Shown in pieces: positions 1 to 64,000 of a stretch of 64,000 nucleotides of DNA. Origin of the DNA: a virus; the IMG/VR virus record IMGVR_UViG_3300034107_000273, positions 1 to 64,000 of that record, one strand, 5' to 3'. A program made the position numbers and the translations under genes. The notes beneath the pieces were generated by a model. That model searched no databases. It saw only the letters and a program-made list of their open reading frames with translations, and had not been told where the DNA came from. Position 1 is the stretch's first letter, and the number at the start of each line of letters is the position of its first letter.

Positions 1-200
1 CAAGCTCATCAGTTGATTTTCCAGTAGGATCACAAATTACAGTTCTACAAACTGGAGCAGGTCAAACAACAATTACTGCTGGATTAGGCGTTACTATAAA
101 TGGAACACCTGGATTAAAGTTACGTGCCCAGTGGTCATCAGTAACATTAATTAAGCGTCTTACAGATACATGGGTTGTAGTCGGAGACTTAACAGCATAG
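1..200 (+). CDS. C-terminal end of a tail fibre or receptor-binding structural protein (partial)
   Basis: The reading frame that ends at the TAG at 198-200 is open back to the window edge, giving about 65 residues without a start. The composition is that of beta-rich virion proteins: many Thr, Val and Gly, with SQITVLQTGAGQTTI near the start and a C-terminus of alternating hydrophobic strands ending in TWVVVGDLTA. This short strand-rich ending is common in phage tail fibre and tail spike C-terminal domains. A strong terminator follows at 243-273, so this is the last gene of the preceding transcription unit. Function is inferred from composition and context only. Confidence 0.6.
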   Translation, partial: SSSVDFPVGSQITVLQTGAGQTTITAGLGVTINGTPGLKLRAQWSSVTLIKRLTDTWVVVGDLTA

Positions 201-242
201 TACTTATAAAATAATAGAGTGCTAACTCTATACTAAAGATTT

Positions 243-273
243 ACACGCTCTTTATGAGCGTGTTTTTCTTTTT
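243..273 (+). terminator. Intrinsic terminator after the partial tail gene
   Basis: Perfect 8-bp stem ACACGCTC/GAGCGTGT (243-250 with 256-263), 5-base loop, followed by a T-rich tail TTTTCTTTTT. It separates the tail gene from the ribonucleotide reductase unit. Confidence 0.9.
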
Positions 274-279
274 AAAGTA

Positions 280-288
280 TGTTATACT
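280..288 (+). promoter_or_regulatory. Extended -10 promoter for the ribonucleotide reductase gene
   Basis: TGT followed by TATACT at 283-288, just after the terminator. Start would fall near 295, giving a leader of about 54 bases that holds a small hairpin (TACTTC/GAAGTA) and a GAAAGG ribosome-binding site. No B12-riboswitch-sized leader is present. Confidence 0.6.
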
Positions 289-348
289 TAGGTACTACTT
301 CAGAAAACATGAAGTACTCATCTAATTTTACTTTGAAAGGTATATAAA

Positions 349-2382
349 ATGTCAGAAAGCGTATTTTCTTTTCGTCTATCAGAAGAATTTGTAAATAAAT
401 ATCAATTAACTCCAGCACCATTTGGATTCTCAGATGCAGGATCTAACTCGTTAGGAGAAATAACATTTATTCGTACATATTCTCGTGTTAAGGAAGATGG
501 GACTAAAGAACGCTGGCATGAAGTTTGCCGTCGTGTAATTGAGGGTATGTATTCAGTTCAAAAGAATCATGCTAAAGATAACCGTCTACCATGGAATGAT
601 AATAAAGCACAGAAGTCTGCACAAGAAGCTTTTCAAAGAATGTTTGAATTAAAGTGGACTCCACCAGGTCGTGGTCTTTGGGCATTTGGTACTCCTATGA
701 CTATGGAGAAACGTAACTCTGCCTCCCTTCAAAATTGTGCAATGGTTTCAACTAGAGACCTTGATCGCAATGATCCTGGTGCATTATTTGCTTGGGTAAT
801 GGATGCTTTAATGTTAGGCATTGGAGTTGGATTTGATACTCTTGGACAAGACAAGAAGATGGCAATTTATGCTCCAACTGAACCAGCATCAACTTATGAT
901 ATTCCTGATACCCGTGAAGGATGGGTAGAATCAGTTCGTCTTTTAATTAACTCATTCCTTCGTCAAAATCAACCAATTCAATTATTTAACTATGACCTTA
1001 TACGTCCTCTAGGAGCACCTATTAAGGGCTTTGGAGGGGTAGCCAGCGGTCCAGCACCACTTATTGATCTCCATACACGTATTCGTAATGTAATTGGTTC
1101 TAGAGCTGGAGAATTTCTAGATAGTCGTGCAATTGTTGATACCGTAAACTTAATTGGTACATGTGTTGTTTCTGGAAATGTTCGTCGTTCTGCAACTCTT
1201 GCTCTTGGAACTCCAGAAGATGATGGATTTATTAATCTTAAGAATCCAGAAGTATTTCCAGAAAGAAACTCATATGATCCAGAAAAGCCAGGCTGGGCAT
1301 GGATGTCAAATAATTCCATTGCTGCTGAAATTGGAACAAAATATGAAGACTATGTAGATTTAATTGCAGATAATGGAGAGCCAGGATTTATTTGGCTTGG
1401 AGTTGCAAGAGATTATGGTCGCCTTGCAGATGCACCAGACTATAAGGATTCCCGTATTATGGGATTCAATCCTTGTGCGGAGCAGCCATTAGAGTCATAC
1501 GAATTATGTACACTTGTAGAAGTGCATTTAAATCGTCATGAATCTAAGGAGGACTTCCTCAAGACATTGAAGTTTGCATATCTTTATGGAAAGACTGTAA
1601 CTCTTATGCCAACACATTGGCCAATAACAAACGGTATTATGCAACGTAATCGTCGTATTGGTACATCTTTAACAGGTATTGCTGCATTTGCTGACCAATA
1701 TGGTTTGCCAACAACACGTGAATGGATGGATGATGGTTATAACACAATTCGTAAATATGATCATCAGTATTCAGAATGGCTATGTGTTCGTGAGTCAGTT
1801 CGTGTAACTACCGTCAAGCCATCAGGTTCAGTATCACTACTTTCTGGTGCAACTCCTGGAGTTCACTGGGGTCCTGGAGGAGAATTTTATTTGCGTGCTA
1901 TTCGTTTTGGTGATCAAGACCCAATGCTTCATCTTTTCAAAGCTGCGGGGTATAAGATTGAAAAAGACCTTGTATCAGCAAATACATCAGTAGTATATTT
2001 CCCTGTAGCATCTGGACATAAGCGTGCTGAAAAGCAGGTTAGCCTATTTGAAAAGATTGGTTTGGCAGCAACTGCTCAGAAGTACTGGTCAGACAATGGT
2101 GTTTCTGTAACATTATCTTTTGATAAGGAAACAGAAAAGCAGTTTGTTGCTCCAGCACTTAATATGTATGAAGGTCAACTGAAGGCGGTTTCATTCCTTC
2201 CAATGGGAAATAAAACTTATCCACAGCAACCATATACAGAAATCTCACGAGAAGAATACAACTCATACGTAGGAACAATTGGAAAGATTGATTGGTCTGC
2301 TATTTATGATGGTGTAGAGAATCTTGAGGCTGAAGGCGAGAGCTACTGTTCCACAGACGCATGTGAGATCAAGTTATACTAA
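349..2382 (+). CDS. nrdJ: Adenosylcobalamin-dependent (class II) ribonucleoside-triphosphate reductase, monomeric type
   Basis: Reduces ribonucleotides to deoxyribonucleotides for phage DNA synthesis, using B12 to make a thiyl radical. The 677-residue protein lines up throughout with the monomeric Lactobacillus-type enzyme. Visible landmarks are the N-terminal redox cysteine in SLQNC (C130), the thiyl cysteine in NPCAEQ (C376), its partner C387 in ELC eleven residues later (same spacing as the reference enzyme), the VKPSG loop, and the C-terminal pair C667/C672 in CSTDACEIK. The family NPCGE motif reads NPCAE here. Start ATG follows GAAAGG. It lies alone between a terminator and the head genes. 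It lets the phage make dNTPs with or without oxygen if the host supplies cobalamin. Confidence 0.95.
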   Translation: MSESVFSFRLSEEFVNKYQLTPAPFGFSDAGSNSLGEITFIRTYSRVKEDGTKERWHEVCRRVIEGMYSVQKNHAKDNRLPWNDNKAQKSAQEAFQRMFELKWTPPGRGLWAFGTPMTMEKRNSASLQNCAMVSTRDLDRNDPGALFAWVMDALMLGIGVGFDTLGQDKKMAIYAPTEPASTYDIPDTREGWVESVRLLINSFLRQNQPIQLFNYDLIRPLGAPIKGFGGVASGPAPLIDLHTRIRNVIGSRAGEFLDSRAIVDTVNLIGTCVVSGNVRRSATLALGTPEDDGFINLKNPEVFPERNSYDPEKPGWAWMSNNSIAAEIGTKYEDYVDLIADNGEPGFIWLGVARDYGRLADAPDYKDSRIMGFNPCAEQPLESYELCTLVEVHLNRHESKEDFLKTLKFAYLYGKTVTLMPTHWPITNGIMQRNRRIGTSLTGIAAFADQYGLPTTREWMDDGYNTIRKYDHQYSEWLCVRESVRVTTVKPSGSVSLLSGATPGVHWGPGGEFYLRAIRFGDQDPMLHLFKAAGYKIEKDLVSANTSVVYFPVASGHKRAEKQVSLFEKIGLAATAQKYWSDNGVSVTLSFDKETEKQFVAPALNMYEGQLKAVSFLPMGNKTYPQQPYTEISREEYNSYVGTIGKIDWSAIYDGVENLEAEGESYCSTDACEIKLY

Positions 2383-2413
2383 TGGTTACAACTGGTTCAC
2401 TTTAACATGATTA

Positions 2414-2422
2414 TGGTATACT
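2414..2422 (+). promoter_or_regulatory. Extended -10 promoter, leaderless configuration
   Basis: TGG followed by TATACT at 2417-2422. The ATG at 2430 lies 7 bases after the -10 with no Shine-Dalgarno, so transcription would start at or next to the start codon. Confidence 0.6.
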
Positions 2423-2429
2423 TATGGTT

Positions 2430-2840
2430 ATGAGTAATACAACTAATCCATTAATTAATCAAAAGACTGGTTTACCAATTGTTGGAAATGTACGCAAAAA
2501 GGTCATTGAAAAGAACTATGACTGGGGCTTGTATGTTTACAAAAAAGCAAATGGTCGCTGGTTTACTGACGGTAATGGTAATGTTTTAAATATTGAGTCT
2601 ATGCGTAATGATATCTCTAAGATGACTGAGCTAAAGAATGCAGCAAAGCACTATGGCGATGCAGGAGATGGAGAAGTAATATTTGTTCCTGGGCTAACAC
2701 GTATTTCAGAAGAAGAACATTCAGAACAACTTGATCGTATGGTCAGTGGTTTGATACCTTCTAAAAATGACTTAGGTGCTTGGAAAGCTGCAAAAGATAC
2801 ACTTGAGACACATGGAAGAGAAGCGTACGAAAATGGCTAA
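2430..2840 (+). CDS. Conserved-type hypothetical protein upstream of portal
   Basis: 136 residues, no domain recognised. It is charged and soluble, with no signal peptide or membrane segment. The start was placed at ATG 2430 because the -10 element ends at 2422, so the alternative in-frame ATG at 2424 would lie before the likely transcription start. It overlaps the portal start by 8 bases and so begins the head operon. Position suggests a morphogenesis-related role, but nothing in the sequence shows one. Confidence 0.75.
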   Translation: MSNTTNPLINQKTGLPIVGNVRKKVIEKNYDWGLYVYKKANGRWFTDGNGNVLNIESMRNDISKMTELKNAAKHYGDAGDGEVIFVPGLTRISEEEHSEQLDRMVSGLIPSKNDLGAWKAAKDTLETHGREAYENG

Positions 2841-4437
2841 TGAAGAATATCAGTATATTTCTGCAAGTTTAAATACACAAGAAGAAACGGTAAACTCTTT
2901 TAAAGAGCAAGACCCGTTTAATAAATCTTGGGACATGCTTAAAGACTTTTCTGGATTAGAACAAAACTTTCGTCGTAGAACAGCAAGAAACCTTAACAAG
3001 TTTGCAGATGTAAACAATGCAGCATATCTAGATTCTGCAAATGTTACACCATCAGGTGTGGATGCTTCATCAAAGCAGATCAATCCTGGAACGGTATACA
3101 GAAATGGTTATGGACTATTTGATGTAATTACTCCTCCATATAATCTATATGAACTTGCAAATTTTTATGATACATCTTTTGCTAACCACGCTGCTATTGA
3201 TGCAAAGGTTGCAAATATTGTTGGTCTTGGATATTCATTTGAAGCAACAGACCGCACCATGCTTTCTTTTGAGGGTAAGGAACAAAGCGCTATAGATAAA
3301 GCACGGAAGCGTATGGAAAGAATGAAGCTTGAAATGCGTGACTGGCTAGAAAACCTTAATGATGATGATTCATTTACAAAGACAATGGAAAAGGTTTACA
3401 CAGACGTTGAGTCTACTGGAAATGGATACCTTGAAATAGGTCGTACAGTAAATGGAGACATTGGATATGTTGGTCATATACCATCAACTACAATTCGTGT
3501 TCGCCGTTTGCGTGATGGATATATGCAGATCATTTCACAAAAGATTGTTTACTTTAGAAACTTTGGTGCAACCAATCCTAATCCAGTCACAGAAGATCCA
3601 CGTCCAAATGAGATTATTCATATCAAGGAGTATTCTCCACTAAACACTTTCTATGGAATTCCTGATATTATTGCAGCACTTCCTTCACTTATTGGTGATC
3701 AACTTGCATCACAATATAACATTGACTACTTTGAGAATAAGGCTGTTCCAAGATATGTCGTAACCTTAAAGGGCGCAAAGCTTTCTGGAGAAGCAGAGGA
3801 CAAGATGTTCCGCTTCTTGCAGACAGGCCTTAAGGCACAGTCTCATAGAACCCTTTATATTCCTCTTCCTGGAGATACTGACCAGAACAAGGTTGAGTTC
3901 AAAATGGAGCCAATTGAAAACGGAATACAAGATGGCTCATTCAAGGAATACCGCAAGCAAAATCGTGATGATATTCTTGTTGCTCATCAGGTGCCAATTT
4001 CAAAACTTGGCGGTACTGATTCAGCAGCAATCGCAGCATCAATTGCACAAGATAGAACATTTAAGGAACAGGTTTCACGTCCTGCACAAGGGCACTTAAA
4101 TAAAGTTATCAACAAGATCATTAAAGAAAAAACAGACATACTTGAGTTAAAGTTTAACGAACTTACACTTACAGATGAAATTACTCAATCACAAATTCTT
4201 GAGCGATATGTAAAGACTCAAGTTATGATGCCTAATGAGGCTCGTGAAGCAATTGGTCTTCCACAGCATCCAGGCGGAGATACTCCATTTGAAATGTCTC
4301 CAAGACAAGCAACAGATTCTAGAGCGAATGCATCTGGCAACAGAGCAAGAGATACTGAACGAAACAATAGCCAATCTGATGGACCTGCAACCACAACTGG
4401 ACGTAATCCACAGGGTGAAGGTAGAGCGTCTCAATAG
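2833..4437 (+). CDS. Phage portal protein
   Basis: Forms the dodecameric ring at the capsid vertex through which DNA is packaged and ejected. 534 residues, within the usual range for HK97/SPP1-type portals. Typical blocks are the AAIDAKVANIVGLGY region, GNGYLEIGR, the strand-rich PSTTIRVRRL section, EIIHIKEYSPLNTFYGIPDI, and the long helical part with NIDYFENKAVPRYVV and LVAHQVPISKLGG. The C-terminus is low-complexity and polar (Asn, Arg, Gln, Ser). ATG 2833 overlaps the previous gene by 8 bases; an in-frame ATG at 2812 is possible. The terminase genes are about 45 kb away in this window rather than adjacent. Confidence 0.93.
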   Translation: MANEEYQYISASLNTQEETVNSFKEQDPFNKSWDMLKDFSGLEQNFRRRTARNLNKFADVNNAAYLDSANVTPSGVDASSKQINPGTVYRNGYGLFDVITPPYNLYELANFYDTSFANHAAIDAKVANIVGLGYSFEATDRTMLSFEGKEQSAIDKARKRMERMKLEMRDWLENLNDDDSFTKTMEKVYTDVESTGNGYLEIGRTVNGDIGYVGHIPSTTIRVRRLRDGYMQIISQKIVYFRNFGATNPNPVTEDPRPNEIIHIKEYSPLNTFYGIPDIIAALPSLIGDQLASQYNIDYFENKAVPRYVVTLKGAKLSGEAEDKMFRFLQTGLKAQSHRTLYIPLPGDTDQNKVEFKMEPIENGIQDGSFKEYRKQNRDDILVAHQVPISKLGGTDSAAIAASIAQDRTFKEQVSRPAQGHLNKVINKIIKEKTDILELKFNELTLTDEITQSQILERYVKTQVMMPNEAREAIGLPQHPGGDTPFEMSPRQATDSRANASGNRARDTERNNSQSDGPATTTGRNPQGEGRASQ

Positions 4438-4459
4438 TTGAGAAATAGTTTAAAAGGTT

Positions 4460-4468
4460 TGGTATAAT
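4460..4468 (+). promoter_or_regulatory. Extended -10 promoter, leaderless configuration
   Basis: TGG followed by TATAAT at 4463-4468. The next ATG (4478) is 9 bases downstream and there is no Shine-Dalgarno between them. Confidence 0.65.
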
Positions 4469-4477
4469 AGAATCGTC

Positions 4478-5770
4478 ATGAATATAAATAAAGCACATTG
4501 GTCAACAGACGGCGATAATGTACGTCTGTCAATGCCACTTACAAAGGTAGATAAAGAGAAGCGTATTGTCTCTGGCTTTGCTTCTTTGGACAACCTTGAT
4601 AAGCAAGATGACATTGTAACTACTGAAGCTTCTATGGAGGCTTTTGCTAAGTTCCGTGGCAACATCAGAGAAATGCACCAGCCATCAGCAGTAGGCAAGA
4701 TGGTTTCATTTAAAGAAGAAAAATATTTTGATCCAGAATCAAAGAAATTTTATAAGGGTGTTTTTGTATCAGCGTATATCTCAAAGGGCGCACAAGATGC
4801 ATGGGAGAAGGTTCTTGATGGAACCTACACTGGTTTTTCTATTGGGGGACGAATGAATAAGTGGGACGATGCATATGATGAAAAATCAGATAAAACAATT
4901 AGAGTTATTAAAGAATATGATTTGATTGAGTTGAGTCTTGTAGATTCCCCAGCAAATCAATTTGCAAATATTGTATCCGTTGAAAAGGTTAACGGAGTAG
5001 ACACACTAACAGGATCATCAGCTAACTTAGTTGTTGAAAATGTATTTTATGACTCAGAGTCTGGCTTAGTAACTTTGTCAGCAAATGAATCAGAGATAAG
5101 TCCAGTCACTGGCGAAGAAATGAAAAACATTGGTTTTGTTGAAAAAAATGATTCAGAAAAAACAGAAATGATAAAGTTCTTAGTTGATAGTGCAAAAGGC
5201 ATTAGAACAATTAAGATAGCAAAGGAGGATAATCCTATGACAGAAAATACAGAAGTAGTTGCAGAAGCAACTCCAGAAGTTAATGAAGTTGAGGTTGCTC
5301 CAGAGGCTCCTGCAGAGGCGATTGCAAAGTCACTAGAAGTTACAGAAGAAGTTGTAACAGAAAAGTCAGATGCAGTTGTTGAAGAGGGTAGTGCTCCTTC
5401 TATTGAAGAAGTAACAGAGAAGGCTGACGAAGCAATAGTTGAGGTTGCAACAGCAACAGCAGAAGTTGCTAAGGCAGTTTCTGAAATTCAGAACTCTGTA
5501 ACTAATGCCTTGAGCGATCTTGCAGCAACAGTAAAGGCTATGCAAGCTAATGTTGATGCAATCACAAAATCTCTTGAATCCGTAACAGAGGAAGTTAAGG
5601 AAGTTAAGGGAAGCTTTAATGAATTTGGAAAGACCGTAGATGCCGTAGTTGCAGATACCGCTTTCCGCAAGTCTGGCGATCTCGGCGAGATTGTACAGGA
5701 ATCACCTAAAGTGATTCAGAAATCCCTATGGGGCGGACGTTTCCTCACAAATTCCGACCTATTTAACTAA
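4478..5770 (+). CDS. Prohead protease fused to an acidic coiled-coil (scaffold-like) C-terminal region
   Basis: The first ~170 residues match HK97-type (U35/S78-like) prohead proteases: VSGFASLDNLDKQDDIV, the catalytic His in REMHQP (H67), the nucleophile Ser in TGFSIGGRM (S121), and ELSLVDSPANQ. These enzymes trim the scaffold and capsid proteins during head maturation. Residues ~250-400 are rich in Glu, Ala, Val and Thr and look like a long coiled coil, as in capsid scaffolds. The last ~25 residues, ending near LWGGRFLTNSDLFN, are less acidic and could contact the capsid. The gene has a leaderless-type promoter and an internal start (separate entry). It precedes the major capsid gene by 26 bases. 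Confidence 0.9.
   Translation: MNINKAHWSTDGDNVRLSMPLTKVDKEKRIVSGFASLDNLDKQDDIVTTEASMEAFAKFRGNIREMHQPSAVGKMVSFKEEKYFDPESKKFYKGVFVSAYISKGAQDAWEKVLDGTYTGFSIGGRMNKWDDAYDEKSDKTIRVIKEYDLIELSLVDSPANQFANIVSVEKVNGVDTLTGSSANLVVENVFYDSESGLVTLSANESEISPVTGEEMKNIGFVEKNDSEKTEMIKFLVDSAKGIRTIKIAKEDNPMTENTEVVAEATPEVNEVEVAPEAPAEAIAKSLEVTEEVVTEKSDAVVEEGSAPSIEEVTEKADEAIVEVATATAEVAKAVSEIQNSVTNALSDLAATVKAMQANVDAITKSLESVTEEVKEVKGSFNEFGKTVDAVVADTAFRKSGDLGEIVQESPKVIQKSLWGGRFLTNSDLFN
5237..5770 (+). CDS. Putative nested scaffold protein from an internal start in the protease gene
   Basis: An ATG at 5237 lies in frame inside the protease gene (codon 254), 8 bases after a near-perfect Shine-Dalgarno AAAGGAGG (5221-5228), stronger than that of most genes here. 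Initiation would give a 177-residue acidic protein containing only the coiled-coil region and the C-terminal tail. This is the arrangement of lambda C/Nu3 and similar protease-scaffold pairs, where the short form is the abundant scaffold. The ribosome-binding site falls exactly at the end of the protease part. Expression is inferred, not shown. Confidence 0.6.
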   Translation: MTENTEVVAEATPEVNEVEVAPEAPAEAIAKSLEVTEEVVTEKSDAVVEEGSAPSIEEVTEKADEAIVEVATATAEVAKAVSEIQNSVTNALSDLAATVKAMQANVDAITKSLESVTEEVKEVKGSFNEFGKTVDAVVADTAFRKSGDLGEIVQESPKVIQKSLWGGRFLTNSDLFN

Positions 5771-5796
5771 AACAAAATCACTAGGAGGTGAACAAT

Positions 5797-6924
5797 ATGT
5801 CAGAAACAACAAACACAGAGCTCCAAAAGTCTTTTAATCATCCCACAGGTGATGGCGTTGCCGTATCAGGTGGAATTGGTGGTGCAGTAGCACGAGGACC
5901 TCTTGGAAATCTAACTCCAGCAGAGTCACTTGGTAACATTGCCACAGCGAACTTTGGAGTAACAACAGGCGCAAACGCAGTAAACCCATCAGGTACACCT
6001 GGTGGTATCCTTGCACCAGAACAGGCTCGTCGCTTCATTGATTATGTATGGGATGCAACTGTACTAGCCAAGGATGGTCGTAGAGTTACAATGCGTGCTA
6101 ACACAATGGAACTTGAGAAGGTCAACGTTGGAGAGCGTGTCATTCGTGCAGCAGCACAGGCACAACCTACATTCACAAATGCAGGTGCAACATTCTCTAA
6201 GGTAGAACTTACAACCAAGAAGATTCGTCTTGACTGGGAAGTTTCAACAGAAGCACTTGAAGACAATATTGAAGGCGCAGCACTTGAAGATCATCTAGTT
6301 CGCTTGATGACAAATGCATTCGCAAACGATATTGAAGACCTTGCCATTAATGGTGATGGTTCAACAGGCGACTTCCTTTCAATCATGGACGGTTTCGTAA
6401 ATCGTGTCAAGACTGATGGAGATGCTCACGAGTCAATCGTTACTGTATCAAATAACGCATGGACACCAGAAGTTATGCAGGATATTATCCTAGCAATGCC
6501 ACGCAAGTACCGTGCTATCAAGAACAACCTAAAGTTCTATGCTGGTACAGATGCATTCCAGGGAATCGTTAAGAATAACGGTACACTTGCTGATGCAGTT
6601 GCAGAAGCATTTGCAGGACAGATCGCAGGATCAACACAAGCTAATCGTCAGGCTTACCTAGATGGTGGAGCACAGACATTTGGTGGAGCACGTACAACAC
6701 GTGTTCTTGGTGTTGACGTACAGGAAGTTCCATACTACCCAGCAGGCTATGTAGATCTTACATTCCCTTCAAACCGTGTATGGGGATTCCAGCGTGATAT
6801 CACTGTAAACCGTACTTACCAGCCAAAGAAAGATACAATTGAATACACAGTATTCGTTCGTTTCGGTCTTCAATGGGAAGAGCTTGATGCAGTTGCTTAT
6901 GCAGATGCAGCATCAGAATCATAA
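5797..6924 (+). CDS. Major capsid protein (HK97 fold)
   Basis: 375 residues, with a start at ATG 5797 after a strong AGGAGGTG. Builds the icosahedral shell. Supporting features are the position directly after the protease/scaffold, the length, an N-terminal arm rich in Gly, Ala and Thr, the E-loop-like region with NVGERVIRAAAQAQ, a central helix with DIEDLAINGDG, and a C-terminal P-domain section ending VFVRFGLQWEELDAVAY. Codons are more GC-ending than in neighbouring tail genes, as expected for a highly expressed protein. A hairpin without a U-tract follows the stop. Confidence 0.92.
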   Translation: MSETTNTELQKSFNHPTGDGVAVSGGIGGAVARGPLGNLTPAESLGNIATANFGVTTGANAVNPSGTPGGILAPEQARRFIDYVWDATVLAKDGRRVTMRANTMELEKVNVGERVIRAAAQAQPTFTNAGATFSKVELTTKKIRLDWEVSTEALEDNIEGAALEDHLVRLMTNAFANDIEDLAINGDGSTGDFLSIMDGFVNRVKTDGDAHESIVTVSNNAWTPEVMQDIILAMPRKYRAIKNNLKFYAGTDAFQGIVKNNGTLADAVAEAFAGQIAGSTQANRQAYLDGGAQTFGGARTTRVLGVDVQEVPYYPAGYVDLTFPSNRVWGFQRDITVNRTYQPKKDTIEYTVFVRFGLQWEELDAVAYADAASES

Positions 6925-6937
6925 TATTTGATTCCAA

Positions 6938-6972
6938 GACAAGGAGGGTAGAGAAATCTGCCCTCCTTTGTC
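6938..6972 (+). terminator. Hairpin after the capsid gene (attenuator or mRNA-stabilising stem)
   Basis: GACAAGGAGGG (6938-6948) pairs with CCCTCCTTTGTC (6961-6972) with one bulged T and a loop of about 12 bases. No T-run follows, so full intrinsic termination is uncertain; partial termination or 3-prime protection of the abundant capsid mRNA is as likely. Confidence 0.55.
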
Positions 6973-6978
6973 ATATTC

Positions 6979-6987
6979 TGATATAAT
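6979..6987 (+). promoter_or_regulatory. Extended -10 promoter for the head-tail connector genes
   Basis: TGA followed by TATAAT at 6982-6987, directly after the capsid hairpin. The next gene starts at ATG 7004 with GGAGG at 994-998 of that thousand, giving a short leader. The promoter argues against the upstream TTG at 6968 as the start. Confidence 0.65.
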
Positions 6988-7003
6988 AGCAGTGGAGGAT
7001 ACA

Positions 7004-7342
7004 ATGTCATTAATTGAAGATTTAAAAAGTAAAACCGTGTTTGAGTTAAAGTCATATGCGAAGAAAAATAACATTGACCTATTTGGGGTAAGTACAAAAA
7101 ATGATATTTTAGAAGTAATCTTTAGCTTTGTTCCTAAAGAGTCATCAAAGATAGTAGTTAGCAAGCCAGAGTCAACAGAAAAGGTAGCAATCTATTCAGT
7201 TCGTAACCTTAGCTGGAATGGTGTTGGTGAACTAACCAGGGGGTACAACATAGTCACTAAGGAGGATGCTGATAAATGGATAACAAACAAGTCTGTACGC
7301 ACAGCTTCTCCAGAAGAAGTGAAGAGAGCATACGGTAAGTAA
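7004..7342 (+). CDS. Small protein with SAP/Rho-N-like N-terminus, between capsid and connector genes
   Basis: 112 residues. The first ~40 residues (LKSKTVFELKSYAKKNNIDL followed by TKNDILEVIF) resemble the short two-helix SAP/HeH/Rho N-terminal fold that binds nucleic acid or serves as a small structural module. The C-terminal half includes VAIYSVRNLSWNGVGEL and a KEDADKWI section. Genes of this type often follow the capsid gene in actinophages. The start is ATG 7004, chosen for its GGAGG site and because the promoter lies just upstream. The function in the virion is not known. Confidence 0.75.
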   Translation: MSLIEDLKSKTVFELKSYAKKNNIDLFGVSTKNDILEVIFSFVPKESSKIVVSKPESTEKVAIYSVRNLSWNGVGELTRGYNIVTKEDADKWITNKSVRTASPEEVKRAYGK

Positions 7343-7345
7343 ACC

Positions 7346-8308
7346 ATGGAAGCCTTAAGAGTCCCACCATATCCTATTCTTGTTACCTATACCGTTGCAG
7401 AGCCAAACACGGATCATATAGTAGAAATCAAAGATAAAGACAGAAATGATATACTTGCAGAGTACGAAGTAGAGTCCTCTGCAGACTCAAAAATTTCTAT
7501 AGAGATTGCTGGAGATTTAACTAAGTATGATGACAGTTATTATTTAGTTGTTTATCAGGAAACAGTAGACCAAGACTCAATAGTTGTTGAAGATAATTTA
7601 GAAATAAGAAGACCATATGTAAACCCTGCTATGCTAGGAACAACAGCCTCTGAGGTTGCAGAATATGCTAAATATGAAAGAATTGCAAGAGCAATAATTG
7701 ATTCAGTTACAGGTGGATTTTATTATAAGGTTGAGTGGCTTGATCAGACTGGGCAAGGAACAGACTACCTTCCTATCTGGGAAAGAGTTTATAAGATTTT
7801 AAAGGCATATGAAAACTCATTATTAGTTTATGATGCAAGCTTAGCATCTCCTGTTCTTGGTGAATGGGTGTACGAATTAACAAAAGATAAAACTGCTATC
7901 ATGAAAAATACAGAAACTCCAGGAATGATTGGAAATAGATCTGAGCAAAAAAGCTTAACTATTAATACTGCCTCATCAGATTCATTTAATGTTTATGATA
8001 CAGACTATAGCGAAAATGCATATACATTCTCAACTGGAGCAGCTTTCCCAGAAGGATGGGACTATCTATTCTTGCTTGAATCAGGATATAAGGTTATTCC
8101 TCATGACATATATGAAGCAGCATTAATGCTTATTGACGACATTAAGTGTGGCAAAATAGATTATTACAAGAGATATGTAACATCATATAACACTGAACAG
8201 TTCAGAATTCAGTTTGATAAGACAGTTTTAGACGGTACTGGAAATATGCTTGTTGACAAGATTCTTGATAAATATAAGAAGAGTATAACAAGAATTGGTA
8301 TTCTTTAA
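7346..8308 (+). CDS. Putative head-tail connector (adaptor-like) protein
   Basis: 320 residues. The N-terminal ~95 residues are strand-rich with an Ig-like look (YPILVTYTVAEP, YYLVVYQETV). The rest is helical: EVAEYAKYERIARAIIDSVTG, PIWERVYKILKAYEN and VIPHDIYEAALMLIDDI. The helical part and its position after the capsid gene fit adaptor proteins that sit under the portal. It starts 3 bases after the preceding stop and ends in a TAATG junction with the next gene, so it is translationally coupled. The call rests mainly on gene order. Confidence 0.6.
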   Translation: MEALRVPPYPILVTYTVAEPNTDHIVEIKDKDRNDILAEYEVESSADSKISIEIAGDLTKYDDSYYLVVYQETVDQDSIVVEDNLEIRRPYVNPAMLGTTASEVAEYAKYERIARAIIDSVTGGFYYKVEWLDQTGQGTDYLPIWERVYKILKAYENSLLVYDASLASPVLGEWVYELTKDKTAIMKNTETPGMIGNRSEQKSLTINTASSDSFNVYDTDYSENAYTFSTGAAFPEGWDYLFLLESGYKVIPHDIYEAALMLIDDIKCGKIDYYKRYVTSYNTEQFRIQFDKTVLDGTGNMLVDKILDKYKKSITRIGIL

Positions 8309-8754
8309 TGCAATGCGAGATAACAGACTTTGTGTACCCAATGCTTGCAGATGTCTACTATCCAATAGTGGATCAGGGAGCGTATGGAAATGTAAAAAAG
8401 CAGTGGATTATTGATAGATCTATTGCTTGTAACTTTGCTCCAACTGGACAGTCTACAACTGAAGAAGTAAAGCCAAATGTAAATATTACAAAAGAAAATA
8501 TATTATTAGGAAGAACTAAGACAGACCTTAGAGTATCTTTATCAAACAATAGAAATTCAGTAACTAACGTAGTTGTAACAAATATAAGAACACCACAACA
8601 AGAAGACGTATATCTAGAAACCTCTGGCCCAAGAAATGGAAGATCAACTATATATGAAATAGCATCAACTGAAGCTATAGTTGGACCATTTGGTAGTGTA
8701 GAGTATTACAAGGTAGTCTTGAGACGTTCAGAGAACCAGGCAAGTGATCTATAA
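8308..8754 (+). CDS. Putative head-closure (stopper-like) protein
   Basis: 148 residues, TAATG-coupled on both sides. It contains a beta-rich core (DLRVSLSN, VVVTNIRTP, EYYKVVLRRSE) and a middle RTKTDLRVS segment. In siphophages the slot after the adaptor is normally the stopper that closes the connector once packaging ends. No motif proves this; the assignment is by order and size. Confidence 0.5.
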   Translation: MQCEITDFVYPMLADVYYPIVDQGAYGNVKKQWIIDRSIACNFAPTGQSTTEEVKPNVNITKENILLGRTKTDLRVSLSNNRNSVTNVVVTNIRTPQQEDVYLETSGPRNGRSTIYEIASTEAIVGPFGSVEYYKVVLRRSENQASDL

Positions 8755-9425
8755 TGAAAGTTATAATGAACAATGCTGCCTTTAAAAAGGATATGAAAAA
8801 TATAATGAACTATTCAATTGGGTTTTTAGATGGTATACAAATAGGAAAAACAAAATTTTTAAACAATGTTGGATTAATGACAAAAGAAATATTAGAGCAA
8901 TATATTGACTCAAATGCCAGGGTAAATCCAAAAGCACTACACCATATGTATGAATGGTATAAAGTGGGAAGTCCTGATGCACGTCTATATAATATAAACT
9001 ATACTATAAGCAACCTTGGCCTTTCGTTTGTGTCAACAATGAAGCAATCAACATCAATTAAAGATGGCTCATCAGTACCTTTTTATAATAAGGCTAAAAT
9101 AATGGAAGAAGGCACTCCAGTAACCATAAGACCAACAAAGGCAAACGCATTGGTTTTTGAAGATGGTGGAGAAACAGTCTTTACTAAAGGCGAGGTTGTA
9201 GTACAGTCACCTGGTGGAACAGCAACAAAAGGTTCTTTTGAAACCGTAGTAGATACATTTTTTAATAGATATTTTACTCAAGCATTTTTAAAATCAAGCG
9301 GAATGTATCAACACCTAAGCAACGCTGATGTATATAAAAAGAATATGTTAGCAGGAAAAGCTTCTGGAAAGATAAAAGGCCAGCAAGTAGGATATAAATG
9401 GATAGTGAATGCGGGGATTAGATAA
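8754..9425 (+). CDS. Putative HK97 gp10-like neck or tail-completion protein
   Basis: 223 residues. The central part has the pattern seen in gp10-like tail-completion proteins: an N-terminal helix that begins AAFKKDMKNIM, then GTPVTIRPTKANALVFEDGGETVFTKG split by short strands, then a PGG turn and a C-terminal helix (TFFNRYFTQAFL). It lies in the conserved slot between stopper and tail terminator and is joined to both by TAATG overlaps. The family match is by pattern and order only. Confidence 0.55.
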   Translation: MKVIMNNAAFKKDMKNIMNYSIGFLDGIQIGKTKFLNNVGLMTKEILEQYIDSNARVNPKALHHMYEWYKVGSPDARLYNINYTISNLGLSFVSTMKQSTSIKDGSSVPFYNKAKIMEEGTPVTIRPTKANALVFEDGGETVFTKGEVVVQSPGGTATKGSFETVVDTFFNRYFTQAFLKSSGMYQHLSNADVYKKNMLAGKASGKIKGQQVGYKWIVNAGIR

Positions 9426-10009
9426 TGGCAAATGATTCAACCTTAAATACTCCAGTTCTTTGGATCAACAAATATTTAGAAGAAAAAATATTAGGCATGA
9501 CGGGTATTGATAAGATTCCATTTTTCCCATCAACACCATCTACTATAGATAATCTGACAGAAATGTTTCCTACAGGTGGAGTTATGGCAACTTGGGACCG
9601 ACTAATAAAAATGAATCGCAAAGGATTCCCACACATTAAGTGTGAGCAGTTGTTGTACTATTTTTATGCAACAGCAGAAAATACAATAGAAAACATGGTA
9701 CAGGTTCAAGAGTCTGTTTTAAGACTAATGGATCGCTTTGATGAAACAGCAGAAGAAATAAACAACTGGTGCTCTAACAGACAGATAAATCTAGGAACAG
9801 ATCAAAACCCAGACTTAATAGATAACATGTTCTACTTCCACAATTTTAAGGTATACCAACTTGAGGAGACCAGAGACATAATTGATTTTGGCACAGCCAG
9901 GACCTATGGCGGTAACAAGATAATTATTGACTTTGACTATCACCCTATGAAAGAGTTAACGTCCAGAGACTGGAAGCCTGAGAAGCTAGCCACAAAAATT
10001 ATCCTATAA
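9425..10009 (+). CDS. Putative tail terminator protein
   Basis: 194 residues, last gene before the tail tube protein, where siphophages usually encode the tail terminator that caps the tube and joins it to the head. Mixed alpha/beta composition, with two cysteines near the middle (KCEQLLYYFYA, NNWCSNRQ) and a C-terminal strand region (NKIIIDFDYHP). No catalytic motif. A promoter at 10015-10023 follows the stop, so this ends the connector operon. Confidence 0.5.
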   Translation: MANDSTLNTPVLWINKYLEEKILGMTGIDKIPFFPSTPSTIDNLTEMFPTGGVMATWDRLIKMNRKGFPHIKCEQLLYYFYATAENTIENMVQVQESVLRLMDRFDETAEEINNWCSNRQINLGTDQNPDLIDNMFYFHNFKVYQLEETRDIIDFGTARTYGGNKIIIDFDYHPMKELTSRDWKPEKLATKIIL

Positions 10010-10014
10010 AACGC

Positions 10015-10023
10015 TGTTATAAT
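10015..10023 (+). promoter_or_regulatory. Extended -10 promoter for the tail tube gene
   Basis: TGT followed by TATAAT at 10018-10023. The leader to ATG 10085 is about 55 bases and ends with AAAGAGG. Confidence 0.65.
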
Positions 10024-10084
10024 TATCTTGAGGAAACACAACGCCGTACAACTAAATATCCACTTAACAGAAAGAGGTACAGAA

Positions 10085-10720
10085 ATGGCATATAATCGTG
10101 GAACGTCCAACAATATCATCGTTGGAGCAGCAGCGCTTTTTATTGCAGATACAACACTAACTCCAGCCACACTGGAGACACCAGAAGCAAGTAAGTCATT
10201 CAGAGATACATTGACTGATGACGCAACCTACACAAACGTAGGTTTCACAATGAACGGTCTTGAATTGCAGTTCCAACCTGATTTCGGTGAAGTACAGGTT
10301 GACCAACTTCTTGACGTTGCTAAGCTATACAAGCAAGGAATGCAAGTTAATCTTGCAACAGCATTCGCAGAAGCCACACTAGAAAATCTTCTATTGGCTT
10401 TGGCATATGGAGATTCACAGCTATCAGGTACAAAGAGCACATCTGCTGGACGTGCACTTGACCTATCTGCTGGAAAAATTGGCGAGTGCCCAGTAGAGCG
10501 TGGTATCGTTGCAGTAGGTCCAGGCACAGGTGACTGTGTTGACTCTGCATACGTAGAGCGAATTTACTCAGCATACCGTGCACTTTCAATTGAGAATGTA
10601 ACAGTATCTGCAAAGCGTGAAGAAGCTTCAATGTTTGAAGTTTCATTCCGTCTACTTCCAGAAGATGGTTCAGGATCATACGGTAAGATTGTTGACCGTA
10701 CTTGGACACAAGCTTCATAA
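10085..10720 (+). CDS. Major tail (tube) protein
   Basis: 211 residues with start ATG 10085 after AAAGAGG. Forms the stacked hexameric rings of the tail tube. Evidence is a single-gene transcription unit with its own promoter and strong terminator, a GC-ending codon preference like that of the capsid gene, its position just before the tail-assembly chaperones, and a beta-rich sequence typical of tube proteins (FTMNGLELQFQPDFGEVQV, SIENVTVSAKREEASMFEVS). An in-frame TTG lies upstream at 10028 but lacks a ribosome-binding site. Confidence 0.85.
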   Translation: MAYNRGTSNNIIVGAAALFIADTTLTPATLETPEASKSFRDTLTDDATYTNVGFTMNGLELQFQPDFGEVQVDQLLDVAKLYKQGMQVNLATAFAEATLENLLLALAYGDSQLSGTKSTSAGRALDLSAGKIGECPVERGIVAVGPGTGDCVDSAYVERIYSAYRALSIENVTVSAKREEASMFEVSFRLLPEDGSGSYGKIVDRTWTQAS

Positions 10721-10739
10721 TAACTTAATAATACAGCTT

Positions 10740-10775
10740 AGCCCATCTCATAACGAGGTGGGCTTTGTTGTTTTT
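10740..10775 (+). terminator. Intrinsic terminator after the tail tube gene
   Basis: AGCCCATCTC (10740-10749) pairs with GAGGTGGGCT (10755-10764) with a T/G wobble, 5-base loop, followed by TTGTTGTTTTT. Confidence 0.88.
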
Positions 10776-10776
10776 G

Positions 10777-10785
10777 TGGTAAACT
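10777..10785 (+). promoter_or_regulatory. Extended -10 promoter, leaderless configuration, for the long tail chaperone
   Basis: TGG followed by TAAACT at 10780-10785, with ATG 10795 nine bases later. A second -10-like TATACT abuts the ATG and would be too close to serve it. No Shine-Dalgarno precedes the start. Confidence 0.5.
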
Positions 10786-10794
10786 TAGTATACT

Positions 10795-11511
10795 ATGGCT
10801 ACAGAAGTATATAAAACAAAAAATATCTATTTATTTGATGGTACAGAGGTGCAAGTTATGCCTCTTAAAATTAAATATCTTAGAGAGTTTATGGATGTAT
10901 TTAATAACATAAAGAAAGCATCAAATGATGATGAATCAATGATGGTTTTATTAGAGTGTGCAAGAATTGCAATGAAACAATATTATCCTCAAATATCTAA
11001 AAACATAGAAGATCTTGAAGATAACATAGATTTGCCAACGGTGCATGAAATTTTAGAAATTGCTGCAAATATAAAAATAGGTGAAGACTCAGAAGAAAGT
11101 ATAAAGACTCAAGCACAAAGCAGCGAGGCTGGTCCAACATGGGAAGATTTTGATTTAGCAAAACTTGAATCAGAAGTATTTTTGCTGGGTATATGGAAAG
11201 ATTATAGTGAACTAGAAGCATCAATATCTTTATCTGAGCTATTATCAATAATAGCAAGTAAAAGAGAGTTAGACTTCCAAGAAAAGAAATTTTTTGCAGC
11301 AATTCAAGGTGTTGATTTAGAAGGCGGATCAGAACCTGAAAGAGGACAAAAGGAATGGGAAAACTTAAAGGCTAGAGTATTTAGTGGTGGTGCAACATCT
11401 GACAGCAAGGACATTTTAGCATTACAAGGACAAAATGCTAAAAATGTAGGATTTGGAATTGGCATGGGTCTTGATTATGAAGACGCAAGAGACCCCTCAG
11501 TCATGGTATAA
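10795..11511 (+). CDS. Tail assembly chaperone, long form (G-T-like)
   Basis: 238 residues. The first ~100 residues are clearly paralogous to the next gene: both read MAT-V, FDGTEV/IDGTEI, PLKI-LR-FM, LLEC/LMEC, I-LEDNIDLPTV. The remaining ~140 residues form a second domain (GPTWEDFDLAKLESEVFLLGIW, LSELLSIIASKREL, FFAAIQGVDLEGG). This matches the G-T tail chaperone made in many siphophages by frameshifting. Here the long form is its own gene and no frameshift is needed. It probably coats the tape measure protein before tube polymerisation. The promoter of the next gene overlaps its stop codon. Confidence 0.8.
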   Translation: MATEVYKTKNIYLFDGTEVQVMPLKIKYLREFMDVFNNIKKASNDDESMMVLLECARIAMKQYYPQISKNIEDLEDNIDLPTVHEILEIAANIKIGEDSEESIKTQAQSSEAGPTWEDFDLAKLESEVFLLGIWKDYSELEASISLSELLSIIASKRELDFQEKKFFAAIQGVDLEGGSEPERGQKEWENLKARVFSGGATSDSKDILALQGQNAKNVGFGIGMGLDYEDARDPSVMV

Positions 11512-11512
11512 T
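11504..11512 (+). promoter_or_regulatory. Extended -10 promoter for the short chaperone and tape measure genes
   Basis: TGG followed by TATAAT at 11507-11512, overlapping the stop codon of the long chaperone. The next ATG (11539) has an AGGGAGG site. Confidence 0.65.
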
Positions 11513-11538
11513 TGATACGAACCTAGGGAGGGATCAAA

Positions 11539-11862
11539 ATGGCAACAACTGTGCATGAAGCGCATAAAGTCAAACTAATTGATGGTACAGAAATAACCTT
11601 AAGACCGCTTAAGATTTCACTTTTACGAAAGTTTATGAAAAAGTTTGAGGGTATTGCAGCAGTGGTAGATGATAACGATAAGTCAATCAATCTACTAATG
11701 GAATGTGTACTAATCGCAATGGAACAATATAAGCCAGAACTAGCAGCAGATATTTCTGCTCTTGAGGAAAATATTGACTTACCTACAGTATATGAAATTG
11801 TTGAAACTGCATCAGGAATTAAGCTTTCTGAAGCGTCATCAATTTTCAGTTCTGATGAGTAA
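11539..11862 (+). CDS. Tail assembly chaperone, short form (G-like)
   Basis: 107 residues, paralogous to the N-terminal domain of the gene before it and lacking the T-like second domain. Strong Shine-Dalgarno (AGGGAGG) and own promoter, so it is probably made in larger amounts, as G is relative to G-T in lambda. It lies 26 bases before the tape measure gene. The two-gene form suggests duplication followed by loss of the second domain in one copy, replacing the usual programmed frameshift. Confidence 0.8.
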   Translation: MATTVHEAHKVKLIDGTEITLRPLKISLLRKFMKKFEGIAAVVDDNDKSINLLMECVLIAMEQYKPELAADISALEENIDLPTVYEIVETASGIKLSEASSIFSSDE

Positions 11863-11888
11863 TATAACTAAATAAAGAGGTGTAGTGA

Positions 11889-14800
11889 ATGGCTGATGTT
11901 CAGTCTAATATTAAAGTAAGTATTGATACTACTGACGCACTAGCCAGTATCAAAAACTTACAAAGACAGATATCAGCCTTTCACACATCAATGGCTAAGG
12001 GTGGTGCTGCTGCTAATGCAGTCACTAGCCAATTACAGCAAAACTTAATTAACTCAGTTAATGCTACAGGCAAGTTCTCTGCCCAAATGAGAACCATTAA
12101 AACAACAACTGAATCTTTTACAAGTTCTTTAGAAAAGAACAAGTTCTCCATGGGAGAATACTTTAGGTATGCTGGTGGTGCATCAAAAACTTTTGGTAGA
12201 TTATTTAAAACTGAGTTTGAAACAATAAATAAAGTAGCAAGAGAAAATGTAAAAGATCTTCAAACACAATACATCAAGATGGGCCGTGATGCAAACGGTG
12301 CAATGAAGGCAATTGCCGTAAGACCACTTTCTCTTGATATGAATAATCTTGCAACAAAAACTATGGTTGCTGCTCAAAAACAAGCAATCCTTAATCAGCT
12401 ATTAAAACAAGGATCAACCAATCTTTTAAACTTTGGTAAAAATACACAGTGGGCTGGTCGTCAGCTTATGGTTGGTTTTACAATACCACTTATGGCTCTT
12501 GGAGCTGCAGCATCAAAAACGTTCATGGATATGGAAACACAGGCTATACGCTTTAAAAAGGTTTATGGAGATTTATTTACTTCAACAACAGAAAGTACTG
12601 CAGCATTAGATGCAATAAAAAATCTTGGTAAAGAATTTACAAAGTATGGAATTGCAGTATCAGATACAGTTGGTCTTGCATCAGAAGCAGCTGCAGCAGG
12701 TTTTAAGGGTATTGACCTTCAAAGACAAACAGCAGCAGCAACAAGGCTTTCTATTTTGGGACAAGTTGAAAGTCAAAAAGCACTTGAAACTACCATTGCA
12801 TTACAAAATGCTTTTGCAATGTCTTCTGAAGATTTAGCAAAAAATATTGACTTTCTTAACGCAGTAGAAAACCAGACAGTTTTATCTCTTGATGATATGT
12901 CAACTGCTATTCCAAAAGCAGCTCCAGTTATTCAACAGCTTGGTGGAGATGTTAAAGATTTAGCATTCTTCATGGCTGCAATGAAAGAAGGTGGAATCAA
13001 CGCATCAGAAGGTGCTAACGCACTTAAGTCTGGTCTTGCTTCTATGATCAATCCTACTGCAAAAGCATCAGCAATGCTTCAAGGTTTTGGAATTAATATA
13101 AAGAAAATTGTTGTAGACAATAAGGGTGATTTAAAAAAGACTGTAACTGATTTTGCAACAGCATTAAATAAGCTTGATCCACTTAACAGAGCACAAGCAA
13201 TTGAGCAGATGTTTGGTAAATTCCAGTTTGCTCGTTTGTCTACACTTTTTGCAAACGTTACAAAAGAAGGTACTCAAGCAGCTCGTGTACTTGATTTAGC
13301 TGGGGCATCAATTCAAGAACTTGCAGCTCTATCTGAAAAAGAATTAGGACAAACATCAGAGTCTGCAATGAACAAGTTTAGGTCATCTATTGAACAGTTA
13401 AAGCTAGCTTTAGTACCAGTTGGAGAACAGTTCTTAAAGGTTATAACACCAATTGCTGAGTTTATTACAAAGATTTTAGATAAGTTCAATAGCCTTGGAG
13501 ATGGAACAAAAAAGGTTATTGTTGTATTAACAGCTGTAGTTGCTGGCCTTGGTCCAGTATTGCTTATGACATTTGGTTTGCTTATGAATGGACTTGCAAA
13601 TATAATTAAAGGTTTTACATTCTTAAAGTCTATATTTAATAAAGCAGGAAGAGCAACTGGAACTCTTGGCGATGAAGTCAAGTATATGACTACTGAACAG
13701 AGAAATGCTGCAGCTGTTGCATCTTCACTTGATCAAGTTCATAGAAAACTTGCACAAACATTTAGCTCTGAAGCAGCAGCAGTTGATGGACTAACAAGAG
13801 CCTATTACAGAGCAGTTGCAGCCCAATCACAATTTATGCCAATTAGAGTACCACTTCAAAGAGGCGCAGTTAAAAAGAGAGCAAAGGGAAAGCCTGCAAG
13901 AGTTGGCGGTACAGGAAATCAAGATACAGAATTAGCATTACTAATGCCTGGAGAAACAGTAATTCCAACTAAGATGAGCAAGAAGTATGCCTCAATTATT
14001 AATGGAATGATTTCTGACACTATTCCTGGCTATAAGGTTGGAAGAGATCCAGGATCTGGTTCGGCAGGAAGAGTTGGTAAAGTTATTCCAACAGTTCTAA
14101 GGCCTTACTCAGCAAACGTTAGTGCAACATCTGGTTTGGTTGATTTCTTAAATATTGATCCTAGCAATACTGCCGATGTTGCTAGCCTATACACTAAGCA
14201 AATTATGGACGCAGCAGGTGTTTCAGCAAAATCTGTAGTAACTGAAATTAACAAATGGCGACAAAACAATATGGCTGCTTTGCAGAAGGCTGCTAATGCA
14301 GTTAATGCTGGAGCAGATGCAACAACAGAGTTTGGACCATTAGTAGAAAAATTTAATGCAGATATGAAAAAAGCAGGGGGACCTTTTTCTCAGTTTGCAG
14401 CAACAGCAAAAAGAATGGTTCCAGAACTTTCAAAAGATTTAGTTCAAGCACAAACAAAAGCAAGAGAATTAGGCTTAAATATTAAAAGGGGTGCAGATGC
14501 TGTTAGACTGTCAGAAGCGCTACCTGGAAATATGATTGCTGGTGATTTATCAAAACCAGGTAATTTTTCAAAATTTTCAAAAATTAGAGCAGGAGCAGGT
14601 TCATTATTTGGAAAGACTCGTGGAATTAAATATATGGGAATTCCTAGATTTATGCTTCCTGATATGCATCCAAGTGAAAGAGCTTATAAGTTAGGAACTT
14701 CACAAGAACATATTAGCTCGTCTCTTCAACAAGAAGCACAAGCAATAAGTTTAAGAGCAGAAAGATTAGCAAGAAAGTCAACAAGTAAAGAATCTGCAGA

Positions 14801-17800
14801 CACTGGAGCCAAAGATGCAAAAGCATATAGTGACGCAGTTGAAAAGGGTACAGAAGATATTTATGTAAAAAGCAGAAAGCGTAAAAGTCCACATCGTTTA
14901 GTACCACAAGACGGAAGAGACGATGCACGAGCATATAACAGAGCAGTAGATAAAGAACTTAATAGGGGTGGTAAGAAACGTCGTGTTGCTTACAGACCAC
15001 AAGGTGCACCTGTTATTCCACCTGTTATTCCACCAGTTATTCCACCAGTTGTTCCACCAGTTATTCCACCTGTTATTCCAACAGATTATGTTCCAGATGA
15101 AGGACCAATGCATGGACCTAGAAAACCAACTAAATATGATAAAACAGTTGGAAATGCAGTAGGAAAATTTAGAGGTTCAAAGATTGCACGTCTTCCAAAA
15201 TCTGGAATGGGAATGGGATTATCTTCAGCTTTAATGATGGGATCGTACATGATTCCTGGCAAAACTGGAGAGATAGTTCAAAAAGTTTCTATGGCTGCTT
15301 TTGCACTTAGCAGTTTAACAACACCAATATCTTTACTTGTTAAAGCCTTTGGTGTTGCAGCAGTTGCACTAGGTTCTGGAATCGCAGCTGCAGTTGTAGG
15401 AATTGGTTTAGCAATGTATCTGTTTTCTAAGTCTTCAAAGAAATCAGCAGAAGATATTAAAGAAGCAGCTAAAAGAGAGTCAGAGGCAAGGATAGGAAGC
15501 GCTAGAGCGGTAGAACAATTTGCAAAAACATTTAATAAAGCACTTCCTAGTCAAAGAGAATTTAGTAGATCCAATAGCCAAAAAATTAAGGGAAGTGGTA
15601 CATTAGTAGATCAATATGCTAAAGATTATGCTACTGAAGGAAACATTTCTACACAAATTATTAATCAAGCAGCAAAAAAGGGTCAAGCTGAAGGCATAGA
15701 TGCAATAGCAATAGATGTTGCAAATAAAGCAGCAATTCTTGGATTGTCTCCAGAAGAAATCGCTGCAAATATAAAAGCAGCATCAAGGCTAATTGAGGCA
15801 GACGAAGTAAAGGTTACAGCTAAAATACAACAACTTCTAGCTCCAGGTGGTAAAGACATTCTTAAAGAACCACTAACCATTGATGCAAGACTAAATTATT
15901 TAAATAAGCAAAGCACACCTATAATTAAAAATATTGATAAAAGTATTAATGAAATATCTAAGATTAGGTTTGGTAAAGTAAATCCTCTTCCTGGATCTGA
16001 GACTTTTGATTATAAATCATTAGAATCAGCAGCTGGTGATTGGAGTTCAATTACAAATTCATGGAAGGGTGATTTCTGGGATAAAGCTTTAGCTGCTGGC
16101 AAAACATGGGTTATGCTTCAAAAGAATACCATTAAAAGTGCAATAAATCCATTACTAGGTGCTGGAAGCGCTCCAAGTATGGTTTTAAATTTCACAACTC
16201 CAAGTGCTGTAGAATCATATGATGCTGTACAAGAGCGTATACAAAATGCAAGCACAAGAGTTTCTATTGCATTTATGCAACAAAAAGAAGCACTTGCTCT
16301 TTTAAACGGACAGTATGCTGATGGTCAAATTTCAGAAGAAGAATATAACAAACAAAAACAAATTTCTAGCAACAATCTTAATAGTCTTGAAAAATCATCT
16401 ATTAAATTAGTAAAACAGTTAAATAGACTAGATGACAGCGGTGAGTCTGCAGCAAATGTAATCAAAGATTTAGCAGATCAATCTTTATCTGCTTTGAAAG
16501 CAGCCAATCCTGATAAATTTAATGAAATAACAAAAGCAATCTCAGCTTTACCTGATGATGCCGAAGTTGGTATATATATGGGGTACACAAGAGGCAGCTT
16601 GACACTTATGGATTTAGCAATAATTCCAGAAGTTCTAAAAAAGATAGAAGGCCAAGAATATTCAGCAGCTATAACAATAATTGCTACATCTGGTTTAAGT
16701 AATGAGGGAGTGATACTAAAAAAACTGAAAGCAGAAGCTGAACTTGCAAAATTACAACAAATGGCAGCAACTCGTCCTGGTCCTGATAGAGATCTAATTA
16801 GAGCAATATCATACTACCAATCTCAAATTACTGAATTTGATAGAATAATTAAAAAAATAGAAGGTGTAGATCCAGTTGGAAAACTAGATACAGACTTTAA
16901 TCCTTATCAAGATCTTGAGGATGGAACAGATGGTGCAAAAACCGCTTCAGAAGAATACGCTGATGTTCTTGAAAAAGAAATTGATGCTCTTAAAGCAAAG
17001 CGTGATGCACAAAAAGATGCAAACGATGAGGTACAACGAGAAATAGATTTAAAGATGAAGTTGCAAGACCTTGCCAATGAAGCAATAGAGGCAAAAATAT
17101 CTGGTAATTATTTAAAGGCTGCGATTCTTACCCAACAAGCACAAAACGTACAAATGAAGTTCAATCAAGAAACAGAATTAAAAAAGAAAGATGATCAAAT
17201 TGCCAAACTTGAAGCACGCCTTAGAGAAATTGAAAATGGAGCAGCATTAACTCGTGCTGAAAGTGAAAAGCTTAAAGCAACAAAAAAGCTTAAAAAAGCA
17301 AATGGTGGAGCAGTAAAGGGATTTAATACAGGCGGTAACGTACGTGGTGCAGGAACAGCGACCTCTGATTCTATCCCAGCATACCTTTCAAATGGTGAAT
17401 ATGTAATTAAAGCAGACTCTGTAAAGAAGTATGGAACAAAAACTTTTGATGCCCTTAATGCTGGTAAGTTTGCAGAAGGTGGAATTATACAAGGTTTTAG
17501 AACTGGTGGACTCAACAGGATTGTTAAAAGTGGTATATCTAGTGTAAGTAAACTAATTGGTTCAAAACTTTCTGGTTCAAAATCTGGAGTCAGCGCTTCA
17601 GTATTAACTTCAAGTCAGAAAAAGCAAGAGTGGATGGATGCCATGGTTGCTGCTGAAATTGCCAGGAACAAGGCTAGAAGAATACAGGAATCTTCATCTT
17701 ATGAAAACATAGTGTTTCCAGAAATAATGGATTACTCAGATTTTGCACATTCACAAAATTTTATGTCGTCATTAAATTCTGTAAACAAGGTAGAACATAT

Positions 17801-20800
17801 ACCAACTGGACAAAAAGGTTATCTAAAGTCTTTAAAAGAAATGACTCCACAAGAAGCAAGAAGAGAAGTTTTTGGTTCACTTTTTGCAAGACGAGCTGAT
17901 TTGCTTGCACCAACTAATACTGCTGTTAAATCATCAGTATTTGAGCCACCAAATGACATTTCAGTTTTTAGTGCAGCATTAGAAGATTTATCTCCAGGCT
18001 CAATTAGTGAGAGAACATTATATAATAAGTTACAACTAAATCTTACAAGAAAACCTGATGTACATGATTTATTGCCTGCAGATATTTACGCTGCCTTAGA
18101 TATGACTTCTGAAAAATCTTATAGAGATACAATATTATCTGCAATAGGATATTCAGATCTTCATGGAGGTAACTTATATCTAAATCCAAAAACAAAACAA
18201 TCTGGAGCAATTGATTTTGGTAGGATTGGAGACTCTGAATACTCAATGCCTATGTTTGCAACAGATAAATCCTTTGATAGTATAGTAAATAAGCAGTACC
18301 AAAAATATGTGCAACTACCAGATTCTGAAAGACCTGCATATTTAGAAGGGTTAAGAAGAGCAGAAGCAACGCTATCTAGCATAACAGATTCTGAGATTGC
18401 AGAAATGCTATTTCAATCTGGGTATGACAAAACAGATATTATATTACCAATATATCAAAAATATATAGATAACGTTAGAAGAGCAATTGCTTATAGATTA
18501 TCTGCTAAACCAATCCAAGGCTGGGATGAAAACATAGCAAAAATGCCTATTGATGAAGATTGGTTTAAAGAAACTGTTTATAAACAGACGACAGACTTTG
18601 CCAATGGTGGAGCTGTAAAAGGCTTTAGAACTGGTGGACTCAATAGAGTTGTCTCAGGTTTTGCTAAAAAAATAGCATTTTCAATTCCTAATAAAATAAA
18701 TCAAATTAAAAATTATTTAAAGGTAAGATCTCTTATCAAAGATGGAATGTATCATGGCTCACAACCAACTGGTTTACGTGGAGAAGAATACTTACAAGGT
18801 AAAAATATTTTAGAGGGTGCAGAAACCTATGATCCACATTATGGAATGGGCTTCTTTGGAACAAGTTCAAAATCAGAAGCAGAGATGTACGCAGCTGGTT
18901 ACAACTCACCTAACAATTGGTCAGAATCTTTTGGATCAATGAACAAGATTACAAAGGCTCCTTTTGGAAAATATGTAGACTTTACCAGGGGAACCAATTC
19001 AATTAAATGGCAAAATTACAAACTATATCAAGCATTAGGTATGGAAAAAGACGGGTACTTAGGAAACTATCTTACTGAAAACCTTGGCGATATTATGGCT
19101 GGCCAAAATGTAACTGGAAGCATAATGAATAGAATTAATGATGGTATGGTTCCAGGAGACATGGCTTCAGCAAAATGGTTAGCATGGGCAAAGCCTAAAG
19201 GAGTACATACAGAAGAATACATGGGAAGTTTTGCACCTAAAAAACCAGCCTCTCTTTTAGATAACTTAAAGTCTAAGTTCTCCATACTTAATAAGCCTAA
19301 AAAATATAATACAGGTGGACATGTACTTGGTGCAGGAACTGCAACCTCTGATTCTATTCCTGCAATGCTTTCAGATGGAGAGTATGTAATTAGAGCATCT
19401 TCTGTAAAGAAATACGGAACAGAAACATTTGATGCATTGAATGCTCAGAGATTTAGTGAAGGAAGTCCTGGTGGTGTTAGCCCTACCTCTGACCTTGGAA
19501 AACTTTCAAAAAAGCAAATGTTTGGTATTGGTGCCAGATCAGCAGCTGCATACCAAGCAATGGAAGAGCTAGAAAAAGCACTTTCATTAAGATGGGGTGC
19601 AAATAAAAATGCATCTGGATTCTCTAAATGGAGCAGAGCACTTGGTAGAGTTGGATTTAATGCATTACAAGGTGGTTTTTCAGGAGTATACACAAGTGCA
19701 AACCCTTTTGGTGCTCTTGTTGGTACAGCTTATGGTTTGGGAGAAGGAATAGTTGGTCTTGCTCAAAGCGGATCTGATTATGGAGTAAAGGGCGGAACGT
19801 ACTCTAACGTAAAAGGTTTTAATCCTAACGCACAATTAGACAGTATGAATCCTCTTGATTCATTAATTAATATGGGAATTTCTACATTAATTGGAGGTGG
19901 CCTTGGAGTTGGGTTCGGAAAAATTGCTGAAAAATTAGGGCCATTACTAAAACCAAAAGCTATTGAAATAGCAAATAAAATTCCAGAATCTATAAGAAAT
20001 AAGGCTACATTAAAGTTCAATGCTTTAAGACCAAAAATTGAACAGTTATCTCAACCATTTGGTAATCCATTTAAAAAGAAGCCTCCTGTAGCAAAAACAC
20101 CATCATTAATTGGAGCAGCAGCAAAAAGAGCTGCACAACAAACACCAGCATTTGGACAAGAATTATTGCAAGCAGGTGTTTGGAATACTTTAGGAAAAAT
20201 AAAAGGAATTAATAAATATAATTTACGTACAAGAATACCTAACCCATACATGATGCATGGATTAAAAAAAGGATTTGGTTATAGTTATAGAACTGGTGAA
20301 TCATACTATGATGAAGTTGTTAATACACAATATAAACGTGATAAGTTTGCAGCAGAACCAGACCCAGATGATCTATTTGCCAGTACATTTAAAGACAAAT
20401 TTTATTATGGATCGGAATCCTTTGGAGAACTTTTTGGCTTAATTGCAAAACGATCTAACGATAAAGTTTTACAACCTTTAGTAATGAATCCAATTAAGGG
20501 TGGAACTAGATTAATTAAGGCTGGATATGAATCCTCTAAAAATCTTTTTTCCAATATGAAAAACAATTTATCAAAAGACAATATAGATAACTTCCTATAC
20601 AGATATACACCATTTGGTACCATAAAAGCTTTACGTGCAGGGAAAAATATTAATCCACCACCTGGAGCTGACCCTTGGTCAACTTCTGTGTCTAAGATTC
20701 CAAAAGAGTACGACCCTTCATTGCGTGATTTATTTACAATGCCAACTTTCCACGGAGGTGCGCTTCCAGATACCCTACTTAATAGATTGAAGCCTGGAGA

Positions 20801-21800
20801 AATAAAAAGCCTGAAGGGAAACATAATGAATTTTGATTTATTTACAACAGTAGATAAAACAAAGGCATTAGAATACGCTGTAGGTAAAAATTCAGAAGAA
20901 GCAACAGTAGCGCTGCAGCAAACTATATGGAATAAACCAAAAAGTCTTTCAAAAATTTGGGATATGCGAGGAGGCAGACCATCTCTATGGTCACAAAATA
21001 AAAAAGGCTATGCTGCACTAGAAGATTACTATATCAATGTACTAGGACACTCAAAAGCAAAAGCTAGAGAGTTGTTAACTGGTGAACGAGTAGCAGGTAC
21101 AGCAATGACTCGTGGAGGTAGAGATAGAGTACAACATTATACTAATATAGAACTAAATGAGGCATTTAGTACAATGGGTAAAAAAGGTCCACAATGGGTC
21201 GTAGATACTATAGCTCATGCTGGTGGAGCTCTACAGGGAGGCTCACAACATTCAGTATTAACAACACTAGATCCTGAAAAACGTATTAAAGAAATTATAA
21301 ACATTTTGCCAAAAGATATATTAAAAATAGCTTTGACTCCAGATTATATTGGGGGTAACTATGAACAAACGATGACATTAGCACTTGAAAGATTTATACG
21401 TCAATATCAAAAATATGGAAAAATTTTTCCATTGTTAGGTGAAGGACAACTGACACCTAGCCATCTACCAAAAACAAAAGCATCAACCATGGCAGCATCT
21501 GGTGGATTAATAACACAGCGTGGATTAATAAACCAAAAATCAATTAGTGATATGTACAACCTTCCATCATTCGCTACTGGCATAGACTATCTTCCAAATG
21601 ATATGATTGCACAACTTCACCAAGGTGAGCGTGTTCTTACTAAGGAAGAAAACAAAACCTATTCATCTTCTGCCCCAACTACTAATATTATTAATATCAA
21701 CGGTAGCGATTTAAATAAAAAAGAAATAGCACAAGCCGTTATGGTAGAATTAGATAGAGCACAAAAGAAAAACAACAAGACGAATATGGTGGGGAGATAA
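11889..21800 (+). CDS. Tail tape measure protein with embedded kinase-like and ADP-ribosyltransferase-like domains
   Basis: 3303 residues, the largest gene here; it sets tail length and leaves the virion during DNA ejection. Residues ~213-420 match the TP901-type tape measure core (MDMETQAIRFKKVYGDLF, then TVGLASEAAAAGFKG and a GGINASEGANALKSG section). Hydrophobic stretches lie near 190-205, 540-570 and 1140-1180. A Pro-Val-Ile-Pro repeat is at ~1041-1064. Residues ~1620-1800 are coiled coil. From ~1806 on, GG-x3-GF-x-TGG segments alternate with enzyme-like domains: kinase-like (~1935-2230), ADP-ribosyltransferase-like (~2285-2430), and a second such segment (~2950-3140). The C-terminus has another LPNDMIAQLHQGERVL anchor-like segment. 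No muralytic domain was recognised. It starts at ATG 11889 after AAAGAGGTG and is TAATG-coupled to the next gene. Confidence 0.93.
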   Translation: MADVQSNIKVSIDTTDALASIKNLQRQISAFHTSMAKGGAAANAVTSQLQQNLINSVNATGKFSAQMRTIKTTTESFTSSLEKNKFSMGEYFRYAGGASKTFGRLFKTEFETINKVARENVKDLQTQYIKMGRDANGAMKAIAVRPLSLDMNNLATKTMVAAQKQAILNQLLKQGSTNLLNFGKNTQWAGRQLMVGFTIPLMALGAAASKTFMDMETQAIRFKKVYGDLFTSTTESTAALDAIKNLGKEFTKYGIAVSDTVGLASEAAAAGFKGIDLQRQTAAATRLSILGQVESQKALETTIALQNAFAMSSEDLAKNIDFLNAVENQTVLSLDDMSTAIPKAAPVIQQLGGDVKDLAFFMAAMKEGGINASEGANALKSGLASMINPTAKASAMLQGFGINIKKIVVDNKGDLKKTVTDFATALNKLDPLNRAQAIEQMFGKFQFARLSTLFANVTKEGTQAARVLDLAGASIQELAALSEKELGQTSESAMNKFRSSIEQLKLALVPVGEQFLKVITPIAEFITKILDKFNSLGDGTKKVIVVLTAVVAGLGPVLLMTFGLLMNGLANIIKGFTFLKSIFNKAGRATGTLGDEVKYMTTEQRNAAAVASSLDQVHRKLAQTFSSEAAAVDGLTRAYYRAVAAQSQFMPIRVPLQRGAVKKRAKGKPARVGGTGNQDTELALLMPGETVIPTKMSKKYASIINGMISDTIPGYKVGRDPGSGSAGRVGKVIPTVLRPYSANVSATSGLVDFLNIDPSNTADVASLYTKQIMDAAGVSAKSVVTEINKWRQNNMAALQKAANAVNAGADATTEFGPLVEKFNADMKKAGGPFSQFAATAKRMVPELSKDLVQAQTKARELGLNIKRGADAVRLSEALPGNMIAGDLSKPGNFSKFSKIRAGAGSLFGKTRGIKYMGIPRFMLPDMHPSERAYKLGTSQEHISSSLQQEAQAISLRAERLARKSTSKESADTGAKDAKAYSDAVEKGTEDIYVKSRKRKSPHRLVPQDGRDDARAYNRAVDKELNRGGKKRRVAYRPQGAPVIPPVIPPVIPPVVPPVIPPVIPTDYVPDEGPMHGPRKPTKYDKTVGNAVGKFRGSKIARLPKSGMGMGLSSALMMGSYMIPGKTGEIVQKVSMAAFALSSLTTPISLLVKAFGVAAVALGSGIAAAVVGIGLAMYLFSKSSKKSAEDIKEAAKRESEARIGSARAVEQFAKTFNKALPSQREFSRSNSQKIKGSGTLVDQYAKDYATEGNISTQIINQAAKKGQAEGIDAIAIDVANKAAILGLSPEEIAANIKAASRLIEADEVKVTAKIQQLLAPGGKDILKEPLTIDARLNYLNKQSTPIIKNIDKSINEISKIRFGKVNPLPGSETFDYKSLESAAGDWSSITNSWKGDFWDKALAAGKTWVMLQKNTIKSAINPLLGAGSAPSMVLNFTTPSAVESYDAVQERIQNASTRVSIAFMQQKEALALLNGQYADGQISEEEYNKQKQISSNNLNSLEKSSIKLVKQLNRLDDSGESAANVIKDLADQSLSALKAANPDKFNEITKAISALPDDAEVGIYMGYTRGSLTLMDLAIIPEVLKKIEGQEYSAAITIIATSGLSNEGVILKKLKAEAELAKLQQMAATRPGPDRDLIRAISYYQSQITEFDRIIKKIEGVDPVGKLDTDFNPYQDLEDGTDGAKTASEEYADVLEKEIDALKAKRDAQKDANDEVQREIDLKMKLQDLANEAIEAKISGNYLKAAILTQQAQNVQMKFNQETELKKKDDQIAKLEARLREIENGAALTRAESEKLKATKKLKKANGGAVKGFNTGGNVRGAGTATSDSIPAYLSNGEYVIKADSVKKYGTKTFDALNAGKFAEGGIIQGFRTGGLNRIVKSGISSVSKLIGSKLSGSKSGVSASVLTSSQKKQEWMDAMVAAEIARNKARRIQESSSYENIVFPEIMDYSDFAHSQNFMSSLNSVNKVEHIPTGQKGYLKSLKEMTPQEARREVFGSLFARRADLLAPTNTAVKSSVFEPPNDISVFSAALEDLSPGSISERTLYNKLQLNLTRKPDVHDLLPADIYAALDMTSEKSYRDTILSAIGYSDLHGGNLYLNPKTKQSGAIDFGRIGDSEYSMPMFATDKSFDSIVNKQYQKYVQLPDSERPAYLEGLRRAEATLSSITDSEIAEMLFQSGYDKTDIILPIYQKYIDNVRRAIAYRLSAKPIQGWDENIAKMPIDEDWFKETVYKQTTDFANGGAVKGFRTGGLNRVVSGFAKKIAFSIPNKINQIKNYLKVRSLIKDGMYHGSQPTGLRGEEYLQGKNILEGAETYDPHYGMGFFGTSSKSEAEMYAAGYNSPNNWSESFGSMNKITKAPFGKYVDFTRGTNSIKWQNYKLYQALGMEKDGYLGNYLTENLGDIMAGQNVTGSIMNRINDGMVPGDMASAKWLAWAKPKGVHTEEYMGSFAPKKPASLLDNLKSKFSILNKPKKYNTGGHVLGAGTATSDSIPAMLSDGEYVIRASSVKKYGTETFDALNAQRFSEGSPGGVSPTSDLGKLSKKQMFGIGARSAAAYQAMEELEKALSLRWGANKNASGFSKWSRALGRVGFNALQGGFSGVYTSANPFGALVGTAYGLGEGIVGLAQSGSDYGVKGGTYSNVKGFNPNAQLDSMNPLDSLINMGISTLIGGGLGVGFGKIAEKLGPLLKPKAIEIANKIPESIRNKATLKFNALRPKIEQLSQPFGNPFKKKPPVAKTPSLIGAAAKRAAQQTPAFGQELLQAGVWNTLGKIKGINKYNLRTRIPNPYMMHGLKKGFGYSYRTGESYYDEVVNTQYKRDKFAAEPDPDDLFASTFKDKFYYGSESFGELFGLIAKRSNDKVLQPLVMNPIKGGTRLIKAGYESSKNLFSNMKNNLSKDNIDNFLYRYTPFGTIKALRAGKNINPPPGADPWSTSVSKIPKEYDPSLRDLFTMPTFHGGALPDTLLNRLKPGEIKSLKGNIMNFDLFTTVDKTKALEYAVGKNSEEATVALQQTIWNKPKSLSKIWDMRGGRPSLWSQNKKGYAALEDYYINVLGHSKAKARELLTGERVAGTAMTRGGRDRVQHYTNIELNEAFSTMGKKGPQWVVDTIAHAGGALQGGSQHSVLTTLDPEKRIKEIINILPKDILKIALTPDYIGGNYEQTMTLALERFIRQYQKYGKIFPLLGEGQLTPSHLPKTKASTMAASGGLITQRGLINQKSISDMYNLPSFATGIDYLPNDMIAQLHQGERVLTKEENKTYSSSAPTTNIININGSDLNKKEIAQAVMVELDRAQKKNNKTNMVGR
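15009..15080 (+). repeat. Six tandem 12-base repeats encoding Pro-Val-Ile-Pro in the tape measure gene
   Basis: Six in-frame copies of CC(T/A)GTTATTCCA, one with GTTGTT, encode a stiff (PVIP)n linker. It separates the first part of the tape measure from the 1140-1180 hydrophobic region. Copy number could vary by slippage. Confidence 0.9.
17325..17462 (+). repeat. Copy 1 of a 46-residue GEYVI module in the tape measure gene
   Basis: Encodes NTGG-x2-RGAGTATSDSIPA, LSNGEYVIKA and a DSVKKYGTKTFDALNA ending. It pairs with 19308-19445, nearly identical in protein. Modules of this kind are common in tape measure proteins. The two copies bracket the kinase-like and first ADP-ribosyltransferase-like domains. 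Confidence 0.85.
17478..17525 (+). repeat. Copy 1 of a 16-residue GFRTGGLNR segment before the kinase-like domain
   Basis: Encodes GGIIQGFRTGGLNRIV (residues 1864-1879). The same segment recurs at 18606-18653 with very similar bases, and a shorter relative (GGAVKGFNTGG) is at 17304-17336. Confidence 0.85.
17690..18580 (+). other. Protein-kinase-like domain embedded in the tape measure protein
   Basis: Residues ~1935-2230 show the spaced signature of a kinase fold in the PI3/PI4-kinase or HipA style: an ATP-lysine candidate in GYLKSLKE (K1980), a helix-C glutamate in ARREVFGSLFARRADLL (E1993), a catalytic-loop HGGNLYL (H2092, N2095) and a metal-binding IDFGR (D2109, F2110, G2111). The order and distances between the catalytic loop and DFG are right for the fold. 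Whether it phosphorylates protein, lipid or nucleotide cannot be told. Confidence 0.6.
18606..18653 (+). repeat. Copy 2 of the GFRTGGLNR segment, between kinase-like and ADP-ribosyltransferase-like domains
   Basis: Encodes GGAVKGFRTGGLNRVV (residues 2240-2255). With the copy at 17478 it flanks the kinase-like domain, giving a cassette appearance. Confidence 0.85.
18735..19200 (+). other. ADP-ribosyltransferase-like domain embedded in the tape measure protein
   Basis: Residues ~2285-2430 begin GMYHGSQP and continue to GMGFFGTSSKSEAEMYAAGY (residues 2319-2337). The YHG(S/T) strand followed by a G-x-F-(F/G)-T-S-x5-A-x2-Y block is characteristic of phage and toxin ADP-ribosyltransferases, including those called ART-PolyVal in polyvalent phage proteins. 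The third catalytic residue cannot be placed with confidence. Confidence 0.55.
19308..19445 (+). repeat. Copy 2 of the 46-residue GEYVI module in the tape measure gene
   Basis: Encodes NTGGHVLGAGTATSDSIPA, LSDGEYVIRA and SVKKYGTETFDALNA. It is the partner of 17325-17462. Confidence 0.85.
20730..21290 (+). other. Second, more divergent ADP-ribosyltransferase-like segment in the tape measure protein
   Basis: Residues ~2950-3140 begin PTFHGGALP (H2955) and reach NFDLFTTVDKTKALEYAVG (2981-2999), again the (Y/F)HG then F-T-T-x5-A-x2-Y pattern. It is followed by QHYTNIELNEAF and HAGGALQGGSQHS. Weaker than the first copy because the C-terminal half is unfamiliar. Confidence 0.42.
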
Positions 21801-22273
21801 TGGCATATTTAATTAATGCAGGAATACAGATTTCTATTGACGGCAATACTTGGTATAAGTTAACAGATCACAATAGAGAGCCTATTGATATTTCTACAGA
21901 GTTAATTGAAACACAATCCCGCATGGCCAATGGCAAAATGAGAAAATATGTTGTTGCTCAAAAAAATAATATTTCCTGTTCTTGGAAATATGTTCCTTCA
22001 AAGCAGTCTGAGTGTGTTGATGGTTTTTATAGTGCTGCTTGGCTTGAGTCATTTTATAAGTCTAACGCTGGACTGCCTATTTACTTAAAGGTTGTATCTT
22101 CAGGACTTAATGCAGACTCAGGCTTTGGATCACAGCCATTAGGAGTATTTGTTACAGCACAGAATAGATCTAAAATATATAACGTATACATATCTGATTT
22201 TTCTAAAACTATAATTAATAGAACAAGTCTTTCAGACTACGTTGATATGAATATTGATTTTACGGAGATCTAA
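21800..22273 (+). CDS. Small tail protein after the tape measure (distal-tail position)
   Basis: 157 residues, TAATG-coupled to the tape measure and to the large gene after it. Beta-rich, with no signal peptide. It begins INAGIQISIDGNTWYKL and contains SCSWKYVPSKQ and IYLKVVSSGLN. The gene between tape measure and hub is usually the distal tail protein, which forms the ring at the tail tip; this is inferred from order. An alternative is a minor tail protein peculiar to actinophages. Confidence 0.55.
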   Translation: MAYLINAGIQISIDGNTWYKLTDHNREPIDISTELIETQSRMANGKMRKYVVAQKNNISCSWKYVPSKQSECVDGFYSAAWLESFYKSNAGLPIYLKVVSSGLNADSGFGSQPLGVFVTAQNRSKIYNVYISDFSKTIINRTSLSDYVDMNIDFTEI

Positions 22274-25200
22274 TGCTAAATGTAGGGGCACTAACACAAA
22301 CTCAAAGTACTGATATATTTACACAATCAGATTCAATTGCCTTACTTCCAGTAGTATCTGCTGAGTGGAACCATAACTTATTTAATCCACCATATATAAC
22401 AACTGCAGGAGCAGGAACAAAGATCTCTGGAACCCTAATACCTGGAACAACAGTTACTAATGTAACTTCTGGAGGAAAAGAAAATTTTGTAACAAAAAGT
22501 TTTAATATGTCTGACGGTACTGGATCAGTCGGATATGCAGTTACTGGACTATCTGGCAAAGCATATAAGATAATTACATATATAAAGACTAACAATGCAA
22601 TACCAGTAATGATTACGGCATTTGCTAAAGGATCAAAAACACAGTATGGAACAATAAGTATAGAGTCTGACTCACTTGGTTGGACAAAGGCTGTTACTTA
22701 TATAGGATCTTCTGGACCAACAGATACTATATCTTCATTTGATTATAAGATAACTGCCAATGCTTTATCTAGTACAGATTCAGAAAATTCAAATCCTACT
22801 GTATTTTTTACATTACCAGAAATTTATGAAACAACTCAGTTTGATTTTTATAATAATTCTCTGTTTCCTACTGAAAGTCCATTTACATATTTTAGACCAG
22901 GTGAGTCATATGTACCTTCTGGAGATTCAAAATATTCTTTTCCATCTAACCATAGAAGAATAGCCTCTAAGATTTTAAATAGTGAGTCTGAAAGTGGAGG
23001 ATTTTTTGGAAACAAATATTCTCCAGTTAGTTCTATTCTTCAGAACCCAACATTTTTTCTTGCAGCATCACCAATACCAAATGTAAAAACTGCCTTAGTA
23101 TCAGATATTGCACCTTACAAATATTTTGTTTCTGATTCAAATTCAAGAAACATAACTGCTATATATGAAAAGGGCATTCCAACAAATAAGGTTGTTTTAA
23201 AGTTTAATACATTAATGACTATTCCAACAGTTAGCATTTCTATAACTACTATATCTGGTAATACTGAGTCAACAAGTTCTCAATCAATAGTTGTAAATAG
23301 TAGTGGGGTTGTTGTTTTATATTGGAATGGATCTGCTTGGACTGACAAAAAGTGGGGAGACCCTACAGCATCTCCAGTAACAACAATGCCAAAGTTTAAT
23401 GATGCTGGAGCACTGTCTCTTTCAATAAATGTAAAAAAAATAAAAGTAACTCAAACATCAAGTGAACCTAAGTCAGAGCTTACTGGAACTACTGGTATAT
23501 CAACTCCAACATCTAATATTGCACTAGATCTAAAAAGAATGCATTTAATTGAAGTATCACCAAGACTTGAGATAGACTTATCAGATTTTGTACAAAATAT
23601 ACAAATAGATAAATCTCTAGATTCTAAACAGGTAGCATTGCCAATTTCTTCTATAAATACTAATGATGCAAAAATTGATTTGTCTGGTATACCAGCAATG
23701 AGTGGATCAACATTAGTACCAATTTTTTCTAGTCAAAGTAATCAGGCATCAACAATACTTGCTAACCTTTTAAGAAAAAACATTAAGTTTTATGTTAACT
23801 TTAACCTTATTAATTATGTTACTGCTGGATCAACACCAACCATTAACTCAAGTTCATATATTCCAGGTGGAGTTTTTTATTCAGACTCTTGGGAAGAAAA
23901 TGATATCAGCAATATAAACGTTCAATGCTTTGATATTTCACGGTATTTACAGTCAACACCAGTCCCAGACTATGTAGCAAATCTAAAGGGTGTATTTGAA
24001 GTTATAACTAACATACTAGACCTTGCTGGGTTTACAGACTACGACTATGATTCTTTATATAAAATCTGCAACAATAAGTCAGCACCATTAGATCTTTCAT
24101 ACTATTATTGTAATTCAAAAGATACTACAATACTTGATGCACTAAGTCAAATATTTATTGCATATCAAATAGGTGCCTACATTGATGAGTATGGAATTAT
24201 GAAGTTTTTGTCACTTCAAGATATTCTTTCATCAACAAACTCAAGTATTACAATATCAGACTCAAACATTGTAGAGGGTGGATTTTCTATATCAAATAAT
24301 GCAAAACCAGGTAAGATATCATTGAGGTATCAGACACCTAAAATTAAGCAATCTCCCTCTTTGCAAAATATAGAATCTTTAGATATAAAGAATTCACCAT
24401 CATTTATTTATACAACCTCTAATGATGTTGTATGGCAACAACAGACAATAGACTCTGTTGGTTTTAATTATCTTAATGCTGATATGTCAGAAGACCAAAA
24501 TGTGTTTGAAATTAACAATAATGATTTACTAGATATTTTTCATACATTTAATATGAACAATGAGGGATATGCATCAATTGAAAATGAAATTGTATCTTTT
24601 GTTTATAAAGAATATGAACTAGTAAATCTTAAAACAAATGAATCAAGAAAAGTTTCAATAAAAAATAACCTTGAGCTATCTTCAGAAATAAATAAATTTA
24701 TTAAAGAGTATGATGTTGGGTTAAAACAAAAGTCTGCAACAGTTACAGATGCAGAAGGAGATGGCGTAATAAATACATACTATGCTGAAAATAATTTTTC
24801 TACAGGCGATAGGGTAAGTATTAGTCGTATGTATCCAACTCAATTTAATGTTTCTGGAACAGTTATGGATGAGCCAACACCTACTCAATTTCAGATCTTA
24901 TCAACCTCATACTCTGATGATCCAGTTACTAAATTTGGTGTTGCATTGACTGCATCAACATCAGATGTTATGATAACTCCTACTAGTAAAATAACAAATG
25001 TAAAACGTGGAATGTTTGGAACTGCACCAGCAGAACATGCACGAATAACTTCTTTAGCAAGCAAGGGTCTATCTGAAAAAAATATGTTTTATGATTATTC
25101 AAACATATTTTCATATAGTGCTGCATCTATAATCAATAGCAAAACATCAGACACTGGTGAATTAACCGATAGTTTGCCAAGCATTGATAAGATTAGAGTT

Positions 25201-26682
25201 CAAATATCCTCAGATAATAAAAGTATCATATATCCAACAAATGAGACTGATGAAGGATATCAAACATATTCTGTTAAGTTTGAGATGCCAGAGCAGTCAG
25301 TAACAACTGCAGGATTATTCTTTAATATGAAAAATGACGTATCAACAGACTGGGCATACTTTGTTGAACTTATTAGATATAATCAAACAGTTCCAGGAAC
25401 TATAAATCTCTATGATCCACCAAGATATAAGTATGCACTTACAATTAGAACAGATGGAGAATTAATTGCTTGGTCAGAAGTAACTGGAGAATGTCAAAAC
25501 ATAGTTAATAATTTTTCTAAAATAGTCAATAAGACTTTTGTTGATAATAAATATCAATACGACTATGTAACTGATAATGCTTTTAATCTTAAAGTTGTTA
25601 GATATCTTTCTGATGGATCAGATGGTGAAGATGGAACAGAAGAAATTAATAAAAACATTCTATCTGTATTTTTAAACAATGTTGAAATCTCTAAGTGGCA
25701 AGTTCCTGGAGATCCCTCAGATCCTGAGACTGGCTCAACAGGATATAAGCCAACAAGCACTAATCCACTAACAGGTATGAGAAGAAAACCATCTGTAGCA
25801 AATAATATTGTTCTTGGTACAAAGTTTGGATTTGTATCATCTTTAGTACCAAATCCTATAGATGATTTATCCCCACAACTTGCATATCCAGTAGCTTCTT
25901 CACAATATCCTTCTTATCTTAGAGAGATACATGCAACCACTAAGGCTTTAAAAGAAAGAAGTGTAAGCTATTTTTATCAAGATAGAGAATTCCTTAATGG
26001 TCTAATACAAAATCAAAGCCTAGCAAACAAATCTCCAAGCTATATTATGCAGACAACTCCAGAAATTTCAGGAATAAATGTATATGATGTTCAGTATACA
26101 ACACCTGCTGCAGTATCTGTTGATGTTCTGCCAATTGAATACATTTGGTATTATTTCCCAGGTACTACTCCATTAGACCAAAAAAATTATCAAAAGAAAA
26201 TGATTGATGAATATTCTTTATCATACTCAACACCTATTAATACAGGATTTAGAGCTAAGATAGCAATTGCAAATAACTCACCACATATGGTTTTCTTACG
26301 TAAAGAATCTGATGAGCTCAATCAATTTACAATTAACTTCAACCTATGGACACATGAAATTGTTGCTCCATCAGATCCAGAGATTATTGAAAAGGTTATT
26401 GATCAATCTAATATATCAGAGGTATTGCAACTAGACTCTCAATGGATTCAGTCTAAAGAGTCAGCATATAAAATGTTAAAGATTGTTGAAATGGGTATAG
26501 ATGGATTTTCAAAAAATGTTAGTCTAAGTATATTTGGAAATCCACTAATTCAGGTTGGTGATATAGTAACCTTAAATTACTCACTAAATGGAATTAGTAG
26601 TCAAAGGTATATGGTTCATTCAGTATCACACTCATTTGATTCAGGGCTTTCTACATCATTAACAATGAAAAGGCTTCAATAA
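22273..26682 (+). CDS. Large baseplate hub or tail-associated protein
   Basis: 1469 residues. The N-terminal ~430 are strand-rich and look carbohydrate-binding-like. From ~435 the sequence takes on hub character: VSPRLEIDLSDFVQNIQIDK, a YVNFNLINY strand, GVFEVITNILDLAGF, then the DALSQIFIAYQIGAYIDEYG section. The last ~85 residues (KMLKIVEMGIDGFSKNVSLS, NPLIQVGDIVTL, MVHSVSHSFDSGLSTSL) match the ending of tail hub proteins of the gpD/gp27 kind. No peptidase or lysozyme motif was seen. It begins with a TAATG junction and ends before a promoter. Confidence 0.7.
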   Translation: MLNVGALTQTQSTDIFTQSDSIALLPVVSAEWNHNLFNPPYITTAGAGTKISGTLIPGTTVTNVTSGGKENFVTKSFNMSDGTGSVGYAVTGLSGKAYKIITYIKTNNAIPVMITAFAKGSKTQYGTISIESDSLGWTKAVTYIGSSGPTDTISSFDYKITANALSSTDSENSNPTVFFTLPEIYETTQFDFYNNSLFPTESPFTYFRPGESYVPSGDSKYSFPSNHRRIASKILNSESESGGFFGNKYSPVSSILQNPTFFLAASPIPNVKTALVSDIAPYKYFVSDSNSRNITAIYEKGIPTNKVVLKFNTLMTIPTVSISITTISGNTESTSSQSIVVNSSGVVVLYWNGSAWTDKKWGDPTASPVTTMPKFNDAGALSLSINVKKIKVTQTSSEPKSELTGTTGISTPTSNIALDLKRMHLIEVSPRLEIDLSDFVQNIQIDKSLDSKQVALPISSINTNDAKIDLSGIPAMSGSTLVPIFSSQSNQASTILANLLRKNIKFYVNFNLINYVTAGSTPTINSSSYIPGGVFYSDSWEENDISNINVQCFDISRYLQSTPVPDYVANLKGVFEVITNILDLAGFTDYDYDSLYKICNNKSAPLDLSYYYCNSKDTTILDALSQIFIAYQIGAYIDEYGIMKFLSLQDILSSTNSSITISDSNIVEGGFSISNNAKPGKISLRYQTPKIKQSPSLQNIESLDIKNSPSFIYTTSNDVVWQQQTIDSVGFNYLNADMSEDQNVFEINNNDLLDIFHTFNMNNEGYASIENEIVSFVYKEYELVNLKTNESRKVSIKNNLELSSEINKFIKEYDVGLKQKSATVTDAEGDGVINTYYAENNFSTGDRVSISRMYPTQFNVSGTVMDEPTPTQFQILSTSYSDDPVTKFGVALTASTSDVMITPTSKITNVKRGMFGTAPAEHARITSLASKGLSEKNMFYDYSNIFSYSAASIINSKTSDTGELTDSLPSIDKIRVQISSDNKSIIYPTNETDEGYQTYSVKFEMPEQSVTTAGLFFNMKNDVSTDWAYFVELIRYNQTVPGTINLYDPPRYKYALTIRTDGELIAWSEVTGECQNIVNNFSKIVNKTFVDNKYQYDYVTDNAFNLKVVRYLSDGSDGEDGTEEINKNILSVFLNNVEISKWQVPGDPSDPETGSTGYKPTSTNPLTGMRRKPSVANNIVLGTKFGFVSSLVPNPIDDLSPQLAYPVASSQYPSYLREIHATTKALKERSVSYFYQDREFLNGLIQNQSLANKSPSYIMQTTPEISGINVYDVQYTTPAAVSVDVLPIEYIWYYFPGTTPLDQKNYQKKMIDEYSLSYSTPINTGFRAKIAIANNSPHMVFLRKESDELNQFTINFNLWTHEIVAPSDPEIIEKVIDQSNISEVLQLDSQWIQSKESAYKMLKIVEMGIDGFSKNVSLSIFGNPLIQVGDIVTLNYSLNGISSQRYMVHSVSHSFDSGLSTSLTMKRLQ

Positions 26683-26693
26683 TGTTGTGGCTG

Positions 26694-26702
26694 TGGTATA
26701 AT
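26694..26702 (+). promoter_or_regulatory. Extended -10 promoter for the tail fibre genes
   Basis: TGG followed by TATAAT at 26697-26702. The next start, ATG 26722, has AGGAGAT. Confidence 0.65.
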
Positions 26703-26721
26703 TGAAATCTAGGAGATAATA

Positions 26722-27243
26722 ATGGCATATATTAAAATATCAGATCCAAACGTTATAGACCTTGCTGCTTGGCAACAAGTTATTAATGTTGTTAACCAGC
26801 ATAGTGATAGCATTTCTGCAATTACTAATAATTTTGGATCACAGGGTACTGGTGAAACTAACTGGAATACTGGTACTGACATTTCACATGAATATGACCC
26901 AGGATCACAAAAGGTTGTATATGGAAAAAATAAATTTGATCCAGCTTCTGATGAAATAGATTTTGAAGTAGCTGCAAACAATGCAAAATATATATATCAC
27001 GGAAATGTTGTTTTTGCAGACGAGGTATCTGGAGCATCATCATTTGATGCAACTCCAATAGTTACTGCAACAATTTCTTTAACACAATCAGTAACAGCAA
27101 ACGTTAATATTATATTAACTGTTACTCAAGTAACACAGGATGGTTTTAAATATAGGGTTACAAACTCAAGAAGCACTTCTGCTGTTGGAATACCTATAGT
27201 TGGAGCATTTTTTATAAACTGGATGGCCATAGGGCCTAAGTAA
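26722..27243 (+). CDS. Minor structural protein at the head of the fibre operon
   Basis: 173 residues. An N-terminal helix (AAWQQVINVVNQHSDSISAI) is followed by a beta-rich body with VTATISLTQSVTANVNIILT and a GAFFINWMAIGPK end, suggesting a trimeric or ring structural protein with a short coiled-coil. It is followed 13 bases later by the first FN3-type fibre gene. No named family recognised. Confidence 0.6.
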   Translation: MAYIKISDPNVIDLAAWQQVINVVNQHSDSISAITNNFGSQGTGETNWNTGTDISHEYDPGSQKVVYGKNKFDPASDEIDFEVAANNAKYIYHGNVVFADEVSGASSFDATPIVTATISLTQSVTANVNIILTVTQVTQDGFKYRVTNSRSTSAVGIPIVGAFFINWMAIGPK

Positions 27244-27256
27244 ATAAGAGGCCACA

Positions 27257-30200
27257 ATGGGTTTCAATTCAAAATACAAAAGTGGCAAATCCGTTGGTAA
27301 AAACCAAACGGTACCAATTGCTGTTGATGATCCAAGATTAAAACCAGGAAAAAGAGGACAAACATATGCACGTCAAGGTGCAGAAATTCAAGAGATTGGT
27401 CTTGATGGTAAGTCATTAATCACTGGTGGAAGAAACATAAATAACCCATCTGGTACACAAAACATAACACAAGCACCTTCAGAACCAGCTCCAGTTATAC
27501 TTCCACCAATGGGGAATCAACCACCAAAGACATATCCTGGTGGTTCAGGTCCAATAGTAATTATTCCAACAGATCCAACAGATGTTTCTGTTGTATGGTC
27601 TAATGAAGATTTAGTAATCAGTTTTAATTGGGATTATGTTAATGAGGTAAATGACACAATTTCACAATTTATAGTAGAGTTAACATCTGATGGAGTAACA
27701 AAAAGAACAACAGGAAATACTTTTACTCCTAATAAAACACAAACTGCACAAACAATTACTGTAACAAAATCAATGATTACTTCTATGTTTAATGTGTTTA
27801 GAACAAATATATCTGCAGTATGTGTTCTCACAGCAGATCCACTAAATAATATAAGTAATACTATTTGTGCACCAACTGTTCCAGCATATGTGTTAAGTTT
27901 ATCAACACCATCAATAACTGTTACAGCAATCAATAATGGATATACTGTTGCATTTACAACACCAACACAAAGTGTATATGATGCAATTGAAATTGTTGAA
28001 TACGAATCTGATGCAACAACAGAACCAACTGGTGTAGATTATATAAGAACATATTTTAATACAATTAATCCAGCAGTAATTACAGTATCTAATTTTAACT
28101 ATAGATGGGTAAAAGCAAGGTTCTCATCTGATGGCGGTACTTATACATCCTATTCTACTGCTCAAAAAGTTAAACCAACTAGTCCAGTATCAGTAGATTT
28201 AACACCACCAAATGAAGTTACTCAACTTTCAGCTGTATGGTCTGGAGATAACATTATTGTTTCATACAAACTTCCATTAGAAGTAGATACAAGAGCAGCA
28301 AGAGTTCAAATAGAGCTTACTGCACCAAATAGTTTAGTTGGATATTTCTATAGGTTCCCTGATGGATCTGGAAGAGATCAGACTACTACAATTACTAAAA
28401 AAGATTTGTTTGATCAGTTTGGAGAACACTACGGTATTTTTACTGGAACATTAAGAAGTATTGATACATCTGATAATAGAACTGCAGGTGTTTCTTTCAA
28501 TGTTCCACAAAGAGCAAACCCTCTTAATGGTGTAGTTCCAACATTTACAACTCTTGCATTGTCTAATGCTTATTCTGTTAACTTTACACTGCCAACAGGT
28601 GCAGCATTTGCAGAAGTTTATGCTAAACATACAGCATGGGTAGGCGATCCAACTGATGATACATATTTAGTTTATGCAGGTCTAAGTCCAGCAGTTATTG
28701 TTGATACAGACTATACGCCAGTATACTTAAAGCTTCACTACTATGATGATTTTGGAAATACCTCTAGTTATTCTAATCAATCAAACAATAGTGTAACACC
28801 TGCTAATCCAGGTGAGATTACTTCCTTTGAAAATCCTATATCATTTGGTCCAGATGCAGTCATATATGCTGGAGATAGTGCTACATCTGGAACAAGAACT
28901 TTATTTAAGACTGGTGGTATTTTTGCATATGATGCAACAAACGCATCACCTTCAACACAAATAGTTTCTAATGCTTCAGCAGGTAGTCCAACATTTATAA
29001 CTAATCAAGCAAGCATAGGTGGTTGGACAGTAAGTGCAACAAAAATTGAAAAACTTGCTAGCGGTAAATACACTGGTATGGAAAGTGGATCAACTTATTC
29101 TTTCTATGCTGGAAGCACAACATCTGGTGGAGATGCTAATGCAAAATTTATAGTAACACCACTAGGTGAAGTAACAGCAAGAGAAATAACAATTATTGGT
29201 AATGGTGGTACAGGTAATTTAATTAGTGCAGGTGGATTATTTACTGTTAAAAATGATGGAACATTTACTGCAACTGGTGCAGACATACAAGGAAAAATTA
29301 CTGCAGACTCTGGAGAATTTAGTGGAAATGTAAAAATTGGAACAAGTGGTTCTCTATTCTCTGGAGCTATGTCTGGTAATAATTTATCAGGACTTGGTTT
29401 CATACTTAACAAAGATGGAATTTTATTTCAAAATGTCAGTGGTAGTGCAATTACTCAAATTACATCATCTGATGGAAAACTTATAACAAAGTCTGCAGAA
29501 ATTGGTGGATGGGCAGTAGATTCAAATAAGATATTTAAAACATCAGCAGGAGGACAAGGAAATCTATCTCTTGATTCTTTAAATGGATATATATATGTTT
29601 CTAGCGATAATATTTCTACGTATACTGCAGGAATAAACAGTGCATCTTCATCTACTAGCGTAGCATTTTGGGCAGGCTCAGCGGTAACTAATAGTTTGCC
29701 AAATCCTAGCAAACAAACAGATGGAGTATATGATAATAAATTTGTAGTACGAATGGATGGAAAAGTATTTGCATCTGGAGCTGAAATTAGAGGCGGTACA
29801 GTATCAAGCATAGGAGCATTAGGATCAGTAATAATTGATGGAGATAAAAGTTTAATATCATTATCAACAAATTCTAAAACTTCATATTTAATACCACGTA
29901 ATGGAAATATTTATTTAATTGCTCCAAGCTCTTCAACAACACCTCTTTGGGGCTCATTAGATGGAGCAGGAGCAGTTAATACTGTTGCACCTAATGCTGA
30001 ACCATATTTTGTAGCGGGATCTAATTTCAAAGATCCATGGAACAATACAACCCCAGGTATTGGTATGTATACTGGAAGCTGGGATTATTTTACTAATGGA
30101 GTAAGTGATCCATTTGTAACTGTTTCAAAAAGTGGAACTATACAACTTTCTGCTAGTCCAGATATTGGTTTGATTGTAGAAAAAGGTGGAGCAACAGGAG

Positions 30201-30778
30201 ATGCATTTACTGTTCCTACTATTATGATGTATACAAGTAAGGCTGGAACTGCGCCCTATAAACCTTCTACTGCATACGGTGCATGGGCAACATTCCAAAA
30301 AGGATATATAAATTTAGCAGCAAGTACAGGTGCATTTATATCTATTTTTGGAGATTCTACAAATGGTGGAACTTCAGCATGGCCTTCATGGACTAATACT
30401 GCTCCTAATACATATGCATCTGTTTCAAATAGCATATTTCTTCGTTCTGGAAAAACAACAAATACAACAAGTGATAAGAGTGCTTATGATGGAGCATCTC
30501 AAATTCTTATTAATGAATCAAAAGTATCTATTACTGGTATTCCAAGAGCATCAACTTTTGATATGAATGATTATAGAATTGGAACAGAGGGTGATGGAAA
30601 TTATAGAAATTTACCATCCCTTGGATATCCACCAAGACAAAGAATAGTTATTGAAGATCCAGAAACTGGAGAAGCACAACTTGGTTTTGCTGTATACTAT
30701 CTTGATACACAAAAAATTAATGGAACTGGACCAGGAGCTAATATGGGTGCGCAAGGAGACATTGCGGTGGTATTCTAA
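27257..30778 (+). CDS. Tail fibre or minor tail protein with FN3-like modules
   Basis: 1173 residues. The N-terminal ~60 are basic and disordered and probably anchor it to the tail. Residues ~110-520 contain several FN3-like repeats separated by Pro-rich joins (for example TPPNEVTQLSAVWSGDNIIV). Residues ~560 onward hold repeats beginning IGGWTVSATKIEKL and IGGWAVDSNKIFKT, a motif found in phage fibre shafts, with many Gly, Ser and Thr. The C-terminus (PPRQRIVIEDPETGEAQLGF) is more compact. It is TAATG-coupled to the next fibre gene. Likely role: reaching or binding the host surface. Confidence 0.75.
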   Translation: MGFNSKYKSGKSVGKNQTVPIAVDDPRLKPGKRGQTYARQGAEIQEIGLDGKSLITGGRNINNPSGTQNITQAPSEPAPVILPPMGNQPPKTYPGGSGPIVIIPTDPTDVSVVWSNEDLVISFNWDYVNEVNDTISQFIVELTSDGVTKRTTGNTFTPNKTQTAQTITVTKSMITSMFNVFRTNISAVCVLTADPLNNISNTICAPTVPAYVLSLSTPSITVTAINNGYTVAFTTPTQSVYDAIEIVEYESDATTEPTGVDYIRTYFNTINPAVITVSNFNYRWVKARFSSDGGTYTSYSTAQKVKPTSPVSVDLTPPNEVTQLSAVWSGDNIIVSYKLPLEVDTRAARVQIELTAPNSLVGYFYRFPDGSGRDQTTTITKKDLFDQFGEHYGIFTGTLRSIDTSDNRTAGVSFNVPQRANPLNGVVPTFTTLALSNAYSVNFTLPTGAAFAEVYAKHTAWVGDPTDDTYLVYAGLSPAVIVDTDYTPVYLKLHYYDDFGNTSSYSNQSNNSVTPANPGEITSFENPISFGPDAVIYAGDSATSGTRTLFKTGGIFAYDATNASPSTQIVSNASAGSPTFITNQASIGGWTVSATKIEKLASGKYTGMESGSTYSFYAGSTTSGGDANAKFIVTPLGEVTAREITIIGNGGTGNLISAGGLFTVKNDGTFTATGADIQGKITADSGEFSGNVKIGTSGSLFSGAMSGNNLSGLGFILNKDGILFQNVSGSAITQITSSDGKLITKSAEIGGWAVDSNKIFKTSAGGQGNLSLDSLNGYIYVSSDNISTYTAGINSASSSTSVAFWAGSAVTNSLPNPSKQTDGVYDNKFVVRMDGKVFASGAEIRGGTVSSIGALGSVIIDGDKSLISLSTNSKTSYLIPRNGNIYLIAPSSSTTPLWGSLDGAGAVNTVAPNAEPYFVAGSNFKDPWNNTTPGIGMYTGSWDYFTNGVSDPFVTVSKSGTIQLSASPDIGLIVEKGGATGDAFTVPTIMMYTSKAGTAPYKPSTAYGAWATFQKGYINLAASTGAFISIFGDSTNGGTSAWPSWTNTAPNTYASVSNSIFLRSGKTTNTTSDKSAYDGASQILINESKVSITGIPRASTFDMNDYRIGTEGDGNYRNLPSLGYPPRQRIVIEDPETGEAQLGFAVYYLDTQKINGTGPGANMGAQGDIAVVF

Positions 30779-33700
30779 TGGCACTTCATATAAAGAAATC
30801 CACTGGGTGGACAGAAGCATTGGGATTCTATGTAAAGAGGCCAAATGGTTGGACAATTATAAAAAAGGGTTTTGTAAAAAAAGCTACAGGTTGGAAACAA
30901 TTCTGGCCTCTTGCTGGACCAAATATAGATTTTCCCTTAGAAATATCTAGAAGTTCTGCATCTTGGCCATCAACACTAACTGGTACAAATTATCATTGGG
31001 AGGATGCAGATACATTTTTTTATAAGTTTCAATCTTCATTAACAGATTCAACAAATCCAGCAGACTGGACAGATCTAATAAGCTATACAACAATATTAAA
31101 CCCAATAACTGGTAGATCTAATACAAAGACTTATTCAGTAACAAGTAGTTTATTCAGTCCAACTGTTAGAAGCAAATGGTTTAGATTTGTAGTCAAAGCG
31201 GTAGATACAACAAACAATATAACAACAATAGAGTATAGCAATACAGTTAATATATCAAAAACAGATCTTGTAGGAACTCCTGGTACTGTTGTAATTGAAA
31301 GACAGTCAGCATCATCTTATGTTTATTCTGTTATTAATAATGGTACATGGTCAAGCACACCAGAAAGTTATCAGTATCAATGGTTTCAAAACCTGCCTGG
31401 ATCATCCCCATCACCAATAACTGGAGCTACAGAAAATACATATAATATGCAATCGTTTATAGATAGAGAAATAAAATGTCAGGTTAAAGCAGTTGATGAT
31501 CTTGGTGCAGTAGCAGAAATAGCAATTGATTCAAATACTTTAACTGTAAATGCAGCACCCGCATCAATTAACTCATTTACAGTCATTGGTGATGCTATGC
31601 AAGCTTTTTATTCTTTTGATGTATCAAGTGTATATAATATAGGAAGTGGACTAACCATTGAGATAGTTTTTCAACAAAAACTAAATAACGGTACTTGGCT
31701 TACAACTAATACAATATTTCCTTCTTCAAAAACTGGAACAAACGTTACTGTATTATTTAATGATGGTGGAACATATAGAGGAACAATATATGTTAGAGAT
31801 AACATAAACCCAGAAATAAGTTTTACTACTCCTGAGTTTTCTGTAGAAAGAATGCTTTTTAGAAATGTAGCAATTAACGAAACTCAAACTGGGTTTACAG
31901 CACCATCTAACATTAACTTTGCCAATACCTGGCTTCCTGGACAATCAGTACAGACTGGTGCTATTGGTTGGACAAATGGTGCCAACATGAATACAACAGA
32001 TGTTTATTGGAGCGGAAATTACAATGGTAGTGAGATTAATAAACCAGTATCTGGACAAGGACAATATGTAGAATTTGACTTAAGTGAATCAACTGGAAAT
32101 GCATCAATTACTGCAACAGTTGAGCAGACTGGTCTTGGACAAGCAACAATATCTTGGGAGCAACAAGGATCACAAAGCTACAAAATAATTTATAGGGTTG
32201 ACTCCAATGTTAGCCCTGGATATACTGATATTCCTGTAACTGGAAATGATTCAAGTACGTTTCCATCAAAAATTGTAAATGCAACAGATTCAGATGTGTC
32301 TGTTAGAGCACTTTATTTATATTCTCTTCCAAATCAAGCTGGAAGAGAGTTTGGAAGTACAATAACTTTTCCACCAACAGTAACTCTTGGAGCTGGCACA
32401 CAACTAGAAACAACAGCATCAGGAACCATTAATCTTATTACTGCACCAACTGCACCAACAGGACTATCTAAAATTGCAGAAAATAATGGAAGTATAACAT
32501 TTTCTTGGTCTCCACCTATAAATGATGGTGGAACACCTATAACAAGATATGATGTTATGGTTATTCAAAATGGAGTTGGATCATATATTTCAAATGGATT
32601 ATCAACAACATATACTGCAACTTTTAGTACTGGTAATACTGGTGTGTTTTATGTAAGAGCTGTAAATGCTTGGTCAGTAGGCCCAGCTGCTTTCACTGAA
32701 AACTTATATATACCAGCAATTTTAACGGGACCAGTAGGCACATCAACTACAGCAACAACAACAAGAGCAAGCTGGACATCATACTATCAAAGTGGTTATA
32801 GCCTATCTCTTCTTGGAAATTCTACATACACAGGAACAAGTGCAACACATAGAGATATATCTGGGCTATCTCCTTCAACACAATATCCTGTTGCACTTTC
32901 TATTAATTCTGTAACTGGAAATACTGCAACTCAAAGTCTTTCTTATACAATAACTGGTGCTTCTACAACAGGATCTGTTGTTACATATATTACCAATAAT
33001 CAATTACGTGCAGGACAAAGAGTAGTTATAACTGGAGTTAGTCCAAGCTCATATAATATGAATGCAACTGTTGCATCGGCTACAAAAACATCTTTTACTA
33101 TTAATACGTTTGTGACTCCAGGTACTACATATTCATCTGGTGGAACAGCTTCTGCTATTATTAATACTCTTGCAGAAGTTCCAACAATTACTACCTCAAA
33201 TATTACAGCAGGTGGATTCACAGCAAATTGGTCAGCATCTGGTGCATACAAATATTATGTTGATATTTATAGATCAAGTACTGGAACTTCAATTGCTGGT
33301 TATCCAACTTATACTACTTTGACAACCTCTGGAGCACTTACAGGACTTGTTCAAGGTGCTTTATATAGTATTTCTGTAAGATCAATAAATAATATTGATC
33401 AACAATCTACTACTGCTATACAATCTGTTACAACAGGATCAGCACCTTCTGGAGGATCTGTTTCAATTTCTACAAATACTGGAAACTATAATGTTGGAAG
33501 TATAATAACTTATTCAACTACTGGTTGGTCTAACTCACCTACAAGTTATGACTTAAGGCTATACAATGGAACAAGTCCAGTATTAACATCAGATCCATTA
33601 AGAGCAAGTACTACTTCTTCAAGTGGCACATATACAATTACTTCAGCAGATCAAAGTAAGTACTTTAAAGCATTTGCTACAGCAACAAATATCTATGGAA

Positions 33701-34266
33701 CTTCAACAGAGGCTAGCTCATCTCAAGTAGGTCCAGTTCCAGCACCTATATTATATACGGTTACTTTTACTACAAACGGAGCAACATTTGGAGCTCCTTC
33801 AGTTAGTTCAGTAACACAAGATTCATCAGGAGCATCAGTAACTTTAGCTACTGTAGGAACAATGGGTAAGCCACCGTTTGTATTTGGTGGATGGACAATA
33901 GATGGAGTAAGTTATCCTTCTGGAGGAACTTATACTCCTACAGCAAATGTAAATGCATCTGCTATTTGGAATGCATCAGGATCTGCTCCATCTACACCAA
34001 GTGGATTAACAAACTCATATTCATCAGGACCAACTTGGACTGGATCCTGGGCAGCCTCAAGCGGTACTGCTCCTATAACATATTATTGGACACTTTATCA
34101 ATCTGCAACAGTTGGTGGAACAATAAATGCTACAGCATCAGGAAGTACAACTTCAACGTCATTTACAAAAACAATGTTATCTGCAGATGGCCTATGGGCT
34201 CAATTTACAGTATACGCTTCAAATTCAAGTGGAACTTCAGGAACAGCAACGTCAGGATGGGCATGA
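30778..34266 (+). CDS. Second large tail fibre protein with FN3 and InlB-type repeats
   Basis: 1162 residues. The first ~45 residues repeat a short K-x2-GW-x(4)-F/V motif (KKSTGWTEALGFYVKRPNGW), perhaps for docking on the tail. The rest is a chain of Ig- and FN3-like domains (for example PTGLSKIAENNGSITFSW with SPP, and SAPSGGSVSISTNTG). Residues ~1000-1070 match the InlB B-repeat/Flg_new pattern (FTTNGATFGAP, KPPFVFGGWTIDGVSY, NASAIWN). These modules occur in adhesins and phage tails. The base composition is T/A-rich like its neighbour, so no recent transfer is evident. Confidence 0.75.
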   Translation: MALHIKKSTGWTEALGFYVKRPNGWTIIKKGFVKKATGWKQFWPLAGPNIDFPLEISRSSASWPSTLTGTNYHWEDADTFFYKFQSSLTDSTNPADWTDLISYTTILNPITGRSNTKTYSVTSSLFSPTVRSKWFRFVVKAVDTTNNITTIEYSNTVNISKTDLVGTPGTVVIERQSASSYVYSVINNGTWSSTPESYQYQWFQNLPGSSPSPITGATENTYNMQSFIDREIKCQVKAVDDLGAVAEIAIDSNTLTVNAAPASINSFTVIGDAMQAFYSFDVSSVYNIGSGLTIEIVFQQKLNNGTWLTTNTIFPSSKTGTNVTVLFNDGGTYRGTIYVRDNINPEISFTTPEFSVERMLFRNVAINETQTGFTAPSNINFANTWLPGQSVQTGAIGWTNGANMNTTDVYWSGNYNGSEINKPVSGQGQYVEFDLSESTGNASITATVEQTGLGQATISWEQQGSQSYKIIYRVDSNVSPGYTDIPVTGNDSSTFPSKIVNATDSDVSVRALYLYSLPNQAGREFGSTITFPPTVTLGAGTQLETTASGTINLITAPTAPTGLSKIAENNGSITFSWSPPINDGGTPITRYDVMVIQNGVGSYISNGLSTTYTATFSTGNTGVFYVRAVNAWSVGPAAFTENLYIPAILTGPVGTSTTATTTRASWTSYYQSGYSLSLLGNSTYTGTSATHRDISGLSPSTQYPVALSINSVTGNTATQSLSYTITGASTTGSVVTYITNNQLRAGQRVVITGVSPSSYNMNATVASATKTSFTINTFVTPGTTYSSGGTASAIINTLAEVPTITTSNITAGGFTANWSASGAYKYYVDIYRSSTGTSIAGYPTYTTLTTSGALTGLVQGALYSISVRSINNIDQQSTTAIQSVTTGSAPSGGSVSISTNTGNYNVGSIITYSTTGWSNSPTSYDLRLYNGTSPVLTSDPLRASTTSSSGTYTITSADQSKYFKAFATATNIYGTSTEASSSQVGPVPAPILYTVTFTTNGATFGAPSVSSVTQDSSGASVTLATVGTMGKPPFVFGGWTIDGVSYPSGGTYTPTANVNASAIWNASGSAPSTPSGLTNSYSSGPTWTGSWAASSGTAPITYYWTLYQSATVGGTINATASGSTTSTSFTKTMLSADGLWAQFTVYASNSSGTSGTATSGWA

Positions 34267-34267
34267 T

Positions 34268-34465
34268 ATGACTAATGAAGAAAAGATAATCTTGTTAAAC
34301 AATAGGATTGATAATTTTAATATACATATAGGTATATTAGAAAAAGATATCTTGGACAATCCAAATGATGATCATCCAGACAAACCTTTAAGGCAAGATG
34401 TACTAAATAATTTTTATGCTATGAGGCAGGCTATTGTTCAAGAAATAGAAGAACTAACTGCCTAA
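34268..34465 (+). CDS. Small helical protein after the fibre genes (copy 1)
   Basis: 65 residues, start ATG 34268, two bases after the fibre stop and without a clear ribosome-binding site, so probably coupled. The start TNEEKIILLNNRIDNF resembles TNEEKIGIVEQHLRNL of the gene at 34502, so the two are likely paralogues. It is predicted to be helical and charged. Position after fibres suggests a small fibre chaperone or assembly factor, unproven. Confidence 0.65.
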   Translation: MTNEEKIILLNNRIDNFNIHIGILEKDILDNPNDDHPDKPLRQDVLNNFYAMRQAIVQEIEELTA

Positions 34466-34474
34466 TCTATGGTA

Positions 34475-34483
34475 TGATATAAT
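34475..34483 (+). promoter_or_regulatory. Extended -10 promoter after the fibre operon
   Basis: TGA followed by TATAAT at 34478-34483. The next ATG (34502) has a strong AAGGAGG site. Confidence 0.65.
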
Positions 34484-34501
34484 AAGACAAGGAGGAAAAA
34501 A

Positions 34502-34717
34502 ATGGCATACGTACTAACAAATGAAGAAAAGATCGGAATTGTTGAACAACACTTAAGAAACCTAGAATATTCTAAGTTTAATGTTTCAATATCATTAATT
34601 GAAGAATCATCTATTACTCCAGTAAAGCAGGACTTAATTGATGATCTTGAAAAGCAAATATCAGATATTAATGCAAAAATTGAATCACTAGTGGCTGAAT
34701 TAGCAACACTTAACTAG
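34502..34717 (+). CDS. Small helical protein after the fibre genes (copy 2)
   Basis: 71 residues with strong AAGGAGG. Helical, with a coiled-coil C-terminal half (DLEKQISDINAKIESLVAEL). It shares its N-terminal TNEEKI block with the gene at 34268. Function not recognised. Confidence 0.7.
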   Translation: MAYVLTNEEKIGIVEQHLRNLEYSKFNVSISLIEESSITPVKQDLIDDLEKQISDINAKIESLVAELATLN

Positions 34718-34744
34718 CAATAACTAATTAATCAGGGGGTAATT

Positions 34745-34936
34745 ATGGATAAGGCTGAATTAATTATTACAGCTTTGCAACAACGTATTGGAGAACTAGT
34801 CTCTAATTATGAAACACAGGTAGCTATTCTTAGAGCAGAAATTACAACTTATGCTCAAGAAAAAGAAGCAGCAGAAAAAGAAGAAGCAGAAAAACAAAAT
34901 GCTTTATCTGAGTACTCATCTACTCTTGAAAAATAA
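34745..34936 (+). CDS. Small coiled-coil protein
   Basis: 63 residues, almost entirely one predicted coiled coil with an acidic/Lys tail (KEAAEKEEAEK). The GGGGG ribosome-binding site lies 6 bases ahead of the ATG. It is the third short helical gene in a row here. No membrane segment, so it is not an obvious spanin. Confidence 0.65.
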   Translation: MDKAELIITALQQRIGELVSNYETQVAILRAEITTYAQEKEAAEKEEAEKQNALSEYSSTLEK

Positions 34937-34948
34937 ATAAAGGAAATA

Positions 34949-35140
34949 ATGTTAAATTGTAATAGATGCTCTGGACGTGTATTTGTAGATAGACAATATA
35001 GTAACTCTGATCATATAGAAACTTCTTGCATTACGTGTGGTAATAGAAAATTCTATCATCCACCTTCAGCAACTAAAGAGGGAGCATGGATACTTCAAAA
35101 GGAAAAATCCAGAGCCAAGCATACAATAACGAACCTGTAA
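34949..35140 (+). CDS. Small zinc-ribbon protein
   Basis: 63 residues with C-x2-C (CNRC) and C-x2-C (CITC) about 24 residues apart, a zinc-ribbon pattern. AAAGGA precedes the start. Its 3-prime end overlaps the next gene by 55 bases in a different frame, an unusually long overlap here. Probably nucleic-acid or protein binding. Confidence 0.65.
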   Translation: MLNCNRCSGRVFVDRQYSNSDHIETSCITCGNRKFYHPPSATKEGAWILQKEKSRAKHTITNL

Positions 35141-35628
35141 TAAAAGGTAAAGTTAAAGTATGGTTTGTAAATGGTGATCTTGTAAAGGTCTACCACAGCT
35201 CTCGTTCTACTGGAATGGTTACGTTTTATAATATAACTAAAGATCGTTTAGAGACATGCTTGCTTGCTGATTTTAAAAAAAGTCGTGAGCGTGCATATAG
35301 TGTAGCAGAAACTGCAAAACTTGTCAATAGACATAGAAAGTATATTCCAAGTTTAATTAAACGAGGAGTTATTCCTCCACCAATTGGTGCATCACTTAAT
35401 GGTGAAAGATCTTTTAAGGTAAGAGCTTATTATTCAGAATCTCATGTCAGAGAGATTCGTGCTATACTTGCAAGTATACATATTGGACAACCAAGAAAAG
35501 ACAAATTAATAACAAACAACATGACTCCTACAAGCCAAGAGTTGACACGGCGTATGGGAGACGGTATACTTACATATACGAGAACAGAAGATGGACGATT
35601 TATTCCAGTGTGGAGTGAGTCTATATAA
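35086..35628 (+). CDS. Helix-turn-helix DNA-binding protein (MerR/excisionase-like)
   Basis: 180 residues. The central part AYSVAETAKLVNRHRKYIPS followed by LIKRGVIPPP and an ERSFKVRAYYSESHVREIRAIL wing reads as a winged helix-turn-helix of the MerR/Xis type. The N-terminal ~60 residues include a KVWFVNGDLVKVYH strand pair. It may regulate early replication genes that follow, or act as a structural DNA-binding protein. The ATG at 35086 has an AGGGAG site inside the previous gene. Confidence 0.7.
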   Translation: MDTSKGKIQSQAYNNEPVIKGKVKVWFVNGDLVKVYHSSRSTGMVTFYNITKDRLETCLLADFKKSRERAYSVAETAKLVNRHRKYIPSLIKRGVIPPPIGASLNGERSFKVRAYYSESHVREIRAILASIHIGQPRKDKLITNNMTPTSQELTRRMGDGILTYTRTEDGRFIPVWSESI

Positions 35629-35629
35629 T
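35624..35629 (+). promoter_or_regulatory. -10 element overlapping the stop of the HTH gene
   Basis: TATAAT at 35624-35629 without the TGN extension, followed 6 bases later by ATG 35636. Because it overlaps a TATATAA stop it may be fortuitous. Confidence 0.35.
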
Positions 35630-35635
35630 TTAGAA

Positions 35636-35854
35636 ATGGGTGGGGTAATGGAAAACGATTCAACAAAGGTAAATGTAACACTAGGATATACACTTAATCT
35701 AGGAAATTTTCAATCACTAAGGCTTGATCTTGGAGTTGTAGATAGCAAGCGTGATGGAGAAACTACAAGCGAAGCTTTTGAGCGTGTTTATAAGTTTGTA
35801 GAAGATAAGTTAACTGATAAGATTAACGAAGCAAAGTCTGAAATCAACGAGTAA
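35636..35854 (+). CDS. Small hypothetical protein before the replication genes
   Basis: 72 residues from ATG 35636; ATG 35648 in the same frame is a possible start but its G-rich upstream sequence lies too close. The sequence VNVTLGYTLNLGNFQSLRLDLGV suggests a beta hairpin followed by a helix (EAFERVYKFVEDKL). It is coupled to the next gene through TAATG. Pattern resembles small accessory proteins of phage replication modules, but no family is recognised. Confidence 0.65.
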   Translation: MGGVMENDSTKVNVTLGYTLNLGNFQSLRLDLGVVDSKRDGETTSEAFERVYKFVEDKLTDKINEAKSEINE

Positions 35855-36162
35855 TGGCTGAACGCAAAGACCGTATGGCTTTGCTTAGTAGATACTCAAA
35901 ATTGCACACAGCAAGGTATGAGCAAAAGCCATCTCTAAATTTAAATGTTGAACAATGGGCAGCAGACGGCCTAGTTGAATCATACGGAATGTCTCAGTGC
36001 TATGACTTATTAGACTATTATTTTTCTGTTGCACAAGATCCAACTTGGAATTACTTTGCTTATAATGCAGAAAAAATTCTTAATGGTAAACTAGATGTAG
36101 AACAAGATATAAAAGATAGAAAAGAACGCAGGGCTAAAGCAAAGGAGTGGCTAAGTGAATAA
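35854..36162 (+). CDS. Small protein directly before the helicase (possible helicase-loader candidate)
   Basis: 102 residues, helical, with WAADGLVESYGMSQCYDLLDYYF and a basic tail (KDRKERRAKAKEWLSE). It overlaps the helicase start by 8 bases. Phage helicase loaders often occupy this slot, but no AAA+ motif is present; if it is a loader it is of the small, non-ATPase kind. Confidence 0.6.
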   Translation: MAERKDRMALLSRYSKLHTARYEQKPSLNLNVEQWAADGLVESYGMSQCYDLLDYYFSVAQDPTWNYFAYNAEKILNGKLDVEQDIKDRKERRAKAKEWLSE

Positions 36163-37378
36163 TACAGAGGCTAAAGTAATTTCAGCGGTATTACAGGATA
36201 AGCAACTTCATGTCTTATTACAGGCAAACGTAGAAACATTCCTTAGAACACACAATGACGTATGGAATTTTATTCGTCTGTATGCTGAGAATAATGGAAC
36301 TGTTCCTCCAGCATCATTGGTAGTAGAAAAGTTTAGAGACTTTGAAATTATTAAAGAGGTTGGAGCAACCAAGCACCACCTAGAAGAATTACAAACAGAA
36401 TATTTAAATGATACATTAAAAGATATTTTAAGATCAGCAGCAACTGAGGTGCAGGGTGGTCAGGGATCAATAGCACTTGAAGATCTTATCACCAAAACAT
36501 CTACCCTAAAAAAGAATACATCTTCTATCCGTGATATTGATGCTACAGATATTGATTCTGCTATTGCATACTTTGAAAATGTAAAAGAGCAAATGGCTTT
36601 AGGTCATCGTGGTATTAAAACAGGATTGCCAGGATTTGATAACTACCTACCTTCTGGAATTATGCCAGGGCAACTAGGAGTCTTTTTAGCTTATCCAGGT
36701 ATAGGAAAGTCATGGATGGCTCTATACTTCGCTGTACAGGCCTGGAAACAGGGTAAGACACCCCTTATTATCTCCCTTGAGATGAGTGAGACAGAGGTTC
36801 GTAACCGTGTCTTTACAATTATGGGTGAGGGTCTATGGTCACATAGAAAGCTTTCTAATGGTGAAGTAGAACTTGACATGATGAAGAAGTGGCATACAGA
36901 TAAAATTGATGGTCGTCCACCATTTCATATTATCTCAAATGATTCTGGTGGAGAAGTAACACCTTCTGTAATCCGTGGAAAGTTAGATCAGTATAAGCCT
37001 GACTTTGTTGTGGTTGATTATCTACAACTTATGTCTCCAAATCAAAAGGCTGATAACGAAACGGTAAAGATGAAAAACCTTTCACGTGAACTTAAACTAA
37101 TGGCTATTAGTGAAGAAGTACCTATTATTGCTATCTCATCTGCTACACCTGATGATGTTAAAGATATGTCTACTGTTCCTACACTTGCACAAACTGCTTG
37201 GTCAAGACAGATTGCCTATGATGCTGACTGGGTTTTAGCATTAGGTCGTGGACTTAATAGCGATATTATTGAGTGTGCATTTAGAAAGAACCGTAATGGT
37301 TTTATGGGAGACTTCTTAGTTCAGTGTGACTTTGACAAGGGTTACTATCGTTATAAGGATTTTGAAGATGGCAAGTAA
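36155..37378 (+). CDS. dnaB: DnaB-type replicative DNA helicase
   Basis: 407 residues, GTG start 7 bases after AAAGGAG. Unwinds the replication fork as a RecA-fold hexamer. Walker A AYPGIGKS (179-186, K185) and Walker B DFVVVDYLQLM (D288) are clear, and SLEMSETEVRNR is the H1a-type glutamate motif of DnaB helicases. The C-terminal half also has the arginine-finger region (AFRKNRNG). The N-terminal ~140 residues are helical. It overlaps the primase gene by 11 bases, so helicase and primase are translated together. Confidence 0.9.
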   Translation: MNNTEAKVISAVLQDKQLHVLLQANVETFLRTHNDVWNFIRLYAENNGTVPPASLVVEKFRDFEIIKEVGATKHHLEELQTEYLNDTLKDILRSAATEVQGGQGSIALEDLITKTSTLKKNTSSIRDIDATDIDSAIAYFENVKEQMALGHRGIKTGLPGFDNYLPSGIMPGQLGVFLAYPGIGKSWMALYFAVQAWKQGKTPLIISLEMSETEVRNRVFTIMGEGLWSHRKLSNGEVELDMMKKWHTDKIDGRPPFHIISNDSGGEVTPSVIRGKLDQYKPDFVVVDYLQLMSPNQKADNETVKMKNLSRELKLMAISEEVPIIAISSATPDDVKDMSTVPTLAQTAWSRQIAYDADWVLALGRGLNSDIIECAFRKNRNGFMGDFLVQCDFDKGYYRYKDFEDGK

Positions 37379-38294
37379 AGAGATATATACAGAAGAACAG
37401 ATTCGTCGTGTACTTAATGGTGCAGGACTAGATATTGAAGCGGAGTTTGGTAATGACTTCATTATCTATTGCCCATACCACAACAACACTAGAACACCTG
37501 CTGGAGAAGTAGCAAAAGACAGTGGTTTGTTTTTTTGTTTTGGATGTCAAGTTACTAAGAATCTTGTTGAGTTAATCATGTTTACTTCAAACAGATCATA
37601 CTTTGAAACTGTCAGATATATTAAAGGCAAAGAGCAGCAATCTGATATCCAAACAATAGTTGGAAAAGCTTTATATGCACCACCTGATTTTGTTCAGTAT
37701 GATGAACTGCTTATTAAAAGATTAAATAAGCAAGCACTTGATACGCCAATAGCAATGAATTATTTTAATAGTCGTAGAATTAATAAGGAATCTGTAATTA
37801 AGTTTGATCTTGGTTATTCAGAAAAGCAAGGTTCTGTAACTATACCAATTCACTCACCTGATTCTATGTGTATTGGGTTTGTTGCTAGAACAATTGAAGG
37901 AAAAGAGTTTAAAAATACACCAGGACTTCCAAAGAGTAAGGTTCTTTTTAACTTGCACAGAGTAAAGAGTTCTAGTATAGTATATGTAGTGGAATCATCA
38001 TTTGATGCTATCCGCTTAGACCAAGTAGGTTTTCCAGCAGTTGCAACGCTGGGTGCTAATGTGTCTGTATCTCAGATCAGACTATTAGAAAAGTACTTCA
38101 ATAATGTTGTACTTATTGCAGATAACGATGAGGCTGGTAGCATTATGAAAGATAAACTAATTGAAAAATTAGGAAGTCTTGTAACAGTTATTAGCCTAGA
38201 TAAAAAATATAAAGACATAGGAGACATGGATGATGATGAGATTAGAAAATTGGAGTTCCAGTTTGACAATTCAATCATATCTATGCTAAAATAG
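37368..38294 (+). CDS. dnaG: DnaG-type DNA primase
   Basis: 308 residues from ATG 37368, inside the end of the helicase gene. Makes RNA primers for lagging-strand synthesis. An N-terminal zinc finger is visible as CPYH then FFCFGC (C-x2-H...C-x2-C). The TOPRIM core follows: YVVESSFDAIRL supplies the conserved Glu and VVLIADNDEAG the D-x-D motif. At about 300 residues it is roughly half the size of bacterial DnaG and lacks the C-terminal helicase-interaction domain, usual for phage primases. Confidence 0.88.
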   Translation: MASKEIYTEEQIRRVLNGAGLDIEAEFGNDFIIYCPYHNNTRTPAGEVAKDSGLFFCFGCQVTKNLVELIMFTSNRSYFETVRYIKGKEQQSDIQTIVGKALYAPPDFVQYDELLIKRLNKQALDTPIAMNYFNSRRINKESVIKFDLGYSEKQGSVTIPIHSPDSMCIGFVARTIEGKEFKNTPGLPKSKVLFNLHRVKSSSIVYVVESSFDAIRLDQVGFPAVATLGANVSVSQIRLLEKYFNNVVLIADNDEAGSIMKDKLIEKLGSLVTVISLDKKYKDIGDMDDDEIRKLEFQFDNSIISMLK

Positions 38295-38321
38295 AAAAAA
38301 CAAACAAGGAGAAAAACAAAA

Positions 38322-38978
38322 ATGGCAATTGTAAAAGGATTAAAAAACATTAACGCATTAGTAGATAAGCCAAAGTTTGAAGGCACAGGTACAAAGGTTC
38401 GTTGGTTTAAGATCGCTGACGGTCAAGCAGTAAAGATTCGTTTTATTGAAGAGCTTGATGAAGATTCAGCAAATTATAATGAGGCTCGTGGTCTTGCACT
38501 AGTTGTATCAGAGCACACAAATCCAAAGGACTATAAGCGTAAGGCTGTAGATACTATGGAGTCAGAAGGTCGTGACTGGGCAGAAGAAATGCACCGCAAG
38601 GATATGAAGGCTGGCTGGCGTGCACGTCTTCGTTTCTATTGCAACGTTCTTGTAGATGATGGCATTGATGCACCATATGTTGCAATTTGGAACATGGGTG
38701 TTAGCAAGCAATCTGCATTTAATACTATTCGTGAGTATGCACTTGAAACAGGTAGCATCTCAAATCTTACTTGGAAGGTAAAGCGTAACGGTCAAGGTAC
38801 TGAGACAAGTTATACACTTATTCCAAGTTCTCCAGATGCTGCTCCATTTGATTGGACAGGAATTGAACCATTCCCATTGGAGAAGGCACTAAACAAGGTT
38901 CCATACGCAGAACAAGAAGCCTTTTATCTAGGCTTTGATACTCCTTCATCTTCATCATCAGCAAACATTGACTGGTAA
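38322..38978 (+). CDS. Putative single-stranded DNA-binding protein
   Basis: 218 residues with AAGGAG ahead of the ATG. The sequence begins basic (MAIVKGLKNINALVDKPKF), contains an OB-like strand core (RARLRFYCNVLVDDGIDAPYVAIW and a following WKVKRNG), and ends with a Ser-rich acidic tail (SSSSSANIDW), a feature of ssDNA-binding proteins that recruits partners. Codon use is GC-ending, suggesting abundant expression. It lies between primase and polymerase. Assignment is by architecture rather than a diagnostic motif. Confidence 0.65.
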   Translation: MAIVKGLKNINALVDKPKFEGTGTKVRWFKIADGQAVKIRFIEELDEDSANYNEARGLALVVSEHTNPKDYKRKAVDTMESEGRDWAEEMHRKDMKAGWRARLRFYCNVLVDDGIDAPYVAIWNMGVSKQSAFNTIREYALETGSISNLTWKVKRNGQGTETSYTLIPSSPDAAPFDWTGIEPFPLEKALNKVPYAEQEAFYLGFDTPSSSSSANIDW

Positions 38979-38981
38979 TAG

Positions 38982-41900
38982 ATGAACTACGTTGGCTTAC
39001 ATGTCCATACACACTACTCCTTAATGGATGGTGTTGCTACTCCAGAAGAATACGTGAACCGTGCAGTTGCGTTAGGAATGCCAGCATTGGCTATTACTGA
39101 CCACGGTACTTTATCTGGGCATAGGGAACTGCACCGTATTGCAAAAGCAAATGGAATTAAGCCAATACTTGGTGTAGAAGGCTATATGACGACTAGTATG
39201 GCGGATAAGAGAGCAAAGGCAGATCGCCAAGATCCTCTTGACCTCAACTATCATCATATAGTCCTTCTCGCTAAGAACCAAGTTGGTCTTGAAAATCTTA
39301 ATAAGATTAATGAGATTGCATGGACAGATGGTTTCTTTAGTAAGCCAAGATTTGATTTTGAAACACTAGCAAAGTATAAAGAAGGACTAATCGTAACTTC
39401 TGGATGTTTAAGTGGATGGATTGCAAAAGCTGTTGAATTAGGTGAACTTGCAACAGCAAAGCGACACATGCAATGGTTTAAAAATGAATTTGGTGATGAT
39501 TACTATATTGAGGTAATGCCACATAACTCTGCTGAAATTAATAAAGGAATTATTGAGTTAGCAGATGCAATGAAGATTAAGATTGTTGTAACACCAGACT
39601 GTCATCATGCTGACGTAGATCAAAAAGAAGTTCAAGAACTAATGCTTCTTTTGAATACACACGCAAAGTTAGAAAAAGATGTTACATATGAGAAGTCAAA
39701 AAAGTATAATACTTTTATGGAGAGACTAGATTATCTATATGGTGCAGACCGTATGATGAGTTTTAATAAGTTTGACATTCATTTGCTTTCTTACGAACAG
39801 ATGAAGGATGCTATGCTAAAGCAGGGCATTGATCGTGAAGATATGTTTACTTCTACGATTGAGATTGCTAATAAGGTTGAAGATTATGATATTAAAGAAC
39901 ATTTAGACTTGCTTCCTGTTCAATATAAGAAGCCAATGAATGAACTTAAAAAGCTTGCTCTTGAAGGTTTATCTGAAAGAGGTTTAGAGTCTAATGAAGA
40001 ATATCTTGCAAGACTTGATGAAGAGTTAGAGATTATTGGACAAAAGAATTTTGGTCCATACTTCCTTGTTGTAAGAAATATGCTTAACTGGGCAAAGAGC
40101 GAAGGTATCATGGTTGGTCCTGGTCGTGGATCTGCAGCAGGTTCATTGCTTTGCTATGCACTTGGAATTACTGACATTGATCCAATTAAACATGGACTAC
40201 TGTTCTTCCGTTTTATTAATCCAGAACGTAATGACTTCCCTGATATTGACTCAGATATTCAAGATACTCGTCGTGATGAAGTTAAAGATTATCTAGTTAG
40301 ACAGTATCGCCATGTTGCATCTATTGCTACATTCTTACAGTTCAAGGATAAGGGTGTTGTGCGAGATGTTGCAAGATGCTTAAACATACCGTTGCCTGAT
40401 GTCAACAAGGTTCTAAAGGTTGTTGATACATGGGATGATTACTGTAACTCTAAGAATACTTTGTGGTTTAGAGAAAAGTATCCAGAGGTAGAACTGTACG
40501 GAGATCAACTTCGTGGAAGAATTCGTGGTACTGGAATTCACGCAGCAGGTGTAGTAACAAGTAAAGATCCAATCTTTAGATATGCACCAATGGAAACACG
40601 TTCAGTAACTGGACAGGATGAGCGCATCCCAGTAGTGGCAGTTGATATGGGTGAAGCAGAAAACATTGGTTTGATTAAGATTGATGCTCTTGGACTAAAG
40701 ACACTGAGCGTTCTTAAAGATTGTATTGATATTGTTAAAGAACGTGAAGGCACAAAGATTGATCTATTAAAGATTGATATGGATGATGCAAATGTTTATA
40801 ACATGCTATCTGATGGATACACCAAGGGTGTGTTCCAGTGTGAAGCAGCACCATACACAAACCTTCTAATTAAGATGCGTGTTAAAAACTTATCAGAACT
40901 TGCTGCATCAAATGCACTTGTTCGTCCTGGTGCTATGAACACAATTGGTAAATCTTATATTGCACGAAAGCATGGAAGAGAAAATATTGATTATAAGCAT
41001 CAAGTTATGAAAGCATTTACGGAGGAAACCTATGGCTGTATTCTTTACCAAGAGCAAGTTATGCAAGCATGCGTACAGCTTGGCGGTATGTCCATGTCGG
41101 AAGCAGATAAAGTTAGAAAGATCATTGGAAAGAAAAAGGATGCTAAAGAATTTGATGTTTTCAAAGATCAATTTGTTAAGGGTGCTTCACAATACCTTTC
41201 GCCAAATGATGCGTTAGATTTGTGGCATGACTTTGAGGCTCACGCAGGGTACTCATTCAATAAGTCTCACGCAGTAGCATATTCAACACTTTCATACTGG
41301 ACAGCGTGGTTAAAGTATCATTATCCTCTAGAGTTTATGTTTGCATTACTTAAGAACGAAAAAGACAAAGACGGAAGAACGGAGTATTTAATTGAAGCAA
41401 AACGTATGGGTATTACTGTTAAACTTCCGCATCTTAATGATTCGGAAATTGATTTTAAAATTGAAGGTAAAGGAATTAGATTTGGGCTTACGGGTATTAA
41501 ATATATCTCTGACAAAATTGCAGACAGATATATCGCAGGCCGTCCGTTCACATCATATAAACAAGTAGAAGAATTTACTTTTACTAAGGGTAATGGAGTT
41601 AATAGTCGTGCACTTCAAGCAATGAGATGTGTAGGAGCATTAACATTTCCAGATAATCCAGCAAATCCGCAGGAAGTTAAAGAAAATCTATATGAGTATC
41701 TTAACTTACCTGAGTTCAATACCTCTATTCCTCAACACTACTATGCATATATAAATGATGTAGAAGAATATGAAGAGACTGGATCTTTTGTATTACTTGG
41801 TATGGTTAAATCAATTAAGCGAAGCAAGGGTTGGTCACGAGTAGAGTTGCTTGATAAGACTGGCAGTGTTGGAATCTTTGATGAAGAAAATACTACAATT

Positions 41901-42257
41901 GAAGCTGGTAAAACTTATCTGCTTCTTGCTTCTGATAATAGAATTGTGTCTGCAATTCCAGCAGATGAAATCAAAGAATCAAAAGACTCTTTAATTAAGT
42001 TTTTAAATTATAAGATGCTTCCATATAAAGAAGGAGAACACTTTGTTGTTTCCTTTAAGCCAAGAGTTACAAAGGCTGGAAAGAAGATGGCTTCTCTTGT
42101 TGTTGCAGATGCAGGCAGAGAAATGCATTCAGTTGTTGTATTTCCAATGCAATTTGCAAAGGCATACATGAAGATTGAAGAAGGTAGTATATATAAGTTT
42201 GAGTTTGGAAAGACAAAAGATGGTACTATTATAATGAATGAGGTAGAAAATGTTTGA
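38982..42257 (+). CDS. dnaE: DNA polymerase III alpha subunit (DnaE-type, C-family)
   Basis: 1091 residues. Replicates phage DNA; phages more often carry A- or B-family enzymes. The N-terminal PHP domain has HVHTHYSLMDG and ITDHGTLSGHRELH. The catalytic palm has GPGRGSAAGSLLCYALG and PDIDSDI (D421 and D423). Fingers show KGVFQCEAA and a GCILYQEQVM block, and the FNKSHAVAYSTLSYWTAWLKYHYP motif is intact. A C-terminal OB fold is seen near SFVLLGMVKSIKRSKGW. The PHP metal-binding histidines are present, so a proofreading activity is possible. It overlaps the MazG gene by 8 bases. Confidence 0.95.
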   Translation: MNYVGLHVHTHYSLMDGVATPEEYVNRAVALGMPALAITDHGTLSGHRELHRIAKANGIKPILGVEGYMTTSMADKRAKADRQDPLDLNYHHIVLLAKNQVGLENLNKINEIAWTDGFFSKPRFDFETLAKYKEGLIVTSGCLSGWIAKAVELGELATAKRHMQWFKNEFGDDYYIEVMPHNSAEINKGIIELADAMKIKIVVTPDCHHADVDQKEVQELMLLLNTHAKLEKDVTYEKSKKYNTFMERLDYLYGADRMMSFNKFDIHLLSYEQMKDAMLKQGIDREDMFTSTIEIANKVEDYDIKEHLDLLPVQYKKPMNELKKLALEGLSERGLESNEEYLARLDEELEIIGQKNFGPYFLVVRNMLNWAKSEGIMVGPGRGSAAGSLLCYALGITDIDPIKHGLLFFRFINPERNDFPDIDSDIQDTRRDEVKDYLVRQYRHVASIATFLQFKDKGVVRDVARCLNIPLPDVNKVLKVVDTWDDYCNSKNTLWFREKYPEVELYGDQLRGRIRGTGIHAAGVVTSKDPIFRYAPMETRSVTGQDERIPVVAVDMGEAENIGLIKIDALGLKTLSVLKDCIDIVKEREGTKIDLLKIDMDDANVYNMLSDGYTKGVFQCEAAPYTNLLIKMRVKNLSELAASNALVRPGAMNTIGKSYIARKHGRENIDYKHQVMKAFTEETYGCILYQEQVMQACVQLGGMSMSEADKVRKIIGKKKDAKEFDVFKDQFVKGASQYLSPNDALDLWHDFEAHAGYSFNKSHAVAYSTLSYWTAWLKYHYPLEFMFALLKNEKDKDGRTEYLIEAKRMGITVKLPHLNDSEIDFKIEGKGIRFGLTGIKYISDKIADRYIAGRPFTSYKQVEEFTFTKGNGVNSRALQAMRCVGALTFPDNPANPQEVKENLYEYLNLPEFNTSIPQHYYAYINDVEEYEETGSFVLLGMVKSIKRSKGWSRVELLDKTGSVGIFDEENTTIEAGKTYLLLASDNRIVSAIPADEIKESKDSLIKFLNYKMLPYKEGEHFVVSFKPRVTKAGKKMASLVVADAGREMHSVVVFPMQFAKAYMKIEEGSIYKFEFGKTKDGTIIMNEVENV

Positions 42258-42567
42258 TAATCTAGCAGAACAAATACATACAAATGCAGTAGCAAAAGGA
42301 TTTTGGGATCGCCCAGCAGATGAAATTTTTGTAACAAAACAAATGATGATGATAGTCTCTGAGGTTGTTGAAGCAATGGAAGCATTGAGAAAAGACATGG
42401 ACCCAGATCATATGTCAGATGAGTTTGCAGATATAATCATTCGTACATTAGATCTATATGCAGGAATGGTAAAAGCAGGGTACATGACTAAATCTTTAGA
42501 CTCTGCAATCAAACAAAAGATGGACAAGAACTCTGATAGACCAAAGAAGCATGGGGTAAGATTCTAA
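42250..42567 (+). CDS. MazG-like nucleoside triphosphate pyrophosphohydrolase
   Basis: 105 residues. Single MazG fold: the metal-binding SEVVEAMEALR (E-x2-E) and DEFADIIIRTLDL (E-x2-D) helices are in place. Hydrolyses NTPs or alarmones to monophosphates; in phages it is thought to adjust nucleotide pools or (p)ppGpp. Lies between polymerase and recombinase in an operon for DNA metabolism, and overlaps both neighbours. Confidence 0.85.
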   Translation: MFDNLAEQIHTNAVAKGFWDRPADEIFVTKQMMMIVSEVVEAMEALRKDMDPDHMSDEFADIIIRTLDLYAGMVKAGYMTKSLDSAIKQKMDKNSDRPKKHGVRF

Positions 42568-43580
42568 TGATGACAGTAGAAGAAGTATTAGCACAACTTA
42601 GTCCAAAGCTAAGAAAGACTGTTATGGCTGGAGATACTATTCCAGCAACACAATATGCATCTACTCCTAGTTTCGGTTTAAACCGTGCTCTCAATGGTGG
42701 ATTACCATATGGTCGTCAGGTACTGGTCTGGGGTTCAAAATCGTCTGCAAAGTCTTCTCTATGCCTTCAGATGATAGGTCTAGCACAGAAGGAAGGAAAG
42801 ATCTGTGCATGGATTGATGCAGAAATGTCATATGATAAAAAGTGGGCAGAAGGTCTTGGTGTAGATTCATCAAAACTTATTGTTTCTCAATGCCGTACAA
42901 TTAATGAGATGGTTGATGTTGGAACTAATCTTATGAATGCAGGAGTTGATATTATTGTTATTGACTCAATTACATCGTTATTGCCAGCAATATATTTTGA
43001 AAAGGATTCAGATGAACTTAAACAACTTGAGAATACAAAACAAATCGGTGCAGAGTCTAGAGACTTTAGTAACGCTTGGAAAATGCTTAACTATGCTAAC
43101 AATAAGGTTAAGCCTACTATGCTTGTCCTTATTAGTCAGTCTCGCAATAATATTAGCGCTATGTATACTAGCCAGCAGCCTACTGGTGGTCAAGCTACTA
43201 AGTTCTATTCTTCTACCGTTATTAAATTATTTTCATCGGAATCCGACAATCAAGCAATTAAAGGAAAGATTCATGTTGGAGATAAACTTATTGAAGAAAA
43301 GATTGGTCGCAAGATTCGTTGGGAACTCCAATTTTCTAAGACCTCTCCTGGCTTTCAGTCTGGCGAGTATGACTTTTATTTCAGGGGAGATAATGTTGGT
43401 ATTGATAGCATTGGTGATCTTGTTGATACGGCTGAAATGATGGGAATTGTTGAGCGCACAGGTGCTTGGTATGTATTGCCAGACGGTACAAAGGTACAAG
43501 GTCGTGATGGCTTTGTCAATAGGGTAAGAGAAGATTTAAACCTACAAGATACAATCAAGAATAAGATCCTAGATGTCTGA
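42567..43580 (+). CDS. RecA/UvsX-like recombinase
   Basis: 337 residues. Strand-exchange protein for recombination-dependent replication and repair. RecA core is recognisable: Walker A GSKSSAKS (residues 56-63, with Ala replacing the usual Gly), Walker B DIIVIDSITSLLP, and the LVLISQSRNN/QQPTGGQATKFYSS segment that forms the L2 DNA-binding region. The N-terminus starts MMTVEEVLAQL; ATG 42570 is an alternative. The C-terminal regulatory domain of bacterial RecA is missing. Confidence 0.88.
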   Translation: MMTVEEVLAQLSPKLRKTVMAGDTIPATQYASTPSFGLNRALNGGLPYGRQVLVWGSKSSAKSSLCLQMIGLAQKEGKICAWIDAEMSYDKKWAEGLGVDSSKLIVSQCRTINEMVDVGTNLMNAGVDIIVIDSITSLLPAIYFEKDSDELKQLENTKQIGAESRDFSNAWKMLNYANNKVKPTMLVLISQSRNNISAMYTSQQPTGGQATKFYSSTVIKLFSSESDNQAIKGKIHVGDKLIEEKIGRKIRWELQFSKTSPGFQSGEYDFYFRGDNVGIDSIGDLVDTAEMMGIVERTGAWYVLPDGTKVQGRDGFVNRVREDLNLQDTIKNKILDV

Positions 43581-43755
43581 AAAATTTAAAGTATTTCCTG
43601 GAAAGTTTCCATGTAAGACTTGTGCAGAAGAAGTTACATCTTTAAGACTATGGAAAGAAAGTGCAGACTTGACTTGGATGTGTTCTAACAAACACCTGTC
43701 AAGGGTACCAATTATTATGACAAGGAAAGACTTTGAGCGAAAGAACGGAAAGTAA
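43573..43755 (+). CDS. Small zinc-binding protein after the recombinase
   Basis: 60 residues, overlapping the recombinase end by 8 bases. C-x2-C (CKTC) and a later C-x3-H (CSNKH) suggest a single zinc ribbon. The tail ERKNGK overlaps the next gene. Role unknown; it belongs to the recombination operon. Confidence 0.65.
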   Translation: MSEKFKVFPGKFPCKTCAEEVTSLRLWKESADLTWMCSNKHLSRVPIIMTRKDFERKNGK

Positions 43756-44023
43756 AAGGATTGGTGCTAAGCAGCACAAAAACTCAGGTCGTAATACCCA
43801 TAAGGGAGATGCAACCTGGAAAAACTTTACGGTTGACTTTAAGGAATGCTCTAAGTCTTTTACTTTAAATAAAGATGTATGGGCTAAGGCTGTTACGGAT
43901 GCTATTAGGAATGGTAACGATCCTGCTATCTTGGTTGTACTTGGAGAAGGAAATACAAAAGTAAGATTAATGATAACTGAGTTTGAAATAATGGAGCAAT
44001 TAATAGGAGAAGAAAATGAGTGA
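43733..44023 (+). CDS. Putative endonuclease or Holliday-junction resolvase (Hjc-like)
   Basis: 96 residues, TTG start 6 bases after AAGGA. The layout ERTESKRIGAKQHKNSGRN, then GDATWKNFTVDFKE, resembles the E...S-G...D...(E/D)-x-K series of small archaeal and phage Hjc-type PD-(D/E)xK nucleases. The rest (LNKDVWAKAVTDAIRNGNDP and AILVVLG) fits a continuing nuclease fold. It follows the RecA-like gene, consistent with branch-point resolution. Only tentative; catalytic residues are by analogy. Confidence 0.5.
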   Translation: MSERTESKRIGAKQHKNSGRNTHKGDATWKNFTVDFKECSKSFTLNKDVWAKAVTDAIRNGNDPAILVVLGEGNTKVRLMITEFEIMEQLIGEENE

Positions 44024-44318
44024 ACAAACAACGATAGAGATGGTAGATGGATTATCTGAAATAGCAGACTATATGAAAGATGAGGAGTTGACGGCAGCCT
44101 TAACATTTATTGCTAAGATCATTATCAAGCCTGACATTCCTCTTAATGTGGCAACTATAGAGATTGTTAGACTTCAGGCAATCGCAGCAAAAATGGCTTT
44201 CAAGGCAACTTGGATGGCCAATGTTGACAAAAATGACAGGGCAAAGAAGAATATTTATTATACGGCAGCAGAATCAATCAATAACTTGGTATCAGCACTC
44301 AAATACATTATGCGCTAA
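44016..44318 (+). CDS. Small helical hypothetical protein
   Basis: 100 residues, mostly helical, with MKDEELTAALTFIAKIIIK and LQAIAAKMAFKATWM. Overlaps the preceding gene by 8 bases and ends before a promoter, so it closes the recombination operon. No family recognised. Confidence 0.65.
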   Translation: MSEQTTIEMVDGLSEIADYMKDEELTAALTFIAKIIIKPDIPLNVATIEIVRLQAIAAKMAFKATWMANVDKNDRAKKNIYYTAAESINNLVSALKYIMR

Positions 44319-44320
44319 CC

Positions 44321-44329
44321 TGGTATACT
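44321..44329 (+). promoter_or_regulatory. Extended -10 promoter for the nuclease and resolvase operon
   Basis: TGG followed by TATACT at 44324-44329. The next ATG (44351) has AAAGGA, so this unit is leadered. Confidence 0.6.
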
Positions 44330-44350
44330 TATATAGACAAAGGAATAGTT

Positions 44351-45136
44351 ATGACAAAAAACTTACTAAAGCAGATAATGATTAAAGAGGTTGATACTCC
44401 AGCACAGATAGATGCACAAGAGCTTGTGAAGGCTATTGAGGCAGGATATCTTGTTGGGCGTGAACCTAAGCATACACAAAAGAAAACTTTTGGTCCATCT
44501 ACTATTGCATATGGGCATGGAGAATGTCCACGTTATTGGTACCTTGCATTTGAGGGAGCGGTATTTGAGGATAACTCTGACCCATACGCAGTAGCAAATA
44601 TGACTAATGGAACTCTTGCTCATGGAAGAATTGAGACAGCGTTTAAGAACTCTGGTATTTCAATTGATTCAGAGTTTAAGATTTTTAATGATGATCCTCC
44701 AATTTTTGGTTATGTAGATAACTTTATTAATTGGAAGGGTGAAGAGGTTGTTGTTGAAGTAAAGACAACCAATAACGAAGTGTTTGAGTATCGTAAACGT
44801 ACAGGTAAGCCTAAGATGGGTCACGTTGTACAGATACTTATTTACATGAAGATTCTTAAGAAGGCAAAGGGTGTTCTTATTTATGAAAATAAAAACAACC
44901 ATGAACTTCTTGTAATTCCAGTTGAGGTAAATGATCATTACCGAAAGTGGATTGATGAAGCTTTTGAATGGATGAGAGTTGTTCGTAAGTCTTGGGAAGT
45001 AAAAGAACTTCCAACAAAGAACTATAGATCAAACTCTAAGATTTGCAAGAATTGTCCAATTAAAAAAGCATGTGATGAAGCTGGAGCAGGTGTTGTGAAG
45101 ATAGCATCTCTGGAGGAACTGAGTGAAACTTTGTAG
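44351..45136 (+). CDS. Cas4/RecB-type exonuclease with iron-sulphur cysteines
   Basis: 261 residues. PD-(D/E)xK nuclease: C59 in GECPRYWY, H91, D123 in GYVDNF, the E136-V-K138 pair in VEVKTT, and Q161 in HVVQILIY. Three C-terminal cysteines (C232, C235, C241 in CKNCPIKKAC) together with C59 give the four-cysteine cluster of Cas4/AddB-type nucleases. It likely resects DNA ends for recombination or packaging. No CRISPR array or Cas genes are near, so it is a phage recombination nuclease rather than an adaptation factor. Confidence 0.85.
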   Translation: MTKNLLKQIMIKEVDTPAQIDAQELVKAIEAGYLVGREPKHTQKKTFGPSTIAYGHGECPRYWYLAFEGAVFEDNSDPYAVANMTNGTLAHGRIETAFKNSGISIDSEFKIFNDDPPIFGYVDNFINWKGEEVVVEVKTTNNEVFEYRKRTGKPKMGHVVQILIYMKILKKAKGVLIYENKNNHELLVIPVEVNDHYRKWIDEAFEWMRVVRKSWEVKELPTKNYRSNSKICKNCPIKKACDEAGAGVVKIASLEELSETL

Positions 45137-45413
45137 CAGATGTGACAACAGGTTTGATCCAAAGGTCAGTTATCAAATTTACTGCAGCCTTGAATGTCGT
45201 GACCTTGCTACAAAAGATAAGATTAAAGAAAGATATCAAGTAACTCGTAGACAAAAGAGGAAGGGGAAGGATCGCAGATGTTTAGGCGGATGCAATACTT
45301 CTCTTTCCATCTACAACGATTCTGGATTTTGTGCAAACTGTAATGTAAGCAAAAAGTCTGTTGATAAAATGTTAAAAGATCTGAAAGGTTTTTTTGATTA
45401 TGAGCAAGAATAA
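45123..45413 (+). CDS. Protein with two zinc-finger motifs
   Basis: 96 residues, GTG start inside the end of the nuclease gene. Two zinc-binding clusters are visible: CSRC with CSLEC in the first 30 residues and CLGGC with CANC near residue 60. A basic RRQKRKGKDRR stretch between them may bind nucleic acid. It overlaps the resolvase gene by 14 bases. Confidence 0.7.
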   Translation: MKLCSRCDNRFDPKVSYQIYCSLECRDLATKDKIKERYQVTRRQKRKGKDRRCLGGCNTSLSIYNDSGFCANCNVSKKSVDKMLKDLKGFFDYEQE

Positions 45414-45996
45414 GTGGGGTATGGAAGTTACCCCAAAAAGAATATGTGCTATTGATGCTAGTACTAATAGTCTTGCTTTTGCTATTTTTGATACCTTCAC
45501 AAAAGATCTTATAAGTGTTGGAAAGATTAACTTTGAAGGTAAAGACACCTATGAAAAAGTAATGGATGCTGGTAAAAAGGTAAAAGCTTTTCTAGATATA
45601 TACGGTGGGTTTGAGGCAATTGTTATTGAGCACACTGTATTTATGAATAGTCCTAAGACTGCAGCAGATTTAGCCTTGGTTCAAGGAGCTATCCTTGGAT
45701 CAGCTGGTCAGTCAGGAACTACAAAGATTGGAAAAGTATCACCAATAACTTGGCAAAATTTTATTGGAAACAAAAAGATTTCAAAGGACGAGCAACTTTT
45801 TATTCGTGCACAAAATCCTGGTAAATCAGTATCTTGGTATAAGACTTATGAAAGAAACCTTAGAAAAGAAAGAACTATAAAGTTTATTAATATTAATTAT
45901 GATAGAACCATAACAGATAATGATGTAGCAGATGCCTGTGGAATTGGTCACTGGGCACTAAAGAACTGGGATAAGGCGGTTGGAAGTAATGAGTGA
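45400..45996 (+). CDS. RuvC-like Holliday junction resolvase
   Basis: 198 residues from ATG 45400. RNase H-like fold with AIDASTNSLAFAIF (D19), VIEHTVF (E77) and the last acidic motif in ITDNDVADACGIGHWAL (D175/D178), the RuvC catalytic series. In phages such enzymes cleave branched DNA before packaging. With the Hjc-like gene at 43733 it would be a second resolvase-type protein. An upstream TTG at 45394 is an alternative start. Confidence 0.8.
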   Translation: MSKNKWGMEVTPKRICAIDASTNSLAFAIFDTFTKDLISVGKINFEGKDTYEKVMDAGKKVKAFLDIYGGFEAIVIEHTVFMNSPKTAADLALVQGAILGSAGQSGTTKIGKVSPITWQNFIGNKKISKDEQLFIRAQNPGKSVSWYKTYERNLRKERTIKFININYDRTITDNDVADACGIGHWALKNWDKAVGSNE

Positions 45997-46165
45997 AAGA
46001 AAAGCCAAAACATTTAAGGAAGAAAATGCTGACGTTATACTAACAGTTAGAACTCTTGCCCCAACAAAATGGTTGCTCATGGATCGTGAAACTGGTCAAA
46101 TGTATCAGGGTAATGCAAGTGGTTACTGGGATAAACTAAAAACAGTAGAAAGAGATAATAAATAA
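45989..46165 (+). CDS. Small hypothetical protein
   Basis: 58 residues from ATG 45989, overlapping the resolvase by 8 bases and TAATG-coupled to the next gene. Contains TKWLLMDRETGQMYQGNASG, a short strand-turn-strand. No family recognised. Confidence 0.6.
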   Translation: MSERKAKTFKEENADVILTVRTLAPTKWLLMDRETGQMYQGNASGYWDKLKTVERDNK

Positions 46166-46809
46166 TGCCAGAGTTAAATGCAAACATACCACCTATTGAA
46201 TGCTATGTACGTGGTAATTTCTTAAGAGATCAATTAGATAGTCATGATAAGTATTTTCCATGTGTAATTTTTGGAGTGTCAAGCATTAAGGCTAGAAGCC
46301 CTTTGTTCCATTTTATGATGGAAGATGGTGGTATTTGGTGGCGTATGCCGATAAATGCTTTTTGTGCTAAGCCAGGAGTTCCAGAAGAACCAATCCATAA
46401 TCTTGTTTTATGGAATTCTTTTAGTTCACATATTTCTGTTACAAAGTTTCAAGCATTAAGCAATATGAGAATGTCTTATCTTGATAGAAGCAAAAACACT
46501 ATCCCTGGAACATATCTGTTTACTTTAGATTGGCATAGCCCAGAAACCAATATACTAGATGACGGGTATTCTGAAAACCCAGGGCAGCATAAGTGTGGTC
46601 ACGTTATTCAAAGAGATGACGGAAATTTTGCGGTACAGCCAAATAATAGGGTAAGAATTAAAGAGCCGTCATTTGTCACCAAGAAAGACCTAGTGATAAA
46701 TAGATTAATTAACACAAATAAATGGGATGTTGAAAGTTACGATAAGTGGATACTTGAAGACTCCAATGCCTATAATTATGATGTTATTGATACCGAAGTT
46801 GACAAATAA
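46165..46809 (+). CDS. Hypothetical protein of the replication operon
   Basis: 214 residues, soluble, with SHDKYFPCVIFGVSSI, MMEDGGIWWRMPINAFC, and a GQHKCGHVIQRDDGNFAVQ section. No catalytic motif or named domain. Aromatic-rich pockets (GGIWWRMP) could bind a ligand. It lies among nucleic-acid genes. Related proteins may exist in other actinophages, but this was not checked. Confidence 0.65.
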   Translation: MPELNANIPPIECYVRGNFLRDQLDSHDKYFPCVIFGVSSIKARSPLFHFMMEDGGIWWRMPINAFCAKPGVPEEPIHNLVLWNSFSSHISVTKFQALSNMRMSYLDRSKNTIPGTYLFTLDWHSPETNILDDGYSENPGQHKCGHVIQRDDGNFAVQPNNRVRIKEPSFVTKKDLVINRLINTNKWDVESYDKWILEDSNAYNYDVIDTEVDK

Positions 46810-46813
46810 CGCT

Positions 46814-46969
46814 ATGGCTGGTAAACTATATACATCAGAAGTTTGGTTAAAGAAAAGATTTCTTATTGATAAGAAGTCACCAGAAGAGATTGCAAAAGAG
46901 TGTGGGGCAAGCGTAGAGACTGTCTATGTTTACCTTGCTAAATTCGGACTAAGGAAGTCAAGGCGATGA
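46814..46969 (+). CDS. Short helix-turn-helix protein
   Basis: 51 residues from ATG 46814. The second half (KSPEEIAKECGASVETVYVYLAKFGL, given here as two helices) is a resolvase/sigma-type helix-turn-helix. It may be a small transcription factor. Its end overlaps the next start by 4 bases (ATGA). Confidence 0.65.
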   Translation: MAGKLYTSEVWLKKRFLIDKKSPEEIAKECGASVETVYVYLAKFGLRKSRR

Positions 46970-47100
46970 ATAAATTACAAAAAGTTATTATTGGTCTAGG
47001 AGTTGCTGGTGCAGTAGGATTAACCTATGTCATTACAGCTCTAAAGGGTATGCCAGAAGCATTCACGTGGGAAAATGATGAGGAAGAAGAGTATGAGTGA
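46966..47100 (+). CDS. Small single-pass membrane protein
   Basis: 44 residues: short basic N-terminus, one membrane segment (VIIGLGVAGAVGLTYVITAL), then a very acidic end (WENDEEEEYE). ATGA overlap with the HTH gene before it and 8-base overlap with the gene after it support real translation. Possible roles are superinfection or lysis control; no evidence for either. Confidence 0.65.
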   Translation: MNKLQKVIIGLGVAGAVGLTYVITALKGMPEAFTWENDEEEEYE

Positions 47101-47335
47101 TAATCTAACTATTACGGTAGATCAGGTTAATCACCCACGACATTACACTACAGATCCTTCTGGCGTTGAGTGCATAGAGATTACACGTCATCGTAACTTT
47201 AATATTGGTAACGCATTTAAGTATCTATGGCGTGCAGGACTTAAAGATGAGTCAAAAACTATACAGGATCTTGAGAAAGCAATTTTTTATATTAAAGATG
47301 AAATTAATAGGTTAGAGGGCAAATATGTCAACTGA
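47093..47335 (+). CDS. DUF3310-type phage protein
   Basis: 80 residues from ATG 47093. VNHPRHYT near the start, then IEITRHRNFNIGNAFKYLWRAGLK and a DLEKAIFYIKDEI helix match the DUF3310 (SaV-like) pattern found in many phages. Function of the family is not established; it is often beside nucleotide-metabolism genes. Confidence 0.8.
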   Translation: MSDNLTITVDQVNHPRHYTTDPSGVECIEITRHRNFNIGNAFKYLWRAGLKDESKTIQDLEKAIFYIKDEINRLEGKYVN

Positions 47336-47867
47336 AGAAGAACTAGTAAAGCATCTTGATATAATGAATGATGTTGTAGGAGAATACCTCAAGGGTAGCG
47401 ATCCAACAACAATTTCTAAAGAATTAACAATTCCACGTACTCGTGTTGTTGCATACATTGATGAATGGAAAGAAAAGACTTCTAACAACATAGCCATTCG
47501 TGCTCGTGCCAAAGATGCTTTAGCAGGAGCAGATGCACATTACAGCAAGCTTATACTAAAGTCATACGAAGTTATTGATGAAGCATCAATGACCAATAAT
47601 CTTAGTGCAAAGACTGCTGCTATTAAACTTGTTATGGACATTGAGTCTAAGCGTATTGATATGTTGCAAAAAGCTGGACTCTTAGAAAATAAAGAGATTG
47701 CAGAAGAAATGGTTGAGATTGAGCGTCGTCAAGAAGTATTGGTTGGTATTCTTAGAGACATTGCATCAACACACCCAGAAGTTAGAGATATTATTCTTGA
47801 GAGACTATCAGCAATTGCAAAACAAGGAGAAGTATTAACAGTTATTTCTGTGAGTACAAATGAATAA
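47325..47867 (+). CDS. Putative terminase small subunit
   Basis: 180 residues. N-terminal helix-turn-helix candidate (GSDPTTISKELTIPRTRVVAYI), then long helices (SAKTAAIKLVMDIESKRIDML; RDIASTHPEVRDIILERL) suited to oligomerisation. These are the features of TerS, which recognises phage DNA to start packaging. It lies one gene upstream of TerL and overlaps both the previous gene and the oxygenase gene. The call depends on order and architecture. Confidence 0.65.
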   Translation: MSTEEELVKHLDIMNDVVGEYLKGSDPTTISKELTIPRTRVVAYIDEWKEKTSNNIAIRARAKDALAGADAHYSKLILKSYEVIDEASMTNNLSAKTAAIKLVMDIESKRIDMLQKAGLLENKEIAEEMVEIERRQEVLVGILRDIASTHPEVRDIILERLSAIAKQGEVLTVISVSTNE

Positions 47868-48393
47868 TTTACAAAAAATATCTATAATAAATATTGAAGG
47901 TATATCTTTAGATGATGTCTTATCTCACTGTGATAATAAAAATTGGACAGATGGAGAAGTTGCAAAATCTAGGTATTCTTCAGACACTGGATCAGGAACA
48001 AATAAAACAATCAGAGATGTTAATGTATCTGAAATGGATGCTGAGATTCATGTTGTTTTAAATAATTTAATTCAACCACACGTAGACAAGTATGCTAAAG
48101 ATAATAACATTAAAATATACGCTAATACATTTTATACAATAGCAAAATATTCTAAGGGTCAGTTTTTTACTGAGCACACAGATTCAACACCAGAGTTTCC
48201 TAGAGCAATATCTGCAATATTATATTTAAATGATGACTATGAAGGTGGAACTTTAACTTTTGGTAAAATTGGAAAAACCTTTAAGCCAAAAGCAAATACT
48301 CTTTTTATATTTCCATCTAGTGATGATTTTAGCCACTCAGCAGACCCAGTTATAGATGGTGTAAAGTATGTAATAGTTGGGTTTTGGTCATGA
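47860..48393 (+). CDS. 2-oxoglutarate/Fe(II)-dependent oxygenase between terminase subunits
   Basis: 177 residues of the prolyl-hydroxylase-like fold. The iron triad is visible in FFTEHTDST (H106, D108) and DDFSHSADP (H159), followed by the 2-oxoglutarate-binding basic residue (K169 in GVKYVIVGFW) at the usual distance. ILYLNDDYEGGTLTF is the conserved core strand. Target unknown: capsid protein, host protein or DNA base. Its place between TerS and TerL, with 8-base and ATGA overlaps, ties its expression to packaging. Confidence 0.85.
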   Translation: MNNLQKISIINIEGISLDDVLSHCDNKNWTDGEVAKSRYSSDTGSGTNKTIRDVNVSEMDAEIHVVLNNLIQPHVDKYAKDNNIKIYANTFYTIAKYSKGQFFTEHTDSTPEFPRAISAILYLNDDYEGGTLTFGKIGKTFKPKANTLFIFPSSDDFSHSADPVIDGVKYVIVGFWS

Positions 48394-50165
48394 TATTTGA
48401 TGAATTTTTAGAGGTTTTAAAAGAAAATCATTTTATTGAGAGGCCTGTTGACGCAAAGACATTTGTTGAGTCTCCAGAGTATCTTGGTCAACCACCTTTA
48501 TCTGAAATTCAGTATACAATTGTTGAAGCAATGAGCCAGATTTACCGCAAAGAAGATGTGATAGATATTCTTGGTGATAAAGGTGAGGAATACTACAAAA
48601 AATATACAAAGAATGAACTCATTCTACAACTTGGCAAGGGATCTGGAAAAGACTTCGTATCAACAGTAGCATGTGCATATGTAGTATATAAGATGCTATG
48701 CCTTAAAGATCCTGCTGTTTATTATGGAAAGCCTGCAGGAGATGCTATTGATATTATAAACGTTGCTGTTAACGCTCAGCAGGCTAAGAATGTTTTCTTT
48801 AAAGGTTTTAAATCAAAGATTGAAAGATCTCCTTGGTTTGCTGGAAAGTATAATCCAAAGGCAGACTCAATTGAGTTTGATAAATCAATTACTGTTTACT
48901 CTGGTCACTCAGAGCGTGAATCACATGAGGGTTTAAACCTATTCATGGCTGTACTTGATGAGATTTCTGGTTTTGCATCAGAGGTAGCAACAGGAAATGA
49001 ACAAGGAAAAACTGCTGATAATATTTATAAAGCTTTCCGTGGTACTGTAGATTCTCGTTTTCCTGATCTTGGAAAGGTTGTGCTTCTTTCATTTCCCCGC
49101 TATCAAGGTGACTTTATTTCTCAACGGTATGACTCAGTAATTGCTGATAAAGAGGTAGTAGAAAAAACACACAAGTTCATCATTAATGAAGAGTTGCCAC
49201 ATGACAACCCAGACAATACGTTTGAAATATCCTGGGATGAAGATCATATACTTTCATACAAAATACCTAAGATATTTGCACTGAAGCGTCCAACATGGGA
49301 TGTTAATCCTACAAGAAAGATTGATGACTTTAAGATTGCATTCTTAACAGACTTAGGCGATGCTATGATGCGTTTTCTGTGCACACCAACATATTCATCA
49401 GATGCTTTCTTTAAGCAAAAAGATAAACTTATTAATTGCATGACCTTAACAAATCCTGTAGATAGTTTTAGAAGGTTCTCAGAAAACTTTAAACCAGATC
49501 CAGATAAGATTTATTATGTTCATGCTGACCTTGCACAAAAACACGATAAGTGTGCGGTTGCTATTGCTCACGTAGAAAAGTGGGTAAATATTCAGGTAAT
49601 TAAAGATTATGAACAAGTAGCACCAATTGTAGTAGTAGATGCAGTAGCATGGTGGGAGCCAAGATCAGAAGGACCAGTTGATCTTTCTCAGGTTAAACAG
49701 TGGATTCAAAACCTAAGAAGACAAGGGTTTAACATAGGATTAGTATCATTTGACCGTTGGCAGTCATTTGATATACAGCAAGAACTTAAAGGTGTTGGTA
49801 TAAGAACTGATACTGTTTCTGTTGCAAAAAAACACTACGAAGATTTAGCAATGATGATCTATGAAGAGCGTGTTGCTATGCCCATGATCCCATTACTTCT
49901 GGAAGAAATGTCAGAATTAAAAATCATGAAGGGTAATCGTGTAGATCACCCTAGAAAAAAATCTAAAGACCTAGCAGATGCTGTTTGTGGGGCAGTATTT
50001 GGAGCTATATCCCATACTCCAAAAGAAATGAATGTTGAGATAGAGATTCATACTTGGGGTACCTCAGACAAACTTGCACGCAGGCAAGAGTCTATGGTAG
50101 AATTGGAAGACAGGCAAATGCCAGAAGATGTCAAGAGTTTTCTTGATAATCTAAAACTAATATAA
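48390..50165 (+). CDS. terL: Terminase large subunit
   Basis: 591 residues from ATG 48390 (ATGA overlap with the oxygenase). Packaging motor ATPase and nuclease. Walker A QLGKGSGKDFV (GKGSGKD 82-88, K87), Walker B LFMAVLDEIS (D190, E191), coupling motif near VVLLSFPRY. The C-terminal nuclease shows acidic residues in VHADLAQKHDKCAVAI, VSFDRWQSFDIQQEL and KKSKDLADAV. Length is usual for TerL. It ends 15 bases before the first exported-protein gene. In many siphophages TerL is next to the portal; here the two are at opposite parts of the window. Confidence 0.93.
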   Translation: MIFDEFLEVLKENHFIERPVDAKTFVESPEYLGQPPLSEIQYTIVEAMSQIYRKEDVIDILGDKGEEYYKKYTKNELILQLGKGSGKDFVSTVACAYVVYKMLCLKDPAVYYGKPAGDAIDIINVAVNAQQAKNVFFKGFKSKIERSPWFAGKYNPKADSIEFDKSITVYSGHSERESHEGLNLFMAVLDEISGFASEVATGNEQGKTADNIYKAFRGTVDSRFPDLGKVVLLSFPRYQGDFISQRYDSVIADKEVVEKTHKFIINEELPHDNPDNTFEISWDEDHILSYKIPKIFALKRPTWDVNPTRKIDDFKIAFLTDLGDAMMRFLCTPTYSSDAFFKQKDKLINCMTLTNPVDSFRRFSENFKPDPDKIYYVHADLAQKHDKCAVAIAHVEKWVNIQVIKDYEQVAPIVVVDAVAWWEPRSEGPVDLSQVKQWIQNLRRQGFNIGLVSFDRWQSFDIQQELKGVGIRTDTVSVAKKHYEDLAMMIYEERVAMPMIPLLLEEMSELKIMKGNRVDHPRKKSKDLADAVCGAVFGAISHTPKEMNVEIEIHTWGTSDKLARRQESMVELEDRQMPEDVKSFLDNLKLI

Positions 50166-50180
50166 CAAGGAGAAAAAAGA

Positions 50181-51230
50181 ATGAATTCATTCAAGAAGAT
50201 CGCTATTGTCGTTGCTGCAGCATTGACATTTGCAGGTATTTCAACAGTTGCACAGGCTGCACCGTTGGTAGTAACAGTTGCTTCAGCAACTAATGCTACA
50301 ACAACAGCAAACCCTGTAACAGTTGCAGTTCCTTCAACAAACGTAATTGATGCAGGTCGCACAATTGCAATTGCAGCAACAGCAGACAATGGAACAGTTG
50401 TTTCTTTCGCAGCATCATCAACAGTTAAGTTGGTATCTGCACTTAATACATCAGATGCTCCAAAGACAGTAGCATCAGGAGTTTCAGCACTTTCAGTAAC
50501 TTCAGCAGGTACAGCAGTTACAGTATATGCATACACAACATCAACAACAGTTGGTTCAGTTACCGTTACAAATGGTGCATACTCAACAATTATTTACATT
50601 AAGGGTACAGCAGGACCTGCTTATAACCTAGCCGTTACAGTTCCTACAGCAGCAGCAGTTGGAACAGTTCCAGCAATTTCAGTTACAACAACTGACGTTT
50701 TTGGTAACGCATCTTCAGATACAGTAACAGCAACAATCGTTGGTTCAACATTTGCTGATGGCTCATCAGTCAAGTCAGTAACTCCAGATGTTGCATCATA
50801 TTCACTTGCTACAGGTGTAGCAGGAGAAGTTACAGTTATTGTAACTGGTCTAACATTGGTTACTCCAGTATCTGGATTCCCAGCACCAGTAAAGGCAGCA
50901 ATTGCTAAGTTTACAGTGTCTGATCTTGCAGCAGTAATTAATGCACTAAAGGTGGAACTTGCTGTAGCACAAGCAGAACTTGCTAAGGCAAAGTCAGATG
51001 CTTCATTGGCAGCAGCCAAGTCAGCTTCAGATGCAGCACTTGCTAAGGCAGCAGCAGATAAGGCTTTGGCAGATGCCAAGGCTGTATCAGATGCAGCAGC
51101 ACTATCTGCAAAGGTAGCAGCAGATCTAGCAACTGCAACAGCAGCAGCAAAATACAAGGCAGAGTACAACGCTCTTGCTACAAAGTGGAACAAGAAGTTC
51201 CCTAAGCTAAAGGTAGCACTAAAGAAGTAA
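50181..51230 (+). CDS. Exported Ala-rich protein with Ig-like domain and coiled-coil tail
   Basis: 349 residues with AAGGAG ahead of the start. A clear Sec signal peptide (KKIAIVVAAALTFAGIST, cleavage after VAQA) is unusual in a phage gene. The mature part is Thr/Ser/Val-rich and beta-like to about residue 250. It then becomes an Ala/Lys/Asp coiled coil (AKAKSDASLAAAKSASDAAL and onward) ending basic (KWNKKFPKLKVALKK). Base use is richer in GCA codons than neighbours, suggesting high expression or host origin. It has its own terminator. Could be a secreted or cell-wall-bound protein, or a virion decoration. Confidence 0.8.
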   Translation: MNSFKKIAIVVAAALTFAGISTVAQAAPLVVTVASATNATTTANPVTVAVPSTNVIDAGRTIAIAATADNGTVVSFAASSTVKLVSALNTSDAPKTVASGVSALSVTSAGTAVTVYAYTTSTTVGSVTVTNGAYSTIIYIKGTAGPAYNLAVTVPTAAAVGTVPAISVTTTDVFGNASSDTVTATIVGSTFADGSSVKSVTPDVASYSLATGVAGEVTVIVTGLTLVTPVSGFPAPVKAAIAKFTVSDLAAVINALKVELAVAQAELAKAKSDASLAAAKSASDAALAKAAADKALADAKAVSDAAALSAKVAADLATATAAAKYKAEYNALATKWNKKFPKLKVALKK

Positions 51231-51244
51231 TATTCTTTAAAGTT

Positions 51245-51279
51245 AGAGGACTAGTCAAGCGCTAGTCCTCTTTCTTTTT
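51245..51279 (+). terminator. Intrinsic terminator after the first exported-protein gene
   Basis: Perfect 10-bp stem AGAGGACTAG/CTAGTCCTCT (51245-51254 with 51262-51271), 7-base loop, then a T-rich run. Closes the terminase unit. Confidence 0.92.
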
Positions 51280-51288
51280 GCAATAAAA

Positions 51289-51297
51289 TGATATAAT
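51289..51297 (+). promoter_or_regulatory. Extended -10 promoter for the PA14-protein operon
   Basis: TGA followed by TATAAT at 51292-51297. Leader of ~38 bases to the ATT start at 51342. Confidence 0.65.
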
Positions 51298-51341
51298 AGC
51301 TTTATTAGTCATATCACCACTAGGACTATAAGGAGAGATCT

Positions 51342-53423
51342 ATTAAGAAATTAACAAGGGTATTAATTGTTATATCTTTAATACTAACACCACTACTTTT
51401 AATCATAGACAAAGCTCATGCAGCAGAAGGCTTGACTGCTCAAGTCTATAATGTGCTGGGACAAAATGCTTCTCCTTACATACCCCAGGGAGCCTCTCCA
51501 GTAGTGACTACAAATGTACCCAATATTGACTTCCAGTGGGGTTCTGGCAGTGTCTTAGGTGGCCCTTCAGAGGATGTTATTGTACGATTTACTGGGTCAA
51601 TTAGAAGCGATTCTACTCAAGACATATCATTTTTAGCAACAGCAGATGACGGAACAAAACTGTATGTTGATGGCATACTTGTAGCAAGTGACTGGGTAGA
51701 CAAAGGTGGTGGAGGAACTACAACTGCCCCAATAGCCTTTACAGCAGGAGTCCCTAAAACAATAGAATTAATGTACTATGAAAATGGTGGTGGAGCAAAC
51801 GTATTTTTAAACTGGGATCAATCTGGATCAATGCAGATTATTCCAGCATCAGCATTTACTTCACAAGCAGCACCAGTAGTAAAAACAATAGGACCTCCAA
51901 GAAATTTAACTATAGCCAGTAGCGATACATCAACAGTGTTATCTTGGGAAGCACCAGACACTGGTAACACTCAACCAGAAAGATATGCAATAAGTTTTAA
52001 TTGTTCTGGATGCAATGGTTGGGGAATTGCAACTGGAAATGTTGGCGGACCAAATTCTTTAAACACAACAATAACAATTGATCATTCCTTGTTAGACGGC
52101 CTTCGTCCTGCAGGAACAGTATGGTCATTTCATATTAGATCAGATAACGACACATTTGCCCTTTACTCTGCAAATTCAAACGTTGTTACTGGGTCTACAT
52201 ATGTAGCACCAACACCAACACCTACGCCTACTCCTACACCAGAGCCAACGCCTACACCAGAAACAACAACTGTTACAACACCAACCCCAGAACCAGGACC
52301 AGTTACAGTAGAGCCAACTGGACCAACTGAGGCAGAAATTGCAGCACAAGTAGCAGCCCAGCTAGCTGCACAACAAGCGGAAGCAGCAAGAATACAGGCA
52401 GAGACAGCAGCACTGATTGCAGCACAAGCAGCAGCAGCCCAAGCAGAAGCAAATAGAATTGCTGCAGAAGAAGCAGCCAGAGAAGCAGCAAGAATTCAAG
52501 CAGAAGCGGAACTAAAAGAAAAGGCTGACCGTGAAGCAGCAGAGATTGAAGCAGCAAGAATTAAAGCAGAAATAGAAGCCAAAGAAGAAGCAGATCGTAT
52601 TGCAGCAGAAGTTAAAGCAGCAGAAGAAAAAGCAGAAGCAGAGGCTAAGGCAGAGGCTGATCGTATAGAAGCAGAGCGTATAGCGGAAGAAAAAAGAATT
52701 GCTGAAGAAGCAGAAGCAGAGGCAGAGCGTATAGCAGCAGAAGAAGAAGCCATTGCAGAAGCAGTTGCCAAGGCCGAAGCACTTGCAGAAGAAGAAAGAA
52801 TTGCTGCAGAAGAAGAGGCTAGAGCGCAAGCCGAAGAAGATGCCAAAGCGGAGGCAGAAAAGGCTGAGGCTGATAAAATAGCAGCAGAAGAAGCTGCTAA
52901 AAAAGCAGAAGAAGAAAGATTAGCAAAAATTGCTAAAGATGCCCAGGATGGAAAAGAACTATCTAAAGAAGAAGTTGCACTAGTCGTAACAGCATTAGTT
53001 GCTAACTTAAGTCCAGGTGAATCAATCTCAGCAGCAGAAGTACAATCTTCTGGAGTTTCATATTCAGATCTTCCACCACAAACACCAATTGAAATTAGAA
53101 CATCAGAGTCTGGTGAAGTTCTTGTTATTACCGCAGAAGTGGCAGCAAATGTTGAATTAGTTCAAGATCCAGGCGCATTGCTAGAAGCAGTATTTACAGA
53201 TCCAGGTGCAGCCATTGCTGCTCTTGGAAGTATTGGAGCAGATATGACTCCAGGAGAAAGAGAAGAAGCAACAGAGATGGTTGTTGCAACAGTTGTTGCT
53301 GCAGGTGCAGCAATTAATGCAGCAGCCGTTGCAGCAGGTGGAAGCACAGGAGGAGGAAATTCTGGTGGAGGTGGCGCATCAGGCTCCAATTCACCAGCTT
53401 CAAGAGGAGGTAGAAAATGGTAA
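51342..53423 (+). CDS. Exported PA14-like and coiled-coil protein, apparent ATT start codon
   Basis: 693 residues if read from ATT 51342. That start follows AAGGAG by 6 bases and is preceded in frame by a stop at 51321; no ATG, GTG or TTG occurs before TTG 51432. Reading from ATT gives a complete signal peptide (KKLTRVLIVISLILTPLLLI, cleavage after KAHA), which TTG 51432 would remove. Residues ~40-160 match the PA14 sugar-binding fold (DISFLATADDGTKLYVDG, KTIELMYYENGGGANVFLNW). An FN3-like domain, a Pro-Thr linker and a ~240-residue Ala/Glu coiled coil of TolA type follow. The C-terminus is Gly-rich. Likely on the cell surface or in the wall. Confidence 0.8.
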   Translation: MKKLTRVLIVISLILTPLLLIIDKAHAAEGLTAQVYNVLGQNASPYIPQGASPVVTTNVPNIDFQWGSGSVLGGPSEDVIVRFTGSIRSDSTQDISFLATADDGTKLYVDGILVASDWVDKGGGGTTTAPIAFTAGVPKTIELMYYENGGGANVFLNWDQSGSMQIIPASAFTSQAAPVVKTIGPPRNLTIASSDTSTVLSWEAPDTGNTQPERYAISFNCSGCNGWGIATGNVGGPNSLNTTITIDHSLLDGLRPAGTVWSFHIRSDNDTFALYSANSNVVTGSTYVAPTPTPTPTPTPEPTPTPETTTVTTPTPEPGPVTVEPTGPTEAEIAAQVAAQLAAQQAEAARIQAETAALIAAQAAAAQAEANRIAAEEAAREAARIQAEAELKEKADREAAEIEAARIKAEIEAKEEADRIAAEVKAAEEKAEAEAKAEADRIEAERIAEEKRIAEEAEAEAERIAAEEEAIAEAVAKAEALAEEERIAAEEEARAQAEEDAKAEAEKAEADKIAAEEAAKKAEEERLAKIAKDAQDGKELSKEEVALVVTALVANLSPGESISAAEVQSSGVSYSDLPPQTPIEIRTSESGEVLVITAEVAANVELVQDPGALLEAVFTDPGAAIAALGSIGADMTPGEREEATEMVVATVVAAGAAINAAAVAAGGSTGGGNSGGGGASGSNSPASRGGRKW

Positions 53424-53599
53424 GAATAGTAAAAAATATAATCAAAGACCTAATTGATCAGGCATGGACCCTTCTTGGAATGTTTATAGCCTGGGTGGTT
53501 TTAGATGGAAGTGCAAAAACAGTAGTTGGATATGGAATTATAGCAACTACAACACTTTGGATTGTAACTAGTCCAATTAGAAATAGAGAGGAAGAATAA
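53417..53599 (+). CDS. Small membrane protein before the holin candidate
   Basis: 60 residues, overlapping the PA14 gene end by 7 bases, with GGAGG ahead of the start. A membrane segment (AWTLLGMFIAWVVLDG and a second GYGIIATTTLWIVT) suggests two short passes. It ends RNREEE. With the next gene it may form a holin/antiholin pair; unproven. Confidence 0.65.
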   Translation: MVRIVKNIIKDLIDQAWTLLGMFIAWVVLDGSAKTVVGYGIIATTTLWIVTSPIRNREEE

Positions 53600-53601
53600 A
53601 A

Positions 53602-53886
53602 ATGGCAACTAAAAAAATAGTGGAACCACCAAAGAAAGAGCACCCACAAAAAGCAATAACAAATATCTTAATGAGAATTCTTGCGGTATTTGCAGCATCA
53701 GGACTATCAGTCCTAGGAGCAGGAGCAGTAGTAGGAATTGATACTATGCAGGCAGTATTCTTAGCAGGACTATTAGGCGTAGCAACAGTCATAGAAAGAC
53801 TGGCTAGGGCTTTTTTGGACGATGGAAAACTCACATTGGCAGAGATCAATGATGCGTTTAAGACGGTAGACAAAAAGGCTAATTAG
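53602..53886 (+). CDS. Holin-like membrane protein
   Basis: 94 residues: polar N-terminus, two membrane segments (ILAVFAASGLSVLGAGAVVG and MQAVFLAGLLGVATVIERL, each about 20 residues) and a charged C-terminus (AEINDAFKTVDKK). The layout is that of r1t-type holins, which make the membrane holes that release the endolysin. The CHAP endolysin is 3 kb downstream, so the pairing is plausible, not certain. Confidence 0.65.
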   Translation: MATKKIVEPPKKEHPQKAITNILMRILAVFAASGLSVLGAGAVVGIDTMQAVFLAGLLGVATVIERLARAFLDDGKLTLAEINDAFKTVDKKAN

Positions 53887-53902
53887 TCATTATTGACGGT
53901 AG

Positions 53903-53932
53903 TTGACAGCCCTCTCTGGGCAATGGTATACT
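53903..53932 (+). promoter_or_regulatory. Canonical -35/-10 promoter before the HslV-like gene
   Basis: TTGACA (53903-53908) and TATACT (53927-53932, preceded by TGG) with an 18-base spacer: the best full sigma-70-type promoter in the window. Transcription would begin near 53940. Confidence 0.75.
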
Positions 53933-53958
53933 TGAGTATAACCTATCTGGAGAGGGCT
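53908..53958 (+). promoter_or_regulatory. Long-loop stem overlapping promoter and ribosome-binding site
   Basis: AGCCCTCTC (53908-53916) pairs perfectly with GAGAGGGCT (53950-53958). The 5-prime arm begins inside the -35 region; the 3-prime arm contains the GGAGAGG ribosome-binding site of the next gene. Only read-through RNA from upstream includes both arms. Confidence 0.6.
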
Positions 53959-53963
53959 TTGTC

Positions 53964-54482
53964 ATGACCTGCATTGCTGGAATAATGAAAGAAGGCAAAG
54001 TATATCTTGCTGGAGAACGAGGAGCCTCTGAAGGCACCTACATAGTACCTATTGACAAACCAAAAATATGGAAATCTGGTCCTTATGTCTTTGGATTTGC
54101 TGGAACCTTTGATGGTCAAATTATTCAATATAACTTTATTCCACCTGCCTTAGAGGGTAATGTTGATAAATTTATGCATGGTAAGTTTTTAAAATCACTT
54201 AAAGCATTTTATAGTGAATGGGATATTGGTGGTAAAGATAGCGAGTTATCATTATTAATTGGAGTAAAAGGAAAGCTCTATGAGCATGATGCAGATGGAC
54301 TAACTCTGATGTCCTATGACAGAGATTATTGTGCAATAGGTTCAGGTGCAGATTTTGCTATGGGATCACTTTTTGCCACACAAACACATAAAGATCCAAA
54401 ACGTCGCCTTACATTAGCATTAAATGCAGCAGTTGCCTTTAGCACTTCTTGTATTGGCCCAGTTGACATAATTCAAGGTTAG
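53964..54482 (+). CDS. HslV/proteasome-like N-terminal-nucleophile hydrolase
   Basis: 172 residues. Begins MTCIAGIMKEGKVYLAGERG, so removal of Met would expose Thr (T2) as the nucleophile, as in HslV and proteasome beta subunits. Other family landmarks are KPKIW then FGFAG, YCAIGSGADFAMGSLFA and the C-terminal ALNAAVAFSTSCIGPVDII. No ATPase partner (HslU or ARC) is in the window. Possibly a phage protease acting on host or virion proteins, or a relative with another activity. Ribosome-binding site GGAGAGG, 8 bases ahead. Confidence 0.8.
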   Translation: MTCIAGIMKEGKVYLAGERGASEGTYIVPIDKPKIWKSGPYVFGFAGTFDGQIIQYNFIPPALEGNVDKFMHGKFLKSLKAFYSEWDIGGKDSELSLLIGVKGKLYEHDADGLTLMSYDRDYCAIGSGADFAMGSLFATQTHKDPKRRLTLALNAAVAFSTSCIGPVDIIQG

Positions 54483-54485
54483 GGG

Positions 54486-54491
54486 TATACT
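54486..54491 (+). promoter_or_regulatory. -10 element, leaderless configuration
   Basis: TATACT preceded by GGG, with ATG 54498 six bases later and no Shine-Dalgarno. Directly after the stop of the HslV-like gene. Confidence 0.55.
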
Positions 54492-54497
54492 TATATT

Positions 54498-54716
54498 ATG
54501 GATGAAGAATTTCAAGAAATATTAAAAAATATTCAAGATTCAGAATCAGACTATAAAGAGTTTGAAATATGGATTAAAAATGGGATTGAACGTGGATGGA
54601 TAACAGAACCATTTTGTAATACACATGATGGAGATCCATACATGAGTGAAGAAGAGTTAGAAGAGTGGGACCAAGGTGGCGACCCATGTCAGGTAGTAAT
54701 TAGAATAAAGCTATAG
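54498..54716 (+). CDS. Small acidic hypothetical protein
   Basis: 72 residues, strongly acidic, with EFQEILKNIQDSESDYKEFE and SEEELEEWDQGGDP. It ends in a strand (CQVVIRIKL). Own leaderless-type promoter. Acidic phage proteins of this size can act as DNA mimics or inhibitors, but there is no direct sign of that. Confidence 0.65.
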   Translation: MDEEFQEILKNIQDSESDYKEFEIWIKNGIERGWITEPFCNTHDGDPYMSEEELEEWDQGGDPCQVVIRIKL

Positions 54717-54718
54717 TC

Positions 54719-54727
54719 TGATATAAT
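54719..54727 (+). promoter_or_regulatory. Extended -10 promoter for hsp20
   Basis: TGA followed by TATAAT at 54722-54727. Start near 54734 gives a leader of about 50 bases made almost entirely of two hairpins. Confidence 0.65.
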
Positions 54728-54731
54728 ATAT

Positions 54732-54782
54732 ATGTACTGCCTGCGGGGGTACATTAACTTATTCGCTTGAAAGGGGAATAAA
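54732..54782 (+). promoter_or_regulatory. ROSE-like RNA thermometer in the hsp20 leader
   Basis: First hairpin: ATGTAC (54732-54737) with GTACAT (54749-54754). Second hairpin: TTATTC (54759-54764) with GAATAA (54776-54781), continuing through a G/G mismatch (54765 and 54775) to CTT (54766-54768) with AGG (54772-54774) and a GAA loop. The second stem buries the AGGGG ribosome-binding site. The opposing strand reads UCGCU, which fits the U(U/C)GCU consensus of ROSE thermometers, including the G opposite G. Found directly before a small heat-shock gene. Confidence 0.65.
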
Positions 54783-55205
54783 ATGGTAAGTGTAATAAAA
54801 CATCCAATGGATCTATTAAATGATCCTTTTTTTATTGGCTTCAACAGAGAGTTGAATCGCCTAAATAGTGCACATAAAACAAACTCACAATCATATCCTC
54901 CATATGATCTTCTTAAACTAGATGAAGATACATATAAGATCTCATTGGCTATTGCTGGATTTTCTAGGGAAGATATTGATGTCTCCGTAGATAATAGAAC
55001 TCTTATTATCAAGGGTGAGATTGTAGAAGTAATAGATGCAGAGGTAGTTCATAAAGGTATCGCAGGAAGAAAGTTCGTAAGATCTTTTGCTCTTGGAGAA
55101 TATATGGAAGTAAGCTCTGCAGAACTAAGGGATGGCATGCTACATATTAACGTAGTCCGCACTGTCCCTGAAGAAAAGAAACCTAAGACAATTAAGATAA
55201 AGTAA
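54783..55205 (+). CDS. Small heat-shock protein (Hsp20/IbpA type)
   Basis: 140 residues. ATP-independent holdase. The alpha-crystallin core runs from YDLLKLDEDTYKISLAIAGF through DIDVSVDNRTLIIKGE and GIAGRKFVRSFALGE to ELRDGMLHINVVR, with the G-x-L-like turn GML. A short N-terminal arm (PFFIGFNRELNRL) and the basic ending KPKTIKIK contain the I-x-I motif (IKI). Phage copies occur in cyanophages and others and may protect capsid or tail proteins. Translation is likely heat-controlled by the leader hairpin. Confidence 0.92.
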   Translation: MVSVIKHPMDLLNDPFFIGFNRELNRLNSAHKTNSQSYPPYDLLKLDEDTYKISLAIAGFSREDIDVSVDNRTLIIKGEIVEVIDAEVVHKGIAGRKFVRSFALGEYMEVSSAELRDGMLHINVVRTVPEEKKPKTIKIK

Positions 55206-55300
55206 TTAAAACACCTGAGCATGTGTATAAACTGCTCAATATTCACTTGGATTTAATCATAAGTTTACCAATTATAACAAAAGTATATAGTTTTACACTA

Positions 55301-55306
55301 TATACT
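55301..55306 (+). promoter_or_regulatory. -10 element, leaderless configuration, for pstS
   Basis: TATACT with ATG 55313 six bases later and no Shine-Dalgarno. A weak TGAGCA/TGCTCA stem (near 55217-55240) precedes it. Confidence 0.55.
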
Positions 55307-55312
55307 ATAAGT

Positions 55313-56356
55313 ATGAAATTTAAATTCATTACTTTACCAGTAGCATTAGCCATTTTTGCTAATGCTTTTTTTATTACTACTTCACATGCTGATAACCTAC
55401 AAGGTGCTGGATCCACATTTGCTGCTAACTTTATAGACAGATGTAGGGTTGAATTTATTAAATCAACAGGAGATTCTGTTGTATATGGAGCATCTGGATC
55501 GGGTGCTGGTAAAAATATGTTTTCAAATGGTGTAACAGATTTTGCTATGTCAGATGTTCCTTATTCTGGATCAGAACTAAAACCATCAAAAGAATTTACA
55601 TATGTTCCATTAGTCGCAGGACCAATTGGAATTATATACAATCTTGATGGATATAAAATTACTATTAAGATGAGTAAGGATACTCTTGCTAAAGTTTTTG
55701 CGGGACAAATAACAATGTGGAATGATCCACAGATATTAAAAGAAAATATGATAGGAACAAGACTGCCAAAGATACCATCAACAAAGATCAGAGTTGTTTA
55801 CCGTATTGATGGATCTGGAACTTCAGAAGTATTTACGTCATACCTTAACGCAATTGCTCCAAATATATGGACAAAGCCAGGTAATAAAAATTTTATATCT
55901 GCATTTCCTGGTGATATATCTAAGCAATATATGAATAGTGCTTCTGGTTCACATGGCATTGCAATGGTACAGAGTACTACAAATGGATCTATTGGATACA
56001 ACGAGATATCTTATGCAAGAGGACTTAAAACTATTTCTGTTGAGAATGAATCTGGAAGGTTTATGCAACCAACAGTTAGTGCAGCATCTGTATTTCTTGG
56101 AGATTTTGTTCCAGATAAAAGTGGGGCAGTTAAAATAAATTATAAAAATCCTAATAAACTATCCTATAACATATCTACATTCACCTACGGTATAGCATAC
56201 AAAGAAAAGAACTCAAAGAATGATTCTGTAAAGAAGTTCTTTAATTTTATGTTGGATACATGCGGTAAAAAAGCAGAAGATCTTGGATACTCACCAATAA
56301 GAGGAGCTATGCTTAAGTTTGCAAAGTCAAAGGTAGCAGAAGTAAGTTCAAAGTAG
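55313..56356 (+). CDS. pstS: Phosphate ABC transporter substrate-binding protein (auxiliary metabolic gene)
   Basis: 347 residues from ATG 55313. Starting there gives a clean signal peptide (FKFITLPVALAIFANAFFIT, cleavage after SHA); a GTG at 55223 would put ~30 extra residues in front. Family landmarks are LQGAGSTFAANFIDRC, VYGASGSGAGKNMF, DFAMSDVP, PLVAGPIGIIYNL and VYRIDGSGTSEVF, with the Ser/Asp/Arg residues that hold phosphate. It binds phosphate outside the cell for uptake. Phages of nutrient-poor waters often carry pstS to keep phosphate flowing for DNA synthesis. No pst permease genes here, so it would work with the host transporter. Confidence 0.92.
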   Translation: MKFKFITLPVALAIFANAFFITTSHADNLQGAGSTFAANFIDRCRVEFIKSTGDSVVYGASGSGAGKNMFSNGVTDFAMSDVPYSGSELKPSKEFTYVPLVAGPIGIIYNLDGYKITIKMSKDTLAKVFAGQITMWNDPQILKENMIGTRLPKIPSTKIRVVYRIDGSGTSEVFTSYLNAIAPNIWTKPGNKNFISAFPGDISKQYMNSASGSHGIAMVQSTTNGSIGYNEISYARGLKTISVENESGRFMQPTVSAASVFLGDFVPDKSGAVKINYKNPNKLSYNISTFTYGIAYKEKNSKNDSVKKFFNFMLDTCGKKAEDLGYSPIRGAMLKFAKSKVAEVSSK

Positions 56357-56359
56357 TAG

Positions 56360-56365
56360 TACAAT
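56360..56365 (+). promoter_or_regulatory. Candidate -10 for the structured RNA
   Basis: TACAAT, 6-8 bases before the first base of the closing stem at 56374. No TGN extension and no good -35, so weak alone. Confidence 0.35.
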
Positions 56366-56371
56366 ATAAAT

Positions 56372-56459
56372 GTCCCCACACAGGACCTTAGTGATGGATT
56401 AGTTACCCATTGGATAGAGACCGTGGCGCAAGTCAGGTGAATTGCCTGTGTGGGGCTTT
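56372..56459 (+). ncRNA. Structured RNA of unknown class between pstS and the HNH gene
   Basis: A perfect 11-bp stem CCCCACACAGG/CCTGTGTGGGG (56374-56384 with 56445-56455) closes a 60-base interior. Inside, ACCT/AGGT (56385-56388 with 56435-56438) extends the stem and ATGG/CCAT (56394-56397 with 56407-56410) forms a small hairpin; GAC/GTC (56419-56421 with 56432-56434) may form another. The G+C-rich content stands out in this AT-rich region. The 3-prime arm is followed by CTTTAATATTT, a poor U-tract. No open frame covers it. It does not match a riboswitch or ribozyme core I know. Confidence 0.6.
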
Positions 56460-56468
56460 AATATTTGT

Positions 56469-56477
56469 TGATATAAT
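56469..56477 (+). promoter_or_regulatory. Extended -10 promoter, leaderless configuration, for the HNH gene
   Basis: TGA followed by TATAAT at 56472-56477, with ATG 56486 eight bases later and no Shine-Dalgarno. Confidence 0.6.
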
Positions 56478-56485
56478 TAAAGCCT

Positions 56486-56761
56486 ATGACTGACAAAGAG
56501 TTAGTGCATTATAATAAGCAGCAGTTTAAAAAAAGACTGTCAGAGATTAAAGAAGCGTCTGGCTGCACAGACTGTGGAGTTACCAATCCAATAGTATTAG
56601 ACTTTGATCATCTCAAAGATAAAAAATATAATATCTCAAGAATGATTCATGATGGATTTTCTTGGGCAGCTATTAAAAAAGAAATTGCAAAGTGTGAGGT
56701 AGTATGTGCAAACTGTCATAGAATAAGAACTCATTATCGTTTGACACACAAAGCCTCCTAA
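56486..56761 (+). CDS. HNH endonuclease
   Basis: 91 residues. Zinc-stabilised HNH fold: C27/C30 (CTDC), the D41-H42 pair in LDFDHLKDKK, and C74/C77/H78 (CANCH) with the final helix RIRTHYR. A free-standing HNH of this size can be a homing endonuclease or a nicking factor for packaging. It is next to a structured RNA and far from terminase, which favours a mobile gene. The single-gene unit has its own promoter on each side. Confidence 0.85.
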   Translation: MTDKELVHYNKQQFKKRLSEIKEASGCTDCGVTNPIVLDFDHLKDKKYNISRMIHDGFSWAAIKKEIAKCEVVCANCHRIRTHYRLTHKAS

Positions 56762-56770
56762 TGCTATAAT
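56762..56770 (+). promoter_or_regulatory. Extended -10 promoter for the endolysin operon
   Basis: TGC followed by TATAAT at 56765-56770. The next start, ATG 56796, has AGGAGGG. Confidence 0.65.
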
Positions 56771-56795
56771 AGATAGATACCTATAGGAGGGTAAT

Positions 56796-57440
56796 ATGTC
56801 AGTTAAAGGATCAGTAGAAGCAATCATTGAAATTGCTAAAAAAGAACTAGGAACTATTGAAGGACCAAAAGATAATGAAACAAAGTACGGTGCATGGATT
56901 AAGGTTAATTTTCAACCATGGTGTCAATCATTTGTTTCGTGGTGTGCATTTACAGCGGGAGTTAAATCATTCCCAAAGTCTGCTTCAACAGTAGCAGCAT
57001 CAGATCAGTTCAAGAAAGAAGGACGTTGGTCAGATGCACGTAATGATGACCCAATGCCAGGAGACTGGATCTATTTTGATTTTCCAGAAGATGGAGTAAA
57101 TCGTATTTCACATGTTGGTATTTGTATTAAAAATAATGGTGATGGAACTATTCAAGTTATTGAAGGAAACACTTCAGGAACTGCAAAGGGAGATCAGAGA
57201 AACGGCGGAATGTGCGTTGAGAAGACTCGTGGATACGTCAAGAACAATAAGAAGAAGTTAGTAAATGCTGTTGTTGGTTGGGGTCGTCCAGTATATACTG
57301 GTGAAGAGAATGCTCCACTGCTAAATAAGTTGGCAGCAACACCAGTTACGTCTACATCTCCAGATGCTGCTAAGAAAGATGCAAAGGCTGCTGCTAAGAA
57401 ATCTTCTGGTGGCGGAGGAAAAGGTAAGGTAGCACTATAA
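56796..57440 (+). CDS. CHAP-domain endolysin
   Basis: 214 residues. Cysteine amidase or peptidase that cuts peptidoglycan at lysis. CHAP residues are the nucleophile C43 in QPWCQSFVSWC, H106 in SHVGIC and the polar E123/N125 in VIEGNTSG; GDWIYFDF is the usual preceding strand. The last ~45 residues are Lys/Ala/Gly-rich (AAKKDAKAAAKKSSGGGG) and probably bind the wall by charge, in place of a folded binding domain. No signal peptide, so release depends on a holin. TAATG-coupled to the next gene. Confidence 0.88.
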   Translation: MSVKGSVEAIIEIAKKELGTIEGPKDNETKYGAWIKVNFQPWCQSFVSWCAFTAGVKSFPKSASTVAASDQFKKEGRWSDARNDDPMPGDWIYFDFPEDGVNRISHVGICIKNNGDGTIQVIEGNTSGTAKGDQRNGGMCVEKTRGYVKNNKKKLVNAVVGWGRPVYTGEENAPLLNKLAATPVTSTSPDAAKKDAKAAAKKSSGGGGKGKVAL

Positions 57441-57658
57441 TGGATTCTAGAAGAAAGTCATTACTAAAAACCATAAGCTGGCCCTTTGTACATTTTACTT
57501 TTGTTGCTGGAATAATTTATTCTTTGCTTAAGCATTTTACTGGGGAAGCAGAATGGGAATATGTTGGTCTATACGGACTAATGTACCTTACATTAGAAAT
57601 GACTTTCTTCTTTATTCATGAGCGAGTTTGGTCTAAATTTGGTAAAAAGGTAAAGTAA
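57440..57658 (+). CDS. DUF2061-type small membrane protein
   Basis: 72 residues. RKSLLKTISWPFVHFTFVAG and an LEMTFFFIHERVWSKFG ending match the DUF2061 pattern (R-S-x-x-K-x-I-S-W...HERVW). Two membrane segments. Downstream of the endolysin, so a lysis role (holin or spanin partner) is possible; the family has no known function. Confidence 0.75.
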   Translation: MDSRRKSLLKTISWPFVHFTFVAGIIYSLLKHFTGEAEWEYVGLYGLMYLTLEMTFFFIHERVWSKFGKKVK

Positions 57659-58239
57659 TGAAAGTTCTAGGGGATAAAATTTTTATTATAGAAAATTTTA
57701 TATCTGTTGATACTGCAAACTTTTTAGTAGATTCATTTACTGAGAATATACAGCCAACAGTTCACCCTGGAATATACAGCGGACCAGGCCAAGGAGACAA
57801 TGAAGCCTATAAAATCAGTGGTCAACACAAGATCAAGCAATATGATTCAAAAAATAACATTGCTATTGATATAATGACAAGTCTTTGTCCAAGTATGGAA
57901 AAGGTTATGTCTAATGTATTCAATAAAAACCTACAATTAAAGTCTATTTCTTATGTTCATATGAAATCAGGTGGAAAAAATGATCTTCACTATGATAACT
58001 ATAGTGAAGAATACAAGGATGATTACTCAGGTATTTTATATTTAACAGATAAATACTTAGGTGGCGCTTTAAATTTTCCTAACAATGACATAAAAATAGA
58101 GCCTAAAATAGGAGATTTTATATGTTTTGTTGGTGACAACGAACTAGAGCATGAGGTTCAAGAAGTAATTCAAGGAGATCGTGTTAATCTAGTATGTTTT
58201 TTTAATGAAAAAGGAAAAGATATATATGCCAATCTATGA
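57658..58239 (+). CDS. Second 2-oxoglutarate/Fe(II)-dependent oxygenase
   Basis: 193 residues, another prolyl-hydroxylase-like fold. Iron ligands H111 and D113 in NDLHYDNYSEEY, H165 in ELEHEVQEV and the 2-oxoglutarate arginine R175 in GDRVNLVCFF. ILYLTDKYLGGALNFP is the core strand, as in the first copy at 47860, but the two are otherwise quite different. TAATG-coupled to the membrane protein before it. Substrate unknown. Confidence 0.85.
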   Translation: MKVLGDKIFIIENFISVDTANFLVDSFTENIQPTVHPGIYSGPGQGDNEAYKISGQHKIKQYDSKNNIAIDIMTSLCPSMEKVMSNVFNKNLQLKSISYVHMKSGGKNDLHYDNYSEEYKDDYSGILYLTDKYLGGALNFPNNDIKIEPKIGDFICFVGDNELEHEVQEVIQGDRVNLVCFFNEKGKDIYANL

Positions 58240-58411
58240 ATATAAATGTTTAAATGAATGTAATGGAATAGTAAACAAACAAAGATCTATAACTGAATCA
58301 GATCCAGGATATCTCTGTGAGACTTGCAATGTTCAACTAGAACGTGTATACTCTAATATAGGAGCAGTATTCAACGGTAGTGGATTTTATTCCACTGATA
58401 ATAGAAAGTAG
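58226..58411 (+). CDS. FmdB-type zinc-ribbon protein
   Basis: 61 residues from ATG 58226. MPIYEYKC start, C-x3-C (CLNEC) and C-x2-C (CETC), QLERVYS and the closing GSGFYSTDN are hallmarks of the FmdB/CxxC_CxxC_SSSS family. Role in phages is unclear; regulation or protein interaction likely. Overlaps the oxygenase by 14 bases. Confidence 0.85.
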   Translation: MPIYEYKCLNECNGIVNKQRSITESDPGYLCETCNVQLERVYSNIGAVFNGSGFYSTDNRK

Positions 58412-58414
58412 GAG

Positions 58415-58420
58415 TATACT
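58415..58420 (+). promoter_or_regulatory. -10 element, leaderless configuration
   Basis: TATACT, with ATG 58430 nine bases later and no Shine-Dalgarno. Confidence 0.5.
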
Positions 58421-58429
58421 ATTAACACA

Positions 58430-58678
58430 ATGATTACAGAACAAGAAGATAAAAAAGACTGGGTATTAAAGGCTACAGATCGTTGCGATTCTTGTGCAGC
58501 AGAAGCCCTTGTTCAGGTTACTGGAATTGAAGGTGTTTTAACATTTTGTGGGCATCACTATAATAAAATTATGAACAATCCAGATGGATACAAGAAGATG
58601 ATGTCTTTTGCAATAAGTATTATTGATGAAAGAGATAAGCTTATTCAGAACAAGTTAAAGGATGAAGATTATGTATGA
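58430..58678 (+). CDS. Actinobacterial-type CxxC...CGHH small protein (DUF7455-like)
   Basis: 82 residues. DRCDSCAAEALVQVT followed by a GVLTFCGHHYNK end is the C-x2-C...C-G-H-H zinc pattern of small proteins widespread in actinobacteria and their phages. This supports an actinobacterial host. It overlaps the thermonuclease start by 8 bases. Function not known. Confidence 0.8.
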   Translation: MITEQEDKKDWVLKATDRCDSCAAEALVQVTGIEGVLTFCGHHYNKIMNNPDGYKKMMSFAISIIDERDKLIQNKLKDEDYV

Positions 58679-59078
58679 GTACTATGTTCGTAAAGTAGAG
58701 AATGTCGTAGATGGAGATACCATTGATGTTCTTATTGATTTAGGGTTTGATATTTTATTTCAATCACGTGTTAGATTAGCTGGCATTGATACCCCTGAGT
58801 CTCGCACAAAGGATCTTAAAGAGAAGGCTTTGGGGCTTGAGTCTAAAGAATATCTAAAGAAGCATTTAAAGGATGCTAAGTCTGTTGTCATTAAGACTGA
58901 AAAAATGGATTCCTCTGAAAAGTATGGTCGCATTCTTGGCTGGGTATATATTAATGGTGACACAGAATCTCTTAATGATAAGATGATTAATGATGGATAT
59001 GCTTGGGGATATATGGGTGATACTAAAGTTAAAGACTTTGATGCTCTTGAAAAAGCAAGAAAGAAGTCTGGTAAATGA
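58671..59078 (+). CDS. Thermonuclease (SNase) domain protein
   Basis: 135 residues from ATG 58671, spaced 8 bases from AAAGG. SNase signature: VVDGDTIDVLIDLGF, RVRLAGIDTPESR (calcium-binding Asp and catalytic Arg) and SSEKYGRILGWVY. No signal peptide, so it acts inside the cell, perhaps degrading host DNA or RNA for nucleotides. Coupled to the thioredoxin gene by ATGA overlap. Confidence 0.88.
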   Translation: MYEYYVRKVENVVDGDTIDVLIDLGFDILFQSRVRLAGIDTPESRTKDLKEKALGLESKEYLKKHLKDAKSVVIKTEKMDSSEKYGRILGWVYINGDTESLNDKMINDGYAWGYMGDTKVKDFDALEKARKKSGK

Positions 59079-59326
59079 CACACGTACTTTACTTCACCGC
59101 TGACTGGTGTAATCCTTGTCAACGCACTAGACCAATTACAGATGAGCTTAAGCGTGAAGGAATAATTGATTTTTTATATGTTGATGTAGATACAGAGATA
59201 GAGTTATCAGAAGAGTTTGGCATTAAATCTATACCAACCTACATATTAATTGAAGATGGCATAGAGGTTAAAAGAATGAATGGTGCAAAAACTCGTCAAG
59301 AATTCTTGGACTTCATGGATGTTTGA
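59075..59326 (+). CDS. Thioredoxin-like protein
   Basis: 83 residues. YFTADWCNPCQRT has the C-x2-C redox site (C12, C15) and KSIPTYILIEDG the cis-Pro loop. Shorter than bacterial thioredoxin. It could reduce the class II ribonucleotide reductase at 349, whose C-terminal cysteine pair needs an electron donor, or serve another thiol enzyme. Confidence 0.88.
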   Translation: MTHVLYFTADWCNPCQRTRPITDELKREGIIDFLYVDVDTEIELSEEFGIKSIPTYILIEDGIEVKRMNGAKTRQEFLDFMDV

Positions 59327-59663
59327 TGATGATGCCATAAGTCAGATAATAGATGACTTAATTCTTGAGGGTGGATTAGAGGTTGCAGGTATTGATCCTG
59401 ATAGTGGAGAAATGTTATATTCTTTTACTCCAAAGGTTAAAGAACTAATGCCTGAACTATATGAAGATCACTTAAATTTTGTTAATGCTGAACTTATGGT
59501 CCTGTGGGAAAAAGGGTATGTTAATATAGACTTCTTTAAAGAAGACCCATTAATCTCACTAACAAATAAGGCTCATGATCCAGACGAGGTAGCCAAGCTT
59601 TCAAAGCAGGAGAAATGGTCTCTTCAGGAGCTAAAAAGAGTTGTAAAGTCTCAAGAATTCTGA
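59319..59663 (+). CDS. Hypothetical protein after thioredoxin
   Basis: 114 residues from ATG 59319, overlapping thioredoxin by 8 bases. Acidic, helical, with DAISQIIDDLILEGGLEVAG, SFTPKVKELMPELYEDHLNF and a KQEKWSLQELKRVV end. No family recognised. Confidence 0.65.
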   Translation: MFDDDAISQIIDDLILEGGLEVAGIDPDSGEMLYSFTPKVKELMPELYEDHLNFVNAELMVLWEKGYVNIDFFKEDPLISLTNKAHDPDEVAKLSKQEKWSLQELKRVVKSQEF

Positions 59664-59669
59664 TATAAT
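59641..59669 (+). promoter_or_regulatory. Promoter with extended -10, leaderless configuration
   Basis: TTGTAA (59641-59646), 17-base spacer, and TATAAT (59664-59669) preceded by TGA. ATG 59676 is six bases later with no Shine-Dalgarno. Confidence 0.65.
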
Positions 59670-59675
59670 CATTGT

Positions 59676-60734
59676 ATGCCATATCGTGTAGGTGCTAAAG
59701 GAAGTTACGGTTGCTCAGGATACCCTGCGTTAAAAGAGGGTACCAATGAAGTAATGGGCTGTCATACCTCTAGATCAGAAGCAGCAGCACAAATATATGC
59801 AATTAATCGTAGCGAAGGAAACATAGGTAAGAGTATGCCAAATCTAAAAGAAGGCGATTACGCCATGACAGCACACGGATCTGATGAAGAGGTCCACATT
59901 GGTCAAGTAATTCATGTTATGCGTGAAGGCATGCTTGGTGTTCCTGGAGGAGAGTACTCATTAGAAGCATCCGCAGAAAACCCAGCGGTACTAATTCAGT
60001 TATTTGAACAAGATGAAAATGGTTTATGGGAAGCAACCAACCTATATACAGGATGCATGATGTCGCTCATGGTTGCAATTGATCCACTACCACAAGAACC
60101 AACTGAAGAAGAAGTTGCAATGGGTATGTACGATGCATCAATTGGAAAATCAGAATGTTGCCCAGAAGATATTTCTAAGCAAGCACCTTGTTGGGATGGT
60201 TATGTACAACGTGGAATGAAGCCAGGAAAAGATGGCAAGAAAGTTCCTAACTGTGTACCTGCTGCAAAGGCAGATGATTTATTTGAAGATGATGACACAG
60301 TTGAATATGAGACTGATACAGTTTCTAAGGCTGAAGGCTACTCGCCACCAGCAGGAGCAAGATCTGCTGCTCGCAGAGCAATTAAGTTTAAAGAAGATGG
60401 TAAGGCAACTGGTGCAGGAACTGCAGTTGGTTGGACTCGTGCAGGCCAGTTAGCAAGAGGAGAAACTATTTCTCTCAGCACTGTTAAGAGAATGTACTCA
60501 TACTTCTCACGCCATGAGGTAGACAAAAAGGGCAAGGACTGGGGTAACTCAGCAAATCCTTCTAATGGATATATCATGTGGTTAGCATGGGGTGGAGATG
60601 CAGGATTCTCTTGGTCAAGAGGAATTGTTAATCGTGAAAAAGATAAGGCTTTGTTTGCTGACTTTGGTAAAGACTACACAACATCTCAGTCATTGACGCA
60701 TATATTTAAGCCAAAAGAAAATGGTAATCAATAA
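59676..60734 (+). CDS. Conserved phage protein with C-terminal GARSAARRA...GDAGFSWS domain
   Basis: 352 residues. Residues 1-50 have a short Cys-rich module (GSYGCSGYPALKEG, then EVMGCHTSRSEAAAQIYAI). Middle part is acidic with ECCPEDISKQAPCWDGYVQ. Residues ~225-325 form the block YSPPAGARSAARRAIKFKED, GTAVGWTRAGQLARG, STVKRMYSYFSRHEVDKKGK and WLAWGGDAGFSW, seen in many cyanophage and actinophage proteins next to capsid-type genes but without a known function. It could be a virion component or a head-maturation factor. Confidence 0.7.
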   Translation: MPYRVGAKGSYGCSGYPALKEGTNEVMGCHTSRSEAAAQIYAINRSEGNIGKSMPNLKEGDYAMTAHGSDEEVHIGQVIHVMREGMLGVPGGEYSLEASAENPAVLIQLFEQDENGLWEATNLYTGCMMSLMVAIDPLPQEPTEEEVAMGMYDASIGKSECCPEDISKQAPCWDGYVQRGMKPGKDGKKVPNCVPAAKADDLFEDDDTVEYETDTVSKAEGYSPPAGARSAARRAIKFKEDGKATGAGTAVGWTRAGQLARGETISLSTVKRMYSYFSRHEVDKKGKDWGNSANPSNGYIMWLAWGGDAGFSWSRGIVNREKDKALFADFGKDYTTSQSLTHIFKPKENGNQ

Positions 60735-60865
60735 TGCCAAAAAAGAAGGCTGGATCATTTAATGCAACACAAATTAAAGATGGAAAGGTTGTTCGTTTAA
60801 ATAAAAACGGTACAATTAAATCTATTATTAGTGACTATATTGTAAAACATCCTAAGAAAGATTAA
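60734..60865 (+). CDS. Very small basic protein
   Basis: 43 residues, TAATG-coupled to the preceding gene. Lys-rich (MPKKKAGSFNATQIKDGKVV) with a hydrophobic centre (IKSIISDYIV). Supported by coupling and by an uninterrupted frame between tightly spaced genes. Confidence 0.55.
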   Translation: MPKKKAGSFNATQIKDGKVVRLNKNGTIKSIISDYIVKHPKKD

Positions 60866-60884
60866 TCTATTTAACGGGGAGAGC

Positions 60885-61304
60885 ATGACATATATATTAG
60901 CCATTGGCTTGACATTGCTGTCTATATCCTCTATAATTATAATAGCAGTAAAAAGAAGTAAAAAGTATTTTACTAAAGTTGTATATACACAAAGTGATAT
61001 ACATCAAATAGTAAAAAACTTTATTCCAAAAGATCTTTTTGAAATGCCAAAACCGCTTTCTCAAGCAAGAAAGCATATACGTAATAATACAGTAAAGGTT
61101 TTGATAATAGAAGATCAGGCATATTGGGTACATAACAATATGTTTTATGTGGCTGATACAGTTGAAGGACTAGTAAGTCCAGAAACAGTCAGGCCAGTTG
61201 ATACAAACAATATGTCAAAGCGAGATATTGATAAGATGCTATTCATTTTGGATAGCTTAAAGAATGGGAATTCTGATGATAGTAGCAGTACATGGAACAA
61301 CTGA
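60885..61304 (+). CDS. Membrane-anchored hypothetical protein
   Basis: 139 residues. One N-terminal membrane segment (ILAIGLTLLSISSIIIIAV) then a basic stretch and a soluble domain (KVLIIEDQAYWVHNNMFYVA). GGGGAG precedes the start. Overlaps the next gene by 29 bases. Confidence 0.65.
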   Translation: MTYILAIGLTLLSISSIIIIAVKRSKKYFTKVVYTQSDIHQIVKNFIPKDLFEMPKPLSQARKHIRNNTVKVLIIEDQAYWVHNNMFYVADTVEGLVSPETVRPVDTNNMSKRDIDKMLFILDSLKNGNSDDSSSTWNN

Positions 61305-61626
61305 CTTTGATGATTATCAAGTCTTTCTTCGTGCTATGGGTGTTGCTCTTTCTGGAATGCAAGACGGAGAAAAAGAGTTTATAGTTTATTCAGCAGGTCC
61401 AGCATCTGTTAATTCTTTCGTATCTGAATTCTGTAACCTTTCTGAAAGAGGAATGAAATCTCGTGGCCGTAAGATTAAATTTATGCAGGTACCTACATGG
61501 TACATTGAAGAAAACATTAATAGTGTAAATTATCTTGTATTTCTTAGCAAGCCTAAGCAGCCTGTATCAAAACTTGTTACAACTGCTGAACAAAATAACA
61601 TTGAAGTTGGAATTTTCCGATACTAA
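61276..61626 (+). CDS. SLOG/DUF2493-like Rossmann-type protein
   Basis: 116 residues from ATG 61276. MIVAVHGTTDFDDYQVFLRA opens like DUF2493/SLOG proteins (beta strand, G-(S/T)-x3-F, helix), and EFIVYSAGPASVNSFVSEF and KIKFMQVPTWYIE give further Rossmann-like strands. Such proteins may bind nucleotide-derived ligands. Assignment is tentative. Confidence 0.5.
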   Translation: MIVAVHGTTDFDDYQVFLRAMGVALSGMQDGEKEFIVYSAGPASVNSFVSEFCNLSERGMKSRGRKIKFMQVPTWYIEENINSVNYLVFLSKPKQPVSKLVTTAEQNNIEVGIFRY

Positions 61627-61636
61627 AGGGGTAAAA

Positions 61637-61846
61637 ATGATAGTAAATAATTTAGAAACAATGGAAAAGATTGTGTCAAAGAACTACAATCTTCATTGGG
61701 ATGGTTGGACAGTAGTAGAAACAAAACAGTCTGATATGGCAAAGACTGCAATTAATGGAATTTATCGTAAAGGTAAGTGGTTCTTAGCAAAGAATTTTGT
61801 ACCTGATCGTAAAGGCTGGGATATTCCAAACAGATATAAGGTATAA
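61637..61846 (+). CDS. Small hypothetical protein
   Basis: 69 residues from ATG 61637 with AAAGGGG. Contains NYNLHWDGWTVVETKQSDMA and GIYRKGKWFLAKNF, aromatic-rich strands. Function unknown. Precedes the WhiB gene by 2 bases. Confidence 0.7.
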   Translation: MIVNNLETMEKIVSKNYNLHWDGWTVVETKQSDMAKTAINGIYRKGKWFLAKNFVPDRKGWDIPNRYKV

Positions 61847-61848
61847 AT

Positions 61849-62136
61849 ATGAAGCAACACTTATGGAAAGATGAAGGTGCTTGCTTTGATATGGACACAA
61901 ATTTATTTTTTGATAAATATGAAGACGATGAATTGATTAGACCAATAATAGATAATCTTTGTCAATCATGTCCAGTTCAAAGAATATGTTTTGCCAATGG
62001 TGTATCTGGTAAAGAGTGGGGAATTTGGGGCGGTATTTACCTAGAAAATGGTGAAATATCTAGAGAGTTTAGTAAACATAGAACAAAAGAAAAGTGGGGT
62101 GAAGTATGGAAATCTCTAACAATGGAGAAGAATTAA
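61849..62136 (+). CDS. WhiB-family iron-sulphur transcription factor
   Basis: 95 residues. Four cysteines in WhiB spacing: C12 (GACFD), C38 and C41 (CQSC), C47 (RICF), with FF after the first cysteine and the GIWGGIY turn that binds sigma factor. WhiB proteins are restricted to actinobacteria and their phages, and they act with region 4 of the primary sigma factor. This copy may redirect host or phage promoters. Its typical basic C-terminus (REFSKHRTKEKWG) is present. Overlaps the next gene by 31 bases. Confidence 0.9.
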   Translation: MKQHLWKDEGACFDMDTNLFFDKYEDDELIRPIIDNLCQSCPVQRICFANGVSGKEWGIWGGIYLENGEISREFSKHRTKEKWGEVWKSLTMEKN

Positions 62137-62408
62137 CAAGCTTTGAAGCAATGTCTTCTATACTTGGTGAGCTTTGGATGGACTATAAGTCTGACAAATA
62201 CTTCAAAGACTTTATTGAGTATAATGATATTGGATTACCAATTGCATTTTTAGTTGATAATGAACTTGTAGAACCAACACAATTAGCTAAGCAATATGTT
62301 TATGAAACTTGGAATATATTTTTAGCAGCATTAGAAATTACAGAAGATCTTGGCTGGGAATCTCTTGAAGAGATTTTTAATTTTGTAGAAAAGAAAAATC
62401 AAAAATAA
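62106..62408 (+). CDS. Small acidic hypothetical protein after WhiB
   Basis: 100 residues, helical and acidic (EAMSSILGELWMDYKSDKYF, LAALEITEDLGWESLEEIF). Begins inside the WhiB gene with a GGGGTGAAG site and is TAATG-coupled to the next. Not recognised. Confidence 0.65.
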   Translation: MEISNNGEELTSFEAMSSILGELWMDYKSDKYFKDFIEYNDIGLPIAFLVDNELVEPTQLAKQYVYETWNIFLAALEITEDLGWESLEEIFNFVEKKNQK

Positions 62409-62638
62409 TGTATACAGATACTATGCGTAGAGCAGTTCGTTCTATTACTTCTCCTAAAAATTTTGGAGTAGAGATTATTGATAATGAACATTTTTTAACT
62501 ATTAAATTAAACGAATATGACTTTATTACAATGAATCATGATGAAAAAATCCAAGCATTACAGTATGTTGTACAACTTAAAAGTGCATTAGAGATGGAAG
62601 GTGCTATAGTGTTAGTTACAAGGGAGCCTATAAAATAA
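62408..62638 (+). CDS. Small hypothetical protein
   Basis: 76 residues, TAATG-coupled on both sides. Short beta-alpha layout (NEHFLTIKLNEYDFITMNHD, then IQALQYVVQLKSALEM). Not recognised. Confidence 0.65.
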   Translation: MYTDTMRRAVRSITSPKNFGVEIIDNEHFLTIKLNEYDFITMNHDEKIQALQYVVQLKSALEMEGAIVLVTREPIK

Positions 62639-63048
62639 TGACAACTGTAGAAATAATCTTAAGTATACTATCTGTATTTTTGTTTATTGTATCTATTAGA
62701 TTAACCTTCAGAGTATATAATCTAATAAATAGAATAAGTATATTGTCTGTGGCTTATGCTAAAATTGAATCATTAACTTCTTTAAAAGACAATAATGATA
62801 TGAATAATGATGTTCATAAAGAGAACTTTATTAAATTCTTATCAGATTCTCGTGATTGGGCATATCAATATATCAAAGATGTTCAAGACAGTTTAGAAAA
62901 GTTTGTAAACGAAGTTGAGCCAGAGATTGCATATTTTGATGAGTACGGACTTGTTGGTGATGCATACCCACATTATCACTCAATGAAAAAAATATCATCA
63001 GAGTATAAAGAATTAAAGAAGTTGTTACCAAGTGAGGAAACAAAATGA
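62638..63048 (+). CDS. Membrane-anchored coiled-coil protein
   Basis: 136 residues. N-terminal membrane segment (VEIILSILSVFLFIVSIRL), then a helical region (DSRDWAYQYIKDVQDSLEKF) facing the cytoplasm or the wall. It overlaps the XapX gene by an ATGA junction. Could be a lysis accessory or structural membrane protein; no proof. Confidence 0.65.
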   Translation: MTTVEIILSILSVFLFIVSIRLTFRVYNLINRISILSVAYAKIESLTSLKDNNDMNNDVHKENFIKFLSDSRDWAYQYIKDVQDSLEKFVNEVEPEIAYFDEYGLVGDAYPHYHSMKKISSEYKELKKLLPSEETK

Positions 63049-63203
63049 AAGATATTTTATTATCAACATTAACAGGTTTTGGATGTGGTGTCGTGTTTGC
63101 TGCATTCAAATTACCAGTCCCAGCTCCACCAGTTTTTGCGGGAGTCGCAGGAATTATTGGACTATGGATTGGTTTTACAATACTAACACGAATTATATCC
63201 TAG
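63045..63203 (+). CDS. XapX-like small membrane protein
   Basis: 52 residues with a glycine-rich first segment (LTGFGCGVVFAAFKLPVPAPPVF, split by PVPAPP) and a second membrane segment (GVAGIIGLWIGFTIL). The K-x-P-x-P-A-P-P loop between two glycine-rich helices is the XapX/DUF1427 pattern. ATGA overlap with the preceding gene and a TAGGAGG site that serves the next gene. Confidence 0.75.
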   Translation: MKDILLSTLTGFGCGVVFAAFKLPVPAPPVFAGVAGIIGLWIGFTILTRIIS

Positions 63204-63211
63204 GAGGAAAA

Positions 63212-63514
63212 ATGAATACAACACAACTAAAGGCACTACTTGCATCATATGGACGATCAGTTCTTGCTTCAGGTCTTGCCCTATATATGGCAGGCGTTAC
63301 AGATCCAAAGGATCTATGGACAGCACTAGTTGCTGCACTAGCACCAGTTGCAATTAGAGCAATCAACCCTAACGACAAGGCTTTTGGTATCTTGCCAGAT
63401 GCTAGCGCCGTAGAAGAGGCTCTGAAGGCTGCTAAGGCACCTGCAAAGGCACCTGCAAAGAAGACTGCTAACCCAAAGGTTGCAACAAGAGCAGATAAGA
63501 AAGCTCCAAAGTAA
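63212..63514 (+). CDS. Holin-like or small membrane protein with Lys/Ala tail
   Basis: 100 residues from ATG 63212 with TAGGAGG. Helical start (LKALLASYGRSVLASGLALY) and second hydrophobic helix (LWTALVAALAPVAIRAI), then NPNDKAFGI and a Lys/Ala/Pro tail (KAPAKAPAKKTANPK). Layout suits a small holin or membrane-associated protein. Codons are GC-ending, suggesting high expression. Followed by a strong terminator. Confidence 0.6.
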   Translation: MNTTQLKALLASYGRSVLASGLALYMAGVTDPKDLWTALVAALAPVAIRAINPNDKAFGILPDASAVEEALKAAKAPAKAPAKKTANPKVATRADKKAPK

Positions 63515-63530
63515 TTAATAAAAAATAGAG

Positions 63531-63560
63531 GGGCCAGTCTAGAAATAGGCTGGCCCTTTT
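63531..63560 (+). terminator. Intrinsic terminator before the glycosyltransferase gene
   Basis: GGGCCAGTCT (63531-63540) pairs with AGGCTGGCCC (63547-63556), one T/G wobble, 6-base loop, then TTTT. Confidence 0.9.
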
Positions 63561-63562
63561 AC

Positions 63563-63571
63563 TGCTATAAT
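63563..63571 (+). promoter_or_regulatory. Extended -10 promoter, leaderless configuration
   Basis: TGC followed by TATAAT at 63566-63571, with ATG 63580 eight bases later and no Shine-Dalgarno. Confidence 0.6.
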
Positions 63572-63579
63572 TAAAACAT

Positions 63580-64000
63580 ATGTCAAAAACAGCTCTCATA
63601 ATGTGTACTTATATAAGGTTTGAAAACCTTAAAATGACTTTAGGATGCCTACAAAGGCAAACTAATCAAGACTTTGATTTTTATATAGTTGATAATTCTA
63701 ATAGACATGATAAACTATTAGGGTATATTAAAAAATTTGGCAACGGAATTGATGTAACTGTACATAACTACCAGAATGACTTTAAACAATTTGCTAGGTT
63801 CTTGTTAGCAAGAGAACTGGCTGAACAAGGATATGAAAAGATAATCTTTATTGATGATGATGAGATTATTCCAGATACTTTTATACAAGAGTGTCATGAT
63901 CAGTATGAAGAAAATTCTGTTAAAACATTTTGGGCTCATTTTGTAGATAGTATATACAATAAAAAAATAAAATTAGAACATAACGAAATAGGAAACTATG
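63580..64000 (+). CDS. Family 2 glycosyltransferase (partial, runs off the window)
   Basis: About 140 residues are visible, open to the window edge. The start SKTALIMCTYIRFENLKMTL followed by DFDFYIVDNSN is the GT-A nucleotide-sugar fold, and KIIFIDDDEIIP holds the D-x-D metal motif. Transfers a sugar from an activated donor; in phages this may modify host surface sugars, the virion or DNA bases. Leaderless-type promoter. Confidence 0.8.
   Translation, partial: MSKTALIMCTYIRFENLKMTLGCLQRQTNQDFDFYIVDNSNRHDKLLGYIKKFGNGIDVTVHNYQNDFKQFARFLLARELAEQGYEKIIFIDDDEIIPDTFIQECHDQYEENSVKTFWAHFVDSIYNKKIKLEHNEIGNY

Follow-up and report, generated by a model that had tools for sequence, protein, structure and literature searches.

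A conserved internal start suggests a scaffolding protein nested in the prohead protease gene of actinophages and their environmental relatives

The prohead protease gene of the virus analyzed here probably encodes two proteins with a common C-terminus: an S78 protease-scaffold, which is the full-length product, and a nested scaffold translated from an in-frame start inside the same gene. Judging from sequence signals and their conservation, we give this reading a probability of about 0.85. No description of an internal scaffold start in these phages was found in the literature searched, which was mostly open-access.

Head gene organization and the internal start

The window, that is, the whole 64,000-nucleotide stretch analyzed, is part of a 107,956-base viral record. 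Its head gene region shows the following features, given in window coordinates.

2824..4437, + strand: portal protein gene, just 5' of the protease gene (profile matches)
4463..4468, + strand: TATAAT, resembling a -10 box, with its end 9 nt upstream of the ATG of the full-length gene; may serve as promoter for a transcript with no leader or a very short one
4478..5770, + strand: full-length prohead protease-scaffold gene, 430 aa (Pfam and PHROG matches, AlphaFold2 model)
Domain plan of the 430-aa protein, + strand: S78 protease at residues ~22-165, then a small domain at 186-239, a linker, the helix and the tail (model)
5221..5228, + strand: internal Shine-Dalgarno sequence AAAGGAGG (direct reading, conservation)
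5237..5770, + strand: nested in-frame gene with ATG start, 177 aa, proposed scaffolding protein (sequence signals, conservation)
5417..5659, + strand: region encoding one long helix (residues 314-394), the predicted coiled-coil part of the scaffold (AlphaFold2 model, coiled-coil matches)
5669..5743, + strand: C-terminal tail, invariant K398-S399 to F422 (KSGDLG ... WGGRF) (55-sequence alignment)
5797..6924, + strand: major capsid protein gene, HK97 fold, 375 aa, without delta domain (profile matches, model)

The portal and protease genes are separated by 40 bases. The capsid gene begins 26 bases 3' of the protease stop, which places the nested gene just upstream of it, and the capsid start is preceded by AGGAGGTG at 5783-5790. 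Elsewhere in the window, a class II-type ribonucleotide reductase gene (349-2382) lies directly 5' of the head genes, and a 3303-codon open reading frame (11889-21800) is, by its position, probably a very long tape-measure gene. The portal stop codon forms the loop of a perfect palindrome, TCTCAA-TAG-TTGAGA (4429-4443), of which many close relatives keep a slightly changed version.

Direct reading confirmed every element of the signal from which the sequence-only reading had started: AAAGGAGG, a spacer of 8 bases (5229-5236), an in-frame ATG (5237-5239) and a product of ~177 residues. The ATG is codon 254 in frame with 4478 and opens 177 codons, with the stop at 5768-5770. The site had also been placed exactly at the border between protease and coiled coil. 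It does lie inside the protease gene, but not at the very edge of the coiled coil, because in the AlphaFold2 model residue 254 falls where the linker starts, and the coiled coil follows only some 60 residues later.

Site strength was expressed as the duplex energy with the 16S tail. Four internal sites at -9 or below occurred in the 13,285 in-frame codons of 66 mechanically called window genes, the AAAGGAGG site being the strongest. Among 5000 codon shuffles of the gene that preserved the protein, 13% produced an internal site at least as strong, as did 13% of 200 in a second run. Since about 13% of synonymous shuffles match it, the site is not beyond chance on the window sequence alone; it is the conservation across related sequences that moves it far beyond chance. 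An RNA structure exposing the internal site was considered and rejected, as accessibility there is ordinary (0.458 against a gene mean of 0.434).

Conservation of the internal start among relatives

The sequence-only reading had been staked beforehand on conservation of the internal site, and an in-frame internal start with a Shine-Dalgarno sequence was found in 197 of 198 distinct complete open reading frames (ORFs) from phage records and environmental contigs. The sample comprised 284 rows, which reduced to 212 distinct ORF sequences, 198 of them complete; only exact repeats were removed, and related sequences weigh equally in all counts. Seventeen of 210 matching phage records were examined. 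The 14 distinct ORFs cut by a contig end were left out of the 198; eleven extend as far as the site and all eleven carry it, and the other three (L184, L185 and L246) stop short of it. Brevundimonas phage Polewnik (L096) and Vibrio phage Ceto (L097) were excluded from all counts. In Polewnik the match was confined to the protease part, and no such internal site was found in the stretch scanned.

Site energy was -7.9 or lower in 197 of the 198 complete ORFs and -9.9 or lower in 195, with L095 and L101 having weaker sites (-8.0). The internal site was present in all 80 of the closest viral contigs and in Rhodococcus phages Trina, Peregrin and NiceHouse; it was also present in 12 records of Streptomyces phages, ten of which are assigned to Loccivirinae or Boydwoodruffvirinae. 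The internal start opens 172 codons in Streptomyces phage Faust and 186 in Trina. Its spelling differs among the Streptomyces and Rhodococcus phages, where we read GAAGGAGGTGTAATC-GTG, AAGGGAGGTGCAGAACAA-ATG (or GTG), GAAGGAGGTCAGTCAAAT-ATG and AAAGGAGATTTCCCACAA-ATG. All 197 counted sites are followed by an in-frame ATG, GTG or, once, TTG (L275), in a scan that considered start codons of these types only, and the spacing was 7, 8 or 10 nt in 171 of 177 sites. In L080 the lowest-energy site is a chance GTG 20 codons before the end, the canonical site (-12.3) being second. The sole complete ORF without the site, L159, lacks the site region and has its scaffold part in another frame (L159 3001-4200); this protease gene looks like a broken copy or an assembly error.

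In a diverged branch an inserted stretch of more than 100 residues precedes the site, with a match to Hva1_TUDOR (PF11160) in the rows scanned for it (L183, L186 and L114 only). The insert is carried by L183, L186-L199 and L201-L205, and also by L114, L118 and L120. Complete rows of this branch have 371-407 codons before the internal start, and still a nested product of 181-196 codons. That the nested product keeps its length despite the insert counts in favour of the internal start.

Selection on the nucleotide signal

Codon usage at the site was analyzed in 68 non-redundant representatives, chosen greedily so that each pair shares less than 60% of 5-mers (L147 and L159 were dropped). GGAG begins at codon position 3 in 31 of the 68 and at position 1 in the other 37, and the peptides that the motif spells vary accordingly (KEDNP, KEVNP, EGGVIV, KGGAEQ, EGGQSN and KGDFPQ among dozens in all). 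Since the motif occurs in two different codon frames and the peptides it encodes run to dozens, it is the nucleotide signal that is kept and not the peptide. In the first frame the glutamate codon of the motif is GAG in 31/31 (30% elsewhere in these genes); in the second the glycine codon is GGA in 37/37 (28% elsewhere). In 62 of 68 representatives the nested product has A, S, T or G directly after its first residue, whereas other in-frame ATG or GTG codons are followed by one of these in about 20% of cases, so that by its sequence the predicted product begins like a real N-terminus. The same scan found sites of -10 or lower in 66 of 68 protease genes, in none of 54 capsid genes and in one of 53 portal genes.

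Protease part and structure model

Based on profile searches, the first 170 residues are covered by matches to PF14550 (Peptidase_S78_2; 31 bits, cut-off 24) and PF04586 (Peptidase_S78; 28.7 bits, cut-off 21). The whole 430-aa protein matched phrog_9427, 'head maturation protease', and there was a match to TIGR01543 (HK97-type prohead protease) below its cut-off. H67 and S121, which we take from HK97 to be the catalytic residues, are invariant in 55 sequences. The Peptidase_S78 match together with the conserved histidine and serine assigns the protein to the S78, HK97-type prohead proteases. No S49 peptidase domain, the family of lambda C, was present among 25 of the 26 Pfam families listed.

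The AlphaFold2 model of the full protein, built from 55 sequences, is of moderate confidence (mean pLDDT 68.6). It comprises a protease fold (22-165), a small domain (186-239) whose terminal helix, ending at 239, is the last ordered element before the site, a low-confidence stretch (243-315) that is disordered over 243-313, one 81-residue helix (314-394) and a low-confidence tail. The C-terminal part of the gene thus has a scaffold-like helical make-up. After residue 170 the only invariant columns in the 55-sequence alignment are G219, K398, S399 and F422, and the conserved tail motifs were found in 197 and 196 of 197 sequences. The model matched named prohead proteases among predicted viral structures; a Foldseek search against the PDB gave nothing at E <= 0.001, and a solved-structure search with the protein profile returned coiled-coil proteins, with no protease among the best 60 of 360. 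In the small domain (window 5033-5194), Streptomyces and Rhodococcus relatives show by eye cysteine pairs such as CGNC, resembling a zinc ribbon, and the window protein has none.

The full-length start and relative translation strength

Median duplex energies were -2.9 for the full-length start, -12.3 for the internal start and -14.5 for the capsid start. The internal Shine-Dalgarno sequence was the stronger in all 59 testable representatives; the comparison took those with a start codon at the match start, and 9 of the 68 were not comparable. The abundance that had been predicted for the scaffold fits these signal strengths.

One of ten -10-like hexamers ends 5-11 nt upstream of the full-length start in 57 of 68 representatives; none of 63 capsid starts has one there, and of 1677 other ATGs only 33 do. 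In actinobacteria such a -10 spacing often indicates a leaderless message. TATAAT is not enriched in the window, with 55 occurrences on the + strand against 65 expected from base composition. Because it has almost no Shine-Dalgarno sequence and a TATAAT 9 bases upstream, the full-length start may well be leaderless, or have a very short leader, and be of low yield. We rate a leaderless start of the full-length protease at only just short of even odds. The proposed TATAAT promoter was not listed in a sigma-70 scan, and no good -35 was found. Counting against it also, the protease gene of some Streptomyces relatives overlaps the upstream gene by 4 bases, and there translational coupling could operate. 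A promoter for a separate scaffold mRNA was considered as well and discarded, a sigma-70 scan of positions 1-12000 having given 34 sites against 37.6 in shuffles.

Capsid protein and neighbouring genes

We looked for a scaffold elsewhere among the head genes. A delta domain, an N-terminal helical scaffold domain of about 100 residues, was not found on the capsid protein. The alignment with TIGR01554 (HK97 capsid) begins with residue 65 at profile position 108, and the first 71 residues of the capsid model are loops and short strands without helix, at low confidence. In relatives of ~330 aa such as L106, the conserved capsid fold starts about 25 residues in. A solved-structure search with the capsid profile gave one weak 'Major capsid protein'. 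None of 8 neighbouring window proteins matched a scaffold family at E <= 0.01, and no scaffold is annotated between the protease and capsid genes in 14 annotated isolate records. The absence of a separate scaffold gene, which the sequence-only reading had assumed, therefore holds as far as the capsid protein and these 8 neighbours were tested. The 177-residue product itself had no clear match to a scaffold family: phrog_73, 'head scaffolding protein', reached only E = 0.039, among many coiled-coil matches. In the more remote Vibrio phage Ceto the protease has 202 aa and the capsid precursor is long, a different solution from the nested scaffold proposed here.

Proposed mechanism and alternative explanations

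In the mechanism that we propose, translation from 4478 would give the 430-residue protease with its scaffold tail, and the strong internal Shine-Dalgarno sequence with the start at 5237 would give the 177-residue scaffold alone. With a weak full-length start and strong internal and capsid sites, a single mRNA would yield the protease in low number and both scaffold and capsid protein in high number. Free scaffolds would pair through their long helix, and their conserved C-terminal tail would bind the capsid shell or the portal. Helix and tail would also bring the protease into the procapsid, and the protease would later cut the scaffold. The sequences show the two starts with their signals and conservation, the domain layout and the lack of a delta domain; from these we infer the use of both starts, their ratio, leaderless transcription and the binding and cleavage of the scaffold. 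A separate scaffold made from the nested start, as first proposed, is supported by the 197/198 conservation and by a capsid protein without delta domain.

The motif AAGGAGG might instead act without initiation, as a Shine-Dalgarno-like translational pause giving the protease domain time to fold ahead of coiled-coil synthesis, and in the model the site does follow closely on the final ordered element of the protease portion. Such a pause needs no start codon, yet an in-frame one stands behind all 197 counted sites (the scan being restricted to ATG, GTG and TTG), at a spacing of 7, 8 or 10 nt in 171 of 177, and in 62 of 68 representatives it is followed by a small residue as at real N-termini; we consider a pause very unlikely. 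Equally unlikely is that the internal start goes unused and the scaffold is freed solely when the full-length protein cleaves itself. In favour of this route, the prohead proteases of related systems cleave both themselves and scaffolds, and from the alignment the conserved KS motifs of the tail could be cut sites. However, self-cleavage would force equal amounts of protease and scaffold, and it leaves the selection on the Shine-Dalgarno codons and the start codon unexplained.

The short product could also be made and yet not be the assembly scaffold, serving as a portal- or protease-targeting chaperone or as a protease regulator while other proteins act as scaffolds. Scaffolding is argued from gene order, helix and tail only, with no family match above noise, and several Streptomyces phages have an extra short gene between portal and protease, assigned to phrog_8980 (unknown function; scanned in L081 only). 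A gene of that type is, however, unannotated in Francob and absent from the window with its 40-base portal-protease gap; in addition, the capsid protein lacks a delta domain, and the neighbours tested gave no scaffold match. We regard a product of this kind as improbable, though less so than a pause or self-cleavage alone, and retain the nested scaffold as the preferred reading.

Relation to known systems and biological meaning

Nu3 of phage lambda is the in-frame 3' part of gene C, and this C/Nu3 overlap was reportedly described by Shaw and Murialdo in 1980. The window gene would follow the same strategy, one gene for protease and scaffold, and one source likewise places the protease and scaffold of lambda in a single gene (PMC8508860). 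Another source puts the lambda C peptidase in family S49 (PMC10695390), whereas the window protease belongs to S78. The likeness to C/Nu3 that had been drawn from the sequence alone thus extends to the strategy but not to the protease family, and because the gene would work like C/Nu3 without S49 membership, we class it as a variant of the C/Nu3 strategy.

According to a source that treats phage PaMx73 (PMC4378225), the Mu scaffold starts in frame within the protease gene, and gene 27 of PaMx73 has a predicted internal start with the Shine-Dalgarno sequence ACGAGGA and a 9-nt spacer. The in-frame scaffold start inside the protease gene would be the same here; the PaMx73 site is of GTG type (Val 177) and, according to that source, was predicted by comparison with Mu, whereas the present one is conserved over ~200 distinct sequences. 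The scaffold of HK97 and of Pseudomonas phage D3 is the N-terminus of the capsid protein, the delta domain, as stated in two sources (PMC10275583, PMC12749128). The window resembles these phages in that an HK97-type prohead protease gene adjoins an HK97-fold capsid gene, and differs in that its capsid protein has no such domain. Some phage endolysin genes also give a full-length and a C-terminal product from one gene through in-frame internal starts (PMC9430671); the pairing of products is alike and the function is another.

The full-length start without a Shine-Dalgarno sequence, 9 bases behind TATAAT, is new here and suggests a leaderless, low-yield protease start. Tentatively, and at somewhat less than even odds, we propose for an entire super-group of large actinophages (Stanwilliamsviridae, Rhodococcus phages Trina, Peregrin and NiceHouse, and numerous relatives from the environment) that the ratio of protease to scaffold to capsid protein is fixed on one mRNA, by a leaderless start close behind a -10 box for the scarce protease and by strong Shine-Dalgarno starts for scaffold and capsid. 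The nested scaffold would then have arisen separately from those of lambda and Mu, on a protease of the S78 family. The nested-scaffold strategy looks convergent because it would be used with a protease family other than that of lambda. The finding gives a large actinophage group, environmental relatives included, a candidate scaffold and corrects the annotation of the gene; it would also make it possible to test by simple genetics what determines how many proteases a procapsid receives.

Follow-up and report, generated by a model that had tools for sequence, protein, structure and literature searches.

The hsp20 gene in the viral DNA analysed here (a stretch of 64,000 nucleotides, hereafter the window) is preceded by a short 5′ leader that is likely to act in cis as a compact, ROSE-like RNA thermometer. 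The anatomy of this leader, its conservation, its covariation and its strict linkage to hsp20 are established, as are its presence at about one copy per phage genome and its cross-recognition with the ROSE leaders of E. coli ibpAB and of Pseudomonas. The comparisons support the assignment of the window leader to a ROSE-like class that is widespread in phages and lies outside the curated limits of the Rfam family ROSE_3.

All parts of the leader lie on the + strand. An extended −10 promoter, TGATATAAT (54719–54727, with TATAAT at 54722–54727), is seen in the sequence and is kept at the same place in freshwater relatives. Downstream of it, folding gives hairpin 1 (54732–54754), which has a bulged G54739 in its stem (U-[G]-CC ... 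GG), the stem being variable and the core conserved. A single-stranded TAAC linker (54755–54758) leads to hairpin 2, TTATTCGCTTGAAAGGGGAATAA (54759–54781), which is predicted to mask the ribosome-binding site: its UUAUUC[G]CUU strand, with the anti-Shine-Dalgarno motif UCGCU (54763–54767; ROSE consensus U(U/C)GCU), pairs with the Shine-Dalgarno (SD) strand AGGGG (54772–54776) and GAAUAA. Hairpin 2 ends at 54781 and is followed by A-ATG, with the start codon of hsp20 at 54783, about 61 bases from the promoter. The gene (54783–55205) encodes a small heat-shock protein (sHsp) of 140 aa with a Pfam HSP20 match (E = 4.8e-18), sHsp relatives in the PDB, an alpha-crystallin domain and a C-terminal IKI; a small ORF (54498–54716) lies upstream of promoter, leader and gene. 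Transcription would start at about 54733–54735, i.e., at hairpin 1, and if this predicted start is right the leader measures about 50 nt, slightly short relative to the ROSE range of about 60 to more than 100 nt.

A first-pass annotation, made from the letters of the window, had located and described this leader correctly as judged by sequence and fold, and the burial of AGGGG in the last hairpin opposite UCGCU, which it reported, is seen both in the sequence and in the predicted structure. Its placement of promoter, two hairpins and gene within 65 bases agrees with the distance given above. The G/G mismatch that it proposed at G54765 stands as the lowest-energy register in the window, where this base faces G54775, with the refinement that a bulged G is possible in an alternative register; AGGAGG variants of hairpin 2 favour the latter. 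The motif G is unpaired in the prediction, and it is invariant in our alignment A2.

In the literature, a ROSE element is defined by a 3′ hairpin in which U(U/C)GCU, with a G predicted to bulge, lies opposite the SD (PMC3669281, PMC11342760). In the NMR structure of the B. japonicum element, the predicted bulged G forms a pair with a G across the stem, so that the ambiguity between G.G pair and bulge is the same as at G54765. The window leader has two hairpins, where the class has two to four; its 3′-proximal hairpin pairs UCGCU imperfectly with the SD, and the leader precedes an ORF with a Pfam HSP20 match.

The 80 viral loci with the nearest Hsp20 homologues show the same layout ahead of the gene, with small variations in a few of them and with one locus (L012) whose sequence begins too close to the gene to show the leader. 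The shared plan is TGNTATAAT, hairpin 1, hairpin 2 and (A/C)ATGGT. Hairpin 2, 23 bases long, is unique in the window, where 0 copies are expected, and a separate DNA-pattern scan for it found hsp20 downstream in every readable case. Over both locus sets, which overlap and of which the 80 nearest were found through hsp20, the gene was scored downstream in 197 of 201 occurrences; of the other four, two lie at contig ends, one precedes a truncated hsp20 and one a GTG start. The hairpin had its exact form in 168 of these occurrences and an AGGAGG form in 33. The 23 bases are unchanged down to an Hsp20 identity of 41%, although the scan pattern itself required those bases. A search by distant Hsp20 proteins (80 loci), which is blind to the leader, was meant to remove this bias: half of the loci carried the exact hairpin 2, and the rest showed divergent versions, among them CTCGCTGAAAAGGAG and CTTGCTTAAAAGGAG, in which U(U/C)GCU opposes AGGAG and both letters of the variable position occur. 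In GTDB, a scan for the exact hairpin returned a single contig (CANGYR010000020.1, from a Chitinophagaceae MAG; our locus L285), again on hsp20, and this looks like a phage contig binned with the bacterium.

More distant phages carry a short form of hairpin 2, CTYGCT...AGGAG. Among 21 further viral hsp20 loci inspected, the leader was absent only in Wolbachia phage WO. It is present in Melnitz (Methylophilales), in the SAR11 phages HTVC008M, HTVC103P, HTVC115P and Mosig, in the cyanophages S-CRM01, Syn1, S-SM1, S-ShM2, S-RIM2, S-PRM1, S-SKS1, ACG-2014f, S-T4 and MED4-213, in the rhizobiophages Phosso and Atu_ph07, in C48C1 and in a marine single-cell virus; the Pseudomonas jumbo phage 30-3 has it in weaker form. 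The common plan is a bulged-G hairpin 1 and then a hairpin 2 of the (C/U)GCU...AGGAG type. The annotated hsp20 start of Synechococcus phage S-T4 (L309, record 108313) appears to be placed too far downstream by about 75 bases: the leader lies upstream of it, as does an in-frame ATG.

The thermometer that we propose would work as follows. The transcript probably starts at hairpin 1, which, with its invariant bulged G, would be a structural partner comparable to the one that opens bacterial ROSE elements. In the cold, hairpin 2 would pair the SD with the imperfect U(U/C)GCU strand and hold translation low; warming would loosen its weak core, with its G-U pairs and either a G.G mismatch or a bulged G, and ribosomes would start on hsp20 at once. 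For Pseudomonas ibpA, thermometer action of two-hairpin ROSE leaders is proven, with 3- to 8-fold induction (PMC3669281). The family ROSE_3 shares with the phage leaders two hairpins before an sHsp gene, an SD in the 3′ hairpin, a free AUG and, in each of the two stems, a bulged G (GAU[G]CCG...CGGGUC and CU(C/U)[G]CU...AGGAG). By analogy, hairpin 2 should damp translation in the cold and open with heat. Repression, thermal opening and a benefit to the phage are what we infer for the leader as a whole; that the chaperone might serve virion assembly, as the first-pass annotation suggested, is conjecture. In Vienna calculations, the SD of the window is open with a probability of 2.9e-7 at 20 °C and 1.7e-4 at 42 °C, against 1.6e-5 and 2.2e-3 for the Pseudomonas ROSE control; phage leaders with short stems are looser (e.g., Melnitz, 4e-4 to 0.04). 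The model predicts a tighter stem in the window than in Pseudomonas, and a temperature effect in the expected direction.

Several points speak against the thermometer: the tight stem predicted for the window, an SD burial energy that ranks only 17th of 49 ORFs, the absence of an Rfam ROSE match to the window leader, and a hairpin 2 that is near-identical throughout the freshwater clade, beyond the needs of a simple melting stem. A serious complement or rival is self-repression, in which an oligomer of the phage Hsp20 would bind its own leader and block translation until unfolded protein draws Hsp20 away. Such a switch would sense the protein stress made by infection, with or without heat, and is compatible with thermometer action; we hold it to be a real, if tentative, possibility. 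E. coli IbpA represses its own mRNA by binding the 5′ ROSE leader via R93, and an aromatic residue at position 34 is required (PMC10474464). The window Hsp20 has an Arg equivalent to R93 and a Tyr equivalent to Y34. Arg was found at the former position in 259/259 freshwater phage Hsp20s and in most isolates, with Lys in two isolates (C48C1 and phi30-3) and Gly in the leaderless Wolbachia phage WO, while position 34 holds Tyr or Phe throughout, except in WO. The sequence of both hairpin cores is also constrained beyond pairing needs, in favour of the same explanation. However, Arg at the R93-equivalent position is common in sHsps without known RNA binding as well, so it is not diagnostic and only permits self-repression, and the cationic residue 98 of IbpA is mostly absent from phage Hsp20s. 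A broader version, which we consider doubtful, would see a phage-own lineage of ROSE-type leader plus Hsp20, spread over phages of cyanobacteria, SAR11, methylotrophs, rhizobia and probably freshwater actinobacteria, which would mainly sense infection-made protein stress via Hsp20 self-repression rather than act as a plain thermometer, and would stand under sigma-70 or T4-type late promoters as required.

It is quite unlikely, in our judgement, that the leader senses nothing, its 5′-terminal hairpin shielding the mRNA and hairpin 2 fixing a low rate of translation. The position of hairpin 1 at or beside the predicted 5′ end would suit such a role, as would a stem predicted to be tight at every temperature computed, but it leaves unexplained the strict restriction to hsp20, the U(U/C)GCU motif with its invariant unpaired G and the recognition by models of bacterial thermometers. 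Energetics do not carry the argument for a thermometer. Both hairpins are present in the minimum-free-energy and centroid structures of the window leader (−16.4 kcal/mol), and 8 of 200 shuffles were as stable (z = −2.15), making the fold alone modestly unusual. The energy needed to open the SD failed as a discriminator inside the window, hsp20 ranking an unexceptional 17th of 49 ORFs. Since the upstream-shuffle energy controls were weak even for known ROSE elements, we do not use energetics as proof; with a fold only mildly unusual and an SD energy that does not stand out, the case rests on comparison.

A covariance model built from seven cyanophage leaders only (R1) had its best match in the whole 64-kb window at 54733–54785 (E = 6.2e-6), the next match having E = 0.56, and it recovered 55 of the 57 freshwater relatives offered. 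On bacterial DNA, R1 recognised the E. coli ibpB leader (27.1 bits), a Pseudomonas ibpA leader (12.4 bits) and the E. coli ibpA leader (9.8 bits; ROSE_2, RF01832); the ibpB leader differs from the phage form in a shorter hairpin 1 without bulged G and in its non-core sequence. Whole phage records gave at most one R1 match each at hsp20, and three gave none at E ≤ 0.1; an extra weak match in S-ShM2 lay inside uvsX and was taken as chance. With a wider model, R2, each record had a single match, apart from Mosig, which showed an additional weak one. The R1 match with E = 0.56 lies at 309–351 of the window, just before a ribonucleotide reductase ORF at 349, and is probably due to chance.

When all leaders were aligned by MAFFT, the 3′ arm of hairpin 1 came to lie in the wrong place; a seven-sequence alignment, for the model, and a permutation test were used instead. 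In the fitted alignment, 99% of cells pair and 155 cells are changed on both sides, compared with 42 in shuffles; such changes affect all seven modelled pairs of hairpin 1 and two of the five of hairpin 2. Because this alignment is fitted, we added the permutation test, which uses sequence anchors only and is independent of it: pairing of hairpin 1 arms with their own downstream region reached 4.71/5, versus 3.51 ± 0.15 with the downstream regions of other leaders, and the maximum in 2000 shuffles was 4.03. Hairpin 1 covaries strongly around its invariant bulged G, and in hairpin 2, U(U/C)GCU is preserved opposite the ribosome-binding site. That the leader arose by chance, or is inherited among close relatives without serving a function, is hardly credible and is refuted by the covariation: a fold z-score of just −2.15 would allow it, but compensatory changes are found at all hairpin 1 pairs, the leader occurs in phages of unrelated hosts at about 30–45% protein identity, and R1 recovered the window leader blindly. 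Loss of pairing in homologous leaders, which the first-pass annotation had named as the outcome that would count against it, was examined and the pairing is kept; its description of the leader as ROSE-like is backed by sequence, structure, gene context, covariation and cross-recognition with bacterial ROSE elements.

Rfam at gathering score gave no match over the window, and a permissive scan of the window leader (E ≤ 10) returned no ROSE family, only a single chance match to preQ1-II (E = 5.7). ROSE_3 (RF02523), with a gathering score of 43 bits, matched below threshold exactly at the leader in nine phage loci (20–34 bits): Melnitz (34.1, E = 6e-4), L244 (31.9), MED4-213 (29.2), Atu_ph07 (28.0), S-SKS1 (27.9), C48C1 (26.8), Syn1 (21.6), L270 (20.6) and S-PRM1 (20.1). 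As a positive control, the Pseudomonas ibpA leader in L305 scored 69.2 bits. A search with ROSE models, proposed along with the original observation, found matches in other phage leaders, at sub-threshold scores, and gave nothing for the window leader itself. In addition to lacking an Rfam match, the latter differs from ROSE_3 in being shorter, in the UUAUUC/GAAUAA extension of hairpin 2 and in its AGGGG SD. Locus L305 (OQ572409.1, Pseudomonas phage Y7, UNVERIFIED) probably represents host DNA or an assembly error, as it contains an ibpA of Pseudomonas type together with a complete ROSE_3 element.

The rhizobial ROSE family (RF00435) has a comparable bulged-G first hairpin (GCC...GG) and a last hairpin with UUGCU against the SD, but also an extra middle hairpin, whereas the Sinorhizobium and Agrobacterium phages have the compact two-hairpin form. 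A search of the virus record with RF00435 gave no match, with the controls silent too; the window leader is without the middle hairpin. Rhizobial sHsp leaders, taken from Sinorhizobium and Agrobacterium plasmids other than those of the exact host strains, do score as RF00435 (two above the cut-off and one just below). We considered that the leader was copied from present hosts and rejected it, since the rhizobial leaders examined are of the longer classical type, unlike those of the two rhizobiophages; with their extra middle hairpin, they argue that the rhizobiophage form is no recent copy of them. In ROSE-G elements a G faces a G of the SD strand, as in the lowest-energy register of the window, but there the motif is CUGCU before ABC transporter genes, not UCGCU before hsp20; the window leader has the opposed G.G in one of its two registers.

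RNA thermometers have been described in phages, and the fourU elements of SPbeta blyA and of a sigma-70 gene in gut Caudoviricetes are phage-borne, as proposed here. These two recent cases, however, are fourU elements on other genes. An earlier case is reportedly that of Altuvia in 1989, and none of the three is a ROSE element or stands on hsp20. The open papers that we searched on RNA thermometers in phages describe fourU-type and other elements and no ROSE on a phage hsp20, and papers on cyanophage sHsps mention no such element; relative to this literature, a ROSE element on phage hsp20 is new. ROSE elements on sHsp genes have been reported in alpha- and gammaproteobacteria and not in gram-positives (PMC10474464); the present leaders extend them to phages of cyanobacteria and probably of actinobacteria. 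Hundreds of sequenced phages carry hsp20 (508 records in a single collection), a gene whose role is not settled, and its leader offers a handle on the conditions under which a phage needs this chaperone and on the reason for it. That nearly all the hsp20 genes inspected have a conserved ROSE-type leader implies that their translation is meant to be switched. Its sharing by phages of very different hosts suggests, from the sequences, that phages may sense heat or protein stress by it, and phage infection is a possible point where warming waters act directly on translation.

The promoter motif TGNTATAAT occurs 16 times in the window, where 6.2 are expected, with 14 of the 16 on the + strand; these sites are probably the phage's set of extended −10 promoters. 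Most T4-like phages examined have instead a TATAAATA- or TTAAATA-like late promoter motif 10–14 bases before hairpin 1, while TATAAT is found at that site in relatives of the window, in the HTVC103P/115P phages and in MED4-213. Judged by these motifs, the leader module is kept while the putative promoter type changes. The T4-type motif was seen before hairpin 1 of hsp20 in L286, L289, L291, L292, L298, L299, L301, L302 and L308, and hsp20 is thus probably a late gene in those phages. Arrays of tRNA genes lie directly upstream of the hsp20 leader in L236, L243, L247, L263 and L270.

A head maturation protease encoded in the window has its nearest matches in Streptomyces phages (41–42%), which makes a freshwater actinobacterium the likely host. 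Two genes before hsp20, the ORF at 53964–54482 matches Pfam Proteasome weakly (E = 2e-4, narrowly missing the cut-off); a phage-encoded N-terminal-nucleophile protease beside the chaperone gene is possible. Directly after hsp20 lies a gene for a PstS-like phosphate-binding protein (55313–56356; PBP_like_2, E = 2.7e-42), and a 2OG-Fe(II) oxygenase gene is located at 57658–58239.
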